From positions 4,244,501 to 4,308,500 of the forward strand of contig NZ_CP045354.1 of assembly GCF_009363435.1 (NCBI RefSeq): 64,000 nt of DNA. The letters are read 5' to 3'. Position 1 is the stretch's first letter, and each line of letters starts with the position of its first letter. Origin of the DNA: Labrenzia sp. THAF82 (GTDB lineage Bacteria > Pseudomonadota > Alphaproteobacteria > Rhizobiales > Stappiaceae). Positions 1 through 64,000 of this stretch are shown one piece after another. Made by a program: the position numbers and the translations under genes. The notes under the pieces were generated by a model. It was not told the DNA's origin. It did no database searches and saw only the letters and a list, made by a program, of their open reading frames with translations.

Positions 1-1672
1 GCCTTTCAGGGGCACGTGATGCAAGACTGACAAGGGTTTGAGCATCGGTCGTGATCAGCGAATATGTTTCTGAAAGCGTGCGTTGTTCCAATACGGCTGC
101 AGTTTGGGTAGCTCCTTCCAGAACTTCGATCTTTAGCCGATTGTGAGTGGCGGTATCGTCCATATGTTCAGATGAAGAGAACTCCCAGCCCGGCCGTCTG
201 GGGTGTTCGATGACAACCGTGCGCGCATCATCAGGCGCACCTTTGATCACATAGCGCGTTTCAGCCTGCTGGAGCACAGATGCCGTTAGCAGACCGTTTG
301 CTACCTTGATTGTCGTGATCTGATTGTCGGATTTGGCCGACTGCGCAATTCTGACCTTTTTGTCGGTCGCAAAGCTCGCCATACGGCTCTCACCAGACGG
401 CATGCCATTGATCTGGGCATCGCCGACATATCCTTCGCTTTCGTCATAGACTGTCAAGATGCCCCTGGGCAGACTTGTGTCGGTTTCGTTCTTGATCAAG
501 ATTGCGGCAACTGGATGCGGCAATCCGCTTTCGGGCCGAAAAACGGAGACAGTTTCTGCGGATACGACCTTGTCAACAATCGGAGCTGATAGTGTTTCAC
601 CGCTCTCAAGGCTCACAGGCCACGGCAGCGTGAAAGAGGCAGTCACAGCACCTTCACTTGCCTCGCCAACATTGGCGTTGGCCATCTTGCGCGCCATGGG
701 TGCCGGTGCAGGAGCTGCCGCCGACAATGCGGCAATCCTTGAGCGACCGTCAAACATGGCCTCATTTTCCGCCACTTCAAATCTTGGTTCAGCGCCGGTG
801 TCCGCCGGTGGAACATATCCAGCAGAAACGTCGATCGGAACTTCACGTCGCTGTTTCCAATATAGATCATGCAAACGCTGTTTGAGAGTGACCGGTGCAC
901 CTGAAGACAAGGTGACCGTGACATCCTGCCAATCCTCACCACTGGCGTTCTCCAAAACCGCCCAGGCTTGCAGGCGGGCCGTGTCGTCAGCAAGCGTTAC
1001 AACGCGGTAGGCCGTTTTCCAAATGGGGGTTGGCACCACATAGGAAACCGCGACTTCGCGAGCCCCCTCACCCGCAACTTTCAGCGCGACAGCGCGTGCG
1101 CCGTCGGACTTGCCTCTGCCAACGGCTCCGAGTGCCTTGGCAACTTTCTGCTGTATGTCTTCGTCTAGGAACTGAATTTCCGTGTCGGCTGTCAGATCGA
1201 CACTTTTGATGCCGCCTGTGCTCAAGACAGAAACGACATTGCGCTGCCCGCTGTCTCCTTCGTCCCTTGTGGAAACGCCCAATACCAATCCTTCAACACT
1301 GGACCCCGCCTTTTCGATGAGCACATTGGTCCCTTGCAGGGCGGCCAACAAACGGGCCGGAGACTGAAGGTCATCAACCGAAAAGGGAAGGTTTTTAAAC
1401 GTCTCCGCCAGAGGATTGGGCCCCGGTAACGTGATGCCTTCCACGACTCCCTTCTCATCAAAAACAACAATACTCTTCAGAACATCGTTCACCTGATCGA
1501 GCGGCACCGTCATGTTGATCAGACCTGTGCTATCGATATCCGCCTTGCGAACGACTTCCGCCAGGCCACCGGAAGACAGTGTTATGCTGGTAATCGGACC
1601 GTTTTCTGCACTAAGGACAACACCTGGAATAGCAATAAAAAAAGCGACAGTTGAAGTAAGTCGAGACAACAT
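1..1672 (-). CDS. DUF4139 domain-containing exported protein (partial, runs off left edge)
   Basis: This reading frame starts at an ATG on the minus strand and is still open at base 1, so about 557 N-terminal residues are present and the C-terminus is missing. A signal peptide is visible (hydrophobic residues about 8-20, then an Ala-Glu junction near residue 23), so the product should be exported. The middle carries a segment of the type PTPIWKTAYRVV, which fits the DUF4139 fold (mucoidy-inhibitor/MuiA-like proteins, function poorly known). An Ala/Pro-rich linker follows, then a beta-rich part with sequence NETDTSLPRGILTVYDES. No partner gene is visible. The family assignment is from motif recognition only. 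Confidence 0.75.
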   Translation of the reverse strand, partial: MLSRLTSTVAFFIAIPGVVLSAENGPITSITLSSGGLAEVVRKADIDSTGLINMTVPLDQVNDVLKSIVVFDEKGVVEGITLPGPNPLAETFKNLPFSVDDLQSPARLLAALQGTNVLIEKAGSSVEGLVLGVSTRDEGDSGQRNVVSVLSTGGIKSVDLTADTEIQFLDEDIQQKVAKALGAVGRGKSDGARAVALKVAGEGAREVAVSYVVPTPIWKTAYRVVTLADDTARLQAWAVLENASGEDWQDVTVTLSSGAPVTLKQRLHDLYWKQRREVPIDVSAGYVPPADTGAEPRFEVAENEAMFDGRSRIAALSAAAPAPAPMARKMANANVGEASEGAVTASFTLPWPVSLESGETLSAPIVDKVVSAETVSVFRPESGLPHPVAAILIKNETDTSLPRGILTVYDESEGYVGDAQINGMPSGESRMASFATDKKVRIAQSAKSDNQITTIKVANGLLTASVLQQAETRYVIKGAPDDARTVVIEHPRRPGWEFSSSEHMDDTATHNRLKIEVLEGATQTAAVLEQRTLSETYSLITTDAQTLVSLASRAPER

Positions 1673-2119
1673 GATTGAAAAACTCCGGTCAGACGGCAAG
1701 AGGCAAAATCGATAGGCAGACAATACGGCCATTGTGGGAAATCCATGTGCCGCAGGTCACCAAATGACACTTACCAAAGCTTGAGTAGCTTCAAGGACGA
1801 AGTTCGGTTCAAACACGAGATTTCAAGCTGATCATTCAACGGAAAGATCCTGAAATATCCCAGAAGGGTCATGGTTCACTCGCAACACTGACGACCGATC
1901 CTCCTTTTGGGTTACTGTCATATCTGACAATACCACAGAGCAATCAGATGCCGTTTTCCATCTTCGATCAGGCAAATTCTGTCAGAAAATCAACCATGAC
2001 GGGCAATTTAAGCCAATTCTTCAAGCTTTAAATCGCCGGTACATGGCAAATCTTCAAATGAAAAATTTCAATAATGCTGTTCGTTGCTATTTCTTTTAAA
2101 CAAGTCCTTTGGATTAACT
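1673..2119. other. Intergenic region, no gene seen
   Basis: This stretch separates two divergent genes and must hold both promoters. I see no strong -35/-10 pair, no terminator hairpin and no coding frame with a convincing ribosome binding site. A TTG at 2084 and an ATG at 2074 open short frames here; the TTG frame only extends the next gene by 12 codons. Confidence 0.4.
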
Positions 2120-3265
2120 ATGGCCGAAACAGACGAAACAGCAGTACCTGCGGGCACTCAACTTTCGGATTGCTGCCAGGTGCTGGACGCCAAATTAAAC
2201 AACTTTATCGCAAACCAGCGCCGCGAAGGTTACGCGTCGGCCGATTTGCCGGAACTGGTTTTTGACCAATTCGGAGACACTTTGGTGAACAAGCCGCATC
2301 TGGCGAGCATCGAAGATGAACTGATCCAGGAGTTTCACAATCCCAAAAAGGGAGCTTCCGGTCGAAAGTGTGAGCTTGATGTCAAGAATTCAAAATACAA
2401 TGGCGCAAAAGGCACTGTTACGCTTCTGTCGCCGGTTATCAATTGCAACGGGATCGTAATCGGCATCGACAAGGTTGGGCACTTCTTTCAACTCGGATAC
2501 ACCATTTATAGCCGCCTGAATGGGTCAACCAGCGGCGTCGTTTTTGATCACGTTGCAGACGGGGCCGTGAAGGTCTTCAACAACTGGCTGCATTCGCGCA
2601 CGGGCAAAAGATACAAGGATCCGAGGGGGCACTTTGCGAAGGCAATTCTGACGGCGAAATATCCAAACGCGTTCAAGTTCACTCAGAAGGGCTACAATCA
2701 GAACTCCGAGATGAACAGCTTCGGCGCAGCAAACACTGGTGTCTATTCGCAGGCAGATATTTGCGCCAACAATGCGGGAGCCCAGTTTTACAAGGACCTA
2801 GAAAAAAGCGTTCCCGGCCAACGCTTCAGCTTCAGCAAATTCGTCACCAAAGACTGGAGCGAAAGATACAATCCCAGCCTCTACACTCAAGAACTTGCCG
2901 CAACCGTCTGGCCGAATATCCTCGTCATGCGCAACTGGAAAATGACGCTCTATGATCAGGGGAAAGTGAAATCACAGCTCGTTGAAAATTGTCAGTTTTC
3001 CGGAACCGGTACCAGATTCAAAGTTTCTGTCGGTCCCGCTGCCAAAGCCATGGCGAGTGGCTCTTTCGATCTCTCAACCCGCAGAGATTCAAAAGTTGCC
3101 AGACAGACCGGCCTGGTGAATGGCATCACGCTCAAGGGAAACATTCAGTTTCAGGGTGAAATGCGCCAGTTCCTGCTCAACTCCATCACGGAAAACAAAA
3201 TCGAGGGTACTTGGGGACACGGCGCTAACTCGGCCAATGGCGGCGCATGTACAATCGAAACATAG
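2120..3265 (+). CDS. Hypothetical protein, 381 aa
   Basis: I do not recognise the family. The protein begins MAETDETAVP. A TTG 36 bases upstream in the same frame could add 12 residues, but the ATG is preferred because no start has a clear Shine-Dalgarno. There is no signal peptide in the ATG version and no clear membrane segment. A motif IDKVGHFFQLGY lies near residues 113-124, and several Asn/Gly-rich stretches follow. Cysteines occur in pairs (CC near residue 18; others scattered). The C-terminal quarter (GTRFKVSVG, GSFDLS, KGNIQFQGEM, IEGTWGHG) looks like a beta-rich module. The frame is long and its codon use looks coding. Role unknown. Confidence 0.7.
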   Translation: MAETDETAVPAGTQLSDCCQVLDAKLNNFIANQRREGYASADLPELVFDQFGDTLVNKPHLASIEDELIQEFHNPKKGASGRKCELDVKNSKYNGAKGTVTLLSPVINCNGIVIGIDKVGHFFQLGYTIYSRLNGSTSGVVFDHVADGAVKVFNNWLHSRTGKRYKDPRGHFAKAILTAKYPNAFKFTQKGYNQNSEMNSFGAANTGVYSQADICANNAGAQFYKDLEKSVPGQRFSFSKFVTKDWSERYNPSLYTQELAATVWPNILVMRNWKMTLYDQGKVKSQLVENCQFSGTGTRFKVSVGPAAKAMASGSFDLSTRRDSKVARQTGLVNGITLKGNIQFQGEMRQFLLNSITENKIEGTWGHGANSANGGACTIET

Positions 3266-3388
3266 CATTGCGGCGCTGGCCGTGTATCTCTCGGATTTCA
3301 AGAAAACTGGGCATAATTTCTTAATCAAATCGTTAAGAAAGACCGCGACTGTAAGCGATCTGTTAAGTTGAAACTTACAGGAAGAACG

Positions 3389-3412
3389 ACTCAGTCACCG
3401 GTAGAGCTGAGT
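3389..3412. repeat. Small inverted repeat upstream of the Q/R-rich protein gene
   Basis: ACTCAG at 3389-3394 pairs with CTGAGT at 3407-3412 around a 12-base loop containing CACCGGT. The decamer CAGTCACCGG occurs inside this loop and again about 40 bases downstream, just before the gene start. It could be an operator or leader hairpin. No T-run follows, so it is not a normal terminator. Confidence 0.25.
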
Positions 3413-3459
3413 GATTGGCGAAATGCCTTTCACAGTCACCGGCCAAGAACCGGCATCAC

Positions 3460-3936
3460 ATGTTCATAACCTTCCTCAAATCCACCACGCTGGCGACATG
3501 CCTGATAGCGACGCTCGCAATTGTGTTTCCCGCTGAAGCCCGTCAACAGACCGACGCAACTTCAATGGACAAGACGCATGCCGACGCGCTTCGTGAGATC
3601 TTGCCCATTTGGCCAAACCGCTCACAGTCTGAAACACCCTTAAGATTTGCGCAAAGCGAAGAACTAAAGCGGCAAAAAGAGCTGCTTGAGCTGCAGCGTC
3701 AATGGATACAGCAGGAACGGCGGCGCCTCGAACAACAACGAGCCAACCAGAGAGCACGCGAGCAAAGCCTGCAACAGCGTGAGCTTCAACAGCGTCAAAG
3801 GCAAGGCCGGGCCGCGCAGAACCGTCAAAGCTACCAGCGCCAGCAATACCGCTCTCAACAATACCGCCGCGTCCGCAACCGCCCCCAACAGTATCGCCGG
3901 CAACAATTCCAGAACCAGGGATTTGTGAGGCAGTGA
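3460..3936 (+). CDS. Secreted Gln/Arg-rich low-complexity protein, 158 aa
   Basis: The ATG at 3460 gives a good signal peptide (hydrophobic residues about 8-24, cleavage after PAEA near residue 27), so this start is preferred to the TTG at 3415. From about residue 68 to the end, the mature protein is almost only Gln, Arg, Glu and Tyr, with repeats such as QQRELQQRQRQ, YRSQQYRR and RPQQYRRQQF. The first part is probably a charged coiled-coil helix and the tail is disordered and strongly basic. Such tails can bind nucleic acid, polyanionic glycan or envelope, but no function can be read from the sequence. Short basic periplasmic proteins with this look are common in Hyphomicrobiales. Confidence 0.65.
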   Translation: MFITFLKSTTLATCLIATLAIVFPAEARQQTDATSMDKTHADALREILPIWPNRSQSETPLRFAQSEELKRQKELLELQRQWIQQERRRLEQQRANQRAREQSLQQRELQQRQRQGRAAQNRQSYQRQQYRSQQYRRVRNRPQQYRRQQFQNQGFVRQ

Positions 3937-4224
3937 CAGTCGTATGTTTTCGATCTGTTTCCAATTGGCGTTTACAAGCGCAATAACTTGCGGACAACTT
4001 TAACAGGCGTCTGAGCTGTCATTGCAGGTATCGCGAAAGAAAACTACTCTTCGAACTAAATAGAGCACCTGCCCACGATCTTGTTGATCGATGTAGTTTG
4101 ATGTGTGAATTGGTGTTGCTTCGAAAGCGACTACTAACTCGACGATAAGTCGAAGGACTTTGGCTGCCCAGCGTCAAGCGGCGCTCAGCCACTGCGTGAG
4201 TTAGCCTGTCCGGGTTCGGAAGGA

Positions 4225-4923
4225 ATGAGCGGCAAAATGAGCGATTTGAAAGACGGTTCGCAGCCGCACAATGAGTATTTAGACGTGACCTATGGTCAAA
4301 AAGCGTTCACCGAATATCCCTTTGTGATGACAGCTCATTTGTGGGAAAAGTGCGGTCTGCGCCCGGGCACCAAATTGCTCGACCTTGGGTGCGGGCGCGG
4401 CGAATTTCTCAAAGGTTTTATGGCTAAGGGAGCTTCGGGTTACGGCTTCGACCAATCTGACTTGGCAAAGCAGCAGTGTCCTGAGGCTGACATTCGTGTG
4501 GGCGATTTAGAAGCGGCCCTGCCTTATGAAGACAACTATTTTGACGTTATTTACAGTAAGTCGGTTGTTGAACATTTTTATTATCCGGAAAAAATCCTCG
4601 CGGAAGCCCATCGGATACTGAAACCCGGTGGAACGATCATCACGATGACCCCCGACTGGAAATACAATGTTATCGATTTCCATAGTGATTTCACTCATCG
4701 CACCGCATTTACGATCAAGGCGATAGAAGACATCCACAAAATTACTGGTTTCAAGAACGTCGCTGGCGACAGATTCATTCAGCTACCTGTCTATTGGAAG
4801 CATCCTTGGACTGGCGCTTTGATTTGGTTGGCGCGAAATTTTACACCAGATTTCATGAAACCCAAAAACAAGTTCATTCGCTTCTCAAAAGAAGTAATGC
4901 TTATTTGTACGGCAACTAAATAG
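4225..4923 (+). CDS. Class I SAM-dependent methyltransferase
   Basis: Motif I of the Rossmann methyltransferase fold, LLDLGCGRGEF, is at residues 51-61. The acidic residue ending strand 2 (FDQSD) and the post-motif YFDVIYSKSVVEH follow, and ILKPGGTII is the usual motif III. The protein is 232 aa with a Methyltransf_11-type domain. It precedes a nonulosonic-acid gene set, so a sugar or glycan O- or N-methyltransferase is the natural guess; the acceptor is unknown. A GGAAGGA box abuts the first ATG, and a second in-frame ATG at 4237 has more normal spacing, so the true start may be four codons later. Confidence 0.85.
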   Translation: MSGKMSDLKDGSQPHNEYLDVTYGQKAFTEYPFVMTAHLWEKCGLRPGTKLLDLGCGRGEFLKGFMAKGASGYGFDQSDLAKQQCPEADIRVGDLEAALPYEDNYFDVIYSKSVVEHFYYPEKILAEAHRILKPGGTIITMTPDWKYNVIDFHSDFTHRTAFTIKAIEDIHKITGFKNVAGDRFIQLPVYWKHPWTGALIWLARNFTPDFMKPKNKFIRFSKEVMLICTATK

Positions 4924-4971
4924 TCTTATTGGCTACAATAAATTTTGGGTGAATTTGTCCGGTGCAAGATC

Positions 4972-5754
4972 TCACCAGGCGCTAAAACCGCCATCAACAT
5001 TGACTATCTGCCCGGTCATGTATCGTGAGTTGTCTGAAACAAGAAATGTCATGGCGTCAGCAATTTCTTCAGGTTCCGCCATCCGATCGAGCATGATCAG
5101 CTTACCCACCCTGCATTGAAATTCTACTGAGTGATCATTGAATACAGCGCCAGGAGCAATCGTATTGACCGTGCAGTCCCGTTTAGCCCAATAACCGGCC
5201 AGCCAGACTGTTAGTCCGTGAATTCCGGCCTTTGTCGCAGAATAGGCGCTGAAGGACTTGAAGGGCATCCCTTCATATATGTCATGGTGTGGCCCATTCA
5301 GGGCATACATCGACGCCACATTGATAAGTTTGGCTGGATACCTACCCACAATGTCGACGTCCATCTGGCGCGCGACGAGGAAAGCCCCCGTCAGATTGAC
5401 CTTCAGCGTCTTTTCCCAAGTTTCTAATTTGGTGTTAGCGAAATCTGGAAAAGGCTCCCCTCTCCCCATCAACAACTCACCTGTAACGGCCGCATTGTTG
5501 ATGACAACATTTGGAAATAAATTTTTCGTCGCCAGTGACTTGAATACTCCTGCGACTTGTTCCTCGCTGCCGACATCCAGTTCAATACAGTGAAAACAGT
5601 CGTGATCGCCATACCGATCCATCAAGCCATCATAACGCTCACCTGGTAGTTCCGAGGCAATAACTTCCATGCCGTTTTTCAGAAATTTCTCGATGTAGAC
5701 TGTACCAAGAACGCCCCCAGAGCCCGTGAGAAAGACTGTTTTCTTGTCAGCCAT
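4972..5754 (-). CDS. SDR family oxidoreductase (PtmA-like)
   Basis: A classical short-chain dehydrogenase of 260 aa. The nucleotide-binding motif TGSGGVLG is at residues 10-17, NNAAV at 86-90, and the catalytic Ser148, Tyr171 and Lys175 lie in NVASMY and YSATK. The C-terminus GQIVNVDGG is typical. It is the last gene of a three-gene minus-strand operon and overlaps the end of the cytidylyltransferase gene by 8 bases, so translation is probably coupled. In Campylobacter flagellin-glycosylation loci, ptmA (SDR) sits next to ptmB (CMP-sugar synthetase) and ptmF in a similar way. By context it modifies a nonulosonic acid or its precursor; the reaction is inferred, not shown. Confidence 0.85.
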   Translation of the reverse strand: MADKKTVFLTGSGGVLGTVYIEKFLKNGMEVIASELPGERYDGLMDRYGDHDCFHCIELDVGSEEQVAGVFKSLATKNLFPNVVINNAAVTGELLMGRGEPFPDFANTKLETWEKTLKVNLTGAFLVARQMDVDIVGRYPAKLINVASMYALNGPHHDIYEGMPFKSFSAYSATKAGIHGLTVWLAGYWAKRDCTVNTIAPGAVFNDHSVEFQCRVGKLIMLDRMAEPEEIADAMTFLVSDNSRYMTGQIVNVDGGFSAW

Positions 5755-6442
5755 TTGAGTTTTCCTTCATCAGCAGCTCAACCAGCTTAAAATCAAATTC
5801 AGAATCAATATCCACACAGCGTTCTGGGGGCATCTCATACGGGATTACGCGACCTTCAAAAAGTGATGATGCAGACCGCAAATAGGCAGGTGAAACGACA
5901 TAGGTCGAGGCAGCGTGTTCGTAAACCAATGGAGCTTGTTGTCGCGCTACTATTTTTTCTGCCAACGGTTTGGACACTTGAAGTGAGCCGTCCGTATCGA
6001 GTTCGAGCAGATTAAAATAGGGGTTCTTTCGAGCAACACAGCAGGACATTACCATATCAGGCATTTCCCGAAAAAACAGCTCTAACGCGCTATCAATATC
6101 CTTTTGTATACGTAGCGGAGACGTACAGTCCAAGTCGACAAATGCATCGGTTGAACCGATCAGATCTTCCGATTTTTTGAGAGCATCCTGCCAGACATTC
6201 CATTTCGAAGCACCGTCAGTTGCAAGATGCGTGGGACGGAGTCCAATTTCCAATGCACCTCTTCCAACTGCGTATTCGTAGAGCTCTCGATCATCCGTTG
6301 AAACTGCAACTTGTTCGACATTTTTGTTTCGCAGGAGTTGTTCCAGGGACCAGTCGATCAGTGGTTTCCCGCAAAGTACGCGAACATTTTTTCCAGGCAC
6401 GCCTTTGGAGCCTTTTCGCGCGCCGATATGGCCAAGTATCAT
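5747..6442 (-). CDS. Acylneuraminate/legionaminate cytidylyltransferase (CMP-nonulosonate synthetase)
   Basis: This enzyme activates a nine-carbon sugar acid with CTP to give the CMP-sugar donor. The ATG at 6442 gives 231 aa starting MILGHIGARKGSKGVPGKN, which matches the family signature ARxGSKGIPxKN at the extreme N-terminus. DLDCTSPLR and the C-terminal VDIDSEFDF are further family motifs. GAGG lies at good spacing before this ATG, whereas the longer open frame reaching 6508 would add 22 unmatched residues. It overlaps the upstream Gfo/Idh gene by 4 bases (ATGA) and the downstream SDR gene by 8. It is NeuA/PtmB-like; whether the sugar is sialic or legionaminic acid cannot be decided here. 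Confidence 0.9.
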   Translation of the reverse strand: MILGHIGARKGSKGVPGKNVRVLCGKPLIDWSLEQLLRNKNVEQVAVSTDDRELYEYAVGRGALEIGLRPTHLATDGASKWNVWQDALKKSEDLIGSTDAFVDLDCTSPLRIQKDIDSALELFFREMPDMVMSCCVARKNPYFNLLELDTDGSLQVSKPLAEKIVARQQAPLVYEHAASTYVVSPAYLRSASSLFEGRVIPYEMPPERCVDIDSEFDFKLVELLMKENSNG

Positions 6443-7392
6443 GTCAGATTCGCCTCTATTTGGCCGACGAACCGCCGGTGTTCCCACGCATCGACTATCG
6501 CATCGCAAGAACCTCGAACAAGGTCCATCCGTGGAATCTGCTTAGAGAAAGGCCTGTCCTGTCCTTCAGCCAAACCAATGAAATCTTTCATTAAATTGAG
6601 AAAAAGAGAGTTTCTTTCCTTCGGTAATGTTTTTGTGTCCTTCGGACCAATGCCAGAAACAACAACCGTGTTCGTCTCAAAATCGTATTCCAAGCTCTCA
6701 TGCAGCCCTTCGCAATTTCCACGTCTGACAAGATGCGGAGCAAGGTAGTCCATTTGAATTGTACATAGCCCCACCTTTTTGCCTTGCGCCGAAATAGAAG
6801 ACGCAACATCCACCCCCTTAAAGGTTGGATGCTCAAGACAAGCAACGCTGGTCACACTAAGCTCAGGGTCCAGAATACAAGCCATATCGATTTCGTGACA
6901 CAGGTCCAATAGTACCCCACCACCCTCGGGATCGGAGGCATAGCTTTCCGAAAAACACCACTCACTGCGCCACTGATTGACATCATGGCCGATTGTAAAA
7001 GTGGACCGAAAGGGGTTCGACAGTTTGAATTCCGCCAGCTTTTGAACAATTGGATGGTATCGCATCATGAAACCGACTACGGACCGCCGCTGCAGTTCCT
7101 CCGGAATGGAAAAAATCTGGTCTAGTTGATCCCTTGTGTATGCCAGGGGCTTCTCGATGTAGAGAGGCACATCATATTCAGCGCATCGCGATATGAGTTC
7201 GAAGCGGATGCGTGTTCCTGTTGCTATCACCACCGCCACGCGACTTTTCTTTTGCTTCAGCATCGCATCAAACATAAGGCTATCAAATCGACGCCAAGGG
7301 AGCAGCTCTGCTTGCTTACCAAGCGCCTTTAGGTTGTCGAAGTGCCTTTTGCCGATGGATCCCGCACCGACGACGACATAGGTAAATTCCAT
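6439..7392 (-). CDS. Gfo/Idh/MocA family oxidoreductase (PtmF-like context)
   Basis: NAD(P)-dependent sugar oxidoreductase of 317 aa. The N-terminal Rossmann motif GAGSIGKRH is at residues 9-17. The family signature EKPLA follows (YIEKPLAYTRDQLDQI), and the second domain carries GGVLLDLCHEIDMA, where the His is the usual catalytic position. It is the first gene of the minus operon and overlaps the CMP-sugar synthetase gene by 4 bases. A Gfo/Idh-type gene next to a CMP-nonulosonate synthetase and SDR recalls ptmF-ptmB-ptmA. The substrate is probably a free or UDP-activated amino sugar or a nonulosonate; this is inference from neighbours. Confidence 0.88.
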   Translation of the reverse strand: MEFTYVVVGAGSIGKRHFDNLKALGKQAELLPWRRFDSLMFDAMLKQKKSRVAVVIATGTRIRFELISRCAEYDVPLYIEKPLAYTRDQLDQIFSIPEELQRRSVVGFMMRYHPIVQKLAEFKLSNPFRSTFTIGHDVNQWRSEWCFSESYASDPEGGGVLLDLCHEIDMACILDPELSVTSVACLEHPTFKGVDVASSISAQGKKVGLCTIQMDYLAPHLVRRGNCEGLHESLEYDFETNTVVVSGIGPKDTKTLPKERNSLFLNLMKDFIGLAEGQDRPFSKQIPRMDLVRGSCDAIVDAWEHRRFVGQIEANLT

Positions 7393-7708
7393 TGTCTTTT
7401 CCCAATTCGATTCGGTCCTGGGCAGAATCGATGCTTCACATACGGATCATTTCATCAATGAAGTATGGTTCGAAGCTATCCATTCGGTCGTGCCACAGAT
7501 TTTTTCGTCAAAATGCATATCTGAAGCACTTCACTCCGACTGTTAAAGTTAGTGGCGAACTAATACTGGCAGCAATAAAACACCCTTCCTCCAAGAAAAC
7601 TGCGGATAGACGAGTGAAACCTGCTCGAAATCTGTTTTTGTTTTTCCTGCACTGATAAGCTTCTACCGGTAATCAGTGTTTCGTAAAAAATACGGACAAG
7701 TCTCCTAC
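7393..7708. other. Divergent intergenic region
   Basis: The region lies between the minus-strand sugar operon and the plus-strand TPR gene and should contain both promoters. It is AT-rich by eye. No hairpin terminator, tRNA or coding frame with a ribosome binding site was found. A GTG at 7676 opens the TPR frame 33 bases before the preferred ATG. Confidence 0.35.
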
Positions 7709-9571
7709 ATGGCTTTAAAAACAGCTTCAAATCCGGCGCTTGAAAAGCTGCAGCGAGCTTTGGTCCTCCAAAAAGCTGGCGACTTTGAAAAGGCGCAGCG
7801 CCTGTACAAACAAGTTTTGAAAAAAGCGCCCAATCATCCTGATGCAAATCATCTTCTTGGTGTGACTTACCGGCAGCTCGGCGATCCCATGATGGCGATC
7901 AAACAGATCCAGAAAGCAATCAATATTGCCAACGATCGAGCGCCGTTTTATGCCAATCTGGCACGCGCAATGTCAGACATACCCAATGCGGACAATGAGA
8001 GTATACTGGCATTGACCAGACGAGCACTGGATCTTGATCCCTCGCTTATTGACGCCTGGAACCTGCATGCAATCAGTCTTTCCAAATGCGATATGGAAGA
8101 CGAAGCCGAACTCATCTTTCAGCGCCTTATTCAACGCTACCCGAACCATCCCGACGGTTATCGGAACTACGGTGTCATGTTGCGGGAGGCTAAGCAGCAC
8201 GAAAAAGCTATCACGTTTTTTTCCAAGTGCATCTTGATGGACCCGAATGGCTCGGAAGCCTACGTGTTGTTAGCCAAGTCCCTGCAAGACAACGGAGACT
8301 TTGACAAAGCACGCGATTTTCTGGAAAGAGCGCTGAAACGCTTTCCTGAAAACGATGACTTGCACCACGAATTTGCGAAATCATGCTTTCGCGATGGGAA
8401 CGCGATTGACGGCCTTGAATCGGCTGAATTTGCTTCTACAGTCGCCCCAAGGAATCCAGATCGACAAGTTACACTCGGTGTTTGTCTGCTGGCGCATACA
8501 CGCCACGAAGATGCAATTGATGCATTCAAAAAAAGCATAGACTTGGTTGGTGGAAATCACCCGACAGCAGAATGGAACCTGAGTTTGGCCTATCTTGGTG
8601 CCGGCAATTTGACCAAAGGCTGGGAGCACCATAGGGCTCGTTTTTCGGCAGACAATCTCCCAGTGATCTGTCGCAAATTCAATAAACCAGCGTGGGATGG
8701 CGAAAGCCTCAAAGGCAAAACGATCCTCGTACACGCTGACCAGGGTGTTGGCGATGCTTTGCGAGCCTCCACACTCTTTTCGGAAGTCATTGCTGAAGCA
8801 GACAAGGTTATCATCGAAGGATCTCAGAAACTCCTGGAACCCTTTGCTTACAGCTTTCCAGAAGCAGTCGTTCGATTGGCAAGCTTTGAAGCCGATACAA
8901 TGGAAGCCACTATTGACGACTATGACTGTCACACGGCGATGGCGGATCTACAGTGCTTCCTTCGACCGACGGTTGAGTCCTTTAAAAAAGCAAGGTTTCC
9001 ATGCCTCAAAGCGCGCCCTGAACGTGTTCAAGAGTTGTATGGTCGTTTGCCGGAAGCGGACGAAAAGCCGATCATTGGGATTTCTTGGCGGTCACGGAAC
9101 CTGGGCTCAGCCAGAGTGCGCAACTACTTTTCGGTCATCGATTTTGCGCCCATCCTGGAGACTGATGAGTGCATTTTTCTAAATCTCCAATACGCCAGTC
9201 TGGACAAGGAAATCCGATACCTGGAGCACAAAGCCAACCGAGACCAGTTTTTTCACTTTCGTGACGTTGATCAGTTCAACAATCTTTTGGACGCTGGAGC
9301 TATGACCGAGCTTTGCGATCTCGTTGTAACAGCCCCCACCAGCGTGTCGGATATGGCAGCGCTCCACAATGTGCCTTGCTGGAGCTTTGGAGACCCACAA
9401 GCCCATTTCAAACTCGGACAAGAAGTTTCTCCTTGGTACCCATCGATGAATCACACGGCGATAACGCCGGACCAAACTGTAGTGGACCTGGTACCGGAGA
9501 TTATCGACCGATTGGAAACTTGGAAAAAGAACTTCTCACCCGAACCGCGGCTGAAGCGCATTGGATTGTGA
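7709..9571 (+). CDS. Tetratricopeptide-repeat protein with C-terminal glycosyltransferase-like domain
   Basis: Tandem TPR units fill roughly residues 10-310 (for example FEKAQRLYKQVLKKAPNHPD followed by several 34-residue repeats with conserved Gly, Ala and Pro). The last about 300 residues are a GT-B/GT9-like module: ILVHADQGVGDALRAS, IGISWRSRN and a terminal segment APTSVSDMAALHNVPCW, which matches the nucleotide-sugar side of this fold in bacterial TPR-GT proteins. This is the architecture of O-GlcNAc-transferase-like and flagellin-glycosylating proteins. It lies directly upstream of neuB and neuC, so it may attach or handle the nonulosonic sugar. The start is taken as ATG at 7709 (620 aa); GTG at 7676 would add 11 residues. 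Confidence 0.8.
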   Translation: MALKTASNPALEKLQRALVLQKAGDFEKAQRLYKQVLKKAPNHPDANHLLGVTYRQLGDPMMAIKQIQKAINIANDRAPFYANLARAMSDIPNADNESILALTRRALDLDPSLIDAWNLHAISLSKCDMEDEAELIFQRLIQRYPNHPDGYRNYGVMLREAKQHEKAITFFSKCILMDPNGSEAYVLLAKSLQDNGDFDKARDFLERALKRFPENDDLHHEFAKSCFRDGNAIDGLESAEFASTVAPRNPDRQVTLGVCLLAHTRHEDAIDAFKKSIDLVGGNHPTAEWNLSLAYLGAGNLTKGWEHHRARFSADNLPVICRKFNKPAWDGESLKGKTILVHADQGVGDALRASTLFSEVIAEADKVIIEGSQKLLEPFAYSFPEAVVRLASFEADTMEATIDDYDCHTAMADLQCFLRPTVESFKKARFPCLKARPERVQELYGRLPEADEKPIIGISWRSRNLGSARVRNYFSVIDFAPILETDECIFLNLQYASLDKEIRYLEHKANRDQFFHFRDVDQFNNLLDAGAMTELCDLVVTAPTSVSDMAALHNVPCWSFGDPQAHFKLGQEVSPWYPSMNHTAITPDQTVVDLVPEIIDRLETWKKNFSPEPRLKRIGL

Positions 9572-9684
9572 GGGTGAGGATGCTCAGCCTAATAAGCTGC
9601 TACTTCTACCATGAGCCTTTTTTCGCGCCAGATCATTGCACACATGCAACTTTGCCCGTCCGGCAGCACTAAAGGATTAAATGT

Positions 9685-10716
9685 ATGCGCATTGCCAATC
9701 GTGAAATAGGCCCGGACCAGCCACCGCTCGTGATTGCCGAAATCGGGATCAATCATGGTGGAAGCCTTGATGTCGCAAAGTCCATGGTCGCAGCAGCAGC
9801 ACGCAGCGGCTGCGAGATGATCAAACATCAAACCCATTTCGTAGAAGACGAAATGACAGATGAGGCAAAGTCAATCTTTCCGCCCAACGCGGATGTCTCG
9901 ATCTATGATGTCATGCGCAAGTGCGCTTTGCTGCCTGAAGCTGAAAAGGAACTCAAGCAGTTCACCGAAGACCTTGGACTGATATATATCTCCACACCGT
10001 TTTCTCGTGCTGCTGCAGACTTTCTTGCCTCAATCGACGTTCCCGGCTTCAAGATCGGAAGCGGTGAATGCGATCACCTGCCCCTAATCAGGCATATTGC
10101 ACGTTTCGGTAAACCAATCATCATGTCAACTGGAATGCAGACGCTTGAGAGCATACGCCCATCGGTCGAAGTATTGGAAAAATCGGGTAATTCATACGCC
10201 CTCTTAGAATGCACAAACCTTTACCCCTCACCTCCTGAAATCGTTTCGTTGCAAGGCGTTCGTGAACTAAGAGCTGCGTTTCCTAAGGCTGTAATAGGTT
10301 TTTCAGACCATAGCATCGGTCCGGAAATGGCTCTTGCGTCCGTTGCACTTGGCGCATGTATCTTGGAACGACACTTCACAGACACCAGGTATCGGAAAGG
10401 TCCAGACATTTCATGCTCCATGGACCCTTCTGAGCTGCGTCACCTAATTGATCGTTCTCGCGAAATCCATGTCGCACTCCACAATAGAAAGCAAAGAACC
10501 AAACCGGAAGATGATGTTTACCGGTTTGCCCGCGGTTCTGTGGTTGCTGACCGCGACTTACCGGCAGGCCACATCATCACCGAAGAGGACATTTGGGCGC
10601 GGCGCCCTGGCAATGGTGAAATTCCCGTACATGATTTTGACAGAGTGATCGGCAGATCCCTAAGGCGAGCAGCGAAGCAGAACGATCAGTTGCGCTGGGA
10701 CGATCTAGAAAAGTAA
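9685..10716 (+). CDS. neuB: N-acetylneuraminate (or legionaminate) synthase
   Basis: Condenses phosphoenolpyruvate with a six-carbon amino sugar to form a nonulosonic acid. The 343-aa protein carries the full NeuB signature set: AEIGINHGG near residues 18-26, MIKHQTHFVEDEM near 45-57, NADVSIYDVM, ISTPFSRAAADF, KIGSGEC, STGM, SDHS and LERHFTD, whose histidines are metal ligands in the family. The C-terminal 60 residues form the SAF/antifreeze-like domain (RGSVVADRDLPAGHII, RRPGNGEIPV). The set is very close to what I recall of the Neisseria sialate synthase. It is followed 13 bases later by neuC. A second, divergent NeuB homologue is encoded at 14424-15464. Confidence 0.93.
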   Translation: MRIANREIGPDQPPLVIAEIGINHGGSLDVAKSMVAAAARSGCEMIKHQTHFVEDEMTDEAKSIFPPNADVSIYDVMRKCALLPEAEKELKQFTEDLGLIYISTPFSRAAADFLASIDVPGFKIGSGECDHLPLIRHIARFGKPIIMSTGMQTLESIRPSVEVLEKSGNSYALLECTNLYPSPPEIVSLQGVRELRAAFPKAVIGFSDHSIGPEMALASVALGACILERHFTDTRYRKGPDISCSMDPSELRHLIDRSREIHVALHNRKQRTKPEDDVYRFARGSVVADRDLPAGHIITEEDIWARRPGNGEIPVHDFDRVIGRSLRRAAKQNDQLRWDDLEK

Positions 10717-10729
10717 GGCGGAGCTCTGC

Positions 10730-11851
10730 ATGAAACGCAATCTTCTGTTTCTTACTGGTACACGAGCAGATTTTGGAAAGCTTGAACCCCTCGCAGTGGC
10801 CGCGAGAGATGCCGGTCACAACGTAACGTTCTTTGTAACCGGTATGCATATGCTGGAACGCTATGGGGCAACTCGAATTGAAGTTGAAAGGGTTCAAGGC
10901 GTGCGCAGACAGGAGTATATTAACCAACGCGTTGGCGATGCGCAGGATATTATCTTATCTAAGACAATAATCGGACTTTCTGACTGGCTGCACGAAAACC
11001 CCACAGACCTAACCATTATTCACGGAGACAGAATAGAGGCACTGGCCGGAGCGCTTGTGTGCGCCACTAACTATATCAGGTGTGCACATATTGAAGGCGG
11101 TGAGGTATCCGGAACAATTGATGAAATCTATCGACACTGCAATACCAAACTCTGCACTTATCACTTTGTGAGTTCGCAAGATGCGCGCGAACGTGTCATT
11201 ACGCTTGGCGAAGATCCCAAGACCGTTTTCACCATAGGTTCGCCAGAACTGGACATCCACTTACACGGCAATGGCGTTCCTATTGCCGAAGTCAGAAAAC
11301 GATACGAGATCGAGTTCGCCGACTACGGCATCGCTGTATTTCATCCAGTTACCTCGGAGCGTGACACGATTGGCGCACAAGCACGAAAGCTATTTGAAAA
11401 CCTGAAAGCGAGTGGTCGGCAATTCGTTGTTATCATGCCTAACAATGATCCAGGTAGCGAAGAGATTTTTCATGAAATTGACAAACTGCCAAGTGAACGT
11501 TTTCGCTGCTTACCGAGCATGCGGTTTTCCTATTTCTCCTCACTGATGAAACATGCAAGCGTGATGGTTGGAAATTCCAGCGCCGGAGTTAGAGAAGCTC
11601 CTTTTCTAGGACTTCCAAGCCTCAACGTTGGATCCCGGCAGCATCTCAGGTCAAGATCCAACACAATCACAGACGTGACCGCTTTTGATTGCGAAGTAAT
11701 CAGAGATTTTCTGACTGACAAGTGGGGAAAACGCCTCGATGCGGATCCATCTTTTGGAACCGGAAACGCAGCAACACGCTTTGTCGAAGTTCTTGAAAAC
11801 GATGAATTTTGGAGAGTTAGTCAGCAGAAATATTTTTTCCAGACTCCTTAA
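10730..11851 (+). CDS. neuC: UDP-N-acetylglucosamine 2-epimerase, hydrolysing (NeuC/LegG-type)
   Basis: Converts a UDP-HexNAc to the free 2-epimer (ManNAc-type sugar), the substrate of NeuB. The 373-aa protein starts MKRNLLFLTGTRADFGKL, the typical N-terminus. HGDRIEA, AHIEGGEVSGTIDEIYRH and MVGNSSAGVREAP are the catalytic and nucleotide-binding signatures of the hydrolysing 2-epimerase family. It is 13 bases behind neuB, so the two form an operon, probably with the TPR gene. The locus shows no dedicated LegB/LegC dehydratase or aminotransferase, which favours the simple UDP-GlcNAc to ManNAc to Neu route, but those genes could lie elsewhere. Confidence 0.92.
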   Translation: MKRNLLFLTGTRADFGKLEPLAVAARDAGHNVTFFVTGMHMLERYGATRIEVERVQGVRRQEYINQRVGDAQDIILSKTIIGLSDWLHENPTDLTIIHGDRIEALAGALVCATNYIRCAHIEGGEVSGTIDEIYRHCNTKLCTYHFVSSQDARERVITLGEDPKTVFTIGSPELDIHLHGNGVPIAEVRKRYEIEFADYGIAVFHPVTSERDTIGAQARKLFENLKASGRQFVVIMPNNDPGSEEIFHEIDKLPSERFRCLPSMRFSYFSSLMKHASVMVGNSSAGVREAPFLGLPSLNVGSRQHLRSRSNTITDVTAFDCEVIRDFLTDKWGKRLDADPSFGTGNAATRFVEVLENDEFWRVSQQKYFFQTP

Positions 11852-11856
11852 GCCTT

Positions 11857-11893
11857 AACGCAAGCTTTGAAAATTTTCATATTAACTTGCGTT
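11857..11893. terminator. Candidate bidirectional hairpin between the two sugar clusters
   Basis: AACGCAAG at 11857-11864 pairs perfectly with CTTGCGTT at 11886-11893 around an AT-rich 21-base loop. It lies exactly between the stop codons of two convergent genes, and its right arm touches the stop codon at 11893-11895. A short T-rich tract is inside the loop rather than after the stem, so termination strength is uncertain. Confidence 0.4.
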
Positions 11894-12921
11894 TAGCAAA
11901 AATTGACATCACTTGACTTACCCCAGTCCACAATCTGTCTTGGAACTAGCTGATCTCCGGTACCTTTGAAGAGTACAACTGGCTCCTCAGCTAGATCAGA
12001 ATTGTTAAGCCGAACCCCAAAATGAACTTTTGAATTCACGGCTTGAAACGGGAAAAAGTTGTTCGGCACAATCGTCTCATTACTATCGCAGTTAAGAGCT
12101 TCAAATCCAGCGCGCTCAAATACCTCCACATCAATCCCAGCGACCATGACGTCAACGTGTCGGCAGTTTTCGTCGAAAGCCTTTCGTTTAAGAAATTTGA
12201 GAACGAAATCAATTCCCTCAAGCTTACCAAAGTAATCATAAAGGCGCAGAATTCGACCTATCGGTGTTTCATAAGAAGCAGTGACAAGTACGAACGACTC
12301 TTCACCGTAAACTCCCTCGAATACTTCGAATACTTGCGAAAAATTATCTATATAACTCTTCTTCAAGAACCAAAAATCTTTACGTGGTAGAAAATCTGAA
12401 TGTGGAAAACGTTCTTGCAAATTTAACAGATTTTCTTTGGTAGAGATCAATCGAACGGAAAAATCCAAGCTGGGTTCTGTTGACTCTTGCGGTGTCGATT
12501 TTCGTGGTTGCCAGTAAAACTGGCTAAAGAGCCCGCATCGATGTTTTACTCTACGGTAGAATGGCAAGAGGCGCTCGATAATTCCGGCTGTAAAATACCC
12601 TTCAGGCGCGACACTTTCGAGAAATGATTTCATGAAGGCCTGACCGACAAACGGAAGGCCCTCCATAGGCTTGAACAAAAATAGGCAGCCCGCAGCGTCC
12701 GTTTGTTGGCGGTTGTAAAAGAGAAAGGGCCATACACCGATTAATTCATCGTCTTCGAAAGCAGCATAAATATTCAGATGCCTGCCAACTTCATAGAAAT
12801 GGCGCACCATTTCCGGATGAATTACATAAGAATGCGTTTCCCCGTAGTTGTCACGAACAAAGTCTACAAATCGCGATAGTTCACTCGCAAGGAGCTGCCG
12901 ATGACTTAGATTGCGTTTCAC
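11893..12921 (-). CDS. GNAT/FemAB-like acyltransferase-type protein, function unknown
   Basis: The last gene of the eight-gene minus-strand operon. I prefer the GTG at 12921, preceded by GGGAGGAAACG; a TTG at 12957 just after the upstream stop codon gives 12 more residues. The N-terminal half contains LNIYAAFEDDELIGVWPFLFY, a strand-turn-strand pattern usual in GNAT/BioF2-like acyltransferases of glycan loci. The C-terminal half has RLYDYFGKLEGIDFVLKFLK, VFERAGFEAL and IVPNNFFPF, a pattern I associate with putative acyltransferases in O-antigen clusters. It may transfer the acyl group made by the carrier-protein genes of this operon. Family and role are low-certainty. Confidence 0.55.
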   Translation of the reverse strand: MKRNLSHRQLLASELSRFVDFVRDNYGETHSYVIHPEMVRHFYEVGRHLNIYAAFEDDELIGVWPFLFYNRQQTDAAGCLFLFKPMEGLPFVGQAFMKSFLESVAPEGYFTAGIIERLLPFYRRVKHRCGLFSQFYWQPRKSTPQESTEPSLDFSVRLISTKENLLNLQERFPHSDFLPRKDFWFLKKSYIDNFSQVFEVFEGVYGEESFVLVTASYETPIGRILRLYDYFGKLEGIDFVLKFLKRKAFDENCRHVDVMVAGIDVEVFERAGFEALNCDSNETIVPNNFFPFQAVNSKVHFGVRLNNSDLAEEPVVLFKGTGDQLVPRQIVDWGKSSDVNFC

Positions 12922-12957
12922 CCGAGATCGTTTCCTCCCAATATTTGGAGCCGTCAA

Positions 12958-14388
12958 CTATGAATCTGCCACAATGGAAGATCGGTAAACCGCACCCAAC
13001 TGGTGGTAGTTTATTTTACCGCTTTCTGTTCGCGGGAATTTTTCCAGTCTGTGAAAACTGAAGTCCTTAGTCTGAAATTTCAGTTTTGTTGCGAGAAAAC
13101 GAGACAAACAAACTGTGTCATGCGCTTTCGAATAGAATACCACGACCTTCTCGTCGCATTCGATACAAACAAATTGACCTGGCCACTCTGCAGCGAGTGA
13201 TGCTTCGATATCGTCCAGCGAAACGCTATGACCATACAATTTGACCATCCGTTTTTTCCGGCCAGTAACAAAGATAAAACCATCTTCATCCACAAAACCC
13301 GTATCTCCAGTCGACAACTCTCCGCACCAGCTATCGTCAAGCACAAGATCATCGGTATTTTCCGCATATCCCATACAGACATTCAGTCCGCGATAGACGA
13401 TTTCGCCCACGACGTTACTTGAAGACCCGGCGGCTTTTTCGGATTTTATTTCGATTTCACCACCTTTGAGCGGATAGCCCACACTCCGGCTTTTTTCTGG
13501 ATATTCGTTTAGGCAAAAACAGCTGATTCGGGTCGTAGCTTCAGCCTGACCGTACATAATATAGAATTTCTTAGCTGCTTCCTGACACCAGCCTGAAAAA
13601 AAATCACTTAACTCCGGTGACAGTTTCCCCCCAGCTTGAGCAAGTACATGCAAGTACGGCAATTCCTGGTGGTGGATTTTGAGTTTTTTCAACATTTCAA
13701 ATGTGAAAGGAACACCGTACAGAACTCCGACTTCACCATCACGCATCCTTAGCCAAAAATCCTTTTGCATGATCGAATGAGATGTCAAGTGGATCGTAGA
13801 TCCAACAGATAAATGGGTATGCAAAACGGACATGCCGAAGGTGTAATTCAACGGTAGTGTCGTGATCGTCGACAGGCTTTCATCAAGGCTAAGACTCTCA
13901 GCGATCCCAACAGTATTTATTGATAAATTTTCCCGTGTCTGACGCACTAGTTTTTTGCTTCCTGTCGACCCGGATGTCGTTGCGAGAAGTGCTAGCTGAG
14001 GATGCAAATCCAATCTGGCGAACTTGCTTGTGACCCAAAGATCATAATCGTTCAGAGATGCTGCCAGCTTGAAGCCGGTAACATCGATTTTTAGCGTTCG
14101 TGGCTTCCAAAGGTAGTATGGCCGATACTCATTAACGTAGTCGACAAGGAATGAGGGTTCGATTTGTGTTCCCAACATGATGGGCACAATGCCGGTGTTC
14201 AGGAAAGTGAGGTAACCCACCACACAAGCGACGGTGTTTTCGCAAAAGCAAATCGCGAGCGTTCTGTGATTTTCCAGCTTGTTCGAAAACTCGTCCACCA
14301 TGCTGACGAGCTCGGCATATCGATAACGGTCGCCATCATCCGTTTGAATCGCGACCTTTTCAGCAAATTGGTCAATGCTGAAAATCAT
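12958..14388 (-). CDS. AMP-forming acyl/aryl ligase (ANL superfamily)
   Basis: Activates a carboxylic acid as acyl-AMP and transfers it to CoA or a carrier protein. The 476-aa protein has the P-loop TTSGSTGSKK at residues 137-146, YGQAEAT at 279-285, the hinge region STGDTGFVDEDGFIFVTGRKKR, and the C-terminal catalytic lysine near residue 458 in ESGKINY. It is shorter than typical acyl-CoA synthetases (about 550 aa), nearer to stand-alone adenylation domains. With an acyl carrier protein in the same operon, loading of that carrier is plausible. It starts 35 bases after the end of the second neuB-like gene. Substrate unknown. Confidence 0.85.
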   Translation of the reverse strand: MIFSIDQFAEKVAIQTDDGDRYRYAELVSMVDEFSNKLENHRTLAICFCENTVACVVGYLTFLNTGIVPIMLGTQIEPSFLVDYVNEYRPYYLWKPRTLKIDVTGFKLAASLNDYDLWVTSKFARLDLHPQLALLATTSGSTGSKKLVRQTRENLSINTVGIAESLSLDESLSTITTLPLNYTFGMSVLHTHLSVGSTIHLTSHSIMQKDFWLRMRDGEVGVLYGVPFTFEMLKKLKIHHQELPYLHVLAQAGGKLSPELSDFFSGWCQEAAKKFYIMYGQAEATTRISCFCLNEYPEKSRSVGYPLKGGEIEIKSEKAAGSSSNVVGEIVYRGLNVCMGYAENTDDLVLDDSWCGELSTGDTGFVDEDGFIFVTGRKKRMVKLYGHSVSLDDIEASLAAEWPGQFVCIECDEKVVVFYSKAHDTVCLSRFLATKLKFQTKDFSFHRLEKFPRTESGKINYHQLGAVYRSSIVADS

Positions 14389-14423
14389 TTCGCCGCCTCA
14401 TTTGTGCAGGATCCGCTCTGTGC

Positions 14424-15464
14424 TCACATTGACAAACCTTGGTGCTGAATGTCGGCCTCTTTAATAACCTTCCCTTTTTCTATGCCCTTTGAGAGGGCCA
14501 TTCCAATATAGGTTTCAATCCTATCCGGCGGAATGCCTGTTCCAGGTCGCTTGAAAACAACATCCTCGCGCTTGAGACTTTCACCAACTTTTAGATCTCG
14601 GACTGCAACTGCACTTCGTCTCATTTGAAGCCGTTGCTTGAGTTCGACTTCTGTCAGTTGCCTTTCTGAACTTCCAAGGGCATCAGCTATTCTGCGACAA
14701 TAGGAGATCATTTGAGAAAACTCGTCAGGCTCGGTTGCCATTTGATTGTCCATGCCGATCTGACTGCTATTGAGCGTGAAGTGTTTTTCGATGACCCTCG
14801 CACCTAAAGCTATCGCTGCTACCGCGGCCTCCGGTCCTTTCGTGTGGTCCGAATACCCAACTGTCGCATTGGGAAAGCGTTTCGCCAGCATCGCAACGTT
14901 GTTGAGATTGCAAATCTCAGGTGGGCAAGGATAGACGGACACGCAGTGTAGAAGGCATAGGTCATTGTGGCCTGCCTTTTCAAAGACAGCTACAGCTCTT
15001 TCAATTTCCTGCATGCTTCCCATACCGGTTGAAAGAATCGTCGTTGCATGTTTGCTGGCAATGTATTCTAAAAAAGGAATGTTGTTCAAATCCATAGACG
15101 CAATTTTGATAAATTCGACATCGCACTGTTCAATTAGAAAATCGACTTCATCTATTGAATACGGCGTTGAAGAAAATCCAATTCCGATAGACCTGCAATA
15201 ACTTGAGATTTCCCTGAGTTCTCCGGAACCCATTGAATACTTTTTAAAGAACCGCTTTGCGATTGGATTTTCTTTGAAATAGGCATCTGCATAAAGGCTT
15301 TCTTCCGTCCAGGATTGAAATTTCACGCAATCCGCGCCAATTTCCTTACACTTGAGAACCATCTCCTGTGCCGTCTCGACCTTTCCAAAGTGACTGGTGT
15401 TCAATTCGGCGACAATATATGGACTGTTCTCAAAGATGGATCGAGCAGAGGCGTTGTTATTCAT
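14424..15464 (-). CDS. Second NeuB-family PEP-condensing synthase, divergent
   Basis: A TIM-barrel synthase of 346 aa with a C-terminal SAF domain (VAVRDLKVGESLKREDV, KRPGTGIPP). VKFQSW, FSSTPYS, KIASMDLNN, STGM, SVYPCPP, GYSDHTKGPEAAVAA and IEKHFTL place it in the NeuB/PseI/LegI family, with the metal-binding histidines kept. The usual N-terminal AEIGxNHxG reads AELNTSHFG, so the family Asn is Ser, and the KHQTH of the other NeuB in this window is KFQSW. It lies inside an operon with acyl-reduction genes, not with neuC or neuA. The substrate is probably not ManNAc but another aldose or aldehyde; that is inference. Confidence 0.85.
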   Translation of the reverse strand: MNNNASARSIFENSPYIVAELNTSHFGKVETAQEMVLKCKEIGADCVKFQSWTEESLYADAYFKENPIAKRFFKKYSMGSGELREISSYCRSIGIGFSSTPYSIDEVDFLIEQCDVEFIKIASMDLNNIPFLEYIASKHATTILSTGMGSMQEIERAVAVFEKAGHNDLCLLHCVSVYPCPPEICNLNNVAMLAKRFPNATVGYSDHTKGPEAAVAAIALGARVIEKHFTLNSSQIGMDNQMATEPDEFSQMISYCRRIADALGSSERQLTEVELKQRLQMRRSAVAVRDLKVGESLKREDVVFKRPGTGIPPDRIETYIGMALSKGIEKGKVIKEADIQHQGLSM

Positions 15465-15482
15465 GGCAGCAGACGCTTTTCC

Positions 15483-17264
15483 TTATTGATCAATAACTGG
15501 AACGATCATTTCGTTTTTGAGCACGCTCCTTTCCATGAAGGGAAATTGGTCCTCCAATGGCCGACGCACAAACCTTCTTTCCTGGGTCTTGGCAAAAGAG
15601 ACCTCAAGATAAACTTGTTCGGCCAGACCATCGATCTCTATCAATATGGCTTCAGGTCGTTGAAGCAACCCACCAAGATCCTGTTCCAAGGTGTCAAGGT
15701 TCTCGAGTTTGGTATACGCGATGCCAAAGGCAGCGGCGACCGAGGAAAACCTTGGCACTCCAACACCATTTGACTGATCCGTGCCAATTGTCCGCTTGCG
15801 GAAAAGTTCCTTTTGACGCCGCTTGATAATTGCATAGCCACCATTGTTGACGACGATGACTTTTACCGGCAGCCCATTGTGGACGATGGTTTGAAGTTCT
15901 TGCAGGTTCATCATTATCGAGCCGTCGCCAATGACGGCAACTGTCGGTTTTTCCGTTGCCAGCCACGCACCCATTGTCGCAGGAAGAGCAAATCCCATTG
16001 CGCCTTGATAAACTGGATGCACGCATTTCTGCCCCAGAGAAAAGCGCATATTTGTTGGTAGGATTACATCGATGAATCCTGAATCACATATGAAATTCGC
16101 CCTCTCGGGCAGCACATTTGACAAAACTCTAGCGAAATTATGCAGGTCAATCGCTGTGTTTTGATTTTCCCACACATCGTAGTCGGCAAACAGTGTTTTC
16201 CAGTGTAGGCACTTTTTGAGCCAATCACTGTTCGTTCTGAATTTCTTTGAAGACAAGATATCAAGCATCTGCCCCGGCCGGATATGTATTATCCTATTGA
16301 ACAGGTCCTTGTTTCGCTCGAACTCCTCGATATTCTCATCCACGACGATAATATCGGCCTTGCGGGCAAATTTGTGCGCATCTGCCCCAACGACGGAAGA
16401 AGGCAATCTGGAGCCCAGTACAAGCAGTAGATCTGAGTTTTGGACTGCAAATGCACCAGCTCTGGAACAGCCCATTGCTCCAACTGATCCTATAGAATGA
16501 CTATTTGCCGTACCGTAGACATCAGTTGCTGATGACGTAAAGGTCACCGGTATATCGTTGCGTTCCGCAAATGCCTTGAGGCTTTCCGCGGCGTTGTCGA
16601 GCTTGACACCACCGCCTACCAGGATGACAGGACGCGTTGCGCTCTTGAGGCTCTCCTCAAGAAATGCAAGATCATCCCCGCAAACTTTAGCATTTTGTTC
16701 TTCGTCCGGTTCAAACCCTAGCAGAGTATCCGGATCGACACGCATATTCTGAACATCCAGCGGAATATCAATCCAAACGGGACCAGGCCTTCCTTTGTTC
16801 GCGAGCGCTGTCGCTTTTTCCAGTTCAAAACGGATAGTGGTGGGGTCACTGACAAAAGCGCAGTGTTTTGTTATCGGGCTTACTAGTTCTACAATATCCG
16901 CTTCCTGTTGCCCGTAGGTTCTGATCGGTTCACCGGTATGGCGCCTGGTCTCAGCAAGGGTGTTTTGACCGGAAACGAAATAGCAAGGAATCCCGTCCTG
17001 CCAGGCCGTCAGTACGCCGGTAATAGCGTTGGTAGACGCACAACCGGTCGACGTAAGACATACAGCAGGCCGATCAGAAGCTTGAGCATAGGCAACCGTA
17101 GCGAAGGCAGCTGCTTGCTCATGGTGCGGACACACAGCTTGCAACGCATCGTTTTTCTCAACAGCATCCGTCAAAAACAAAGCGCCACGGCCGGTGACAA
17201 GGAAGACATGCCGTGCACCAAGGGAAGCAAAATAATCGAAAACGTAGTCAGCGACGCGCTTCAA
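15483..17264 (-). CDS. Thiamine-diphosphate-dependent enzyme, acetolactate-synthase-like carboligase
   Basis: A full-length 593-aa ThDP enzyme. The cofactor-activating Glu49 is in PHHEQAAAFA. The central domain carries RPVILVGGGVKL, and the ThDP/Mg motif runs from GDG at 446-448 to NN at 473-474. It starts with TTG at 17264, supported by AAGGAG nine bases upstream and by a 4-base overlap (TTGA) with the stop codon of the FabZ-like gene. Related enzymes in glycan loci (YerE, CarB) join a two-carbon unit from pyruvate to a keto sugar to make branched sugars. Here it could instead condense an aldehyde made by the LuxC/LuxE pair. Both are inference. Confidence 0.85.
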   Translation of the reverse strand: MKRVADYVFDYFASLGARHVFLVTGRGALFLTDAVEKNDALQAVCPHHEQAAAFATVAYAQASDRPAVCLTSTGCASTNAITGVLTAWQDGIPCYFVSGQNTLAETRRHTGEPIRTYGQQEADIVELVSPITKHCAFVSDPTTIRFELEKATALANKGRPGPVWIDIPLDVQNMRVDPDTLLGFEPDEEQNAKVCGDDLAFLEESLKSATRPVILVGGGVKLDNAAESLKAFAERNDIPVTFTSSATDVYGTANSHSIGSVGAMGCSRAGAFAVQNSDLLLVLGSRLPSSVVGADAHKFARKADIIVVDENIEEFERNKDLFNRIIHIRPGQMLDILSSKKFRTNSDWLKKCLHWKTLFADYDVWENQNTAIDLHNFARVLSNVLPERANFICDSGFIDVILPTNMRFSLGQKCVHPVYQGAMGFALPATMGAWLATEKPTVAVIGDGSIMMNLQELQTIVHNGLPVKVIVVNNGGYAIIKRRQKELFRKRTIGTDQSNGVGVPRFSSVAAAFGIAYTKLENLDTLEQDLGGLLQRPEAILIEIDGLAEQVYLEVSFAKTQERRFVRRPLEDQFPFMERSVLKNEMIVPVIDQ

Positions 17265-17752
17265 CTATGCTTCTCCTTCATTTTTTGGAAAATGGCATCA
17301 GTCGCGCTCCTGATTGAAACGACAAAATCTGCCGAACAAGCGAATTCGTCTCCGACATATGCATCGGCTTTCCCTCTCGCTATGCCTCTTTTCAAGGAGG
17401 CAAGTTCAGCATTCACCACAAGGGTATCGCCAGGGACAATCTGCCTACGGAAACTACCATTGCCGATATTTAGGAAATTTGTTTTGCTGCCTTTATGCTC
17501 AGGCATGGTCAGAAACGTCATAATAAAAGTCTGAACCATCGTTTCGACCAAGATGAATCCAGGCACAGTGGGCTCATCCTCATAGTGTGCTGGAAAAAAC
17601 CACTCATTATAAGAAAATGCTTTGACCCCGGTTGCGCGTTGCTTGGGCACGACATCGACAACCTTATCGAGAAATAGGATCGGATGCCGATTTCTCTGAC
17701 ATTCCTTGATGCCATTGATATCGAAATTGAGCTTGGGACTCCCGGTCATCAA
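17261..17752 (-). CDS. FabZ-like 3-hydroxyacyl-ACP dehydratase (hot-dog fold)
   Basis: A 163-aa hot-dog protein. RNRHPILFLDKV at about residues 20-31 matches the FabZ opening motif, and the active-site pair is present: His56 in FFPAHYEDEPTVPG and Glu70 in FILVETMVQ. The central helix and strands are of normal length. It overlaps the ACP gene by 4 bases upstream and the ThDP-enzyme gene by 4 bases downstream, so the three are surely co-translated. It should dehydrate a 3-hydroxyacyl chain on the neighbouring carrier, or act as a non-catalytic thioester-binding partner. It is not the housekeeping fabZ, which normally sits with lpxD and lpxA. Confidence 0.85.
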   Translation of the reverse strand: MMTGSPKLNFDINGIKECQRNRHPILFLDKVVDVVPKQRATGVKAFSYNEWFFPAHYEDEPTVPGFILVETMVQTFIMTFLTMPEHKGSKTNFLNIGNGSFRRQIVPGDTLVVNAELASLKRGIARGKADAYVGDEFACSADFVVSIRSATDAIFQKMKEKHS

Positions 17753-17988
17753 ATTGTAATTTCGTATCTTAACAGAACTTCCTTGCCCTTGCGGAAGTCC
17801 GAGATATCCGTGATATCGTCAATCTCCATTTCAATACCGAATTCATCTTCTAGCGCAGCTACAAGATTCATGTGGCCTATACTATCCCACTCCGGTATAT
17901 CCTGGTACTTCAACCCCTCCAGCTCTTGTTTTTGGACAGGAAATGCTTCCATGAAGCATTTTTGATACTTTTCAATGTTTTCCGACAT
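17749..17988 (-). CDS. Acyl carrier protein
   Basis: A 79-aa acidic four-helix carrier with the phosphopantetheine site DSIGHM (Ser36), followed by LVAALEDEFGIEMEIDDI, the canonical helix II. It needs a 4'-phosphopantetheinyl transferase from elsewhere. It is positioned between the acyl-CoA reductase gene (67 bases upstream) and the FabZ-like gene (4-base overlap), so it most likely carries the intermediate of this operon rather than serving bulk fatty acid synthesis. Confidence 0.9.
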   Translation of the reverse strand: MSENIEKYQKCFMEAFPVQKQELEGLKYQDIPEWDSIGHMNLVAALEDEFGIEMEIDDITDISDFRKGKEVLLRYEITI

Positions 17989-18055
17989 TTCTGGTTGTTC
18001 CGCTCACTGCCTTCGTTTGAGCCAGTTCAATTCTTAATGCGTTTCTGGCACTTAC

Positions 18056-19267
18056 TTATTGAACCAAAACGAATTTTGACATCTGGCCAATCAAATCGTA
18101 TCCGTCCCAGATGACATCAAACGCCGTTGCGTTTCCTATTTTTACCAGCCTGTCCGCACTGAGTTTTGTGGGTGTGCTCAGCAAAAGTGCCTCCAGCTCT
18201 GTTTGCGCAAACCCAAAGTGCGTTACAGTCTGTAATTGATGGTCATTTATCACTGGCAAGGCCGCCAAGTTATCAACTTGCACCTGCAAAAAATATCCGC
18301 CCGCAGCAAAATTATCAGCATTCTCAAGCGCTTCTGCCGTCGTGGTTACGGTCACGTTGCCCGTCATTTTGCTTCGCGACACCTTCGGCTCAAATCCACT
18401 GACAGCCAGACCCGCAATCTTCGTAAGCTTCTCATTCGTCTTTGAAGCAGGGCATTTGTAGCCCTTACGTTGCATTTGTTCATCCAGTTGGTTCCAGAAC
18501 AGCTCTTGAGCTTGTGAAACTGTACCCTGATCTCCGATCCAAAGGACTGCTTTCGGTGAAGAACATGCGTTTTGATCAAAGACGAAAGTATCGTTGTAGA
18601 AAGCTGTCGCAATGCCTCTTTTGTCCTTCTCCTCAAGATATTCCTTTGCAGAGATCAGGCAGATCGAATACCTATCGGGAAAAGTGATATCGTACGCATG
18701 TGGTTTCAACGGAGCCTTGCGAATGGTTCTTACGGTTTGATTGCCCCCCCAAATTACTCGAATGTCGGCAATATCTCCCAGTGCTTGGTTTAGTGTTTCG
18801 TCAGCTTTAGACCGAAACAAATAAACCCTATTATGAAGAGCCTCAAACTCGGAACATGACAAGATAGTATCCAGCTTCTCAACTACAAAGTCGGTCTCAG
18901 CATTTGTGTTGTTCGAAAGGCGCACGACGCAGGAATTGCCGGCCAACAGTGCAACAATCAGACTGTAGCAGAAATTCAATGGGACGTTTGATGGCGTGTA
19001 GTGAATGGAGTGGCCCCGACCAATACGAATTGCGTCGTTGCTGGCGTACCTTCGAGCAACTATGGAGAGATTGGCGCGCCGGCAGAAAAACCCAAGACTA
19101 ACGACATCCGGATAGGCGCGAGCTTCGCCCTTCATGAGTTTCTCTGAAAATGCAGACAACATATCGACCACCAGTGGATCGAATATCTTTCTCGATCCCT
19201 CTTTCAGCAGTTCGTCAAAGCTTCTAGCGCCGGCTATGCGACTATGATTGAGGTCTTGGAAGGTCAA
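18056..19267 (-). CDS. LuxC-family acyl-CoA (fatty acid) reductase
   Basis: An NADPH-dependent reductase that turns an acyl thioester into an aldehyde; in luminous bacteria it works in a complex with LuxE. The 403-aa protein has the catalytic Cys235 in FDQNACSSP, the LuxC signature. TPSNVPLNFCYSLIVALLAGN is the aldehyde-dehydrogenase-type nucleotide-binding helix, and IRVIWGG lies between them. It is somewhat shorter than Vibrio LuxC (about 477 aa). Its ATG overlaps the LuxE-like stop codon by 4 bases (ATGA). No luciferase genes are near, so the aldehyde is not for light; a biosynthetic use in the glycan island is the reasonable reading. Confidence 0.88.
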   Translation of the reverse strand: MTFQDLNHSRIAGARSFDELLKEGSRKIFDPLVVDMLSAFSEKLMKGEARAYPDVVSLGFFCRRANLSIVARRYASNDAIRIGRGHSIHYTPSNVPLNFCYSLIVALLAGNSCVVRLSNNTNAETDFVVEKLDTILSCSEFEALHNRVYLFRSKADETLNQALGDIADIRVIWGGNQTVRTIRKAPLKPHAYDITFPDRYSICLISAKEYLEEKDKRGIATAFYNDTFVFDQNACSSPKAVLWIGDQGTVSQAQELFWNQLDEQMQRKGYKCPASKTNEKLTKIAGLAVSGFEPKVSRSKMTGNVTVTTTAEALENADNFAAGGYFLQVQVDNLAALPVINDHQLQTVTHFGFAQTELEALLLSTPTKLSADRLVKIGNATAFDVIWDGYDLIGQMSKFVLVQ

Positions 19268-20337
19268 AGTGTATCGCTACAGCCTCTTATTTCAGCTTCT
19301 GCCAAACGACCCAGGACCCGAAAATATTTGCCTTTCCGTCCACAAGGACAATCATCCTCTCCGAGTAACATGCCCAAGTCATCGGTCAAAAGTGAATGAC
19401 CAGGATAGGAGTAGGGGAAAATCGACAAAGTTTGAATGAACCCTTCTTCGCCGAAGTTTTTGTTTTCAAGCGAGATGGTATCTCTGATCAGAATATCGTT
19501 GAATACACTGCAATGTAGGTGGCCTGCGTTGCATTCGACATAAATTGAACCTGTTTGTTCTACCATGCCGTAATAGTCGTGGACGCGTGAGATGTTGAAT
19601 TGCTGCTTAAGCCGTTCTTTAAAAGCGGTGGGAGGCACAGCTTTATTGATCAGTTTTTTCCAACCACCGCCGTGTAAAAGTATGGCGTTAGACATGTCAA
19701 TTTTTAGGTCTGACTCTGCCAAGGCCTCACACAGAGAGGTCCAAATCAGGAAGGTAAAACCAAAAACAAAAACGGCTTTGTCTTTGTGTTGATCGAAAAA
19801 TCTCTTGATCCTCGGAAGGTCTGGTTTGAGGTCGTGGTCCAAAGCAAAAACAGGTCGGCGTCCAAACATCGAAAACCCGCGAATCGCAGCACCTCGTGCC
19901 GAAAAATTCGCATTTGCTCCCATTGCACCTTCACTGTCGACAACAAGCATTGGCAGGCGCTGCCCGCCTAAAACGCTATTAAGCGTTTTCGTGAGCCCCT
20001 TCGTCTGCAAATTGGCGGTCTTTTTATCCAACACTATTTCCGAGGGGATTTGACCTGAAGTTCCCGACGAGCGCATGTATTTGAAAACGTCTTCATCCGG
20101 AATGCTTTTGAGCCTGTGTTCTTTGAACACGCTCACCGGTAAATACGGAAGCTCTCCTATGCTGGCTCCAAAATTGCGGCCTCCGAACAATGCATTGATC
20201 ATCGCTTTATATTCGCTGCATCGGTCGTAGTGAAATTGGGTCAGTTCACTCAAATTACGTTGCAGGAACGTGCCCTTTTCGGCACGCGTCATAGAATATG
20301 GAGCGATTTCAAAAATATTATCCATCGTGTCGGTCAT
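19264..20337 (-). CDS. LuxE-family acyl-protein synthetase
   Basis: ATP-dependent enzyme that adenylates a fatty or short acid and holds it as a thioester before handing it to LuxC. The 357-aa protein has the adenylate-loop motif YMRSSGTSGQIPSE, the central HGGGWKKL and YYGMVEQTG, and a cysteine four residues from the C-terminus (Cys353 in RGCSDTL). That is the place of the acylated cysteine in Vibrio LuxE. A zinc-knuckle-like CPCGRKG precedes it. It is the first gene of the minus-strand operon running to 11893. The substrate acid is unknown. Confidence 0.88.
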   Translation of the reverse strand: MTDTMDNIFEIAPYSMTRAEKGTFLQRNLSELTQFHYDRCSEYKAMINALFGGRNFGASIGELPYLPVSVFKEHRLKSIPDEDVFKYMRSSGTSGQIPSEIVLDKKTANLQTKGLTKTLNSVLGGQRLPMLVVDSEGAMGANANFSARGAAIRGFSMFGRRPVFALDHDLKPDLPRIKRFFDQHKDKAVFVFGFTFLIWTSLCEALAESDLKIDMSNAILLHGGGWKKLINKAVPPTAFKERLKQQFNISRVHDYYGMVEQTGSIYVECNAGHLHCSVFNDILIRDTISLENKNFGEEGFIQTLSIFPYSYPGHSLLTDDLGMLLGEDDCPCGRKGKYFRVLGRLAEAEIRGCSDTL

Positions 20338-20597
20338 TTGCTTGGGCTTACCATTGATGGACTCGGGGAATGATTGCCACCTTCCGCAATCTAAACAAAA
20401 GACTTAAACTGCGCGCGTTTCCCGGACTTGTTGTGAATTGCTTATCAACAGAAATAATCTGCCCCCCCTCTCCAACCAGATGCTTCCAGGATACAATGCC
20501 AGGACTTGAATTCAGTCGAATGGCGAAACAAAAGTTCAATTAGGCGCGCGTCCCTTTGTCGGCCTTAGGTTCTCTCCGCCCTTGGAACAGTGAAGAG

Positions 20598-21533
20598 GTG
20601 AAATTGCGGTTCGAACGCCCCACCGGTCTGATGTTCCATCATTTTCATGGACAAGACCATCCGCAGACCCAAGGCAGCATCAGTGGCAATACCTTCGAAT
20701 CGATTCTTGAGTTCATCTCCCAAGATCATAGAATTCTCAAAGCGAAAGACTGGCTAGACCGGGCGAAAGCTGGCTCGTTGGAACGACAAGATGTTTGTGT
20801 GACGTTCGATGATACACTCGCATGCCAATACGATGTGGCCCTGCCTGTTCTTGAAAAGCTTGACCTTACGGGTTTCTGGTTTGTTTATACCTCAATTCTC
20901 GAAGGCGGTTTGGAACCACTGGAAATATTTCGCTATTTCCGCACAACATGTTTTGAAACCGTTGATCAGTTTTATGAGCGCTTCTTCGAGCTCTCAAATG
21001 AATTCCTGTTGGAAGCTTATTGCACAGCAGAATACCGGTTCGAACATGCCAGTTATCTTGCGCACGCCAGCTACTATTCACGCAATGACAGATGGTTCCG
21101 ATATCTGCGAGACAACGTACTCACATCTAAAAGCTACAGATCGATTATAGAACTTATGATGAAAGAAAAACGCTTTTCGATTGATGTCGCAAGAGACAAG
21201 CTCTGGTTAACCTCTTCACAAGTCAAGCATTTGTCGCAGTCAGACCATGTTGTTGGACTTCATTCTCACACGCATCCAACCACGCTTGCTGAACTTCCCT
21301 TTGCCGAACAAAAAACTGAATATGAGCTAAACTCCGACAGTCTCAATGCTTTACTCGGTTGTCGACCAGACACAGTTTCACACCCCTGCAACTCCTATAA
21401 TTGCCAGACGCTTGCAATTCTAGATTCGCTTGGTGTGCAAATCGGCTTCCGAGCAAACCGGCTTTCGGTTGAAAACCGATCTGAACTCGAGTACGCGCGT
21501 GAAGATCACGCAAATATTTTACCGCTGTTGTAG
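20598..21533 (+). CDS. Polysaccharide deacetylase-like (NodB homology) protein
   Basis: A carbohydrate-esterase-4-like protein of about 311 aa. The metal motif TFDD is present in DVCVTFDDTLACQYDVALPVLEKL, and the second metal motif appears as VGLHSHTHPTTLAEL. The C-terminal HPCNSYN and GFRANRL correspond to the RxPxG and related loops, degenerate here. It is divergent to the LuxE-led operon and closes the glycan island. The start is uncertain: GTG at 20598 is chosen because the sequence after it (KLRFERPTGLMFHHFH) is conserved-looking, while the TTG at 20556 adds 14 non-conserved residues. It probably de-N-acetylates a surface or precursor glycan. Confidence 0.75.
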   Translation: MKLRFERPTGLMFHHFHGQDHPQTQGSISGNTFESILEFISQDHRILKAKDWLDRAKAGSLERQDVCVTFDDTLACQYDVALPVLEKLDLTGFWFVYTSILEGGLEPLEIFRYFRTTCFETVDQFYERFFELSNEFLLEAYCTAEYRFEHASYLAHASYYSRNDRWFRYLRDNVLTSKSYRSIIELMMKEKRFSIDVARDKLWLTSSQVKHLSQSDHVVGLHSHTHPTTLAELPFAEQKTEYELNSDSLNALLGCRPDTVSHPCNSYNCQTLAILDSLGVQIGFRANRLSVENRSELEYAREDHANILPLL

Positions 21534-21570
21534 GGTTTGCAGCCCCACCGTCGGCACCGCATCAAATAGC

Positions 21571-21598
21571 GAAAAACCCGTCTAAAAACAGACGGGTT
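21571..21598 (-). terminator. Rho-independent terminator of the ferredoxin-NADP reductase gene
   Basis: A perfect 9-bp stem, AACCCGTCT (21575-21583) with AGACGGGTT (21590-21598) around AAAAAC, is followed on the minus strand by a run of T (A-run at 21572-21576 on the plus strand). It lies 25 bases after the stop codon of the minus-strand gene. Confidence 0.85.
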
Positions 21599-21622
21599 CA
21601 CTTTGGAAACGATAGCAGTTTT

Positions 21623-22435
21623 CTAACCCACAAATGCGCGTTCGACGACAAACTCGGCGGGTTTGTTGTTGGCGCCTTCGGTGAGGCCGGCGGCTTCGAG
21701 CAGTTGTTTGGTGTCGCGGATCATGTCCATGGAGCCGCAAATCATGCCGCGGTCGATCGCGGGGTCGAGTGCAGGCACGCCGAGATCTTCAAACAGTTTA
21801 CCTGACTGGATCAGATCGGTAATGCGGCCCTGACGCGGGAAGTCTTCGCGGGTGACAGAGGTGTAATGCACCAGCTTGTCTTTCGCATATTCCCCGATCA
21901 GCGGATCGTTGATTGTTTCCTGCACCAGCTCTTCACCGTATTTCAGCTCCGCCACTTCCCTGCAGGTATGGGTCAGGATGACCTGATCGAACTTTTCATA
22001 TGTATCGGGATCCCGGATCAGGCTCGCGAAAGGCGCGATACCCGTGCCGGTGGAAAACATATAGACCCTTTTGCCTGGTACGAGCGCGTCATTGACGAGT
22101 GTGCCGGTCGGCTTCTTTTTCATCAACACCGCATCGCCCGGCTGAATCTTCTGGAGATGCGAAGTCAGTGGACCGTCCGGAACCTTGATTGAGAAGAACT
22201 CCAGTTCTTCATCCCAGGCAGGGCTGGCAATCGAATAGGCCCGGTAAAGGGGTTTGCCGTCGATCATAAGGCCAATCATGACGAACTCGCCGGAACGAAA
22301 GCGAAAGCTCGCCGGGCGAGTCATGCGGAACCGGAAAAGGCGGTCCGTATAATGTTGTACAGTTTTCACTTCCTCGACGAAGACACCCGCCGGAGCGGCA
22401 GCTTCAAGGTCAGCGGGTTTGGCAAGTACATTCAT
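21623..22435 (-). CDS. fpr: Ferredoxin--NADP+ reductase
   Basis: Flavoenzyme of 270 aa exchanging electrons between NADPH and ferredoxin or flavodoxin. The FAD motif RAYSIAS and the NADP motif FSTGTGIAPFASLI are present, followed by ICGSMDM. The C-terminus FVVERAFVG is of the bacterial subclass-I type. The ATG at 22435 is chosen because the upstream extension to 22513 does not match the family. This protein could also supply electrons for the corrinoid reactivator encoded at 44.7 kb, though nothing in the sequence links them. Confidence 0.93.
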   Translation of the reverse strand: MNVLAKPADLEAAAPAGVFVEEVKTVQHYTDRLFRFRMTRPASFRFRSGEFVMIGLMIDGKPLYRAYSIASPAWDEELEFFSIKVPDGPLTSHLQKIQPGDAVLMKKKPTGTLVNDALVPGKRVYMFSTGTGIAPFASLIRDPDTYEKFDQVILTHTCREVAELKYGEELVQETINDPLIGEYAKDKLVHYTSVTREDFPRQGRITDLIQSGKLFEDLGVPALDPAIDRGMICGSMDMIRDTKQLLEAAGLTEGANNKPAEFVVERAFVG

Positions 22436-22914
22436 TTGAATTGAGGTCCGTAGGTCATCGCACTGGTGGATTTGTGCCCCATGTAGCACCACTCCTACAT
22501 TGACTTGAAGCAACCCGCATCCACGAAACAGCCAAAATTCAAAAAAAACATTCTAATTTCGTTCAACTTTCAGGGTCCGTGTCCCCTTTTTGAGGAGGCG
22601 CAGCCATTTTCGGCTGTGCCAGACATTTCATGATGCCTGCGATAGCACCCCTTCAAGAGACTGTGCCGAGGGACGGAAGCTGTCGCCCTGCCCTCAAAGC
22701 GGCCGGAGAATTTCAACGCCTGAAAAACGGAAAACATCGCCCTTGCCATCTCCATCTGGCGATCACGCAGTCGATCACAATTTGCAATCATTTGTGACAA
22801 TTCAACGAATCCGACAGTCAATGTCGTTTTTTATTTGACAGATCAAGACAAATTGAAAAATCTATAGATAAACAAAGATAAACCTCAATAATACCTTCCA
22901 ACGAGGTGAAGTAA
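22436..22914. other. Divergent intergenic region between fpr and the GlxA regulator gene
   Basis: About 480 bases with promoters for both flanking genes. The last 100 bases before the regulator are very AT-rich and hold a TTGACA at 22835-22840, but the nearest -10-like TCTATA is 20 bases away, too far for a standard sigma-70 promoter. The open frames inside (for instance minus strand 22570-22821) start at weak codons without a ribosome binding site and are not convincing. Confidence 0.35.
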
Positions 22915-23952
22915 ATGTCCGGACGCACACACGAAGAAACAGGTCAGACGATAGCATTCGTTCTGCTGGACCGGTTCTCCATGAACGCATTCGCAAGCGT
23001 CATTGAACCACTGCGTATAGCAAATCGGTTGCTTGGTCGGGAGTTTTACGCATGGACGACTTATTCCCTTGACGGGAATTCAGTCGTGGCAAGCAACGGA
23101 TGCGAGGTTGCAGTAAAAAAATCTATTCGTGAGCTTCACGACGCTGACATTACACTATTGTGTACTGGCATTGACGTGGAACGCCTGCCGCTCGATCCGG
23201 ATCTCGGCAACAAGCTCAGACGCTTGAATGCCATGGGCCGCACGTTCGGTGCCATCTGCACAGGCGCTTATCTCCTTGCCAGATACAATCTGCTCGATGG
23301 CCGGCGCTGCACAATCCATTGGGAGAACCTGCGTTCGCTGCGTGAGGAGTTCCCTGATGTTGAAGTGACATCGGATATCTTTGCAATTGATCGCAATTGC
23401 ATCACCTGTGCCGGAGGCATGGCATCGCTCGACATGATCCTGAGGCTACTTGCCATCCAGCACGGAGCATATCTTGCTCATGAGGTTGCCGAAGTCGCAC
23501 TTTACCAGAACATGCGCTCAGGCGAATCTGCGCAGCGCCATGACATTGAGGCACGGACCGGCATCTCCAATGCCAAAATCCTCGACGCCATTCGCATCAT
23601 GGATCTGCACATCGAAGATCCGCTGAGCTGCCAGCAACTGGCCATGACCGTGAGCCTGTCGCCCCGTCAGCTGGAGCGCCTGTTCCGTCGTCATTTCAAT
23701 TGCACTCCCGGCCAGTATTATCTGCGTCTGCGTCTGGAAACCGCGCGGGACCTTTTGCGCCGGACAAGCCGTCCGGTGCTGGATGTTGCCCTTGCCTGTG
23801 GTTTTGCTTCAACGTCACACTTCACCAAATGCTATCGGGAACGTTTCCTGTGCACACCGACGGAGGAGCGGCAGTCTTATCAATGGGCCAATACCAAATC
23901 CACATCCGGTGTCGGAACAGCAACACCCATGAGGCTCGTCGCAAAGTCCTGA
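22915..23952 (+). CDS. GlxA family transcriptional regulator (DJ-1/PfpI domain plus AraC HTH)
   Basis: A 345-aa regulator. The N-terminal amidotransferase-like domain contains the nucleophile-elbow sequence GAICTGAYLLA (Cys kept), and CAGGMASLDMIL follows. The C-terminal 100 residues are two AraC helix-turn-helix units (LSCQQLAMTVSLSPRQLERLFRRH, then VLDVALACGFASTSHFTKCYRE). A GAGGTGA box precedes the ATG. Regulators of this architecture (GbdR, CdhR, ArgR-like) often control use of quaternary amines, arginine or choline-derived compounds. The window has a methyl-transfer cluster at 40-47 kb but this gene is 16 kb away, so a link is only a possibility. Confidence 0.9.
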   Translation: MSGRTHEETGQTIAFVLLDRFSMNAFASVIEPLRIANRLLGREFYAWTTYSLDGNSVVASNGCEVAVKKSIRELHDADITLLCTGIDVERLPLDPDLGNKLRRLNAMGRTFGAICTGAYLLARYNLLDGRRCTIHWENLRSLREEFPDVEVTSDIFAIDRNCITCAGGMASLDMILRLLAIQHGAYLAHEVAEVALYQNMRSGESAQRHDIEARTGISNAKILDAIRIMDLHIEDPLSCQQLAMTVSLSPRQLERLFRRHFNCTPGQYYLRLRLETARDLLRRTSRPVLDVALACGFASTSHFTKCYRERFLCTPTEERQSYQWANTKSTSGVGTATPMRLVAKS

Positions 23953-23977
23953 TGCATGCACATACCGTCTGAACATG

Positions 23978-24003
23978 AACGCCGCGAAATCGCGGCGTTT
24001 TTT
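23978..24003 (+). terminator. Rho-independent terminator after the GlxA regulator gene
   Basis: A 9-bp perfect stem, AACGCCGCG with CGCGGCGTT around AAAT, runs into TTTTTT at 23998-24003. It sits between convergent genes. Confidence 0.9.
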
Positions 24004-24004
24004 G

Positions 24005-24775
24005 TTACTGCACCAGTCGCCAGACACCGAGTGGGATCAGATAGAGGCCAAGCGCCAGAATCGCTGCCAGGACCAAGCGTCTGAATGCTGCCTCGGAGAC
24101 CTTTTTGCGCACTTTCTGGCCTGCCCAGACCGCAAGCAGCGTCGGTATCACAAGAACTATGGACGCCAGGGTTTCGCGCCCGCTCACCAGTCCAAAGCTG
24201 CCGAGAGAGATACCGAGTGCAACCGTTGAAAACAGAAACAAGAGCCCCATAGCCTGGATCAGCTGATCTCTCGGCAACCCAATCGCCTGAAGATACATGA
24301 CGCCCGGAACAGTGTAGGATCCGGTCAGACCTGAAAAGACCCCGTTGACCAGACCAAGCCCGACACCGATTGGCACCTCAAGGCGCGCCGGTATTGTCAG
24401 AACAACTCCCGCCAGCAATGGCACGGCATAAGCCACCATCAATATACCCAAGACCAGATCAGCAGCCCCTACCGGAAGACGGGTCAGAACCAGAGTGCCT
24501 GCACCGAGGACAAGGACGGCGGCACTCAAAAACGGCCACAAACGCTGGAGCAAAGCCCGCAGGTGACCACCCAGAAGCCCCTGCCAGAGATTTGTCAAAA
24601 ACGCCGGCCACAGGACCAACACCATCGCCTTCTCAACTCCGACAAAAACGGTCATCAGACCCAGCCCGATTGTCGGCAGGCCAAACCCAACAAGCCCTTT
24701 GACGAATCCGGCAACCAGGAACGCCGTGATTGAGACCAGTATCAATTCCGGGCTTGCATTCGCCAGTCCGGTCAA
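24005..24775 (-). CDS. TSUP (TauE/SafE) family sulfite/organosulfonate exporter-like permease
   Basis: A 256-aa integral membrane protein with about seven to eight hydrophobic segments. The two family repeats begin with GFVKGLVGFGLPTIGLGLM and GLVNGVFSGLTGSYTVPGVMY. The TTG start at 24775 is supported by GGGGAGACTTGTC just upstream, a ribosome binding site lying by the end of the preceding gene. It is 16 bases downstream of a solute-binding protein gene, so the two are likely co-transcribed. TSUP proteins move small sulfur- or carbon-containing anions; the cargo is unknown. Confidence 0.88.
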   Translation of the reverse strand: MTGLANASPELILVSITAFLVAGFVKGLVGFGLPTIGLGLMTVFVGVEKAMVLVLWPAFLTNLWQGLLGGHLRALLQRLWPFLSAAVLVLGAGTLVLTRLPVGAADLVLGILMVAYAVPLLAGVVLTIPARLEVPIGVGLGLVNGVFSGLTGSYTVPGVMYLQAIGLPRDQLIQAMGLLFLFSTVALGISLGSFGLVSGRETLASIVLVIPTLLAVWAGQKVRKKVSEAAFRRLVLAAILALGLYLIPLGVWRLVQ

Positions 24776-24791
24776 GACAAGTCTCCCCGTG

Positions 24792-25601
24792 TCATTCCTG
24801 CCCGCGTGTAGATGTGTTGAAGGCTTTCATCATGTTGGCGGCCTCTCCTGCCTCGACACGTTTTTCCAGCTCCTTTTGAAAGGCACTGATGTGCTTCAGG
24901 CAAGGTGACTTCTTTGAAAACATGTAGTGCAAAGAGTTTTCGAGTGCCGGCCATGGCAGCGCTTCGACCTGACCTTCCACCCCGAGATCTTTCAACATCA
25001 TATCGCCGGCGTGACGGGCTATGACCAGATAATCCGCCTTGCCATCGACAAGGAGTTCCATGTTGGTCGAAAAATCATCAAAGGACTGACGGTTGATGGT
25101 CAGGTGTTCTTTGGCAAAATTGTCGAACTCTTCTCCGAAGGTCGCACCAAAAGGTGCCAACCCTTGCAAACCAATCAGCTCATCAAGTGACCCCGGGCGA
25201 TCTGTCATGTCGGCGCGCACAAAAATTGCTACCGGCTCCTTGATGACAGGTGAGCTAAGAACATAGTTACGAGCCCGATCCTTGGTGTGGTAAGCGCCGG
25301 CGACCATGTCGATTTCACCGCTCTCGAGTTGAACGAATACACGTTTCCAGGGCACTTCAGCGCCAAACGCAACATCAACCTGCATCGATCGAAAGATTTT
25401 TTGCGCAAGGTCTGGAAAGACACCGCTCAGATTTTCAGCTCCCTCGTGCCTGATCGAGATCGGGAACCAGACATTTGACCCGTTTATCCTGATTTGATCG
25501 CAGCTTCGCGTACCTGCAAAACCATTCGGTGTGACCGCCAGGACCGAAACCAAAACCAACGACATACAAACAGCAGCCCTGCTGCAAAAATTCAGATACA
25601 T
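24792..25601 (-). CDS. Periplasmic solute-binding protein, family 3-like
   Basis: A 269-aa secreted protein with a signal peptide (hydrophobic residues 9-27, cleavage near GFAG). The fold markers of a type-3 periplasmic binding domain are present: FPDLAQKIFRSMQVDVAFGAEVPWKRVFVQLESGEIDMVAGAY in the first lobe, FFVRAD-like IFVRAD and DFSTNMELLVDGKADYLVIARHAGD in the second. No ABC permease or ATPase is next to it; the only co-transcribed gene is the TSUP permease. It could be an orphan receptor or scavenger. The ligand is not predictable. Confidence 0.82.
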   Translation of the reverse strand: MYLNFCSRAAVCMSLVLVSVLAVTPNGFAGTRSCDQIRINGSNVWFPISIRHEGAENLSGVFPDLAQKIFRSMQVDVAFGAEVPWKRVFVQLESGEIDMVAGAYHTKDRARNYVLSSPVIKEPVAIFVRADMTDRPGSLDELIGLQGLAPFGATFGEEFDNFAKEHLTINRQSFDDFSTNMELLVDGKADYLVIARHAGDMMLKDLGVEGQVEALPWPALENSLHYMFSKKSPCLKHISAFQKELEKRVEAGEAANMMKAFNTSTRGQE

Positions 25602-25811
25602 TCGACCACAGCTTTGAAATGTTTGCCCTTAAACATACCAACCAATCAAGCCGCTAGCGGTTCTGCGGTCAATGCAAAAGCGGTAAATGCGAACCCGGTT
25701 GCCCAACCAATTGGCGGTGCGTGGCAGGATTGCATAAAAACCATTGTCATAAACACCAATTCAAGCACCCATGTCTGGTCATGGTGTGCTGCGTGATGCT
25801 AACCTTTCTCC

Positions 25812-27026
25812 ATGACGTCTTCTTCGATTTTCAAGATGCCGAACCCGGTGGCTCGACATCTCTTTCTGCAAAAACATGGACTTAGCGAACCACCCAGAGG
25901 CAGTGGCAAGGGTGAAGACCTGGCTGCATTGATCACGAAACTCGGGTTTACCCAGGTCGACAGCATCAACACCGTCGCACGTGCGCACCACATGATCCTT
26001 GCAGCGCGCAGACCCGCTTACAAAGAGAAGAATCTCAAACTTCTGTTGGAACGGGACAGGCTTCTTTTTGAACATTGGACGCATGATGCATCCGTCGTTC
26101 CGACACAGTTCTTTCCGCATTGGCGACTGCGCTTCCAGCGAGATCGGGAGGCTTTGATCGGGCGTTGGCGCAACTGGCATGCAAACGGATTTGAAGCCAA
26201 GGTCGAGAACGTTCTCAAGCAAATCAGCGATCACGGTCCGGCAACCTCGGCAACTGTCGGCGAGGATGAAAAACGCAGCAGCGGTGGCTGGTGGGAGTGG
26301 CACCCTTCCAAAACCGCTCTGGAATTTCTCTGGCGAACGGGTGAGCTATCCGTTTGCCACCGCGCAGGCTTCCAGAAGGTCTATGATTTGACCGAACGCG
26401 TCATACCACATAACAACCTGAACACCCGGTTCGATGCCGAGGAAACCATTGACTGGGCCGCGCGCTCGGCCATGGAACGTCTTGGCTTTGCAACCTCGGG
26501 TGAAATTGCGGCTTTCTGGGACCTGATTACTTCTCAAGAAGCCAAGAACTGGTGTCAGAGGGCACATAGCAGTGGCGTTCTGACTGAAGTAGAGGTTGAA
26601 TGTGCCGACGGGTCCTTCCGGCGTGTGTATGCCTTTCCGGAAACGATTGAGACGCTCGACAGTCTCGAAACACCGCCTTCCCGTGTGCGCGTCCTATCGC
26701 CCTTTGACCCGGCGCTCAGAGACCGGAAGCGAAGCGAACGGCTGTTCGGCTTCAACTACAGGATTGAAATTTTCGTTCCGGAAGCCAAGCGCGAATATGG
26801 TTATTACGTCTTTCCGGTGCTCGAAGGCTCACGCCTTATCGGGCGCATTGATATGAAAGCGCTTCGGAACGAAGACAGGCTGCATGTTCGTGCCTATTGG
26901 CCGGAGAAAGGTGTTCGCGCCTCAAAGGCTCGAACGGAAAAACTTGCGGCAGAACTCAATCGCATCGCCCGCTTTGCGGGGTGTTCGGAAGTCAGCTACG
27001 AACCCGACTGGCAAAGGACTCGCTAA
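25812..27026 (+). CDS. YcaQ/AlkX-family winged-helix DNA glycosylase
   Basis: A 404-aa protein of the HTH_42/YcaQ family, whose E. coli member removes interstrand-crosslink adducts. The catalytic-type motif appears as FTQVDSINTVARAHHMIL near residues 50-67 (the Q-x-D pattern of the family). GLEFLWRTGELSV-like ALEFLWRTGELSV is the winged-helix part, and VLSPFDPALRDRKRSERLFGFNYRIEIFVP with YYVFPVLEGSRLIGRIDMK is the conserved C-terminal domain. It stands alone with no clear operon partner. Confidence in the family is high; the damage it repairs here is unknown. Confidence 0.88.
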   Translation: MTSSSIFKMPNPVARHLFLQKHGLSEPPRGSGKGEDLAALITKLGFTQVDSINTVARAHHMILAARRPAYKEKNLKLLLERDRLLFEHWTHDASVVPTQFFPHWRLRFQRDREALIGRWRNWHANGFEAKVENVLKQISDHGPATSATVGEDEKRSSGGWWEWHPSKTALEFLWRTGELSVCHRAGFQKVYDLTERVIPHNNLNTRFDAEETIDWAARSAMERLGFATSGEIAAFWDLITSQEAKNWCQRAHSSGVLTEVEVECADGSFRRVYAFPETIETLDSLETPPSRVRVLSPFDPALRDRKRSERLFGFNYRIEIFVPEAKREYGYYVFPVLEGSRLIGRIDMKALRNEDRLHVRAYWPEKGVRASKARTEKLAAELNRIARFAGCSEVSYEPDWQRTR

Positions 27027-27174
27027 CGGCTCGTCGCAGTCCGATGCTTGCAAGACATTGCTGATTAAGATCTCCCTGCTTTTTGTTGCGTTTTCAGTAT
27101 TTTCCCTGACAAGAAAGTTAAAAATAAACTAACCAATAAAGTGCATCATTTGCCATCGAGCCACGAGGTTGATG

Positions 27175-27900
27175 ATGCGTTTGCCAGACAAGAAATCGGC
27201 TGTGACATGGCCCAAACTCAGTGGACCGCACATCTGTGTGGGGGCTGGACAAAAGGCGATGGATCTTGCGCGCAAAAGCCTTGTTAGTGCCGCGGAACTT
27301 CGTGACGGCAAGCTCAGCAAAGCTGACATCGAGGCCGTGTTTGATTTTCTGTCAGCCTCGCAGGACCTCTTCGACATCTATCGTTCAAATTATGAGGCTT
27401 GCGGCCGCATTCACAAGAAGCAGCCATTTGTCGGCGCAAACAAGGACTTCTTCGCAATGTCGGTGCTGAGGTTCCTGTGCTTTGATGTCGTCAGAAAAGT
27501 TTTCGAACCACAGATCAAGCGCGCGGATCCTTCTTGGGAAATCGAATTTCTTCAGGCTTTCGCTGCTTATATCTGCCGAACGTCGGATGCTCAATTCATT
27601 GACGAATTGTCTGAAGCCTATCGCAAACTTGCCAAGTCTCATGGCAACGAAATTACGGCCATTACCATTGCCAACGACAAGCTCATCAGAGAAATCGTCG
27701 GCAGGGCTTCAAAGCAGTTTCCATCAGAACACATTGACTTTGTGAACTTCTCGAATGCCGTGAACAAAGCCCTGTCGGACAAATATGAGACCTACGGACC
27801 TTCGCCGATCAAAGTGTCAGAACCTGTGATTGAGCAGTTTTTCAACACATTGAGAGACCCAGAAAAGTCCAATTTCTTTCGTAAGTCGGTCATGTCGTAA
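27175..27900 (+). CDS. Hypothetical protein, 241 aa
   Basis: I do not recognise the family. The protein is soluble and mostly alpha-helical by eye (KALDLARKS, LSKADIEAVFDFLSASQDLFDIY, KDFFAMSVLRFLCFDVVRKVF). There is no signal peptide and no membrane segment. Start choice is between TTG at 27169, ATG at 27172 and ATG at 27175; GAGG at 27165-27168 gives the best spacing to the last. Codon use looks coding over the whole length. Neighbours give no clue. Confidence 0.65.
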   Translation: MRLPDKKSAVTWPKLSGPHICVGAGQKAMDLARKSLVSAAELRDGKLSKADIEAVFDFLSASQDLFDIYRSNYEACGRIHKKQPFVGANKDFFAMSVLRFLCFDVVRKVFEPQIKRADPSWEIEFLQAFAAYICRTSDAQFIDELSEAYRKLAKSHGNEITAITIANDKLIREIVGRASKQFPSEHIDFVNFSNAVNKALSDKYETYGPSPIKVSEPVIEQFFNTLRDPEKSNFFRKSVMS

Positions 27901-28061
27901 GGACAGCTGCTTAAGTTGAAACTCCGAAAACGCAAGTCGCCGACGCATCGTTCTCGAGCGGTTTTGAAAAGAGAACACATTTACTTTAGATTGCATTTTT
28001 TTCTTGATCGCCTTTAGCGCGAAATGCATGCTGCATCGCAAGAAGCTGATCGAGTCGAAAC

Positions 28062-28457
28062 ATGTCCCGTTTCTTTAACAGTCACCTGCCTGTGCTTGCC
28101 ATTGTCCTGTTGGCGTTCTGGACCTCAGCCCAGACCGTTTCGTTCGCCTTGTCGGTCGGCAACGTAACGCTCACCTACTCAACAGCTGAAACATCGTCGC
28201 TTCCGGGTGCTTCTCGTGACTCGGCCGCAATGCACATGACGTCAGGAACTTCGGAACAGCAAGACAACAGGGCCTGTTTTCTGACCTGCTTTTCCGATAC
28301 TGACTTTTGTTCAAGCCACTGTTCGGCGACACTTGCCATATACCCTGCAGACACGGTTCGCGACTGGAGAATTCAGCGCGCTGTCAGAGACCTGCCGAAT
28401 GTGCTCGACGGTGTTGAAGTGCCTGTCGACCCCACACCACCCAAAGCTTTCATCTAA
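28062..28457 (+). CDS. Secreted cysteine-containing small protein, 131 aa
   Basis: A signal peptide (hydrophobic residues about 10-29, possible cleavage near FALS) is followed by a mature part with a tight cysteine/histidine cluster CFLTCFSDTDFCSSHC around residues 88-103. HMTS lies before it. The C-terminus is proline-rich (EVPVDPTPPKAFI). Four Cys and one or two His in 16 residues suggest disulfides or metal (copper or zinc) binding. It ends 54 bases before the DoxX gene and a small hairpin (CCCGG/CCGGG at 28466-28480) lies between them, so they may form an operon. Function unknown. Confidence 0.65.
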   Translation: MSRFFNSHLPVLAIVLLAFWTSAQTVSFALSVGNVTLTYSTAETSSLPGASRDSAAMHMTSGTSEQQDNRACFLTCFSDTDFCSSHCSATLAIYPADTVRDWRIQRAVRDLPNVLDGVEVPVDPTPPKAFI

Positions 28458-28511
28458 CTCCGTCCCCCGGCCAAACCGGGATCTTGTTTAATGAACTCCG
28501 GAGTAAGACGA

Positions 28512-29474
28512 ATGTCTTCCAATTCTACACATGCAAGCGGTTTTGCCGCGCAAATTAAACCTGCCTTTTTCGCTGGACCTGATCATTTGACTGTCCGTCA
28601 AAGTGACCAAGTCGCCTTGTTTCTCAGGCTCGGGCTTGGATCCGTTTTTGTTGTCGGTGGCTGGTGGAAACTTCAACGGGCGATCGACGCCAGCAGAGCG
28701 AGCGATCTCGTTGAAAAATATACCGCTTCAAACGGCTACATAAATGACTTTTTCCAGTCGTACCTGTTCAGTGGTAACTGGCTGTCCGCCTGGGGGTTCC
28801 TGACAGCACTCTCTGCCTTTGAACTCGTCGCGGGAGCAGCGCTTGTAGCCGGCTTTCTTGTCCGGCCCCTTGCTATTGTCTTTGGCCTGATGATGTGGTC
28901 GTTCGTTGCCGCCCTTCCCGTTGCAACAGTACCTGGTCAAGACACTTCGGCCAGCACCTTCTTTACCCCGGCGATGATTGTCCAAATCCGTGACATCGGT
29001 CTGTCCGGAATGTGTTTCACACTTGCAGTTCTCGGGTCTGGCAGCTGGAGCCTCGATGAACGTTTGACCGGACGAGGAGCCGGCGCACAAGAGGCCGACT
29101 GGTCGTCACTTGGCCTGCTGCTTCGTCTCTCGGTCGCCATAGCCTTTCTGGCAGGTGGATTTTTCTATGGCCTCGACCATGTCAAAAGCTGGTCCGGCAT
29201 GCCCTTGCTGCTCATTCTTGTCGGCTTGATGCTTGCCTCAGGACACGGGGTTCGGATCGCGGCGGCATCAGCTTTTTTGATCCTCGTGGTTTATTGCGTC
29301 GGCAAGATCAGTTTCGACAAGACACCTTGGGACAATTTGAACGCCATCAAACGTGAGTTTGCCTTTTTGGCGGCCTCTTTGGTCCTGATCCGCTACGCAG
29401 GTGGCGCAGGCTTCAGAGTTTCTGACTTGCTGTCCGCACCGCGAGAAGTGTTTTTCGGAAAACTGCGCAACTGA
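28512..29474 (+). CDS. DoxX-family membrane protein
   Basis: A 320-aa membrane protein with about seven hydrophobic segments. The DoxX-like start LFLRLGLGSVFVVGGWWKL, SYLFSGNWLSAWGFLTALSAFELVAGAALVAGFLVRPLAI and TPAMIVQIRDIGLSGMCF recall DoxX/quinone-linked subunits. The ATG at 28512 is chosen because GGAG at 28498-28501 is well spaced before it; an ATG at 28491 would add seven residues. It is downstream of a Cys-rich secreted protein. DoxX proteins are tied to thiosulfate oxidation in archaea and to membrane redox complexes in bacteria; the role here is open. Confidence 0.75.
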   Translation: MSSNSTHASGFAAQIKPAFFAGPDHLTVRQSDQVALFLRLGLGSVFVVGGWWKLQRAIDASRASDLVEKYTASNGYINDFFQSYLFSGNWLSAWGFLTALSAFELVAGAALVAGFLVRPLAIVFGLMMWSFVAALPVATVPGQDTSASTFFTPAMIVQIRDIGLSGMCFTLAVLGSGSWSLDERLTGRGAGAQEADWSSLGLLLRLSVAIAFLAGGFFYGLDHVKSWSGMPLLLILVGLMLASGHGVRIAAASAFLILVVYCVGKISFDKTPWDNLNAIKREFAFLAASLVLIRYAGGAGFRVSDLLSAPREVFFGKLRN

Positions 29475-29541
29475 TCATCAACACACCGAGTGGTTTCAGG
29501 ATGCTGAAAAGCTTGGTGTTTCGCTTCAGCAAAGGATCATG

Positions 29542-29571
29542 AAAAAGGAGACGCCGTCAGTCGGCGTCTCC
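29542..29571 (-). terminator. Rho-independent terminator downstream of nadV
   Basis: A perfect 10-bp stem, GGAGACGCCG (29547-29556) with CGGCGTCTCC (29562-29571) around TCAGT, is followed on the minus strand by a T-run (AAAAA at 29542-29546). It lies 70 bases after the minus-strand stop codon. Confidence 0.85.
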
Positions 29572-29642
29572 TCAGATTTGATGCAGACTCCCAGGTTGCA
29601 CGGCCGAACGAGAACTCAGTTCGAGACATCGGCTCGTTTCGG

Positions 29643-31052
29643 CTATCCTGAGGACAGACTTTGTTTCAGACCGTCATTCGCGCGTGCACGCACGTCATCA
29701 AAACTTGACGATTCATGCAGCTTCCCGTCCCGGTAGACCACTTTCAACTGGTCATCCGCCGGGTCCACTTCGTCAAATTTTCTGGCAACGAGCTGACCGT
29801 TTTGGAAGACTACCGCTTGGCGCCCGGCCTTGGAGGCCTTGTTCGGATCGGAAACCGGCATCTTGAAAACGTCCTTCCATTGGCCGTCCTCAGTTTTCAT
29901 CGCATTTGCTTTCATGGCAAAACGCATCGTGTCCCGATTGACGTGCTGCAGCAGTCCGCCGCCCATGCCAAAGGCGATGTTGTCGAGAGACCAGCGTTTA
30001 CGGACCATTTCGGCGACAAGCTGTTCGATCGTCGCCAGTGTCATTCCATCACCCTGAATGACCCTGACAGCAGGATTGAGCAACCGTGCTCCCTTGGCGT
30101 TTTCCGTACCGCCGTAGCTTTGCCAAAGCGTCTCAAGAACCTTCAGGGGTGTTTCAACAGGACTGCCGGAATCCGGCCTGATGACAACCGTTGCACCAGA
30201 TGCCAGTACCTGATCCTTCAGGGTACCGCACCAAATATTCCTTACGGCGTTGTGGATGTCATAACTGTCAGAGACAACCGCGACCAACTTGTCCTTTCGC
30301 GCAAACTGATCGAGCATGTTGGCGTAAGCAGCCGTCTCCCGCTCAGGGCCCCAGCTTGTCATTGTCGAGTGCTCGGCAGCTGGAATGGAAAAGCCGGCAA
30401 CCTCTGCATCATAGAATTCCGAGGCAGCCTCCAGGGCTTCCATCGTGTCGGTTCCCGCAAAATTCACTAGATGTGCCATCCCTCCAAGAGCAGCACTTTC
30501 GGACGACGAAACACCGCGAGCGCCAAAATCGTGCAACTTGAATGGAATTTGCTGGTCCGGTTCTTCGGATGTCGCCTGCAATCCGCGATAGATGACCTGT
30601 TTGCATTTGAAGGACATTGTAGCGACCGTTGAGGGATACCAGACTGCGCGGAGCAGCGCGGTTTCGACCCACGTGGTCAACCAGGGCATGCGGTCATCGG
30701 TGTTTTCCAGCTGGACCAGCGGCACACCACTTGGCACCAGAGAACCTTCAGGCAGTGCCTTGATTTCCAATGGCAGCAGGCCAGCGTGATCGTCAACGAT
30801 CTGCTGCCAGCCTTCCCGGTTGAACGGGACGCCGTGTGCCGAACAGATTTGAGCGGCCCGCTCAATGTCCTTGTCCGATATCGGTCGTTGAAGCACCTTC
30901 CTCAAATAGGCCTGCAGGCCGAAGAACAACACATCATCCGAAAATGGATTGGTGCGCGCCTCGACATAGGCCGAGATCTGACGTGCTTCAGGCGGATACT
31001 GTCTGAAGTGAGATTGCTTGTAGCTGTCGGTTGCCAACAGTGGATTTGTCAT
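29643..31052 (-). CDS. nadV: Nicotinamide phosphoribosyltransferase
   Basis: Makes NMN from nicotinamide and PRPP, the one-step NAD salvage route. The 469-aa protein is of NAMPT length and type: LLATDSYKQSHFRQYP at the N-terminus, KLHDFGARGVSS, PAAEHSTMTSWG, VSDSYDIHN, VIRPDSGSP and GMGGGLLQ are family motifs lining the PRPP and nicotinamide sites. The ATG at 31052 has GAGGAG six bases upstream; the frame open to 31073 adds seven residues. It is 70 bases behind the NMN adenylyltransferase/Nudix gene, so both steps to NAD are co-transcribed and probably share the palindromic operator at 32246. Confidence 0.95.
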   Translation of the reverse strand: MTNPLLATDSYKQSHFRQYPPEARQISAYVEARTNPFSDDVLFFGLQAYLRKVLQRPISDKDIERAAQICSAHGVPFNREGWQQIVDDHAGLLPLEIKALPEGSLVPSGVPLVQLENTDDRMPWLTTWVETALLRAVWYPSTVATMSFKCKQVIYRGLQATSEEPDQQIPFKLHDFGARGVSSSESAALGGMAHLVNFAGTDTMEALEAASEFYDAEVAGFSIPAAEHSTMTSWGPERETAAYANMLDQFARKDKLVAVVSDSYDIHNAVRNIWCGTLKDQVLASGATVVIRPDSGSPVETPLKVLETLWQSYGGTENAKGARLLNPAVRVIQGDGMTLATIEQLVAEMVRKRWSLDNIAFGMGGGLLQHVNRDTMRFAMKANAMKTEDGQWKDVFKMPVSDPNKASKAGRQAVVFQNGQLVARKFDEVDPADDQLKVVYRDGKLHESSSFDDVRARANDGLKQSLSSG

Positions 31053-31122
31053 TGTGAACTCCTCACGCGACAAGGTGAACGTGCCAGAGGGGCTCCCCCT
31101 CAGGCTTGTGAACGGTCTCGCG

Positions 31123-32187
31123 TCACAGATCTGCCATCAGATCGATGATGGACCAGTGATCTTCGAAGAACTGCTCGGGTTTCAGATCCCCCAGGCGATG
31201 CCAATTCGCCGTTCTGGCGTCATCTCCGCCCGTGACCGAGAACAGCTCACGCCGCTCGGGCAGCCTGAAAAGATAGGCATGGGTGATGATGCGGCCACGC
31301 AAAGATCTTTCGGGATGGTCGAAAACCCGCGTTTTCGCACCATCGATGAAAGAGGCCAGCATCGCGGGTGGTATCTCGCCCTTGTGGTCGCTGATCCTGG
31401 TTTCTTCCTTCAGCTCCCGAATAGCCGCGTCGCGAATGCTTTCTCGCGGATCGAGAAAACCTCCAGGCAAAGCCAGCAGCCCCTTGCCAGGCGCTTCACC
31501 ACGCTCCACCAGCAGAATATTGCCAGACTGTATGACCACAGCATCGACGGTCACAAAGGGACCTCGTCCCCACTCATCCGGGTAGGCATCCAGAAATTCG
31601 GCTTCTTCCAGCAGTTCTCGGAAAGGATCTAACAGAGCAAAGGCTTTCAGCCATTCCGCTACTTCGTCGGACAGGACAGATTGCGAAATCACGGGAATGC
31701 GCTGGAAGAGCTGTTTCCTGACATCTGTTGAGGAAAACGTGCCGTATTGGCTCGCAAGCTGAACATTGCCCCACTCGGGAAACAGTTTCAGATAGTAGCT
31801 GCTCCGATCCTTGCCATAGCCGGCCAAGGCGATCCGGAGGTCCTGCAATCCATGCAAAACGACCCCGCCCTTGTTGTAGTGCTCAAGAACGGTTTCGTTA
31901 ACAACGCGTTGCACCTCCGTGCACCACGCTGTGTCGGAATAAGGATGATCCTGAACAGGTTTCAGGACAAGTCGCCCGGTCGTCAATTCGTGCTTGAAGA
32001 CCTTTGCGAACATGTCTTCGCGCTCGGAATACGTGAACGGATTGCGGGGGGTGCGTGCCTGTCGTGCGGAGCCGATCAGCACGATCAAGGTATCGACCTT
32101 TTCAAGCGCCGAGCGGATCACAGCCTCATGGCCGATATGCAGCGGCTGAAAACGGCCGATAAATACACCGTAGTCAAATTTGGACAT
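31123..32187 (-). CDS. nadM: Bifunctional NMN adenylyltransferase/Nudix hydrolase
   Basis: The N-terminal domain (residues 1-about 175) is an NadM-type adenylyltransferase with GRFQPLHIGHE, the HxGH nucleotidyl-transfer motif, and the C-terminal SSTDVRK. The rest is a Nudix domain with the box GGFLDPRESIRDAAIRELKEET (Gly, Glu, and the REUxEE core present; the usual Gly after EET is Arg). In related fusions the Nudix half acts on ADP-ribose or NAD-related compounds. Together with NadV it completes nicotinamide to NAD in two steps. The 354-aa length fits the fusion family. Confidence 0.95.
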   Translation of the reverse strand: MSKFDYGVFIGRFQPLHIGHEAVIRSALEKVDTLIVLIGSARQARTPRNPFTYSEREDMFAKVFKHELTTGRLVLKPVQDHPYSDTAWCTEVQRVVNETVLEHYNKGGVVLHGLQDLRIALAGYGKDRSSYYLKLFPEWGNVQLASQYGTFSSTDVRKQLFQRIPVISQSVLSDEVAEWLKAFALLDPFRELLEEAEFLDAYPDEWGRGPFVTVDAVVIQSGNILLVERGEAPGKGLLALPGGFLDPRESIRDAAIRELKEETRISDHKGEIPPAMLASFIDGAKTRVFDHPERSLRGRIITHAYLFRLPERRELFSVTGGDDARTANWHRLGDLKPEQFFEDHWSIIDLMADL

Positions 32188-32245
32188 TCGAGTCTCCCTC
32201 GAATTGATGGATGGTCAGTCGAACTCCTCGACTGATCCGATATTA

Positions 32246-32262
32246 ATACTCATTTTGAGTAT
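32246..32262. promoter_or_regulatory. 17-bp palindromic operator upstream of the NAD salvage operon
   Basis: ATACTCA at 32246-32252 and TGAGTAT at 32256-32262 form a perfect 7-bp inverted repeat around TTT, 58 bases upstream of the nadM-Nudix ATG. A two-fold site of this size in front of an NAD salvage operon fits a dimeric repressor. NrtR, the Nudix-related repressor of NAD genes, is the obvious candidate, but no regulator gene is adjacent and the match to a NrtR consensus was not tested. Confidence 0.65.
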
Positions 32263-32354
32263 ATTCAAGATGCAATAAGAATTTTTGGGTAGATTGTCAA
32301 AGGAGAGAGAGTTTCAGGCCCAGCTCCAGCACAACTCGCGAATTGAGCTCCGAC

Positions 32355-33395
32355 TCAGGTCCAGCTCAAGACGACCTTCCCGGCCTCCCCCGATTTCATT
32401 GCCGCAAAGCCTTGCTGAAACTCATCAACCGTGAACCGGTGAGTGATGACATTCCTGACGTCGAGACCGTTTTGAAGCATGGCAATCATCTTATACCAGG
32501 TCTCGAAAATCTCGCGGCCATAGACACCCTTGATCGTGATCGCCTTGAAGACAATTCGAGACCAGTCCACTGGAGACTTTCCCGGCGGTATTCCCAGAAG
32601 CGCAATGCGCCCGCCCATCACAAGATTTTCTACCATCTGGTCGAGGGCTATCTGGTTGCCGGACATTTCCAGACCGACATCGAAGCCCTCTTTCATACCG
32701 AGTTTATGTTCGATGCCCTTGAGATCTTCCTCGGCAACATTCACCGGAACCACGTCGGCTACCCGTGTCGCGAGGTCCAGGCGCGCCTGATTGATGTCCG
32801 TGATCACCACATTGCGGGCACCGACATGGCGCGCAACGGCGGCAGCCATGATGCCAATGGGTCCTGCGCCCGTGATAAGCACGTCTTCGCCGACAAGGTC
32901 GAAACTCAGCGCCGTATGCACGGCATTGCCAAGCGGGTCTAAGATAGCGCCAATTTCATCGTCTATCTCGTCAGGAAGAGGCACCACATTGAAAGCCGGC
33001 AGACGCAGGTATTCCGCAAAGGCACCCTGTTCGTTGACCCCTATGCCACGGGTTTCGGGATCAAGGTGAAACTTGCCAGCCCGCGATTGCCGAGAGTGTT
33101 TGCCGATCAAGTGTCCCTCACCTGAACAGCGTTGGCCAATTTCAAGATCCGTTACAGCGCTGCCGATCTCGACGATTTCGCCGGCAAACTCGTGTCCGGT
33201 GATCAGCGGCACGGGAACAGTCTTAGATGCCCAGTCATCCCAATTCCAGATATGGATGTCCGTTCCGCAAATGCCTGTCTTGTTAATGCGGATCAGAACA
33301 TCATCAGGACCGATTTCGGGAACGGGTGCTCGGGTCATCCAGAGCCCTTCCCTCGGCTCGGCCTTGCACAACGCCTTCATCTGATTGCTGTTCAT
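32355..33395 (-). CDS. tdh: L-threonine 3-dehydrogenase (structural-zinc site lost)
   Basis: Oxidises threonine to 2-amino-3-oxobutyrate with NAD. The 346-aa medium-chain dehydrogenase has the catalytic zinc ligands GICGTDIH and TGHEFAGEI, and the NAD motif [10 protein letters not shown]. The lobe that holds the structural zinc in E. coli Tdh (four Cys) reads [20 protein letters not shown], with Gly, Ser, Ser and Asp in place of the cysteines. The gene overlaps kbl by 4 bases, so both steps of threonine breakdown to glycine and acetyl-CoA are translated together. Confidence 0.95.
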
Positions 33396-34579
33396 GACAG
33401 AACCCCTGTTGCTTTGCCAGCTTTGGCAAAGGCCTCCAGCGCCCGATCAAGGTCGGAGCGGGACAAAGCGGCGTTCATCTGGGTTCTGATGCGCGCTTGT
33501 CCCCGTGGAACGACTGGAAAGAAGAAACCGGAAACAAAAACGCCCTCTTCAAAGAGTTCTGCGGCCATAGCCTGAGCAAGCTTCGCGTCACCCAGCATGA
33601 CCGGCACAATTGGATGCTCGCCCGGGAGCAGCCTGAAGCCGAGACCTTCAAGGCCCGCTCGCCAATAGCTGGTATTGTCAAAAAGAGCCTGGCGCAGATC
33701 ATCCCCTTCTTCGACAAGGCGGATGGCTTCCAGTCCGCTCATTACGACCGCCGGCGGCAATGAATTGGAAAACAGGTAAGGCCGCGCCCGCTGACGCAGC
33801 AAGTCAATAACGGGCTGCGGTCCGGCAATATATCCGCCAATGCCACCGCCCAGCGCTTTGCCTAGCGTTCCGGTCAGAATGTCGACATCCACGCCGAAAT
33901 GAGCTGGGGTGCCCTCGCCCTTTGGACCCATGAAACCAGTTGCATGGCAATCGTCCACCATGACGACAGCGCCATATTTTTTCGCCAAAGCAGTGATTTC
34001 GGGAAGCTTGGCCAGATAGCCATCCATAGAGAAGACACCGTCAGTGGCGACCATGAGGTGCCGCGCGCCACCCTCGCGAGCTTCCTGAAGCTTCGCTTCC
34101 AGATCCGCCATATCGGAATTTGCATAACGGAAGCGTCTGGCCTTGCAAAGGCGGATGCCGTCAATGATCGACGCATGATTTAGCGCGTCCGATATAATCG
34201 CATCCTCAGGCCCGAGAAGAGGCTCAAACAAGCCGCCATTCGCGTCAAAACAGGCTGCGAACAAGATGGCGTCATCTTTACCCAAAAACCCGGCCAGGCG
34301 CTGTTCGAGTTGACGGTGGATGTCCTGAGTTCCGCAAATGAAGCGCACCGATGCCATGCCATACCCCTTGGGTTCCAGCGCTTTTCTGGCAGCTTCTTCG
34401 AGTGCTGGATGGTCAGCCAGGCCAAGATAGTTGTTGGCGCACAGGTTGATCACATCGCGACCGCCAACCGTTATCAAACCGCCCTGCGGCGACGTGATCT
34501 GGCGCTCGCGCTTATAAAGCCCTTCTGCTTCAATTTCTTTCAAGGTCTCACGGATATGTAACAGGAAGGCCTCGGACAC
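33392..34579 (-). CDS. kbl: Glycine C-acetyltransferase (2-amino-3-ketobutyrate CoA ligase)
   Basis: PLP enzyme that splits 2-amino-3-oxobutyrate into glycine and acetyl-CoA. The 395-aa protein shows [32 protein letters not shown] (the Asp that binds the PLP nitrogen) and [17 protein letters not shown] with the Schiff-base lysine. GTG at 34579 is preferred as start: GGAGAG lies six bases upstream and the result ([13 protein letters not shown]) matches the usual N-terminus, whereas the ATG at 34609 adds ten residues. It is the first gene of the kbl-tdh operon. Confidence 0.95.
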
Positions 34580-34692
34580 GGCATCTCTCCGGCAAAATGG
34601 ATATTTCATCCACTATGCCGGATTTTTATTCGAAATAGAAGAGGCTGCCTCCGATATCACGGAAATTTTGACGTTCGTACGAGTATTCCAAC

Positions 34693-35319
34693 TCACCGGG
34701 GCGTGCTTACGCTGGCCATTCGAATGCCTGCGTAAATCAACGCACCTCCAGCACATTTGTTGAAAAGAGAGACAATCCAGTTTTGAACACCGCCCCTTGT
34801 CAGCCTGTCTCCGAGGAAGGCGTAAGCGGTGTAGGATGTCAGGTCGATAAGGAAGGTCATACTACCCATGATCAGGATCTGGGGCAGAAGAGGCTGATCG
34901 ACGTTAAGAAACTGAGGCAGTATTGCTGCGAAATACAAGAGCGCTTTCGGATTGGCGAACTCGATGACAAAGCCTTTTGCAAACAAGCTCTTCAAACTCG
35001 ACATTTGTCCGTCGCGCTTTACGCTCAGAGCACCAGAAGGAGCCAGAAGCGACGTCAGTCCGAGCCATACCAGATAAGTAACCCCAGCCCATTTGATGAT
35101 TGAAAACACAAGGTTGGATGCGACGAGCAAGGATGCGATCCCGGTCGCCGATAGTACGAAGTAAAGCGCATTGGCAAAGGCGATCCCGAAAACACCTGCA
35201 AGCGCCCTTTTGCCGCCGTTTGCCGCGCCTTGCGAGGCAACGGCTATCGCTGCAGCGCCTGGTGTGAAAACGACCACGACCGTGGTGATGAAAAAAACCA
35301 AAAAGACATCGAATTGCAT
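34693..35319 (-). CDS. LysE family amino-acid exporter
   Basis: A 208-aa membrane protein with about six hydrophobic segments. The family signature TPGAAAIAVASQGAANGGKRALAGVFGI is in the first loop, and FVIEFANPKALLYFAAILPQF is the second repeat signature. The ATG at 35319 has GGAGACCG upstream at good spacing. It follows a RidA-type gene by 42 bases and faces a divergent Lrp/AsnC regulator, a common arrangement for an amino-acid efflux unit controlled by its own substrate. Confidence 0.92.
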   Translation of the reverse strand: MQFDVFLVFFITTVVVVFTPGAAAIAVASQGAANGGKRALAGVFGIAFANALYFVLSATGIASLLVASNLVFSIIKWAGVTYLVWLGLTSLLAPSGALSVKRDGQMSSLKSLFAKGFVIEFANPKALLYFAAILPQFLNVDQPLLPQILIMGSMTFLIDLTSYTAYAFLGDRLTRGGVQNWIVSLFNKCAGGALIYAGIRMASVSTPR

Positions 35320-35361
35320 TTCGGTCTCCGATTTCTGCAATGGAATGCGTATTGGATGCCG

Positions 35362-35748
35362 TCAGGCAGCTGCCACGATTTCGATCTCAACCAGCCATTC
35401 AGGTGTGAGGGTCTTCACAACGATGGCAGTTGTCGGCACACGCCGGTCTCCGAGGGCCTTGAGCCTCGCGTTCTGGTTCTTTTCTGCAAAGTCGACGCTT
35501 GTCAGATAGCTCGTGACGCGCACGATATTGTCGCTTGTCATGTCGGCAGTGTTCAGGATGTGCCGAAGATTGTTCCAGATCAGCTCAAGCTGCTCGTCCA
35601 GTCCCTCAGGAGCGTGGCCGGAAGTGTCGAGCCCCATCGTGCCGCTGACAAAAAGCAGACGGCCTGTTTGCTGAACTTCCAGCGCGTGAATGTAGTCTGG
35701 CGTTGCCGGATAAATTCCGGTTGCCGGATTGATCACTCGCTCATGCAT
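35362..35748 (-). CDS. RidA family protein (YjgF/YER057c/UK114)
   Basis: A 128-aa enamine/imine deaminase-like protein. FVSGTMGLDTSG, QLELIWNNLRHILNTADM, NIVRVTSYLTSV and VPTTAIVVKTLTPEWLVEIEIVA are family blocks. The last one usually has an Arg in the carboxylate-binding place (R at VPTT minus two here, RRVP). The ATG at 35748 has GGAGAG six bases upstream; the longer open frame to 35973 overlaps the Lrp gene and is not used. It is the first gene of the RidA-LysE operon. Confidence 0.9.
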   Translation of the reverse strand: MHERVINPATGIYPATPDYIHALEVQQTGRLLFVSGTMGLDTSGHAPEGLDEQLELIWNNLRHILNTADMTSDNIVRVTSYLTSVDFAEKNQNARLKALGDRRVPTTAIVVKTLTPEWLVEIEIVAAA

Positions 35749-35816
35749 GACAAACTCTCCTTGCCGAATTTCTTCTTTCATGAGAGCATTATGCTGAATT
35801 TTCTTTTGATCAATCC

Positions 35817-36359
35817 ATGAAGAGCCGAATGATATCAAATAGAGAAGACATTCAGAAAAACAGGCTGCCGAAGAAGCCATTGGACGCCTTCGACCGAAAT
35901 ATATTAGGCAAACTGGTCGGCAACGCGCGCCAGACCTATGCTGAAATCGGTAGTGAAGTCGGCTTGTCGGCACCAGCGGTGCATGAACGGGTCAAACGCA
36001 TGACCGCCTCGGGGATCATCAAAGGCACAAACGCCGATATTGACGCCATGGCCGTCGGCAAGCCTTTCCTGGCCTTTGTTCATGTTGATGCAAGCGGCTG
36101 GGGCAAGAGCGAGCGAATGATGCGCCTCAGGGACTTTCCAGAAGTGGAAGAGCTCCATTCCGTCACAGGCGACACCTGCGTGATCTTAAAGGTCAGGACG
36201 GCCAACGCGGACGCAATGGAAAACTTCCTGGCCCAGGTCTATGCCCTCCCCGGCGTCAGGGCGACGCGAAGCTACGTTGTGTTGACGACATATCTGGACC
36301 GTCCTGTTCAGGCCGAAGTGACCGAAGAATGGCCAGACGTCCCGATGCCAAAGGAGTAG
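35817..36359 (+). CDS. Lrp/AsnC family transcriptional regulator
   Basis: A 180-aa regulator with an N-terminal winged helix (LDAFDRNILGKLVGNARQTYAEIGSEVGLSAPAVHERVKRM) and a C-terminal RAM/AsnC effector domain (VEELHSVTGDTCVILKVRTANADAMENFL). It is divergent from the RidA-LysE operon with only 68 bases between the starts, so it probably controls that operon in response to an amino acid. A second in-frame ATG at 35829 is preceded by GAAGAG and could be the true start. Confidence 0.92.
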   Translation: MKSRMISNREDIQKNRLPKKPLDAFDRNILGKLVGNARQTYAEIGSEVGLSAPAVHERVKRMTASGIIKGTNADIDAMAVGKPFLAFVHVDASGWGKSERMMRLRDFPEVEELHSVTGDTCVILKVRTANADAMENFLAQVYALPGVRATRSYVVLTTYLDRPVQAEVTEEWPDVPMPKE

Positions 36360-36462
36360 GCGCGCAAAACATGTGTATGTCTGGATTGAGGGACTATGCT
36401 GATGCGGCTTCCATTGCGGACAAACACCACGCTCATTTTCAATAGGGGTGCTTCGTACCGTC

Positions 36463-36909
36463 ATGCATTTGCCGAGGTTAAGCCATGTGAACATCGTCGC
36501 GCGAGACGCAGACGCGTTGGCGGCGTTTTATATGGAAGCGTTTGGCTTGGTCTTTCTAAGACCTCCTCGTCTGCTCTCGGGTGAAAGAGTTTCAAAAGGC
36601 AATGGTCTTCCCTCGTCCGAAATAAGATCTATCTGGCTGCAGTTTCCCGGCGACGATGGACCGTTCTTGGAAATTCATGAATACAGCAATGGCCTAGAGC
36701 GGCAGGTCCCAAGAGTGAATGAACCCGGACTTGGGCACCTCGCCTTCAAAATAGCTGATATCCATTCGGCGATGGACACAATTGTCCGGGCTGGCGGCAC
36801 GCGCCTTGGCGAAGTGACGAATTTCGGATCAACTGAAGAACCAATTCTCTTGGTCTATATGCGCGATCTGGAAGGCAACATACTGGAGATTGAGCAGCGC
36901 CGTCCGTGA
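36463..36909 (+). CDS. VOC family (glyoxalase/dioxygenase-like) protein
   Basis: A 148-aa protein with two beta-alpha-beta-beta-beta units of the vicinal-oxygen-chelate fold: LSHVNIVARDADALAAFYMEAFGL, FLEIHEYS, GLGHLAFKIADIHSAMDTI and MRDLEGNILEIEQ. The His in SHVN, His in GHLAF and Glu in ILEIEQ are the usual metal ligands. Start at ATG 36463; the GTG at 36448 would add five residues. The substrate is not predictable. It is convergent with the XRE-cupin regulator gene. Confidence 0.85.
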   Translation: MHLPRLSHVNIVARDADALAAFYMEAFGLVFLRPPRLLSGERVSKGNGLPSSEIRSIWLQFPGDDGPFLEIHEYSNGLERQVPRVNEPGLGHLAFKIADIHSAMDTIVRAGGTRLGEVTNFGSTEEPILLVYMRDLEGNILEIEQRRP

Positions 36910-36946
36910 CAGGTCGACACGCGTTATCGCTGCTGATCGTCAAACC

Positions 36947-37507
36947 TCAGAACTTCACGACCATCAAAATTGCACGGGCCGGACCTGAAATCGCTTCTAT
37001 GCAATGGGGAACGTCGGCGGCATAGCGTGCAGTATCGCCCTTATCGATGACACCCTTGGCAACGCCAGATGTTACCTCAAGCCGTCCTTCCTCCGCGATC
37101 AACTGCTCGCGGGTTCCGCGTTCGTGAGGTTTGCTCTCCAGTTTGCCGCCTTTTGCGAAAATAAGCTCATAGACTTCAAACCGGCCGGTGTCCTGCGGCG
37201 GCGACAGTATTCGGATTTTGCACCCGTCGCCTGCCCTATCAAGCGCGGGTGTCTGATGCTCGTGCAGAATTTCCACCCGATCTTCTGGCGTGTCCTCGCC
37301 CAAAAGCCCTGCAAAATCGACATTCAAGGCCCTGGTCAGGTTAAGCAATGTCGCAACGGTTGGATTTGATTCTCCGCGTTCAATTTGACTGACCATGGAT
37401 CGAGAAACACCCGAGATCTTTTCAACAGCCTCAAGCGAAAGTCCTTGGGCGCGGCGCGCTTTCTTCAGGCGTTCCGGCAAACGTGAGAGAATTTCTGAAT
37501 CAGTCAT
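36947..37507 (-). CDS. XRE family transcriptional regulator with cupin sensor domain
   Basis: A 186-aa regulator. The helix-turn-helix spans residues about 10-65 (LKKARRAQGLSLEAVEKISGVSRSMVSQIERGESNPT). The C-terminal half is a single cupin (FEVYELIFAKGGKLESKPHERGTREQLIAEEGRLEV). This architecture matches HipB/PuuR-like regulators that sense small metabolites. No target is obvious; the nearest genes are the VOC protein and a gene remnant. Confidence 0.9.
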   Translation of the reverse strand: MTDSEILSRLPERLKKARRAQGLSLEAVEKISGVSRSMVSQIERGESNPTVATLLNLTRALNVDFAGLLGEDTPEDRVEILHEHQTPALDRAGDGCKIRILSPPQDTGRFEVYELIFAKGGKLESKPHERGTREQLIAEEGRLEVTSGVAKGVIDKGDTARYAADVPHCIEAISGPARAILMVVKF

Positions 37508-37573
37508 GGTGTTGAGAGGATCTACCGAAAATACAGCCTTGTCACGTCTGGTTTTGGAGCAGGAGGAGATTGA

Positions 37574-37894
37574 GCGAGCATTGCCTCTGGAAGTGAGACG
37601 CTCCTGACCTACCTAACCGAGTGGAAGCGGTTCAACGCGAAAACACCGGACGTGCAGCAAGTGCTAAGAGAGAAGCGAATTGACCTTGATTCAGTCAAAC
37701 GCAAGAAGCTGATCGAACGACTGCTTCTCGAGATCAGCCGTTCGCACGGTGATTTATACTACCAGTCAACCAGCACAATCGCTCTTCAGATCAAGGACTA
37801 CATCCAAGGCGATGCCAAGCTGAACACTGAAGAAAGAGCCTTGCTGGAACCTCTCTCTCAAAGAGACATTGAAGTTCTGTTGAGTTTGCACTGA
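37574..37894 (+). pseudogene. Possible N-terminally truncated gene remnant or small protein
   Basis: The frame is open from just after a TGA near 37571 to the stop at 37894, but the first possible start inside is GTG at 37652 (80 aa), which has no ribosome binding site. The residues before that GTG (TYLTEWKRFNAK) read like protein and connect smoothly with what follows (LREKRIDLDSVKRKKLIERLLLEIS). This suggests the 3' end of a longer helical protein whose 5' part is gone. A start at an unusual codon upstream cannot be excluded. No family recognised. Confidence 0.4.
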
Positions 37895-37939
37895 CGCCCT
37901 GCCCTCAAAGGCGGTCTATGCCGCATCTGCACAGCTCCA

Positions 37940-38503
37940 TTACCCAAGCGCTCGCCTTCGACACAATGGTTCTGACTGGACCGCCTTTCGCTGAACCGAC
38001 TTGAAGTAACCCAATGCCGGGCGAATAGCCTCGTGAGCCGGCTTGTGTTCCAGATAGTCAAGAATTCGGTAGAGATTGATTGGCTGTTTCTGAATAAGTG
38101 AAATCACCTTTTCGACGGTAAGATCATAAGGATAGGTATCAATGAACTGGCAAGCTGTCTGCGTTGGCGTGAGGATGTAGAAATCTTTGTCCCTTTTGGG
38201 CGTATAGCGCGTCACATCGAAGGGAGAGGCCCCCAGCACCTGGGGCTTTGGAATGTAGCAAGAAACGTCCTTTGCCTTGTTGTGCAACACAGAACCAGAC
38301 GTCTGCCTGAAGCCCAGATTTGCCAGTTTTGCAACAGCGTGGCGCCGCATTGCGGGGCTCATAATCTCGGCATCTGAGCGGTCGTATTTCAGATCATCGA
38401 ATACGGAAAAGATTTTGAGATCGGCATCAGCAAGAAGGAAATAGGGGCCGAAATCCGTTGTGGCGGCCGCGCTTTCATCAAAAGTCCTGTCTGCCCTTTG
38501 CAC
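37940..38503 (-). CDS. Hypothetical protein, 187 aa
   Basis: I do not recognise the family. The start is GTG at 38503 (no strong ribosome binding site), so the N-terminus is uncertain. The sequence is a compact mixed alpha/beta domain: FGPYFLLADADLKIFSVFDDLKY, MRRHAVAKLANLGFRQTSG, YILTPTQTACQFIDTYPYD and EKVISLIQKQPINLYRILDYLEHKP. The last helices, together with the Arg/Lys-rich end, could be a DNA- or protein-binding part. There is no signal peptide. It is convergent with the gene remnant at 37.6 kb. Confidence 0.6.
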   Translation of the reverse strand: MQRADRTFDESAAATTDFGPYFLLADADLKIFSVFDDLKYDRSDAEIMSPAMRRHAVAKLANLGFRQTSGSVLHNKAKDVSCYIPKPQVLGASPFDVTRYTPKRDKDFYILTPTQTACQFIDTYPYDLTVEKVISLIQKQPINLYRILDYLEHKPAHEAIRPALGYFKSVQRKAVQSEPLCRRRALG

Positions 38504-38889
38504 ACTAGTGGCCTTTCAAAAAGTAGAGGCACCAACTGGCCTTTGTCCGTGTTAACTTGCTGGCGTTGACCGGATAGCACCCTGCAATTACTTGCTGAGT
38601 TGTTAGTGCTGACCTGGCGCTCGACTTCTCGCAGTCAATAGCAAGCGGCGGTAGCACGTGCGCCGAGAGTGTCGCCATTGCCGACAATCGTTGCTCAGTT
38701 TCTGCTGTTTTTCCACTCTCGTGCCCTCCTGTTCAAAGGGACTGAATGTGTCGTCGCTTCCGGGGCGCATCCTGTCGTATTCGGAACAGTTCAGGTACCG
38801 CGCTCTCAAATAGCGTTCCCTCAACGACTTGAGCAGCAACCGTCTGCTTGAGCAGACCGCAATATTGGACACGCCCCGGAGACATGAAG
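38504..38889. other. Intergenic leader region upstream of fhs, with a small hairpin
   Basis: About 386 bases without a convincing gene. The 3' end carries a perfect hairpin GTCTGC-TTGA-GCAGAC at 38842-38857, 32 bases before the fhs start, and the nonamer CTTGAGCAG occurs twice (about 38827 and 38847). The hairpin has no T-run, so it is a leader structure rather than a terminator. No known riboswitch consensus was recognised. Confidence 0.35.
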
Positions 38890-40560
38890 ATGGCCAGCGA
38901 TATTGAGATTGCCCGCGCAGCCAAGATGAAACCTATTCAGGACATCGGCGAGCGGCTGAGCATTCCAGACGAATCCCTGCTGCCCTATGGCCGCACCAAG
39001 GCCAAGATCGCAGCTGACTATATTGACAGTCTGGATGGGCGCGACAGCGGCAAGTTGATCCTGGTCACGGCCATTAACCCGACGCCGGCCGGTGAAGGCA
39101 AGACAACAACGACTGTTGGTCTCGGCGACGGTCTGAACCGGATCGGCAAGAATGCCATGATCTGCCTGCGTGAACCTTCGCTTGGCCCATGCTTCGGCAT
39201 GAAAGGCGGCGCAGCAGGCGGCGGTTACGCACAGGTCGTGCCGATGGAAGATATCAACCTGCATTTCACAGGTGACTTTCACGCCATCACCTCAGCTCAC
39301 AACCTGCTGGCTGCCCTGATTGAAAATCACATCTACTGGGGCAATGAGCTCGGCATCGACCAGCGCCGTGTCACCTGGCGCCGGGTGCTCGACATGAATG
39401 ATCGTGCTCTGCGCTCCATCGTCTGTTCGCTCGGCGGCGTCGCCAATGGCTTTCCTCGGGAAGGTGGTTTCGACATCACCGTTGCTTCCGAGATCATGGC
39501 GATCCTCTGTCTGGCAACTGATCTGGACGACCTGCAAAAGCGCCTTGGCAACATCATCGTGGCCTATCGCCGTGACCGCACGGCAATCCGGGCACGCGAC
39601 CTTGAAGCGGACGGCGCGATGACCGTGTTGCTGAAAGAGGCGATGCAGCCGAACCTGGTTCAGACACTGGAAAACAACCCGGCCTTCATCCATGGCGGTC
39701 CGTTCGCCAATATCGCGCATGGCTGTAACTCCGTGGTTGCCACACAGACAGCTCTCAAACTTGCCGACTACGTTGTGACCGAAGCCGGTTTCGGTGCGGA
39801 TCTCGGTGCAGAAAAGTTTTTCGACATCAAATGCCGCAAAGCCGGTCTTTCCCCTGATGCAGTCGTCATCGTTGCTACGATCAAGGCCCTGAAGATGAAT
39901 GGCGGCGTCGCCAAGGAAGACCTGGGTGCCGAGAATGTCGATGCCGTCGCCAAGGGTTGCGCAAACCTTGGCCGGCACATTGAGAACGTGAAGCAGTTCG
40001 GCGTTCCAGCGGTTGTTGCGATCAACCACTTCACTGCTGATACAGACGCGGAAGTTCAGGCGGTCAGAGACTACTGCGCAGACCTCGGTGTCGATGCCAT
40101 CCTGGCTACGCACTGGGCCAATGGTTCTGCCGGGACGGAAGAACTGGCAAACCGTGTGGTTGAACTAGCTGAAAGCGGCGCGGCACAGTTTGCCCCGCTC
40201 TATGACGACAACCTGTCTCTTTTTGAAAAGATCGAGACCATCGCCAAGCGGATCTACCGCGCTGATGAAGTACTCGCCGACAAGTCCGTGCGCGACCAGT
40301 TGAAGCGCTGGGAGGCCGACGGTTTCGGTGATCTGCCGGTCTGCATGGCCAAGACACAGTATTCCTTCACAACGGATCCGCAAATGCGCGGTGCACCGAC
40401 CGGTCACAGTCTGCCGGTTCGTGAAGTCAGATTGTCCGCTGGTGCCGGCTTCATTGTCGTTATCTGCGGCGAGATCATGACTATGCCGGGTCTGCCACGC
40501 GTGCCCTCGGCCAACCATATCCGCCTTGATGACAACGGACAGATTGAAGGGTTGTTCTGA
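38890..40560 (+). CDS. fhs: Formate--tetrahydrofolate ligase
   Basis: ATP-dependent interconversion of formate and 10-formyl-THF. The 556-aa protein has the P-loop [39 protein letters not shown] and [15 protein letters not shown], all invariant in the family, and [12 protein letters not shown] near the end. The ATG at 38890 has GGAG eight bases upstream and gives the usual length; the ATG at 38884 is too close to that box. It lies upstream of the corrinoid methyl-transfer genes but is separated from them by a strong terminator. Its likely job is to release formate, or take it up, at the end of methyl oxidation. Confidence 0.96.
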
Positions 40561-40587
40561 CCACGTCCGGATCGGAACGACAAACTG

Positions 40588-40619
40588 AAGGCGGATCATT
40601 CGATCCGCCTTTTCTTTTT
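40588..40619 (+). terminator. Rho-independent terminator after fhs
   Basis: A perfect 10-bp stem, AAGGCGGATC (40588-40597) with GATCCGCCTT (40602-40611) around ATTC, is followed by a T-rich run to 40619. Confidence 0.92.
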
Positions 40620-40697
40620 GAAGCGATACCTAGGGTAAACTGCGGTGTCTAAAGGCTAATCCGGCATGCAAAACAACTCGAGATGCGCCCTTCCAAG

Positions 40698-40726
40698 CAC
40701 GGCTGTCGCGTAAACGACTTGCCGTG
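40698..40726. repeat. Imperfect hairpin in the leader of the corrinoid operon
   Basis: CACGG (40698-40702) pairs with CCGTG (40722-40726) and, inside it, GTCG (40705-40708) with CGAC (40715-40718), with small internal bulges and the loop CGTAAA. It lies about 90 bases before the corrinoid protein gene. It may be an operator or RNA element; no known class was recognised. Confidence 0.3.
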
Positions 40727-40813
40727 TCGCATTGGAGATATCGACGATTCCACCTTGGGGCATAAGGTTTTTCACTAAGTTGTTGGCCCTTAGCGCCAGG
40801 TTGGAGCTGCCTT

Positions 40814-41515
40814 ATGTCCGATGAAGACGATATCGATCTCGCCTCCCTGTCCGACGACGAACTTGTCGAACAGATGCATGATGATCTCTATGACGGTCTG
40901 CAGGAAGAGATCGAAGAAGGAGTGAACATCCTTCTTGGTCGCGGCTGGACACCCTACGACGTCCTGACCAAAGCCCTCGTTGAAGGCATGCGTATCGTCG
41001 GCATAGATTTCCGGGACGGCATCCTTTTCGTGCCGGAAGTGCTTTTGTCCGCCAACGCCATGAAAGCCGGCATGGGCATTTTACGCCCGTTGCTCGCCGA
41101 AACAGGCGCTCCAAAGGTTGGCAAGATGGTGATCGGCACGGTGAAGGGCGACATCCACGATATCGGCAAGAACCTCGTTTCCATGATGATGGAAGGTGCC
41201 GGTTTTGAGGTGATCGATATCGGTATCAACAATCCGGTCGAAAACTACCTGGCTGCCCTCGAAGAGCATCAACCGGATATTCTCGGCATGTCAGCACTGC
41301 TGACGACCACGATGCCTTACATGAAAGTCGTGATCGACGAGATGAAGGAAAAGGGCATTCGGGACGATTACATTGTGCTCGTCGGCGGCGCGCCTCTCAA
41401 CGAGGAATTCGGCGAGGCGGTCGGAGCTGACGGCTATTGCCGGGACGCAGCCGTTGCCGTGGAAATGGCAAAGGACCTGATCGCCCGGCGCCACAACCAG
41501 CTGGCTAAAGGCTGA
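40814..41515 (+). CDS. Methyltransferase cognate corrinoid protein (B12-binding)
   Basis: Carries the methyl group on cobalamin between a substrate methyltransferase and a THF methyltransferase. The 233-aa protein has the N-terminal B12-cap four-helix bundle (about residues 20-105, with PEVLLSANAMKAGMGILRPLL) and the B12-binding Rossmann domain with the DxHxxG cobalt-ligand motif in VKGDIHDIGKNLV. ALLTTTMPYMKVVIDEM and VLVGGAPLN follow. It is the MtbC/MttC/MtgC type. It heads an operon with DUF1638, MTHFR, pterin methyltransferase and ASKHA reactivator genes, but no substrate methyltransferase is adjacent. Confidence 0.94.
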   Translation: MSDEDDIDLASLSDDELVEQMHDDLYDGLQEEIEEGVNILLGRGWTPYDVLTKALVEGMRIVGIDFRDGILFVPEVLLSANAMKAGMGILRPLLAETGAPKVGKMVIGTVKGDIHDIGKNLVSMMMEGAGFEVIDIGINNPVENYLAALEEHQPDILGMSALLTTTMPYMKVVIDEMKEKGIRDDYIVLVGGAPLNEEFGEAVGADGYCRDAAVAVEMAKDLIARRHNQLAKG

Positions 41516-41545
41516 GGCTGAGACATGTTCAAGGAGGCTGCCGAT

Positions 41546-42193
41546 ATGCAGGCGGGCGAGCCTCTCTTCCCAATCGAGACGGAAGGCGACGCGGGCGACA
41601 AGATCGGCCGCGTGCTCGTTATTGCCTGCGGAGCTCTGGCACGTGAAATCATAGCGATCAGAGACCAGAACAATCTCGATCATATCGATCTTACTTGCTT
41701 ACCCGCCAAGCTGCACAATACGCCGGACAAGATTCCTGAGGAGGTTCGCAGGACCATCCTCATGAACAACGATGTCTATTCCGAGATTCTGGTCGCCTAT
41801 GGCGATTGTGGAACCGGCGGCCTTTTGGACAAAGTACTAAAAGAAACGGGTGCCCGTCGTATCGAAGGCGCGCATTGCTATGCCTTCTTTTCCGGTCTGG
41901 AGGCCTTTGATCAGATGGAGGAGGACCAGTTGGGCACATTCTACCTGACTGACTTTCTTGCAAGACACTTCCAGACAATGGTTATCGAACCGCTTGGCCT
42001 CGACTGGCATCCGCATTTGAGAGACATGTATTTCGCGCACTATACGCGCCTGCTTTACCTTGCTCAGACCGACGATCCGGACCTGGAAGCAGCCGCTAGG
42101 CGCGCCGCGGAACGCCTGGACCTACCGTTCGAAATCAAAAAGACCGGCTATGGAATGCTGGCACCTTTTGTCGGCAAAGATCTTCCAAAATGA
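41546..42193 (+). CDS. DUF1638 domain-containing protein
   Basis: A 215-aa protein of a family that recurs beside corrinoid methyltransferase genes but has no proven function. VLVIACGALAREIIAI opens the domain, LTCLPAKLHNTPDKIPEEV and ILVAYGDCGTGGLLDKVL follow, and the Cys of GDCGTGG and of GAHCYAFF are conserved-looking and could bind metal or cobalamin. ATG at 41546 is chosen for the AAGGAGG eight bases upstream; ATG at 41525 (seven more residues) is also possible. The gene starts 30 bases after the corrinoid protein gene. A chaperone or handling role for the corrinoid protein is inferred from context. Confidence 0.9.
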   Translation: MQAGEPLFPIETEGDAGDKIGRVLVIACGALAREIIAIRDQNNLDHIDLTCLPAKLHNTPDKIPEEVRRTILMNNDVYSEILVAYGDCGTGGLLDKVLKETGARRIEGAHCYAFFSGLEAFDQMEEDQLGTFYLTDFLARHFQTMVIEPLGLDWHPHLRDMYFAHYTRLLYLAQTDDPDLEAAARRAAERLDLPFEIKKTGYGMLAPFVGKDLPK

Positions 42194-42308
42194 ATTCCGT
42201 CGTTCCCACCGTGGGATAAGTCGGTTTTTCACGTGATGATGCCGCTATCAGGCGGCCTGAAGATCAGCCCTTCCTTCAAAGATAGATTGTCAGGTGGAGA
42301 AAGAGGCC

Positions 42309-42611
42309 ATGGCGCAGAAGATCATCGTATTTTGGCGGGATATCCCGGCACAGATCCTGGTGAAAAAGGGACGGAAATCTGCCCGCAGGGAACTGCCAGC
42401 CATGTTCATGGAGGCAATCGACGCCTGCGCCATGAGGGTCGGGGCCAAAGACAGCGAGGCCTATATGGCCGAGTGGCGCCGTGCAGACCCGGTTGAGGTT
42501 TCTGACGACCTGGAATCTGAAGCAGAGACAGCCTTGAGTGAGCTGGTAACGGCCTATCCGAAGGACCGTCTGAAAACCCTTTTGGCAAGTGGAGGCAGCG
42601 AGAATGACTGA
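42309..42611 (+). CDS. Virulence-factor-family small protein (PF13769-like)
   Basis: A 100-aa basic-acidic protein starting MAQKIIVFWRDIPAQ. The VFWRDIPAQILVKKG opening and the RELPAMFMEAIDACAMRVG helix are what I remember of the 'virulence factor' family that accompanies MTHFR and DHPS genes in alphaproteobacterial corrinoid clusters. AGGTGGAG at 42292-42299 is a good ribosome binding site for the ATG at 42309. It overlaps the MTHFR-like gene by 8 bases. Function unknown; the family name is historical. Confidence 0.75.
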   Translation: MAQKIIVFWRDIPAQILVKKGRKSARRELPAMFMEAIDACAMRVGAKDSEAYMAEWRRADPVEVSDDLESEAETALSELVTAYPKDRLKTLLASGGSEND

Positions 42612-43497
42612 ACAGCGTCTTTTGGCGAATGGGCGGCTTCCCGCCTCGACCGAAATGTCACCCAAACAGGTGATCGAAAAAACGGAGTTGCTTGCCAGCA
42701 TTCCCACCGGAACACAGGTCTATGTGACAGACCTCGGCAATGCATCGGAAGACACCATTGTTGCCGCTGCCCGCACACTGACCAGCCACAAGCTGACGCC
42801 AGTTCCGCATATGGCGGCACGCCGGTACCCCTCCTATGAAGCCTTTGAGCGACGCATCCACCGGCTCACGCAAGAGGCAGGCGTCACAGAAGTCTTGGCG
42901 ATTGCGGGTGAAGCCGAAAAGTCCGGCCCGTTGACTTCATCAGTCTCCCTTCTGGAAACCGGTCTTTTCGACAAGCTTGGCATAAAAAAAATTGCCGTCG
43001 CGGGTCACCCGGAAGGCGCTCCCGACATCTCACCTGATGTCATCCGGGAATTTTTGAACCGCAAGCATGAACTTGCTGCTCAAAGCGATGCGGAATTCCG
43101 CATCGTCACCCAGTTCGGTTTCGACCCTCACCGGGTCAGCCTTTGGCTTGACGAGTTGCGCGACTGGGGCAACCTCTTTCCGGTACATATAGGGGTGGCC
43201 GGCCCTGCAAAGATGACGACGCTTTTGAAATACGCAGCCTTTGCCGGTGTCGAGAATTCACTCAATTTCCTGAAAAAACGCGGTGGTGCAGTCGTCTCCA
43301 TGCTCTCCGGCTATGACCCGGACACCATGGTTGAGCCGCTTGAGAACCGTGTTGTCAGTCAGCCCTCCTGTCAGCTCGTTCAAATCCATGTTTATCCGTT
43401 TGGCGGGGTCCAGAAAACCGCGGATTGGCTCCACAACCGCGGGAGCTGGTCCTTTCAATCCCCCTCCTCCACACTGACAGCCAACGAAAGCGCCTAA
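42604..43497 (+). CDS. Methylenetetrahydrofolate reductase-like protein
   Basis: A 297-aa MetF-like TIM-barrel flavoprotein. TGTQVYVTDLGNASEDTIVAAARTL is the substrate end and VPHMAARRYPS the folate-contact region of the family; EVLAIAGEAEKSGPLTSSVSL, KIAVAGHPEGAPDI and FRIVTQFGFDP follow. In this operon it would run in the oxidative direction, turning methyl-THF made by the pterin methyltransferase into methylene-THF. Start at ATG 42604 overlaps the preceding gene by 8 bases. It is probably a second, pathway-specific MTHFR rather than metF of methionine synthesis. Confidence 0.88.
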   Translation: MTEQRLLANGRLPASTEMSPKQVIEKTELLASIPTGTQVYVTDLGNASEDTIVAAARTLTSHKLTPVPHMAARRYPSYEAFERRIHRLTQEAGVTEVLAIAGEAEKSGPLTSSVSLLETGLFDKLGIKKIAVAGHPEGAPDISPDVIREFLNRKHELAAQSDAEFRIVTQFGFDPHRVSLWLDELRDWGNLFPVHIGVAGPAKMTTLLKYAAFAGVENSLNFLKKRGGAVVSMLSGYDPDTMVEPLENRVVSQPSCQLVQIHVYPFGGVQKTADWLHNRGSWSFQSPSSTLTANESA

Positions 43498-44460
43498 ATG
43501 ACCCGCACTGTTGTCGCCTCCGCCACCAAGGAAATCATCATAGGCTTCGACCAGCCGTTTTGTGTGATCGGTGAACGGATCAACCCGACCGGCCGCAAGA
43601 AACTGGCCGCGGAAATGATCGAAGGCAATTTCGAAACCGTCAAGGCCGATGCACTGGCGCAGGTTGCAGCCGGTGCAACGATGCTCGATGTCAATGCTGG
43701 CGTTACCGCAGTTAACCCGAACGAGACCGAGCCTCCGCTTCTTGTTAAAACTCTTGAGATTGTTCAAGAGCTTACGAACGTTCCTTTGTCAATTGATTCA
43801 TCTGTAACCGCGGCAATCGAAGCCGGGCTGGAGGTCGCCAAGGGCCGTCCGCTTGTCAACTCGGTAACAGGTGAAGAAGAAAAGCTTGAAGCGATCCTGC
43901 CGCTAATCAAGAAGTACGACGTCCCGGTTGTTGCAATCTCAAACGACGAAAGCGGGATATCCGAAGACCCGGATGTGCGCTTTGCCGTTGCCAAGAAGAT
44001 CGTGGAACGGGCGGCTGATTTTGGCATCCCGTCACATGACATTGTCGTCGATCCTCTGGTCATGCCAATCGGTGCAATGGGAACTGCCGGTCAGCAAGTG
44101 TTCAAACTCCTACGCCGCTTGCGCGACGAGCTGAAGGTGAACACGACCTGCGGCCTTTCCAACATTTCCTTTGGTCTGCCACACAGACACGGCATCAATG
44201 CCGGTTTCATTCCGATGGTGATCGGCGCCGGCATGACTTCAGCAATCATGAACCCCTGCCGCCCACAGGAAATGGAAGCCGTGCGCGCTGCCAATGTTCT
44301 GAATGGAACGGATCCTAACTGCCAGGAATGGATCATGACTTACAGGGACCATCAGCCGGCGGCAGCGAGCGCCGCATCTTCAACTCCAGCGGATGGCGGA
44401 GCATCTGCCGGCGGCGGACGTCGCCGTGGAGGTCGCGCGGCTCGGCGGTCTGCAGGCTGA
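43498..44460 (+). CDS. Methyltetrahydrofolate:corrinoid methyltransferase (pterin-binding/DHPS-like)
   Basis: A 320-aa TIM barrel of the pterin-binding family (MtrH/AcsE/MtvA-like). FCVIGERINPTGRKKLAAEM is the family N-terminus, AGATMLDVNAGV the pterin Asp-Asn site, VPLSIDSSV and LVNSVTGEEEKLEAI the following barrel strands. DIVVDPLVMPIG and NTTCGLSNISFGLPHRHGIN are also typical. It would pass the methyl group from the corrinoid protein to THF. The last about 35 residues are an Ala/Gly/Arg-rich tail (GGGRRRGGRAARRSAG) not needed by the barrel. It begins directly after the MTHFR stop codon. Confidence 0.9.
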   Translation: MTRTVVASATKEIIIGFDQPFCVIGERINPTGRKKLAAEMIEGNFETVKADALAQVAAGATMLDVNAGVTAVNPNETEPPLLVKTLEIVQELTNVPLSIDSSVTAAIEAGLEVAKGRPLVNSVTGEEEKLEAILPLIKKYDVPVVAISNDESGISEDPDVRFAVAKKIVERAADFGIPSHDIVVDPLVMPIGAMGTAGQQVFKLLRRLRDELKVNTTCGLSNISFGLPHRHGINAGFIPMVIGAGMTSAIMNPCRPQEMEAVRAANVLNGTDPNCQEWIMTYRDHQPAAASAASSTPADGGASAGGGRRRGGRAARRSAG

Positions 44461-44513
44461 GGGATCAGAAAGACCAGATGAGGTCAGTGACCGGGTCGAA
44501 TCGCTGCGTCAGT

Positions 44514-44539
44514 CCCCTCCCGCTAACGGGAGGGGTTTT
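44514..44539 (+). terminator. Rho-independent terminator between the pterin methyltransferase and ASKHA genes
   Basis: A perfect 9-bp GC-rich stem, CCCCTCCCG (44514-44522) with CGGGAGGGG (44527-44535) around CTAA, followed by TTTT. It splits the C1 operon from the ASKHA gene, which therefore may have its own promoter in the next 150 bases. Confidence 0.88.
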
Positions 44540-44690
44540 GTGCATCGCGGAGCCGTTGAAATAGGCGCAGCCGCTCACGACCGTGGCGAAGAATTGCTGC
44601 TACTGATATGCGTTCCCTCTCCCGCAGTGAGTGGATAGGCAAAACGATTACTGAGAATTGAGAAATCCCTGTGGTGACTGAACCAAAGCC

Positions 44691-46724
44691 ATGACCGAGA
44701 CACCTCAAAACGCCAAAGTTGTTTTTCAGCCCAGCGGGCGACGCGGCACTTTTCCCGTCGGCACCCCCCTGCTTGATGCAGCTCGCTCACTTGGCGTCTA
44801 TGTGGAATCTGTATGTGGTGGACGTGGCATTTGCGGGCGGTGCCAGGTGGCCGTGTCCGAAGGGCAATTTGCCAAGGAAAACGTCATCAGCTCGGCTGAA
44901 CACCTGGAAGGTGCGACTGAGGCCGAAACCCGCTATGCCACCTTGCGCAAACTGCCCGAGGATCGGCGTCTTTCCTGCCAGGCGAAAATTCTCGGGGACC
45001 TGGTGGTCGACATTCCGACCGACGCGCAAACGAACCGGCAGGTGGTCCGTAAGCGCGCCGAAGCCAAACAGATCGAGGCGGATAGCGCAATTTCGCTCGT
45101 GAGCGTTTCCATTGACGAACCAGACATGGAAACACCACGAGGAGACATCGACCGCCTTCGCGATGCGCTGATCGCTGCAACTGGCCTTGCTGACCTCGTC
45201 TTTGATCCCGCCCTGCTTCCTGGCGTTCAAGTCCTGTTGCGCAAGGCAAACTGGAACGTAACGGCAGCCATTCATCAGGATCTTGGAACTTTACCAACAC
45301 TGATTGCCCTTTGGCCGGGTGAAAAGAAAGCTGTCTACGGTCTCGCGGTCGACATCGGCTCCACGACCATTGCAGCTCATTTGTGCAATCTGCAAAACGG
45401 TCGAACAGTTTCTTCAGCCGGCACATCAAATCCGCAGATCCGCTTTGGTGAAGATCTGATGTCCCGGGTGTCCTATGTTCAGATGAACCCGGCGAAACTA
45501 CCCGACCTCACGAAGGCGGTTCGCGAGGCGGTCAACGCGCTTGTTGGCAAACTTGTTGGCGATGTCGGCGCTGACCGTTCCGACGTGCTTGATGCGACCT
45601 TTGTCGGCAACCCTGTGATGCATCACCTGTTTCTTGGAATTGATCCGGTGGAGCTTGGTGGAGCCCCCTTCGCACTCGCCGCCTCCGATGCGATGAACCT
45701 GGTTGCGCGTGATCTTGATCTGGAACTCAATCCAGGGGCGCGTGTCTACATGCTGCCATGTATCGCCGGGCACGTTGGCGCTGACGCTGCGGCAGCGACC
45801 CTGTCTGAAAGCCCCTATTCACACGACGAGATCACTCTGCTCGTCGACGTCGGCACCAATGCGGAAATCGTCCTTGGAAACAAGGATCGCCTGCTTGCAG
45901 CCTCCTCCCCGACGGGACCGGCCTTTGAAGGAGCAGAAATCTCGTCCGGCCAACGCGCTGCTCCCGGCGCGATCGAGCGCATTCGGATCGACAAGGAGAC
46001 GCTGGAACCGCGCTTCAAGGTCATTGGCGTCGACGAGTGGTCCGACGAGGAAGGGTTTGCCGAGAAAATCGATAGTGTCGGCGTCACTGGCATTTGCGGC
46101 TCGGGTATCATCGAGGCCGTTGCGGAAATGTTTCTTGCCGGTTTGATCACCGAAGACGGCGTCATCAACGGCAATATGGCTGCACGAACAACGCGCATTC
46201 GGTCGCAAGGCCGCACCTTTTCCTATTCGATCGCCGAAGATGGTGTCGAAATTTCAATCCTTCAGACCGACATTCGCGCGATACAGCTTGCCAAGGGCGC
46301 TCTATATGCCGGCGTAAAGCTGCTGCAGGACAAACTCGGTACCTATCACCTTGACCGTATTCGCCTGGCGGGTGCTTTCGGCAGCTATATCGATCCCAAA
46401 TATGCGATGATCCTCGGACTGATACCCGACTGCTCTCTTGAAGGTGTGACCGGCGTCGGCAACGCCGCAGGCACCGGGGCACGCATGGCGTTGCTCAACC
46501 GCGGCTATCGTCGGGAAATCGAACAGACGGTGCGCGATATCGAGAAAATTGAAACCGCACTGGAACCGAAATTTCAGGAGCATTTCGTCAACGCAATGGC
46601 ATTGCCGAACAAGGCAGACAGCTTCCCGCACCTGCGCTCCGCTGTCGAACTGCCTGAGCCGTTGCAAACCTCGTCACCAGAGACCGGAACCGGCGAGCGG
46701 CGCAGACGCCGTCGAAGAGGATAG
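44691..46724 (+). CDS. ASKHA-domain [2Fe-2S] corrinoid reactivating protein (RACo/RamA-like)
   Basis: Reduces inactive Co(II) corrinoid back to Co(I) using ATP. The 677-aa protein has an N-terminal ferredoxin domain with ligands in CGGRGICGRC and the fourth Cys in LSCQA. A linker region follows, then the large ASKHA/DUF4445 domain: VDIGSTTIAAHLCNL (phosphate-1 type loop), TSNPQIRFGEDLMSR, TFVGNPVMHHLFL, LLVDVGTNAEIVLG and LAGAFGSYIDP. The tail ends GERRRRRRRG, a run of Arg. It partners the corrinoid protein at 40.8 kb although a terminator lies between the transcription units. Confidence 0.93.
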   Translation: MTETPQNAKVVFQPSGRRGTFPVGTPLLDAARSLGVYVESVCGGRGICGRCQVAVSEGQFAKENVISSAEHLEGATEAETRYATLRKLPEDRRLSCQAKILGDLVVDIPTDAQTNRQVVRKRAEAKQIEADSAISLVSVSIDEPDMETPRGDIDRLRDALIAATGLADLVFDPALLPGVQVLLRKANWNVTAAIHQDLGTLPTLIALWPGEKKAVYGLAVDIGSTTIAAHLCNLQNGRTVSSAGTSNPQIRFGEDLMSRVSYVQMNPAKLPDLTKAVREAVNALVGKLVGDVGADRSDVLDATFVGNPVMHHLFLGIDPVELGGAPFALAASDAMNLVARDLDLELNPGARVYMLPCIAGHVGADAAAATLSESPYSHDEITLLVDVGTNAEIVLGNKDRLLAASSPTGPAFEGAEISSGQRAAPGAIERIRIDKETLEPRFKVIGVDEWSDEEGFAEKIDSVGVTGICGSGIIEAVAEMFLAGLITEDGVINGNMAARTTRIRSQGRTFSYSIAEDGVEISILQTDIRAIQLAKGALYAGVKLLQDKLGTYHLDRIRLAGAFGSYIDPKYAMILGLIPDCSLEGVTGVGNAAGTGARMALLNRGYRREIEQTVRDIEKIETALEPKFQEHFVNAMALPNKADSFPHLRSAVELPEPLQTSSPETGTGERRRRRRRG

Positions 46725-46748
46725 TCGGCAACGCGTGTTGGAACAGGT

Positions 46749-47870
46749 TTATCCTGCGCCTGCCAGACGGACGTCCCAGGCTGGAGCCTCTGTCATCGTC
46801 ATGTTCAGGCGATCGGCAACGTCCTTGCCAATGGCAAAGCCGTTTTTACCGGCAACTGCACTCAGATGATTGCCCCGTACGCTTGACCACTCTGCCTTCG
46901 GCAAAAATCGATGCCAAGTGTCCCATGGATCGCAGCTTTGCGGTTTGAGGCCGCTTGCCCTGTAGAAGACGAGATGCTCACCATAGGCTTCTGGTTGATA
47001 AAGACCGCGCATTCGCAGCAATTGCTTTCCGGCGTTTTCATATTTTGGTGTGTGACCGTAGACCCACTCCGGCGCCATTTCCGGGTACCTGAGAGATGTA
47101 GGCCTGTAAAACCTGAAAAGTATCGGGCTCAGCCGCCGCGCCAGGACTTTTCTGGGCAATGACACCGTTGTGGAAACGGCTGGGCTCGTTTTGCGTTGGC
47201 TTGACGTCAAGGCGGCTTTGATTTTTCCCAGACGGCTGAGAATTTTCCTGCCGACAACGCGCGCCCAGATCCCGAGTGGCCACGCATGTTCACTTTGATG
47301 TGTATCGATCAGCCCGAGAAAACTGACTTCCGAGCCTGCAGCCTTTAGCTTTCGCGCCAGCTCAAGCGCAACAACACCTCCAAACGAATAGCCGAGCAAA
47401 CGAACCGGCACGCCCTTGAACCTTTGTTCAATGACGTGACAGCAGGCTTCCACTTCGTCTTCAACAACAGCAGGCGCAGTATGATGCCTTCCGAATTGTG
47501 TCTGGCGGACACCGTAGATGGCACCTCTGAAATCGAGACCCGCCAAGATGTTTTTCAACTCCAGAAAGCAGCTTGCCCCTCCGGCGAAGACAAAAAGCGG
47601 CACACTTTCGTCGCCTTCCTTGAGCAAAATCAGCTTGGGAATGTCCTGGTACTGTCTTTGCCGAACGGCCCTGGCGAGAGACTTGATGTTCGGCCAGACA
47701 TAAAAACAATTCACATCGAGTTCGATGCCGGTGCTCTTGTAAACACCTTGAACGAACTTCAGAACTTTGTTGATGTTGAAATGATCATTGAGGTCTTCAC
47801 GAGACGTGACAATGCGCCCAAGTACGTTGGACGCTTCTCTTGTCAATATTTTTTCGATGTCGAGCGACAC
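46749..47870 (-). CDS. Thioesterase-domain protein with degenerate carrier-like N-terminus
   Basis: The C-terminal about 290 residues are an NRPS/PKS-type alpha/beta-hydrolase thioesterase: VPLFVFAGGASCF (oxyanion region), LLGYSFGGVVALELA with the nucleophile Ser, LGLIDTH with an Asp, and GNHLSAVAG with the catalytic His. The first about 80 residues look like a carrier domain (IEKILTREASNVLGRIV to WPNIKSLARAVRQ) but the phosphopantetheine Ser is missing: the usual GGDSL place reads FNINKV. GTG at 47870 with GGGGGAAG upstream is preferred; ATG at 47927 adds 19 residues. It could hydrolyse acyl groups from a carrier elsewhere. It is convergent with the ASKHA gene. Confidence 0.75.
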   Translation of the reverse strand: MSLDIEKILTREASNVLGRIVTSREDLNDHFNINKVLKFVQGVYKSTGIELDVNCFYVWPNIKSLARAVRQRQYQDIPKLILLKEGDESVPLFVFAGGASCFLELKNILAGLDFRGAIYGVRQTQFGRHHTAPAVVEDEVEACCHVIEQRFKGVPVRLLGYSFGGVVALELARKLKAAGSEVSFLGLIDTHQSEHAWPLGIWARVVGRKILSRLGKIKAALTSSQRKTSPAVSTTVSLPRKVLARRLSPILFRFYRPTSLRYPEMAPEWVYGHTPKYENAGKQLLRMRGLYQPEAYGEHLVFYRASGLKPQSCDPWDTWHRFLPKAEWSSVRGNHLSAVAGKNGFAIGKDVADRLNMTMTEAPAWDVRLAGAG

Positions 47871-48073
47871 CCTTCCCCCTGAAACCGATACGACCTGCTG
47901 GACCCCTTTGATGCATACATAGCACAACCCCCGCGTGAAACGACGCTCGAATTTCCGTTATGGTAAACGAATGGCAAGCAAGCACTGCTTGCAGGCAACT
48001 GGCGTGAAACGAAGACAACTCTCAGCACGCCATTTGTGAAGTTTGTTCGCTGTTGTTTGCGTAAATCCAGTCT

Positions 48074-48901
48074 TCACGGATCCCAAAAATACTGCTCGCG
48101 CAACCGTCGCCAGATCTTTTCGCCAATAAGACAATCATAGGGTTCCTCAAAGCGGATCTGCGCCTTGAGAACCTTGGGCGCTTCAGCTGGCACCCGCCCA
48201 CCGATTTCCAGGATAAGCTTGCGGCGCACGGCATCCGGAAACTGTGCCCATTCGATTACCGGGATCACAAAGCTTGCCGGCCCACCTGTTACACACCGGC
48301 GATAATACTCATCAAGATCCGGAATATTGAACTGAAACCCAATGCCGCCCTTGGTCATCAATGGGAGCCCGTTGATGACAAGCCCCGCCTCCACCGCGGC
48401 ATCTCTCACAGGTGTCACCGGAAGCCCCTGATTGTTCGGTCCGTCGCCTGAAATATCGATGACCTTGCGATCCGTTTCGAAAGGCACGTCGTCAAGTATT
48501 GAGGCTGCATGCCGAATTGCACCCGAAATGGACGTACGGCGTTGTCCGAAAGACCTGTCATTCAGAATCTTGTCGGCGAAGGTCAACGCATCTTCCTGCG
48601 TTTCGATAACAGACCAGCCGACGATTTCGCGGGCGTGATTTTCGTTGGCCCATTCGAACATCATCAGTGCGATCCGACCGTGAGCTCCAAGCTCGATTGC
48701 GCGAACGACCTCAGGACTAGAGATTGCCGCCGCGTAGCCTTTGCGCTGGATCTCAAGTTCTTCCGGAGACATGGAGCGGGAGACGTCGACCGCCAAAACA
48801 AGCGCAACATCGACTTTTTCCTGCCCAGAAGCTGGAGCAAGAAGGGCAAGAAGTCCCAGCAATGCGCCGGTCCAGGACCGGAATGGGGCAATCTTCCACA
48901 T
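48074..48901 (-). CDS. DUF1194 (von Willebrand factor A-like) exported protein
   Basis: A 275-aa protein with a signal peptide (hydrophobic residues 11-24, cleavage near ASGQ) and a vWA fold. The metal site DVSRSM is at residues 39-44, TSISGAIRHAASIL and VIDISGDGPNNQG supply the other MIDAS positions. This matches DUF1194, common in Hyphomicrobiales and without proven function. ATG at 48901 is chosen because it places the signal peptide at the N-terminus; the frame is open to 49009. Confidence 0.88.
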   Translation of the reverse strand: MWKIAPFRSWTGALLGLLALLAPASGQEKVDVALVLAVDVSRSMSPEELEIQRKGYAAAISSPEVVRAIELGAHGRIALMMFEWANENHAREIVGWSVIETQEDALTFADKILNDRSFGQRRTSISGAIRHAASILDDVPFETDRKVIDISGDGPNNQGLPVTPVRDAAVEAGLVINGLPLMTKGGIGFQFNIPDLDEYYRRCVTGGPASFVIPVIEWAQFPDAVRRKLILEIGGRVPAEAPKVLKAQIRFEEPYDCLIGEKIWRRLREQYFWDP

Positions 48902-49070
48902 CGACCGAGGATAACCGATCCGGCGCAAACCGTCAGCTGCCTGCTTCAGGGACCTGATAAACGATCTGTGATCGGAAACCTCGCAAGCCGGCCCTATTGA
49001 ACACACCACTATGGAAGCCGGGATTGTATCAGGTATAAGACCAACAAAGGATCAGTTCACGGAGTGCCCC

Positions 49071-49892
49071 ATGTCCGAAGCCGCAGCGAATGACGACGCC
49101 CAAAAGCCCCTGCTTTCGACACTTCTTCACGAAGGTGTCTATCGCATTGTCATGCAGCGTCCGGAACGTATGAATGCGCTCTCGCAAGAGATGATGAGCG
49201 CTTTATCGGATGAGCTGACAAAAGCAGAAGCCGATCCGAATGTTCGTGTTGTTCTGCTTGGAGCGGAAGGCAAGGTGTTCTGTGCTGGTCACGATTTGAA
49301 GGAACTGACCGCGGCACGGGCCGAAAGCGACGGCGGAAAAGAAACTTACCAGGTGATCATGCGGCAGTGTTCGGACCTGATGCAGCAGATCGTCCGACAT
49401 CCAAAACCCGTGATAGCGGTGGTAACCGGCGTTGCAACGGCCGCCGGATGTCAGCTGGTTGCTTCGTGCGATCTTGCAATTGCGACCGACACGGTGACCT
49501 TCTGCACGCCGGGTGTCAATATCGGTCTGTTCTGCTCTACGCCCATGGTTGCCCTGTCGAGAAATGTGGCTCCGAAACAGGCTATGGAAATGCTTTTAAC
49601 AGGAGAAAGCATAGACGCATCGACGGCCAAGGACTTCGGCCTGATCAACCGCATCGTTCCTGGTGACTATCTGGAGCAGGTTGTCCAGAAATACGCCGAA
49701 GTCATCGCATCCAAGTCTGCAAAGACTCTCAAGATCGGGAAAGAAGCCTTCTACCGCCAGCTGGAGATGCCGCTTACCGAGGCTTACGACTTTGCTGCCG
49801 AAACCATGGTGGAAAACATGATGGCCAAAGATGCAGAGGAAGGAATTTCAGCCTTTCTGCAAAAGCGCAAACCCGAATGGACCGACACCTGA
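49071..49892 (+). CDS. Enoyl-CoA hydratase/isomerase family protein (ECHDC3-like)
   Basis: A 273-aa crotonase-fold protein. GVYRIVMQRPERMNALSQEMM and VFCAGHDLKEL give the first oxyanion-hole element, and VTGVATAAGCQLVASCDLAIATD the second. The segment FCTPGVNIGLFCSTPMVALSR is the ECHDC3-like variant, in which the usual catalytic Glu pair is not clear, so true hydratase activity is uncertain. GGAG seven bases upstream supports ATG 49071. It is followed 21-33 bases later by a DUF3052-like gene, probably in one operon. Confidence 0.9.
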   Translation: MSEAAANDDAQKPLLSTLLHEGVYRIVMQRPERMNALSQEMMSALSDELTKAEADPNVRVVLLGAEGKVFCAGHDLKELTAARAESDGGKETYQVIMRQCSDLMQQIVRHPKPVIAVVTGVATAAGCQLVASCDLAIATDTVTFCTPGVNIGLFCSTPMVALSRNVAPKQAMEMLLTGESIDASTAKDFGLINRIVPGDYLEQVVQKYAEVIASKSAKTLKIGKEAFYRQLEMPLTEAYDFAAETMVENMMAKDAEEGISAFLQKRKPEWTDT

Positions 49893-49925
49893 GGTGACAG
49901 TTGTTTCAGTGAAGTGGGAACGACC

Positions 49926-50360
49926 ATGACACAAGTTGGCTATTCCGGTCGCCCCCTTTCGGCAAAGCTCGGACTGAAGCCCGGAATGACTTGCTGGCGA
50001 CAGGGCATGCCTCAGGAAATTGCCGAGCTACTGAAGGCGCAGGAGCCAGCTCTAACTCTGCTCACAAGCGCTGAACCAGGACTGGATTGTGCCCATGTCT
50101 TCGTGACCGAACGAGATGACCTGGAAACTCAACTTTTGCACCTCAGAGACTCCCTTGCACCGAACGGCATGATCTGGATCTCCTGGCCCAAGAAAGCCAG
50201 CAAGGTGCCGACGAACGTCACAGAAGACGTCATTCGTGATGTCTGCTTGCCGATCGGTTTTGTCGACATAAAAGTCTGCGCTGTCGATGCAACCTGGTCA
50301 GGATTGAAGTTGGTAATCCGCAAGGAACTGCGCGCTCAACAGGCAGAAAATCTCTCTTGA
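49926..50360 (+). CDS. DUF3052-like protein
   Basis: A 144-aa protein beginning MTQVGYSGRPLSAKLGLKPGM, which matches my memory of DUF3052 (small proteins of unknown function with a Rossmann-like core). HVFVTERDDLETQLLHLRDSLAPNGMIWISWPKK and VDATWSGLKLVIRKEL are the conserved blocks. ATG at 49926 is preferred over GTG 49914. It follows the enoyl-CoA hydratase gene closely and ends 17 bases from the convergent AraC gene. Confidence 0.75.
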   Translation: MTQVGYSGRPLSAKLGLKPGMTCWRQGMPQEIAELLKAQEPALTLLTSAEPGLDCAHVFVTERDDLETQLLHLRDSLAPNGMIWISWPKKASKVPTNVTEDVIRDVCLPIGFVDIKVCAVDATWSGLKLVIRKELRAQQAENLS

Positions 50361-50377
50361 AGAGGTGAAAGTCCGAT

Positions 50378-51253
50378 TCACTGCTGAAGCGGCAAATAGA
50401 TATCTGCTATCGCCTCATGCTCGGCCACATCCGGAAAAAAGTTGACGCGTTCGACAAAGAGTGGAAAATCTCGAAGGGTTTCTCCGCTTGCCGGAAGCCA
50501 GTCCCTATAGAATTCGCGAATTGCATCATCGGCATTTTCAAGCGGCCCTCTATGCCGGAACACCGCACAACGCCCACCGGGAATGATACCGGTTTCGACC
50601 CCAAAAGTGTTTTTCTCAACAGGCCTTTCGACCTTGCAGCAAATGCCGAACCGAAAGGCCTCGGCTGGCGCTGTCTTTGGATCATCGTAAAAAAGGTTAT
50701 ACGTCGCACTCTTTGAGGGCGGTGTGCCGAAGTCCTTGCGCCAGGCAATGAACTTTCGAACGGATGCCGGAATTTGTGCTGGCGGTCCACGGTGCTCCAG
50801 ACCCGCGACCAAGGTTTCTTCAAATGTGACGATGCGCACCTTTTCGGCACTAAGTTCGACGTTCCGCATAATCTCTCCTTTCAAATCCAATATCGGTTGA
50901 TAAGTTTCTTGCCAGCGTGACCAGTCGGGCAACTTTCGGAACGCGCTCGGGCTTTGACCGAAGACACGTTTGAAGGCACGGGAAAAGCTCTCCAGGTTTT
51001 CGTAGTGGGCGTTGAAAGCAACCTCGGTGATGGGTGTCTCATGTCGGAAGGCAAGTTGCAGACCAGCGCGCCTAAACCGCATAAGACGCTGATAATCGGC
51101 AACCCCCATACCGACAAATGCAGAAAACTGCCGCTGAAAGTGGAACCTTGAACAGGCTGCAGCGGTCGCCAATGCAGCAATATCCAAGGGCGCATCGAGT
51201 GTTGCATCGATTTTTTCCAGCGTGTCTTCTAAACGCTTCTTGATTGCGTTCAT
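50378..51253 (-). CDS. AraC family regulator with GyrI-like effector-binding domain
   Basis: A 291-aa regulator with an N-terminal double helix-turn-helix (LDIAALATAAACSRFHFQRQFSAFVGMGVADYQRLMRF, then ITEVAFNAHYENLESFSRAFKRVFGQSPSAFRK). The C-terminal half is a GyrI/BmrR-like small-molecule domain (RIVTFEETLVAGLEHRGPPAQI; GRCAVFRHRGPLENADDAIREFY). This is the Rob/SoxS-like 'AraC plus GyrI' architecture linked to drug or toxic-compound responses. Targets are not evident. Confidence 0.9.
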   Translation of the reverse strand: MNAIKKRLEDTLEKIDATLDAPLDIAALATAAACSRFHFQRQFSAFVGMGVADYQRLMRFRRAGLQLAFRHETPITEVAFNAHYENLESFSRAFKRVFGQSPSAFRKLPDWSRWQETYQPILDLKGEIMRNVELSAEKVRIVTFEETLVAGLEHRGPPAQIPASVRKFIAWRKDFGTPPSKSATYNLFYDDPKTAPAEAFRFGICCKVERPVEKNTFGVETGIIPGGRCAVFRHRGPLENADDAIREFYRDWLPASGETLRDFPLFVERVNFFPDVAEHEAIADIYLPLQQ

Positions 51254-51433
51254 CTGGTGTTTCCCAAGCCTGTCTCTTGCCTCTGACTCAACTTGTCTAG
51301 ACGCTGTCCAACAGAGTTGCCTGACCGTACGTGCGCTTTTTCAAAGTTGTGACCTTTTGTGCTCTCTGACGCCCTTGCAGCATCCTCCGGTTTCGCATTG
51401 GATGGCGCCAGACACAAAAGGGATACTTTGACG

Positions 51434-51964
51434 ATGAACCACGACGGATATTCCGATGCCTACATCAAAGGCATTCTGGACGAGGTCAAAACTGTTGCCA
51501 TGATCGGGGCGAGTGCCAACTCCGTACGTCCGTCCTTTTTTGTGCTCAAATATCTGCTGTCTAAAGGCTATGACGTTTGGCCGATCAACCCCGGCCAGGC
51601 TGGCAAAGAAATTCTTGGCCAGAAGGTGTACGCGTCGATGGATGACCTGCCAGCCATTCCCGACATGATCGACATCTTCAGAAATTCAGAAGCGGCGGGA
51701 CAAATTATCGACCAGGTGATCTCGAACCAGAAGTTGCCGAAGGTAATCTGGATGCAATTGACGGTTCGCCATGATGAGGCCGCAAAACGAGCTGAAGATG
51801 CCGGGATAAAGGTGGTTATGAACCGCTGTCCCAAGATCGAATATGGTCGGTTGTCCGGTGAGATCGGTTGGGCGGGTGTCAACTCGAGGACTCTGTCCTC
51901 GAAGCGCCCATCCCTGAAATCCGGGTTCCAACACCGTGGACTATCCGGGGACAAAGACGGTTAG
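51434..51964 (+). CDS. CoA-binding protein (YccU family)
   Basis: A 176-aa Rossmann-fold CoA-binding domain: VKTVAMIGASANSVRPSFFVLKYLLSKGYDVWPINPG at the N-terminus, then PDMIDIFRNSEAAGQIIDQVI and MNRCPKIEYGRLSGEIGW, where the MxRCPxIE block is the family hallmark. The start at ATG 51434 is chosen because residues before it (frame open to 51359) do not match. It precedes metY by about 700 bases, a neighbourhood I have seen often in Hyphomicrobiales. Function unproven. Confidence 0.88.
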   Translation: MNHDGYSDAYIKGILDEVKTVAMIGASANSVRPSFFVLKYLLSKGYDVWPINPGQAGKEILGQKVYASMDDLPAIPDMIDIFRNSEAAGQIIDQVISNQKLPKVIWMQLTVRHDEAAKRAEDAGIKVVMNRCPKIEYGRLSGEIGWAGVNSRTLSSKRPSLKSGFQHRGLSGDKDG

Positions 51965-52076
51965 AAAAATGCCGCCAGCTTCGACATTGCATGTGACTGG
52001 TTTGGATGGCGTCTCGTCGACCAAACCCTTTCAACCGGACATCAAGTCCGGAAACATGTTCGAAGAGGGGGACAGA

Positions 52077-52280
52077 ATGCAGGAACCGACCCTGTTTACG
52101 GCGTTTGAACTGGTTTTGATGGCGATGGCTGGCTTGGTGTCATTCGTTTTGTTTGTGATCTCAAACCGCGCAAAACCTGGATCGCCTTTCGCCGACCGCG
52201 ACGAAAGCTGGTCTGAAAAAGGCTTCCAAAGGCAGGGCAAAGGGTCGAATAGGCGTTCATCGCAAACCAAACGCGCTTAA
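52077..52280 (+). CDS. Small single-span membrane protein, 67 aa
   Basis: ATG at 52077 has GAGGGG six bases upstream. The peptide starts MQEPTLFTAFELVLMAMAG and has one hydrophobic helix (about residues 8-28) followed by a hydrophilic Arg/Lys/Ser-rich tail of about 40 residues. An upstream open frame to 51936 overlaps the CoA-binding gene and lacks a ribosome binding site. No family recognised. It may form a pair with the 41-residue membrane peptide at 52414. Confidence 0.5.
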   Translation: MQEPTLFTAFELVLMAMAGLVSFVLFVISNRAKPGSPFADRDESWSEKGFQRQGKGSNRRSSQTKRA

Positions 52281-52413
52281 AGATTGAAGCTTGTTTGATG
52301 AGATGTTTCGTTGATCTTTGCACAAATGCAGAGAACTGATTTTCCTGTTTCTCCATATTGGCGGGTCAACACTCGCAGTTGCAGGTCCGCATTCATAAGC
52401 ACAGGAGGTGCTC

Positions 52414-52539
52414 ATGTTTACTATGGTAAGTGATACAGTCCTCTTGGCGCTGTGCCTCCCCATTTTGGCGATCGCCCTGGTGTTCGGTGTCTATTTTCTG
52501 ATGAGACTGAACCAAGGAGATGACATCTCTAATCAGTAG
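52414..52539 (+). CDS. Tiny membrane protein, 41 aa
   Basis: AGGAGGTG (52403-52410) lies four bases before the ATG, one of the strongest ribosome binding sites in the window. The frame reads MFTMVSDTVLLALCLPILAI, then ALVFGVYFLMRL and NQGDDISNQ: one transmembrane helix of about 22 residues and a short acidic tail. It resembles tiny regulatory or subunit proteins, but no family is recognised. It lies 130 bases upstream of metY. Confidence 0.6.
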   Translation: MFTMVSDTVLLALCLPILAIALVFGVYFLMRLNQGDDISNQ

Positions 52540-52610
52540 TCCGCATTGCGCATTGTTCGCGTTTTCAGAACTACAATTTTTGCTCTCGTCCGGAAATCGG
52601 AAAATCCTGC

Positions 52611-52665
52611 TTTGACCTCCCCGAGGCCTTCGGTCAAACTGGCCGCCAATCCAAAAGGGAGGTTA
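52611..52665 (+). promoter_or_regulatory. Candidate translational switch in the metY leader
   Basis: Two mutually exclusive pairings can form just before metY. Hairpin A pairs TTTGACC (52611-52617) with GGTCAAA (52632-52638). Alternatively TGACCTCCC (52613-52621) pairs along nine positions (one G-U) with GGGAGGTTA (52657-52665), which is the metY Shine-Dalgarno. Formation of hairpin A would free the ribosome site, the other pairing would hide it. This is how translation-level riboswitches work, and metY is a typical SAM-controlled gene, but I do not recognise a known SAM class here. Confidence 0.45.
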
Positions 52666-52669
52666 ATTA

Positions 52670-53950
52670 ATGAGCGAAAACATTCCGGGCTTTTCCACGC
52701 TTGCCATTCACGCCGGCGCTGCACCCGACCCTTCGAGCGGTGCCAGGGCGACACCGATTTATCAGACAACATCCTTTGTCTTTGATGATGTTGACCACGC
52801 GGCCTCCCTGTTCGGTCTGCAGGCCTTTGGCAACATCTATACGCGCATCACCAACCCGACCACCGCTGTGCTTGAGGAACGTGTCGCCGCTCTTGAGGGC
52901 GGAACTGCTGCGCTGGCGACCGCGTCCGGCCACTCCGCTCAGCTTCTGTGCTTCCACTCGCTGATGCAACCCGGCGACAACATCGTTGCAGCCAACAAAT
53001 TGTATGGCGGCTCAATCAACCAGCTCAATCACTCCTTCAAAAGCTTCGGCTGGGGCGTAAAGTGGGCCGATCCTGCCGATATCAACTCATTTGAGGCTGC
53101 AATTGACGATCGGACCCGCGCGATCTTCATCGAAAGCCTGGCCAATCCGGGTGGCATCGTTGTTGATATCGAAGCCATTGCGGCCCTTGCAAAGGCAAAA
53201 GGCATTCCGCTCGTCGTCGACAATACGATGGCAAGTCCCTATCTCTGCCGTCCGATCGAGCATGGTGCCGATATTGTGCTGCATTCCCTGACCAAATTCA
53301 TGGGCGGTCACGGTAACTCCATGGGTGGTATTATCGTGGATGGCGGTAGCTTTGATTGGTCTGCCAGCGGCAACTATCCCCTGCTCTCGCAGCCTCGTCC
53401 GGAGTATCAGGGCATCGTGCTGCATGAGACATTCGGCAACTTCGCCTTTGCCATCGCTTGTCGCGTTCTTGGACTGCGTGATCTCGGCCCTGCGATCTCG
53501 CCGTTCAACGCGTTCATGATCCTGACCGGTATCGAAACTTTGCCACTGCGCATGCAGAGACACTCCGACAACGCCAAGAAGGTTGCGCTTCATCTGTCGG
53601 GTCACGACAAGGTCAACTGGGTGTCCTATGCAGCCTTACCCGAAGACAAGCACCACTCTTTGCAGCAGAAATATCTGCCCAAGGGTGCTGGCGCCGTGTT
53701 CACCTTCGGCGTTGAAGGCGGCTATGATGCGGGTGTCAATCTCGTATCAAAGGTGGAACTGTTCTCGCACCTGGCCAATATTGGCGACACCCGTAGCCTG
53801 ATCATCCACCCGGCATCGACAACACACCGTCAGCTGTCAGATGATCAGAAGGTCGCAGCCGGAGCTGGACCTGACGTGGTTCGTATTTCTGTGGGACTGG
53901 AAGATGTCGATGACATCATTGCAGATCTCGACCAGGCACTTTCCGGATAG
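52670..53950 (+). CDS. metY: O-acetylhomoserine aminocarboxypropyltransferase (sulfhydrylase)
   Basis: PLP enzyme making homocysteine from O-acetylhomoserine and sulfide. The 426-aa protein has the Cys/Met metabolism fold: TLAIHAGAAPDPSSGARATPIYQTTSFVF, NIYTRITNPTTAVLEERVAALEGG, VVDNTMASPYLCRPIEHGAD and HSLTKFMGGHGNSMGG with the PLP lysine. It is of the longer MetY type (about 430 aa) rather than MetZ. A strong GGGAGG precedes the ATG and can be sequestered by the leader (see 52611-52665). A terminator follows. Confidence 0.95.
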   Translation: MSENIPGFSTLAIHAGAAPDPSSGARATPIYQTTSFVFDDVDHAASLFGLQAFGNIYTRITNPTTAVLEERVAALEGGTAALATASGHSAQLLCFHSLMQPGDNIVAANKLYGGSINQLNHSFKSFGWGVKWADPADINSFEAAIDDRTRAIFIESLANPGGIVVDIEAIAALAKAKGIPLVVDNTMASPYLCRPIEHGADIVLHSLTKFMGGHGNSMGGIIVDGGSFDWSASGNYPLLSQPRPEYQGIVLHETFGNFAFAIACRVLGLRDLGPAISPFNAFMILTGIETLPLRMQRHSDNAKKVALHLSGHDKVNWVSYAALPEDKHHSLQQKYLPKGAGAVFTFGVEGGYDAGVNLVSKVELFSHLANIGDTRSLIIHPASTTHRQLSDDQKVAAGAGPDVVRISVGLEDVDDIIADLDQALSG

Positions 53951-53969
53951 ATTTTCCTACCGGGTCATG

Positions 53970-53997
53970 AAAAGCCCGCCGATTGGCGGGCTTTTTT
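53970..53997 (+). terminator. Rho-independent terminator after metY
   Basis: AAAGCCCGCC (53971-53980) pairs with GGCGGGCTTT (53985-53994) around GATT, with a T-run to 53997. Confidence 0.92.
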
Positions 53998-54006
53998 GTT
54001 GTCTTT

Positions 54007-54540
54007 CTAAGGTTTGACCTGAAACTCCTGAAACAGGTAACCGCCATCGTAAATGCGCGTTGTCGTGTTGATCATTTCACGACCGTCGCCAAAATCCCCG
54101 AACAACCTGACGCCGCTGCCCAGAAGGATCGGGGCCCGCTTCAAACGAAGGATATCAATCAAGCGATTGCTCATGAGATGGCCAGCGAACTCCCCTCCCC
54201 CGCACACATAAATCGGACCGTCCGCGTTGGCCTTCAGATCCTTGATTTTAGAGAGCTCGTTTTTGTCGATCACTTCAACCGCGCTTTCTCCCGGAAGCTC
54301 CAATGATCTGGAAAAAACGAAGGTTTTCATGTTCTCATACGGGTTGGCGCCCGGCTCGAGCCCAAATCGGTAGCCAAATTCGTATGTTTTCCGCCCCATG
54401 ATTGCGATGGCATATGTGTTGAGGCGCTCGAAATAGTCCTCAACAACCTGGCCCTCGTGAGCGAATTTCGTGATGTCGTCGCCTGCACCGGCAATGAAGC
54501 CGTCAACTGAGACAGCCACGTCATAGATGATGGGTTGCAT
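54007..54540 (-). CDS. Dihydrofolate reductase-like (RibD C-terminal domain) family protein
   Basis: A 177-aa protein of the RibD_C/DHFR-like superfamily: MQPIIYDVAVSVDGFIAG at the N-terminus, AIMGRKTYEFGYRFGLEPGANPY, KTFVFSRSLE and YVCGGGEFAGHLMSNRLIDIL where CGGG is the nucleotide-binding turn. Proteins of this kind are seldom true DHFRs; many are stand-alone reductases of unknown substrate. ATG at 54540 is taken; the frame is open to 54564. Confidence 0.85.
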   Translation of the reverse strand: MQPIIYDVAVSVDGFIAGAGDDITKFAHEGQVVEDYFERLNTYAIAIMGRKTYEFGYRFGLEPGANPYENMKTFVFSRSLELPGESAVEVIDKNELSKIKDLKANADGPIYVCGGGEFAGHLMSNRLIDILRLKRAPILLGSGVRLFGDFGDGREMINTTTRIYDGGYLFQEFQVKP

Positions 54541-54695
54541 GATGTGCTCCGCAAGTAAGTCCAAATAGCCCGAAGGCGTTTTTTCAGTTGGCCTCTACTT
54601 GATCACTGTCGGAGCACTCCTCTTTGATGGGCAAGTCTGGGTTGCACTGCACTCGATTGTCAAACCGTCAGCGCAAGTGTTCTACTTTTTGCAGA

Positions 54696-55802
54696 CTAGG
54701 CCTTGCTTTGCAACGGGTAAGGCCCTTTCAACAGGGCCATGTGATCAACAATGGCCGCAAGCACGATGACTGCAAACCCTTGGTGGACCAGTGCAATTGA
54801 AAGCGGAACCTGCCAGATCAGAGTCAATATTCCGAAAATTGCTTGAAGCAAAATGAAGCCACCAACATGTGCGCCAGCCCGTCTCAAGGCCGGACGGCTG
54901 CTGACGCGGAATGTGGCAACTGTTAGCGCCAGGCCAATGAAGACCAGAATATATGCTGTAACCCGGTGCTGAAACTGGACCGTCATGACATTTTCAAAAA
55001 AATTGAGCCAGATCGGATCCATCACGAAAAGCCCTTTCGGGATCACTTGACCGTCCATCAATGGCCAGGTGTTGAATGTCAGTCCCGCATTCAGGCCTGC
55101 AACCAAACCGCCCAGGAACATTTGCAGGAAAACAAACGCGAACACGAGTTTGCTCAGTCCGGACAAACGTGCCGTTTCTGTTTCGGTTGGTTGCGAAAGT
55201 GGCGTCAGTCGTCGTGCAATCCAGAACAGATAGGCAAAGATAATCAAAGCCAGCGTCAGGTGTACTGCCAGCCTGTATTGACTGACGTCAACACGCTCAA
55301 CCAGACCTGAGGCCACCATCCACCAGCCGACAAACCCCTGCAATCCACCCAGAGCAAGTCCCAACAAGAGCCTCGGCTTCAGCCACGGCTCAATTCTTCC
55401 CGCTGCCCAGAACGCAACCATTGGGACAAAGAAAGCGACACCAATGAAGCGGCCCAACAGCCTGTGTCCCCATTCCCACCAGAAGATGAACTTGAATTCC
55501 TCCAGGCTCATTCCTTTGTTGATGAGCTGATATTCGGGAATTTGCCGGTATTTTTCTAACTCTTCTTCCCATTCGGCTTCGCTCAAGGGCGGAATGACGC
55601 CGTGAATGGGCTTCCACTCGGTGATGGACAGACCCGATTCCGTCAGCCGGGTGGCCCCGCCGACAACAACCATTGCCAGGATCAGCGCGCACACTACATA
55701 GAGCCACCACCGGATCATCGCCCGGCTTTGCTGGATCCTCTGTCTTCTGGCTGGAATCAATTGTCCTGTGCTTTCCTTAGCGCTGTCTGCAATGACATTC
55801 AT
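54696..55802 (-). CDS. ctaA: Heme A synthase (Cox15/CtaA)
   Basis: Oxidises the C8 methyl of heme O to give heme A for cytochrome c oxidase. The 368-aa inner-membrane protein has eight hydrophobic segments. Heme-ligand histidines are visible: His113 in WWEWGHRLLGRF, the His in RLAVHLTLAL, the one in VQFQHRVTAY and the one in ALVHQGFAV. GGATRLTESGLSITEWKPI and GLTFNTWPLMDGQVIP are the family loops of the alphaproteobacterial/mitochondrial (Cox15) type. ATG at 55802 gives the usual length; the open frame extends to 55907. Confidence 0.95.
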   Translation of the reverse strand: MNVIADSAKESTGQLIPARRQRIQQSRAMIRWWLYVVCALILAMVVVGGATRLTESGLSITEWKPIHGVIPPLSEAEWEEELEKYRQIPEYQLINKGMSLEEFKFIFWWEWGHRLLGRFIGVAFFVPMVAFWAAGRIEPWLKPRLLLGLALGGLQGFVGWWMVASGLVERVDVSQYRLAVHLTLALIIFAYLFWIARRLTPLSQPTETETARLSGLSKLVFAFVFLQMFLGGLVAGLNAGLTFNTWPLMDGQVIPKGLFVMDPIWLNFFENVMTVQFQHRVTAYILVFIGLALTVATFRVSSRPALRRAGAHVGGFILLQAIFGILTLIWQVPLSIALVHQGFAVIVLAAIVDHMALLKGPYPLQSKA

Positions 55803-56009
55803 AAACCAGCCCCGGCCCGTCGCGTTTCCGAAAAATCCCTTGGTTGCCGAAATATAGGGGTAGCAGCATGTCGGCAAGGAGCCTGAGACACTTTGTGTCA
55901 ATTCCAATGGTCATATCATTTAGTTCAGACCTGACGCTCAACCGGCACGCGCGCTTAGAGCTTTCTGCAAGCCGAATTTATCCACGGCTGGCGACAGGTT
56001 CACCAACCG

Positions 56010-57359
56010 CTAGCGAATGGCATCGTAGCCAGCTTTGAGCTTCTTGATTGCGTCGTTCACCTCGTCTGCGTTCTTCACCACCTCCTCAACGATTGTCGCA
56101 GCATCGCCTTCAGTCAGGGCAACACCTGCCTTCTTGAGGGACAAGACCAGATCCAGAGCGGCCTTTTTCTTTTCGGCAGCCGTGATTTTGACCGCCGCCG
56201 GAATAGACGTCAGTGCCTTCATGGCAACAGTCGACAAGATGGTCCAAACCAGACGAAGTGCCGTCATACGCGCGTTAAAGCCGCTCTTGCCAATAGAGCC
56301 CAAAAGAGATCCTGCAAGTTTGGTGATCTTTTTGGTGTCCCCTGCCATCGCATCCGGAATGTTGCGTGCGACGTCTTCTCCGAACATGGCAACAGCTGCC
56401 TTTGTTCCTTTCCATGCCGCAAAGAGGGCGGCGTCCACGATCTTGTCCCACAAGGTTGGAGCATAGGTTTTCAGTGTTTTTCGCGCGGCAAGAACAAGAC
56501 TGATGGCCTTTGCCCATTTTGGAAAGTTGTCCTTGTTCTTTGCAGTCCACTCGGCAACCTTGAGCCCGACATCTGCGGCAAAAACGAACGGATTGGCAGA
56601 AGCTACCGCAAGCAGAAACTCCATTTCCATCTCGATCAGAACTTGGGTGGACTTCAGTTTCTTCCCGGCATGCGCAATCCCAGCATAAAGAATATCTGTG
56701 ACGAAACCTTCCCGATTTTGCCGGTAGATCACCCCCTCCTTCGCCGTCGCAATGTCCGATGTGATTTGCTGGTAGGTAATGATGCCGTTGGGCTTGAGTT
56801 TACCGTCCTCCCGCGTCTCATATTCGATGGCATGAATGATCAGACGTTTGCCTTCCGGTGCCAGCCAGGTTTCACCAGCCTTGACGGTGGCAAACCCACC
56901 CGGCGATGCCGCATCTGCAAACCTCAAGAACCCACCTGGCTTGGTCGCGGCAATTTCCTTGTCGGTCAAGGCGCGCGGCACCATTGTCGGGCGTGTTGCC
57001 GGTTTGGGATCCACTTTCGGTTTTTCGGAAGAACCGCCACCTGACGGACCGTTGTCGTCCGGCAGATCCGGAATACTCATCCTCTGCCACACCGATGCAG
57101 AATTCGGATCATTCATCGCGATTATTGTGCGCCCTGCCGGGTCAACACGGGAATCGGGCTTCCGAAATCCAACCACGCTGATCTGAAAATCAGCGATCAT
57201 TCCGCGCGTCTTCCTTCCGCTGATACCATCTGGAACGAGGTTTGTGCGCGACCCGCCCATGAGCTCGTTCAGCCGCGTCTGCACCGCGACCACGTCGAGT
57301 TGGTCATTCTTTCCCCACCGCCCGACAGAGCCTGTAATGCCTATGGAAGAATTGATCAT
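56010..57359 (-). CDS. Unknown protein with N-terminal peptidoglycan-binding-like domain
   Basis: A 449-aa protein without signal peptide. Residues about 10-75 resemble a PG_binding_1 fold (DVVAVQTRLNELMGG, PDGISGRKTRGMIADFQ). A Pro/Gly/Ser-rich linker (GPSGGGSSEKPKVDPKPATRP) leads to a segment with KAGETWLAPEGKRLIIHAIEYET and then a long Ala-rich helical region to the end (LTEGDAATIVEEVVKNADEVNDAIKKLKAGYD). Lack of a signal with a cell-wall-binding head recalls some type VI or other secretion effectors, but no catalytic motif is visible. ATG at 57359; GTG at 57380 also possible. Not recognised as a family. Confidence 0.65.
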   Translation of the reverse strand: MINSSIGITGSVGRWGKNDQLDVVAVQTRLNELMGGSRTNLVPDGISGRKTRGMIADFQISVVGFRKPDSRVDPAGRTIIAMNDPNSASVWQRMSIPDLPDDNGPSGGGSSEKPKVDPKPATRPTMVPRALTDKEIAATKPGGFLRFADAASPGGFATVKAGETWLAPEGKRLIIHAIEYETREDGKLKPNGIITYQQITSDIATAKEGVIYRQNREGFVTDILYAGIAHAGKKLKSTQVLIEMEMEFLLAVASANPFVFAADVGLKVAEWTAKNKDNFPKWAKAISLVLAARKTLKTYAPTLWDKIVDAALFAAWKGTKAAVAMFGEDVARNIPDAMAGDTKKITKLAGSLLGSIGKSGFNARMTALRLVWTILSTVAMKALTSIPAAVKITAAEKKKAALDLVLSLKKAGVALTEGDAATIVEEVVKNADEVNDAIKKLKAGYDAIR

Positions 57360-57703
57360 GTCAAACACCTTGCCGTTCACGACTTGGTCCGGATCGCAAG
57401 GCCAAGATCAAATGACCATTGCTTTTGTGCGCAAATCAAAGTGCATCTGCTCCCGCGAAATCGTTTTGCGGGTCAGCGCGCTCGGGCCCAAAATCGCCCT
57501 TCGCCAAGTCAGAAATTTCAATTGTCTCAATGTGGCGGCGAGCGATCCGGTCAAACACAAGGGGCCGCTTGCCGCAAAAAGCAGATCCGGGCTATAAGCT
57601 GCGCCGGATGTCTTCCGTTATGAAACAAGATTTACGGGACACTCGCTGGACGTGTCTGTGACAGCCATCACAATCCATCGAAAGAAAATGGAAACCCTTG
57701 CAA
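57360..57703. other. Intergenic region, nothing definite
   Basis: About 340 bases between divergent genes. A short inverted repeat ATCCGG...CCGGAT occurs near 57584-57608. No gene, tRNA or terminator with a T-run was found. Short plus-strand frames here (for example 57244-57597) overlap the upstream gene and lack ribosome binding sites. Confidence 0.35.
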
Positions 57704-57919
57704 ATGGTCCCCTCGTTCAGAAAATTCGTTGGCATGGTGCTGCTGGTCGTGTTCGTTGTGATCTACGCACTCGTCGCGATGGTGATTGGTGACATCACGC
57801 TGCAGAACGCCTCATCCGTCGTACGACTGATTTACTTTGCGATTGCCGGTCTGATCTGGGTAGTTCCGGCCGGTGCCATCATCTGGTGGATGGAAAAAGG
57901 CGGGAAAAACCGGACCTGA
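57704..57919 (+). CDS. DUF2842 domain-containing membrane protein
   Basis: A 71-aa protein with two transmembrane helices (MVLLVVFVVIYALVAMVIGD and LIYFAIAGLIWVVPAGAIIWWM). Length, helix spacing and the ending WMEKGGK match DUF2842, a family I know from Alphaproteobacteria; function unknown. The gene converges with and overlaps the polysaccharide deacetylase gene by 41 bases. Confidence 0.85.
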   Translation: MVPSFRKFVGMVLLVVFVVIYALVAMVIGDITLQNASSVVRLIYFAIAGLIWVVPAGAIIWWMEKGGKNRT

Positions 57920-58979
57920 CGCCAAATCCAGAGGCAGCCCATCGCGCAGCCCGATAAAGCGCGAATGGCGCTCCCGTCAGATACTGATCCACGATACCCG
58001 GATCCTGGAACCGGCCATTGAGCGACACCCGTGGCAACATCATGGGGTCGCGTGCATTGGCGGACTGAAGAACCCCGGGCAGTGTGGTCACCGAAGACGC
58101 AAAGCCTATTTCCCTGACGATTTCGGCGTCCCGCAGACTGACCGCGTGCGATTTGCCATATGGGTAGGCGAAGTGCTTCGGACGCCGGCCAAGCTCTTCT
58201 TCGAGCCGGCTCAAACCTTTGAGAACATCTGCGCGCGCGACAGAAGCCTCAAGTCTGGCCATTGCGTAGTGCTCATGCGTGTGTGCGCCAATCGAGACCA
58301 GTGGATCAGAAGAGAGTTCTCGCACCTGATCCCATGTCATCACCAGCTCATCGGCTATCGCGGCGAGGTCCAGTCCGTATTTCTCAGCCAGGGCACGAAT
58401 GATTTTTCGCTGATCGTACTCACCTATTTCCAAGGTGAGGTAGTCGACGATCTTGTCGAAACAGGCGATCTTGTCGTCAAGACTTGCGCAGGGAAGGCCG
58501 CTGGCTTCACCAGCCTGGGTGAAAATCACCTCATCGTTCTCAGCGATGATCCGCTCCAACGCCAACCACCATAATTCGCATGTCCTATCAATCAGACCGC
58601 TGGTGATGAAGACAGTAAACGGTGCCCCCAACTCTTTGAGGATCGGATAGGCAACCTCAAGATTGTCCTTGTATCCATCATCAAATGTCAAAACGGCGTA
58701 GCGATGGTTGCCGTAGCCTGATTTCAAAAGATCGACAGCCTCGTCCAGCGCGATGATTTCATATCCGTTGGCCCTGATCCGCTCCACAGCCTGGCGCAGA
58801 AACTCCGGTGTGATCTCCAGATGCCGATTTGGTTGAAAAGCATTCGTGCGGGTAGGTCTGACATGGTGCATCATGAAGACTGCACCGCAGCCCTGCGTGA
58901 ACGGCGCCAACACACGGTCAAGTCCGGTCCCTTTCAGGACCCGGAACGCGCGTGAAACTGACTTGTGCCGAACTTTCAT
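57879..58979 (-). CDS. Polysaccharide deacetylase family protein
   Basis: A 366-aa carbohydrate-esterase-4 type protein. MHHVRP is the N-terminal strand, LTFDDGYKDNLEVAYPILKELGAPFTVFIT holds the catalytic Asp and metal Asp, and IGAHTHEHYAMARL supplies the metal His pair. HFAYPYGK and GFASSVTTLPGVL are the later motifs. ATG at 58979 is preferred (MKVRHKSVSRAFRVLKG); GTG at 59021 would add 14 residues. It faces the exopolysaccharide export genes and may de-N-acetylate that polymer. Its 3' end overlaps the DUF2842 gene on the other strand. Confidence 0.9.
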   Translation of the reverse strand: MKVRHKSVSRAFRVLKGTGLDRVLAPFTQGCGAVFMMHHVRPTRTNAFQPNRHLEITPEFLRQAVERIRANGYEIIALDEAVDLLKSGYGNHRYAVLTFDDGYKDNLEVAYPILKELGAPFTVFITSGLIDRTCELWWLALERIIAENDEVIFTQAGEASGLPCASLDDKIACFDKIVDYLTLEIGEYDQRKIIRALAEKYGLDLAAIADELVMTWDQVRELSSDPLVSIGAHTHEHYAMARLEASVARADVLKGLSRLEEELGRRPKHFAYPYGKSHAVSLRDAEIVREIGFASSVTTLPGVLQSANARDPMMLPRVSLNGRFQDPGIVDQYLTGAPFALYRAARWAASGFGVRSGFSRLFPSTR

Positions 58980-59096
58980 CTGGCGTGATGCCCATTTGTG
59001 AAGAAGGTGCCACTTAGGCACGGTTTCTTTAACAATTATTGCTAAATCTATCGAGACTTAATCTGATCTTCTAGCGTGCGATACGGTCTAGGCTCC

Positions 59097-60341
59097 ATGA
59101 TCGTTCAAAATGGTTTATCCGAGTGTAACAATCCTGTTCAAACGATCTTTGATGAGGTCGAGGAAAAGCCTGTGACCTCAGCTCCCTGCCCTTGGCGCCT
59201 CACTGTTCTCAATAGCCTTAGCGAAGCGCTACCATACTGGCAACACTTAAGAACTGCAGGTTGTAGAAACCCGTATCAGTCTTCCGAGTGGCTTTCCTCA
59301 TGGTTTGAAACCATTGGCAAAGAACGGAAGATCGAGGTCGCCATCGCGGTGGTTCAGATAGAGGAAAAGCCTGTCGCGATCCTGCCCTTTGCGCTGGAAC
59401 GTGGTGGACTTGCCAATACGCTTACGTTTCTGGGTCATCAAAATGGCAATCAAAACACAGGTTTATGGGATCCGAGCTTTTATTGTGAAGTGACCAAGAC
59501 CCAGATCGAAGACATTTTGCAAAACGTCCAGAAACAGACTGATGCGGACGTATTCAGTCTTTCGAACATTCCCGAACACTGGCACGGACGGCCACACCCA
59601 TTTTTGAGCGCAGCTGCGACACAAAGTCCGAGCCCCATCTTCGTTCAGGATCTTCCTGAGACCTTCGACACCTTCTTTCGGGAAACGCACAGCAAATCGT
59701 CGCGCAAGAACCTGCTCCGCAAGCAAAGGCATCTGCAGGCAACCGGCGACTATCGCGTTGGAAAGGCCGTCGAGCCTGACGAGATCAATCGTGCCTTTCG
59801 CGCCTTTTTGGACCAGCGTGAGAAACGGGCTGGCGAAGCAGGAATTCCAAATGCGTTTTCAAATCCCGTAGCACAGGATTTTCTGGCGCAGCTTCTGGGA
59901 TTGAAACCATCCGCGTCCGGTGAAGCGACAAAATCGATGGACATCTGGTTCCTGGAAACAGGGGGGGCCATTCGCGCGACCTATCTGTGTGTGGAACAGG
60001 ACAGCACGCTTTACGCCTACAGCAACAGCGTTGCACACGATGACATGCTGCCGAACAGCCCTGGTCTGGTGCTAATCAAGGAAATCATTGAATATGCCTG
60101 CGGATCGCCGCAAATAGAGGTTCTCGACCTTGGCCTCGGCGAGGAACGATACAAGACAGCCTGGACCAAGGCTGTTCCGCTCAAAGACCTTGCGTTGGCG
60201 TTTACCTGGAAAGGGATCTTGCGGCAAAAGCAGGATGCGCTCCGGCTACGCATCAAAACGGGCATCCGAAACTCGGACGCTCTCTGGCCTCTGGTCAGGC
60301 GTCTAAGAAAACTGAAAGCCGGACTGGGCAATCGCGGGTAG
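59097..60341 (+). CDS. GNAT (CelD/BcsL-like) acyltransferase-type protein
   Basis: A 414-aa protein of the Acetyltransf_6/CelD type found in polysaccharide loci. PYQSSEWLSSWFETIGKE, VEVAIAVVQ-like VAIAVVQIEEKPVAILPF, FLGHQNGNQNTGLWDP and ETHSKSSRKNLLRKQRHLQATGDY occur in the order typical of the family, and the C-terminal EVLDLGLGEERYKTAW is its best mark. ATG at 59097; GTG at 59076 adds seven residues. It may acylate the exopolysaccharide made by the following genes. Confidence 0.85.
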   Translation: MIVQNGLSECNNPVQTIFDEVEEKPVTSAPCPWRLTVLNSLSEALPYWQHLRTAGCRNPYQSSEWLSSWFETIGKERKIEVAIAVVQIEEKPVAILPFALERGGLANTLTFLGHQNGNQNTGLWDPSFYCEVTKTQIEDILQNVQKQTDADVFSLSNIPEHWHGRPHPFLSAAATQSPSPIFVQDLPETFDTFFRETHSKSSRKNLLRKQRHLQATGDYRVGKAVEPDEINRAFRAFLDQREKRAGEAGIPNAFSNPVAQDFLAQLLGLKPSASGEATKSMDIWFLETGGAIRATYLCVEQDSTLYAYSNSVAHDDMLPNSPGLVLIKEIIEYACGSPQIEVLDLGLGEERYKTAWTKAVPLKDLALAFTWKGILRQKQDALRLRIKTGIRNSDALWPLVRRLRKLKAGLGNRG

Positions 60342-60367
60342 GCCGCTCCCTCGGAACCATATTATCC

Positions 60368-62854
60368 TCAGGCCGCGTGGCCGTCTCCATTCCGGCGTGG
60401 TCCCTTGCCACCTGCAATCACCACTTCCACCTTGGCCCCGGTATTGTGCGCCAGGAGATTGGCGGCGCTTTGCAATTCGTGTCCCTGGTCAGGAGCACTG
60501 GCGGCGATCAGCACCCTGTCCGCAAAGCTCAGCATCCGCGCGCTGGCCAGGGTTCCGTCAATGGCGCCCAGGTCAACAACGATGGTTTCGTAAGTAGAAT
60601 CAATCGCTTCCAGAGCAAGCTTAAACCGCTCAGCGTTGACCATGTCGTCGGTGATGACTTCTCGTCCCGCTTCAATGATATGGGCCTTGGATCCCGCGTC
60701 CCGGTAGACGACCTTTGCGAACGGTGCATGGCCGGCAACAATATCGGCAAAGCCTTCAGCAGCTTTCGGATTGGACTGTTCCGGAAAGACTTCCATGATC
60801 AATGCGGACCGACTGGAGCCTGCAGCTTTGCGAACAAGATCAAACGCCAGGTCGTGAGACAACGCGTCATCGTCGACGCTCAGAACGACAATACGGCCAC
60901 TTGGTTCGACTTCGTCTGCATAGGTTGCCGTAATGTCGTCTTCTTCGTTTTTCAGGCGACGCTTTTTCCCAAGCGCTGCAGCTGCAATCGCCCCCTTCGC
61001 CGTATCGAAGGCAGATTTCGAATCGCGCGGTGGAACATCGTCAGTGACTGGTTTCGGGTCTTCATCCACCTCGTTGCCACGCATGCTCCCGATCCAGTCA
61101 GGCGCGACGTCATGATCATAGCTGTTACGGTCACGAAGGCTGCGCCTCTTGCGCTTATTCTCACGGTCTGTCTGTGCTGACGTTTCGCCCTTGCCATCGA
61201 AACGATCGTGTGCGGCGCCAGCAGCGCTGTCGTCATTGTCGCCGAACGCACCGGATCGCTGAGGCTCACGGAAACCGGTGTCCATACGATAGTTGGAAAT
61301 GGTTTGGCCGTAGCCTCGCTCCCAACCAAAACTGTCGTCCGGTCCGGGGCCGATGTTTCTCGCGCGGTCGGCGTCTGAAGAGGCCGACGGAGCATGTCCC
61401 CCGGACTGATCCTGCGAAGCGCCGGCAAATGCCGGTTCCACCTGGTTCATCCGGTAGAGCGCATTGCCACTCAAAAATTCACGCATCAGGACAAAGGCGC
61501 AACCGAGGATGAAAGTAACGAGTGCCGCGATTATCGTGCTGGACATGATTTTCGGGGAATCGGGCTCAACCGGAACAGCGGCCTGGGAGATGACCCTTGC
61601 ATCGGCCGGGAGTACCTGTGCCCGCAATCGCGAGTCTGCTTCCTGATAGCTTAGCAACAGTTGATCAAGCTGCATCGCCTTGGCATTCGCTTCTCGCTCC
61701 AGCTCGGCCAGACGCGCCTGATCCGCATTGGATTTTGCGGCAGCTGTCTTCAGACTGTCCAAACGCGTTTCCAGTGCCCTGGCCTGCTGTTCTGCGACCT
61801 TGGCGTCGTTTTCCAGGCCCTGCAGGATCTTGCGTGCCTCCGACCTGATCTGCCGGTCATAGTCGCCCAGTTGCGACTGAAGCGCTTTCAGCTGCGGATG
61901 GCTTGGCAAAAGAGTGATGGACAGTTCGGCAATGTTGGACTGGATTTCCACCTGCCGTTCGCGCAAACGCTGGATCAACGGAGAATTGAGAACATCGCTA
62001 GCGGTTTCAAGCGACCCACCTGAATTCAAAAGTTCGCGGATAAGATCTGCCTTGGCTTGCGATTCTGCCTTGGCAGCCTGGGCTGCGGAATAATCGCTGC
62101 TGGTCTCTGCCAGCTGCTGCTGGTTCAAAGGAATGTTGTCGGCACCGATGAGAAGATCCGCACGGGCCCTGAAGTCGGCCACAGCCTGCCTGGCAGCCTG
62201 CACTTCCTTGCGCAACTCGACAATCTGGGGCTCAAGCGCGGCTGAAGCCTGTTCCGTAGTCTGGCGCTTGGCGTTTGACTGCAGCAAAAGGTACTGGTCG
62301 ATGATGGTGTTGGCGACTTTCGCGGCGAGCACAGGATTTTCAGCCGTATAATCAACGGCGATCACCCGTGACCCATCGAGGCGATAGATATCCAGGTTCT
62401 CATAATAGTGCTTGAGCACCCTCTCCTCTTCGCTGTTGCCAGCTGAGGTAGTGCCCAGACCAATCATCGACAGCAGACCCTTGACCAGGCCACCTGACCG
62501 TTGGGCTTCGAATTCGGGTATTGCAGCGAGGTTGAGTTTGCTGGCGACACGGCGAGCCAGATCAGCGGACATGAGGAGCTGCGCCTGGCTGGCGACACCT
62601 TCTGCGTCAAGCAGCGCTCGTTCTTCTTCGGCACCACGCGCGGCACCTGGAAAATTGTTGTCCGTGCTCTCGATAATGATACGCGCTTCGCCTTTGTATT
62701 TCGGCGCAACGAACTGAAGTCCCAAGAAGACTGCAGCGGCAACGATCAGTGTCAGCGGCACGAGCCAGCTCAGGGACCGTCCAATGGCGCGCAAAAGACC
62801 GCCCAGGTCCAGCGCCATGTCGTCGTCAGGAAGGGTCTGCCGCTCAGCATTCAT
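60368..62854 (-). CDS. Wzz/GumC/ExoP-type polysaccharide co-polymerase with degenerate BY-kinase domain
   Basis: An 828-aa inner-membrane protein controlling chain length and export of exopolysaccharide. The first membrane helix (LVPLTLIVAAAVFLGLQFV) is followed by the Wzz periplasmic domain, long coiled coils (about residues 190-440) and a second helix (TIIAALVTFILGCAFVL) after VPVEPDSPK. A disordered Asp/Arg/Gly-rich linker joins the last 190 residues, which look like a tyrosine-autokinase fold: TIVVDLGAIDG resembles Walker B, but the Walker A place reads VLSVDDDALSHDL without GxxxxGK, and no tyrosine-rich tail exists. ATG 62854 has GGAG upstream. Divergent from the wza-like gene. Confidence 0.88.
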   Translation of the reverse strand: MNAERQTLPDDDMALDLGGLLRAIGRSLSWLVPLTLIVAAAVFLGLQFVAPKYKGEARIIIESTDNNFPGAARGAEEERALLDAEGVASQAQLLMSADLARRVASKLNLAAIPEFEAQRSGGLVKGLLSMIGLGTTSAGNSEEERVLKHYYENLDIYRLDGSRVIAVDYTAENPVLAAKVANTIIDQYLLLQSNAKRQTTEQASAALEPQIVELRKEVQAARQAVADFRARADLLIGADNIPLNQQQLAETSSDYSAAQAAKAESQAKADLIRELLNSGGSLETASDVLNSPLIQRLRERQVEIQSNIAELSITLLPSHPQLKALQSQLGDYDRQIRSEARKILQGLENDAKVAEQQARALETRLDSLKTAAAKSNADQARLAELEREANAKAMQLDQLLLSYQEADSRLRAQVLPADARVISQAAVPVEPDSPKIMSSTIIAALVTFILGCAFVLMREFLSGNALYRMNQVEPAFAGASQDQSGGHAPSASSDADRARNIGPGPDDSFGWERGYGQTISNYRMDTGFREPQRSGAFGDNDDSAAGAAHDRFDGKGETSAQTDRENKRKRRSLRDRNSYDHDVAPDWIGSMRGNEVDEDPKPVTDDVPPRDSKSAFDTAKGAIAAAALGKKRRLKNEEDDITATYADEVEPSGRIVVLSVDDDALSHDLAFDLVRKAAGSSRSALIMEVFPEQSNPKAAEGFADIVAGHAPFAKVVYRDAGSKAHIIEAGREVITDDMVNAERFKLALEAIDSTYETIVVDLGAIDGTLASARMLSFADRVLIAASAPDQGHELQSAANLLAHNTGAKVEVVIAGGKGPRRNGDGHAA

Positions 62855-63050
62855 CGTTAGAAACTCCAAAGTTCCGGCAAACTATGTCGAATTAGGGTAA
62901 GCGATCGGTTAAACTGTCCCAAATCCGGTCAGATCAGCTGTTAATTTTTTTCCGAGGGTTTCTTTCATCCCTCCATTCAGTGTTTTTTCCTCTTCACCCT
63001 CAATTAACCATAACACGCGATGCTATCTCCGAATTGTAGGAGAGTCGTTG

Positions 63051-63608
63051 ATGCGAATGAGAGCGCTACTTGTCCTGGGCATCTGCCTGGGCCTTGCTGC
63101 TTGCAGCGGGTACAGGCAGCCGCCGACAGCATTTCATGAAACACTGACACAGCCTTATCTCTTGGATTCAAGCGACAGGCTGCGCATCATCGTGTTTGGT
63201 CAGGATGACCTGTCCAACACCTATGTCGTTGATCAAGCTGGATATATTTCCTTTCCATTGGTTGGCAGCGTCGCGGCTCGCGGCAAGACTCAGCAAGGCC
63301 TTGCTTCAGAGATTGCCGGTAAATTGCGGCAAGGTTTTATCCGCGACCCGGATGTCTCCGTGGAGATCGATACCTATCGTCCGATCTTTTTGATGGGAGA
63401 GGTGCAAAATGCAGGCCAGTATAACTACGTGGCCGGCATGACAGTGCAAAATGCCATTGCTACAGCCGGTGGATTTTCGGCCAGGGCACAACAATCGAAC
63501 GTCGATGTGACCCGTCAGATCAATGGTGAAATCCTAAACGGACGTGTGCCCATTTCGGACCCTGTCCGTCCCGGAGACACAATTTACGTCCGCGAACGCT
63601 ATTTCTAG
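63051..63608 (+). CDS. Polysaccharide export outer-membrane lipoprotein (Wza/ExoF-like, short)
   Basis: A 185-aa lipoprotein: signal peptide with lipobox LAAC at residues about 16-19, then a Poly_export domain (LLDSSDRLRIIVFGQDDLSNTYVVDQAGYISFPLVGSV) and a SLBB domain (IFLMGEVQNAGQYNYVAGMTVQNAIATAGG, ending RPGDTIYVRERYF). It lacks the long C-terminal part of E. coli Wza and matches the short alphaproteobacterial type. GGAG lies eight bases before ATG 63051. It pairs with the divergent Wzz gene for envelope-spanning export. Confidence 0.93.
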   Translation: MRMRALLVLGICLGLAACSGYRQPPTAFHETLTQPYLLDSSDRLRIIVFGQDDLSNTYVVDQAGYISFPLVGSVAARGKTQQGLASEIAGKLRQGFIRDPDVSVEIDTYRPIFLMGEVQNAGQYNYVAGMTVQNAIATAGGFSARAQQSNVDVTRQINGEILNGRVPISDPVRPGDTIYVRERYF

Positions 63609-63714
63609 AGATCCACGAAGTTAACCGCGGACTCACCTCCCTTTGCTAGTGTGCAGTTTCAGAGCTCCACAGGTTCAATAAGAAACCTGGGGGCGAGAAC
63701 AGGGAAACTGCACC

Positions 63715-64000
63715 ATGACAACGACTCCCATGCGGATCGTGCATTGTGTTCGCTCGCCTATCGGCGGGATCTTCCGTCATATCCGCGATCTGGCAACAGC
63801 CCAGGCGGAAGCGGGACACGATGTCGGCTTAATTTGCGATAGCACTACGGGCAGCGCTTTCGACAATCGAGGCGTGGAAGAGCTTGAACCGAAGCTGGCT
63901 CTCGGCCTGGCTCGCTTTCCAATGCAGCGTCAGCTGACCTTCAAGGACCTTACCGCAACGCTTGCGCTTTATCGTCATATCCGTGACCTGAAACCGGATA
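63715..64000 (+). CDS. Glycosyltransferase, GT4-type (partial, cut by right edge)
   Basis: The first 95 codons are present and still open at the edge. MRIVHCVRSPIGGIFRHIRDLATAQAEAGHDVGLICD is the usual N-terminal Rossmann strand and loop of a GT-B, family 4-like enzyme (GGIxRHxRDLA). It follows the Wza-like gene by about 100 bases and would add a sugar to the exopolysaccharide. A short AGGTT/AACCT inverted repeat precedes it near 63671-63686. Only the nucleotide-free half of the fold can be seen. Confidence 0.8.
   Translation, partial: MTTTPMRIVHCVRSPIGGIFRHIRDLATAQAEAGHDVGLICDSTTGSAFDNRGVEELEPKLALGLARFPMQRQLTFKDLTATLALYRHIRDLKPD

What the first reader, a model, noticed from the sequence alone, without database searches (positions are those of the whole stretch)
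11893..20337. Eight-gene LuxE-LuxC-ACP-FabZ-ThDP-NeuB-ligase-acyltransferase operon without luciferase
Seen: a single minus-strand run with 4-base start/stop overlaps (19264/19267, 17749/17752, 17261/17264) joins a LuxE-type acyl-protein synthetase (Cys353), LuxC-type reductase (Cys235), an ACP (Ser36), a FabZ-like dehydratase (His56/Glu70), a ThDP carboligase (Glu49, GDG-NN), a NeuB-family PEP synthase, an AMP ligase and an acyltransferase-like protein. Known: LuxCE reduce acids to aldehydes, ThDP enzymes join two-carbon units to carbonyls, NeuB condenses PEP with an aldose aldehyde. Inference: the operon makes an aldehyde that is extended by the ThDP enzyme and PEP to give a new acyl- or 3-deoxy-ulosonic-type building block for a surface glycan.
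Basis: partly seen in the sequence, partly recalled or inferred. Interest (0 to 1): 0.92.

Follow-up and report, generated by a model that had tools for sequence, protein, structure and literature searches.

The report
Conserved acyl-chain operon for surface sugars
Eight neighbouring genes in a marine bacterium, seven of them kept together in very different bacteria, probably build an unusual acid side chain that is hung on an amino sugar of a surface glycan, using a sialic-acid-type enzyme and a thiamine enzyme in an unexpected role.

Summary
Confirmed: eight minus-strand genes (11893-20337) encode LuxE, LuxC, ACP, FabZ-like, ThDP, NeuB-family, AMP-ligase and (by predicted fold) a tandem-GNAT acyltransferase. 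The set is not chance. Of 80 related loci, 28 have a close ThDP homologue; 23 of these hold at least six of seven core genes, and the other five lie on contigs that end there. None of 47 loci with distant ThDP homologues has LuxE or LuxC.

A new ulosonic sugar is unlikely: a CMP-sugar synthetase gene was seen near 1 of 22 related operons. What recurs instead are acyltransferase clusters (16 of 23) and DegT transaminases (11 of 23).

Best reading: the operon makes an unusual acyl-ACP for N-acylation of an amino sugar, extending the LuxE/LuxC/ACP/ligase set known from flagellin glycosylation islands. The ThDP enzyme is nearest to JanthE (YerE-like), a class with members that use 4-hydroxy-2-oxo acids, which a NeuB-type condensation would supply. 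The product is unknown and nothing was assayed.

The parts
19264..20337 (-). LuxE-type acyl-protein synthetase (357 aa; Cys353; motif SSGTSG at 90)
   Evidence: PF04443 173 bits; Cys353 invariant in 16 aligned sequences; only LuxE family match found in the genome
18056..19267 (-). LuxC-type acyl reductase (Cys235 in QNACSSP)
   Evidence: PF05893 92 bits; only solved chain matched is 7xc6, long-chain acyl-protein thioester reductase
17749..17988 (-). acyl carrier protein (Ser36 in WDSIG)
   Evidence: PF00550 20.3 bits, just under the cut-off 20.8; homologue in 22 of 23 complete loci
17261..17752 (-). FabZ-like hot-dog dehydratase (His56, Glu70)
   Evidence: PF07977; FabZ models 100-107 bits, under their cut-offs
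15483..17264 (-). ThDP carboligase, YerE/JanthE-like (Glu49, GDG, NN)
   Evidence: three TPP domains; best solved match 8rph 304 bits, next 225
14424..15464 (-). NeuB-family PEP condensing enzyme of an operon-specific clade
   Evidence: PF03102 plus SAF; clade supported 99/99
12958..14388 (-). AMP-forming acid:ACP/CoA ligase
   Evidence: PF00501; homologue in all 23 complete loci
11893..12957 (-). tandem-GNAT acyltransferase, putative N-acyltransferase; the true start may be 36 bases downstream
20556..21533 (+). polysaccharide deacetylase-like; may expose the amine to be acylated (inference)
   Evidence: PF01522; PF01522 genes also by the operon in L024 and L029
10730..11851 (+). NeuC-type UDP-GlcNAc 2-epimerase of the neighbouring nonulosonic acid set
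   Evidence: TIGR03568 342.7 bits, over its cut-off 235.9
9685..10716 (+). second NeuB (sialic-acid-synthase type), next to NeuC
   Evidence: TIGR03569 348 bits, cut-off 399.65; outside the operon NeuB clade, on a long branch
7676..9571 (+). TPR protein, possibly FlmG-like nonulosonic acid transferase (inference)
   Evidence: TPR families; a 46% identical TPR protein is kept in the alternative allele of the same locus in G044
5747..6508 (-). NeuA-like cytidylyltransferase
   Evidence: PF02348
3935..21621 (.). variable glycan island: 17.7 kb here, replaced by about 6.8 kb in a same-species genome
   Evidence: flanks 98-99% identical in G044, interior not matched as DNA; GC mostly 44.5-50% inside versus 50-56% to the right

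Best explanation
The operon is a horizontally spread pathway that builds an unusual acyl group on an acyl carrier protein and transfers it to the amino group of a sugar in a surface glycan. Shown by sequence: the seven core genes form one conserved module; it travels with several kinds of acyltransferase and often with amino-sugar transaminases; the last gene here has a predicted tandem GNAT fold. Inferred: the ligase loads an acid on the ACP; LuxE (ATP) and LuxC (NAD(P)H) reduce a carboxylate to an aldehyde; the NeuB-family enzyme adds PEP to that aldehyde, giving a 4-hydroxy-2-oxo acid; the YerE/JanthE-like ThDP enzyme decarboxylates a 2-oxo acid (that one, or pyruvate) and joins it to a carbonyl; FabZ dehydrates a 3-hydroxyacyl-ACP; the GNAT moves the acyl to a sugar amine, perhaps exposed by the neighbouring deacetylase. 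The order of steps and the final structure are not known.
For: 23 of 28 loci with ThDP of 500 bits or more hold at least 6 of 7 core genes; the other five (L018, L027, L033, L035, L036) lie on contigs that end there; 0 of 47 loci with ThDP of 400 bits or less have LuxE/LuxC. NeuB follows ThDP in 27 of 28 by script; in the 28th, L017, the stop-to-stop NeuB ORF overlaps the ThDP end. Acyltransferase-type clusters in 16 of 23, DegT in 11 of 23 (cluster members tested only in part). L014 has dTDP-glucose dehydratase, a DegT transaminase, a GT56-family gene and a WecD-like acyltransferase around the set; WecE-type transaminases in L021 and L031 exceed their cut-offs. ACP/ligase/LuxE/LuxC sets without ThDP-NeuB also sit with acyltransferases: L101 with PIG-L deacetylase and hexapeptide transferase, a Deinococcus plasmid, a Rhizobium plasmid. 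ThDP is nearest to 8rph, whose CDG motif and five listed pocket residues match JanthE (by eye; PMC12188165 part 1); ErwE prefers 4-hydroxy-2-oxo acids (PMC12247030 passages). The operon NeuB is a separate clade, 99/99.
Against: No enzyme was assayed and no glycan structure is linked to any of these loci. The island here has no DegT transaminase or sugar dehydratase among the proteins scanned, so the amine-bearing sugar is uncertain. 7 of 23 complete loci show none of the four acyltransferase clusters, and 12 of 23 no DegT. 8 of 23 have a 4,6-dehydratase of cluster c9; of the four tested, three are CDP-glucose type (L016, L020, L029), which would also fit YerE-type sugar branching. Of five loci with ThDP between 400 and 500 bits (L039, L041, L043-L045), three have LuxE and LuxC but none has NeuB, so ThDP does not always need NeuB. 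If LuxEC without ThDP or NeuB also serve acyl synthesis, the aldehyde may simply be reduced, and NeuB/ThDP may act elsewhere.
Confidence: 0.55

Rival explanations
1. One reading: the NeuB-family enzyme makes a new 3-deoxy-ulosonic sugar, CMP-activated and built into the glycan, with LuxEC and ThDP making its aldehyde precursor.
For: A NeuA-like gene, NeuC and a TPR protein that may be a transferase lie in the same island; L040 has a NeuA-like gene by the operon. Motifs at recalled active-site positions of NeuB are largely kept.
Against: The island already has a second NeuB beside NeuC. Only 1 of 22 relatives showed a CTP_transf_3 gene near the operon (family search with contig positions of LuxE known for 12 of the 22; the rest by a single-sequence search, which may miss distant ones; L015, the 23rd, was not in the family search). 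ACP, ligase and acyltransferases are unexplained.
Confidence: 0.14
2. A YerE-type branched sugar: the ThDP enzyme adds a chain derived from a 4-hydroxy-2-oxo acid, made by LuxEC and NeuB, to a nucleotide keto-sugar, as ErwE does for erwiniose.
For: Closest solved relative is JanthE; ErwE uses 4-hydroxy-2-oxo acids; CDP-glucose 4,6-dehydratase near the operon in L016, L020, L029.
Against: No sugar 4,6-dehydratase among the island proteins scanned here; c9 dehydratases in 8 of 23 complete loci, one of the four tested being of dTDP-glucose type; where a 4-transaminase is present the 4-keto group would be aminated; ACP and FabZ are not needed. The four JanthE pocket residues that map without a gap are all changed (by eye).
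Confidence: 0.17
3. A diffusible hydroxyketone or lipid signal, as ThDP carboligation of a LuxC aldehyde would give, unrelated to glycans.
For: ThDP lyases of this superfamily make acyloins from aldehydes and LuxCE make fatty aldehydes in lux systems (general knowledge).
Against: Neighbours in relatives are glycan genes (glycosyltransferases, sugar dehydratases, aminotransferases) and the locus here varies like a glycan island; a PEP synthase is not expected.
Confidence: 0.06

Closest known systems
LuxE/LuxC/ACP/FabG/AMP-ligase sets of flagellin glycosylation islands (Aeromonas group II, PMC7874193; Enterobacteriaceae, PMC4875605; Dickeya zeae EC1 insert between flagellar genes, PMC4522980; passages seen)
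   Same: LuxE, LuxC, ACP and an AMP ligase without luciferase in or beside flagellar glycan loci; the papers read them as fatty-acid synthesis; the Dickeya set also has two transketolases (ThDP enzymes) and an acetyltransferase
   Different: no YerE-like ThDP enzyme and no NeuB of this clade mentioned in the passages seen; FabZ in one strain only (PMC4875605)
Vibrio cholerae O1 tetronate (rfbKLMNO) acyl pathway (gene functions recalled, no call; the held library gave only a mention of tetronate-acylated perosamine, PMC6479008, passages)
   Same: as recalled: ACP, AMP ligase, LuxC/LuxE-like reductase and acyltransferase making an N-acyl for a 4-amino sugar
   Different: as recalled: the aldehyde is reduced by an alcohol dehydrogenase; no NeuB, ThDP or FabZ
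YerE-like ThDP enzymes (YerE, ErwE, JanthE)
   Same: closest solved relatives of the ThDP enzyme; use 2-oxo acids, some of them 4-hydroxy ones
   Different: YerE and ErwE branch nucleotide keto-sugars; here GDG, not JanthE's CDG, and JanthE V121, Y268, P293 and Y297 align with Q119, M264, S290 and A294 (by eye; Q119 and M264 invariant in 20 aligned relatives)
NeuB/PseI nonulosonic acid synthases
   Same: NeuB plus SAF domains, PEP-condensing family
   Different: separate clade, under the equivalog cut-offs, in relatives mostly without a CMP-sugar synthetase nearby

Membership tests
bacterial bioluminescence (lux) operon | luciferase LuxA/LuxB with LuxCDE | tested here: not met
   none of the eight operon proteins or the neighbours scanned matches a luciferase family; LuxE and LuxC score far under the lux equivalog cut-offs, 76.5 vs 550 and 58.6 vs 750
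LuxE/LuxC/ACP/ligase set of flagellin glycosylation islands | LuxE, LuxC, ACP and AMP ligase together | tested here: met
   same set in L106, L107, L111-L113
LuxE/LuxC/ACP/ligase set of flagellin glycosylation islands | located beside flagellar genes | tested here: not met
   the four flagellin genes found are at 2.56 Mb, the window at 4.24-4.31 Mb of the same contig
N-acyl (tetronate-like) pathway | dedicated acyltransferase using the ACP-bound acid | tested here: inconclusive
   predicted tandem GNAT fold for the last gene; substrate not testable
N-acyl (tetronate-like) pathway | alcohol dehydrogenase that reduces the aldehyde (recalled feature) | tested here: not met
   none among the eight operon proteins; an SDR lies at 4972-5754 in the island
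YerE-like ThDP lyases | sequence closest to YerE-like enzymes among solved ThDP enzymes | tested here: met
   8rph 304 bits and 5ahk 225 bits before acetolactate synthases at 180 and below; 8rph as JanthE by its residues, 5ahk as PpYerE recalled
YerE-like ThDP lyases | ketone acceptor, tertiary alcohol product | not testable with these tools
   needs enzyme assay
acetolactate synthase | reaches the curated equivalog score | tested here: not met
   297 vs 738 and 280 vs 538 bits
sialic/pseudaminic acid synthase (NeuB/PseI equivalogs) | reaches the curated score | tested here: not met
   297 vs 399.65 and 254 vs 340 bits; the second NeuB of the window also misses, 348 vs 399.65
sialic/pseudaminic acid synthase (NeuB/PseI equivalogs) | encoded with a CMP-sugar synthetase | tested here: inconclusive
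   seen in 1 of 22 relatives; the window has a NeuA-like gene, but also a second NeuB beside NeuC

The most novel reading that the evidence does not exclude
A NeuB-family enzyme that condenses PEP with a non-sugar acyl aldehyde made by LuxEC, possibly while carrier-bound, followed by a ThDP carboligase: chain building by sugar-type aldol and acyloin chemistry without a ketosynthase, to make polyhydroxylated or branched N-acyl groups of surface glycans in many phyla.
Probability: 0.4. Interest if true: 0.78.

Novelty: new variant of a known kind. Interest (0 to 1): 0.62.

Why it matters
LuxE and LuxC are usually read as bioluminescence or fatty-acid genes and NeuB as a marker of sialic-type sugars. 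If this reading holds, a widely spread pathway uses both for something else, annotations that infer nonulosonic acids from NeuB alone would mislead in these loci, and unexplained glycan substituents become testable. One candidate is the unknown 102 Da moiety of the Aeromonas AH-3 flagellin glycan (PMC7874193, passages): that island type has LuxE, LuxC, ACP, reductase and ligase, and a dihydroxybutyryl residue (C4H6O3) would weigh 102.03 Da. This link is inference.

Tried and rejected
Chance assembly of unrelated genes: rejected by the conserved set and, more weakly, by co-divergence. Acetolactate synthase for amino acids: rejected by scores and context. This exact gene set in print: not recognised in the listings of searches of the held open-access library (passages of PMC7874193, PMC4875605, PMC6479008 and PMC4522980 were seen, none read whole); subscription papers are not held, so it may exist. 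A search for the Treponema denticola flagellin glycan with a polyhydroxylated acyl chain (recalled) found nothing. ThDP and NeuB relatives on plasmids: none at the limits used; LuxE on 13 plasmid records, 10 of them Rhizobium, of which 3 were inspected. NeuB residues at recalled ManNAc-binding positions do not decide the acceptor: most are kept, and one Asn is Ser, as in PseI. The fold match is to tandem GNAT proteins and N-myristoyltransferases alike, so the acyl substrate is not told. JanthE K567 falls in a gapped stretch and is left out of the residue comparison. One structure prediction, one genome search and one family search were left unused.

Limits: cluster labels rest on one or a few tested members each; the label 'flippase' there was given by eye and never tested. 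The 28 loci are not independent: three are Chromobacterium; L018 and L032 carry identical NeuB; L100 (G136) repeats L022. Some of the 47 distant loci are short records. L053 (Helicobacter saguini), counted among the 47, has its ThDP in two ORFs and does have ACP, FabZ and NeuB of this type on a contig that ends there. The tree left out NeuB ORFs under 300 or over 420 residues (L017, L027, L033, L034 among the 28 loci) and warns of long branches among the outgroup rows, the window's second NeuB included. The co-divergence test used 19 of 23 complete loci (L019, L034, L040, L042 left out). L113 has only a weak DegT hit, 29 bits, and also a transketolase-type pair.
Full report

Setting. The host is probably Roseibium-like: the nearest named LuxE is from an uncultured Roseibium, 88% identical (inference). 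The ten proteins scanned in the 20 kb left of the window are not glycan genes. A same-species genome (G044) matches the window at 98-99% up to base 3934 and from base 21622. Between these it has about 6.8 kb of other genes: a TPR protein 46% identical to the one here, a NeuB-family protein, a NeuA-like protein, a sugar dehydratase and a methyltransferase. So the locus swaps glycan cassettes. The ThDP gene is in 2 of 87 genomes of the family and 2 of 385 sampled genomes of the class, this genome counted in both. GC is lower inside the island.

Conservation. 28 have a ThDP score of 500 bits or more. Of these, 23 have at least six of the seven core genes; the remaining five are on contigs that end there. 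NeuB follows ThDP in 27 of 28 by script, and in the 28th (L017) on inspection; FabZ precedes it in 24 of 28; the core genes found lie on one strand in 27 of 28. The 28 loci span Pseudomonadota, Bacillota, Thermodesulfobacteriota, Elusimicrobiota, Candidatus Melainabacteria and SAR324. None of 47 loci with ThDP of 400 bits or less has LuxE or LuxC; of the five between, L039, L044 and L045 have both, L041 and L043 have neither, and none of the five has NeuB. Across 19 complete loci plus the window the distances of LuxE and ligase (rho 0.87), NeuB and ligase (0.77), LuxE and NeuB (0.71) and ThDP and NeuB (0.68) go together, Mantel p 0.001 each; FabZ with LuxC (0.21, p 0.073) and FabZ with ligase (0.24, p 0.081) do not reach 0.05. 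Relatedness of the hosts was not controlled for.

What goes with it. Of the 23 complete loci, 16 have a gene of four acyltransferase clusters: WecD-like in 4, PglD/hexapeptide in 5, GNAT in 4, relatives of this window's tandem GNAT in 3. 11 have a DegT transaminase and 8 a 4,6-dehydratase. Four of six WecD-like members match the dTDP-4-amino-4,6-dideoxygalactose acyltransferase model. L021 and L031 have transaminases over the WecE-type cut-off. In Vibrio sinaloensis (L014) a dTDP-glucose dehydratase, a GT56-family gene, the WecD-like gene and a DegT transaminase surround the set. A PF01522 deacetylase-like gene is beside the operon here and in L024 and L029, which also carry a relative of the tandem GNAT. 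These different amine sources and acyltransferases around one fixed core point to an acyl donor as the common product (inference).

LuxE-LuxC without NeuB. LuxE was found in 3 of 149 genomes of the Symbiopectobacterium family and 4 of 369 of the Vibrio class. All seven loci have ACP, ligase, LuxC and a DegT hit (the DegT hit of L113 is weak). Two have YerE-like ThDP and NeuB of this clade (L014, L026). L106, L107 and L113 have transketolase-type pairs by sequence search, tested by Pfam for both halves in L107 and one in L106. L111 and L112 have neither. L044 and L045 have LuxE, LuxC, a ThDP gene and a transketolase pair (one half of L045 by Pfam). A Rhizobium leguminosarum plasmid has a split transketolase, an acyltransferase, an AMP ligase, LuxE, LuxC, SDR and FabZ. 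A Deinococcus plasmid has ACP, SDR, ligase, LuxE, LuxC and an acetyltransferase among glycan genes. A Ponticoccus plasmid has ACP, SDR, ligase, LuxE and a LuxC. In print, Dickeya zeae EC1 carries such a set with two transketolases between flagellar genes, which its authors thought unlikely to serve flagellar biogenesis (PMC4522980, passages). The Aeromonas and Enterobacteriaceae islands carry LuxE, LuxC, ACP and ligase (PMC7874193, PMC4875605, passages). So ThDP enzymes of two unrelated kinds are paired with LuxEC in part of these loci, which supports the aldehyde as a carboligase substrate (inference).

Enzymes. The ThDP protein is nearest to 8rph (304 bits), then 5ahk (225), then acetolactate synthases (180 and less). 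8rph carries a CDG motif and V, Y, P, Y and K at the positions listed for JanthE with a constant offset of one (by eye; PMC12188165, first of three parts read), so it is JanthE. YerE-like enzymes join 2-oxo acids to ketones; ErwE prefers 4-hydroxy-2-oxo acids (PMC12247030, passages). A NeuB-type condensation of PEP with an aldehyde gives a 4-hydroxy-2-oxo acid (established chemistry of the family). The operon NeuB forms its own clade (28 rows including the window, 99/99 support) with a motif SM[DE] (SQD in L026) in place of SGE in the window's second NeuB. A CMP-sugar synthetase family gene was seen near 1 of 22 related operons.

Verdict. The gene set is real and is a conserved module, not a curiosity of this genome. 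Acyl-group synthesis for N-acylation is the best-supported reading (0.55); a branched sugar (0.17) or an ulosonic sugar (0.14) are the main rivals. As recalled, the O1 tetronate pathway of Vibrio cholerae uses ACP, ligase, LuxE/LuxC-like reductase and acyltransferase for an N-acyl of perosamine; this is the closest precedent, but no call tested it beyond a mention of tetronate-acylated perosamine (PMC6479008, passages). None of the listings of searches showed me a paper on the core with NeuB and YerE-like ThDP.

Noticed in passing
window 7676-9571: TPR protein with an unassigned C-terminal half, 46% identical to the one in the alternative allele (L099); size and TPR N-terminus resemble FlmG of Caulobacter (596 aa, TPR plus GT-B; PMC7591256, passages), a flagellin glycosyltransferase. 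The two were not compared by sequence.
   Followed up: partly
window 3935-21621 versus L099 4012-10848: Same-species genomes carry different glycan cassettes at one site with 98-99% identical flanks.
   Followed up: partly
L106, L107, L113, L044, L045, L116: LuxE-LuxC loci that carry a transketolase-type pair, another ThDP carboligase, in place of or beside the YerE-like enzyme.
   Followed up: partly
L105 5172-10029: LuxE domain at the end of an 810 aa frame beside an 812 aa frame with LuxC and a weak AMP-binding match: a different LuxEC arrangement.
   Followed up: no
L034, L036, L037, L040, L047: Several FabZ-like ORFs per locus around the ThDP gene.
   Followed up: no
L015 506-5342: A second ThDP gene next to a long frame with a NeuB-like domain of another type.
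   Followed up: no
window 38848-46724: Formate-THF ligase, B12-binding protein, MTHFR-like, pterin-binding and RACo genes: looks like a corrinoid methyl-transfer one-carbon cluster.
   Followed up: no
G000:C1:5935370-5936131: A third NeuB-family gene far from the island.
   Followed up: no
L053 9998-11787: ThDP gene of Helicobacter saguini reads as two ORFs; broken or a sequencing error.
   Followed up: no
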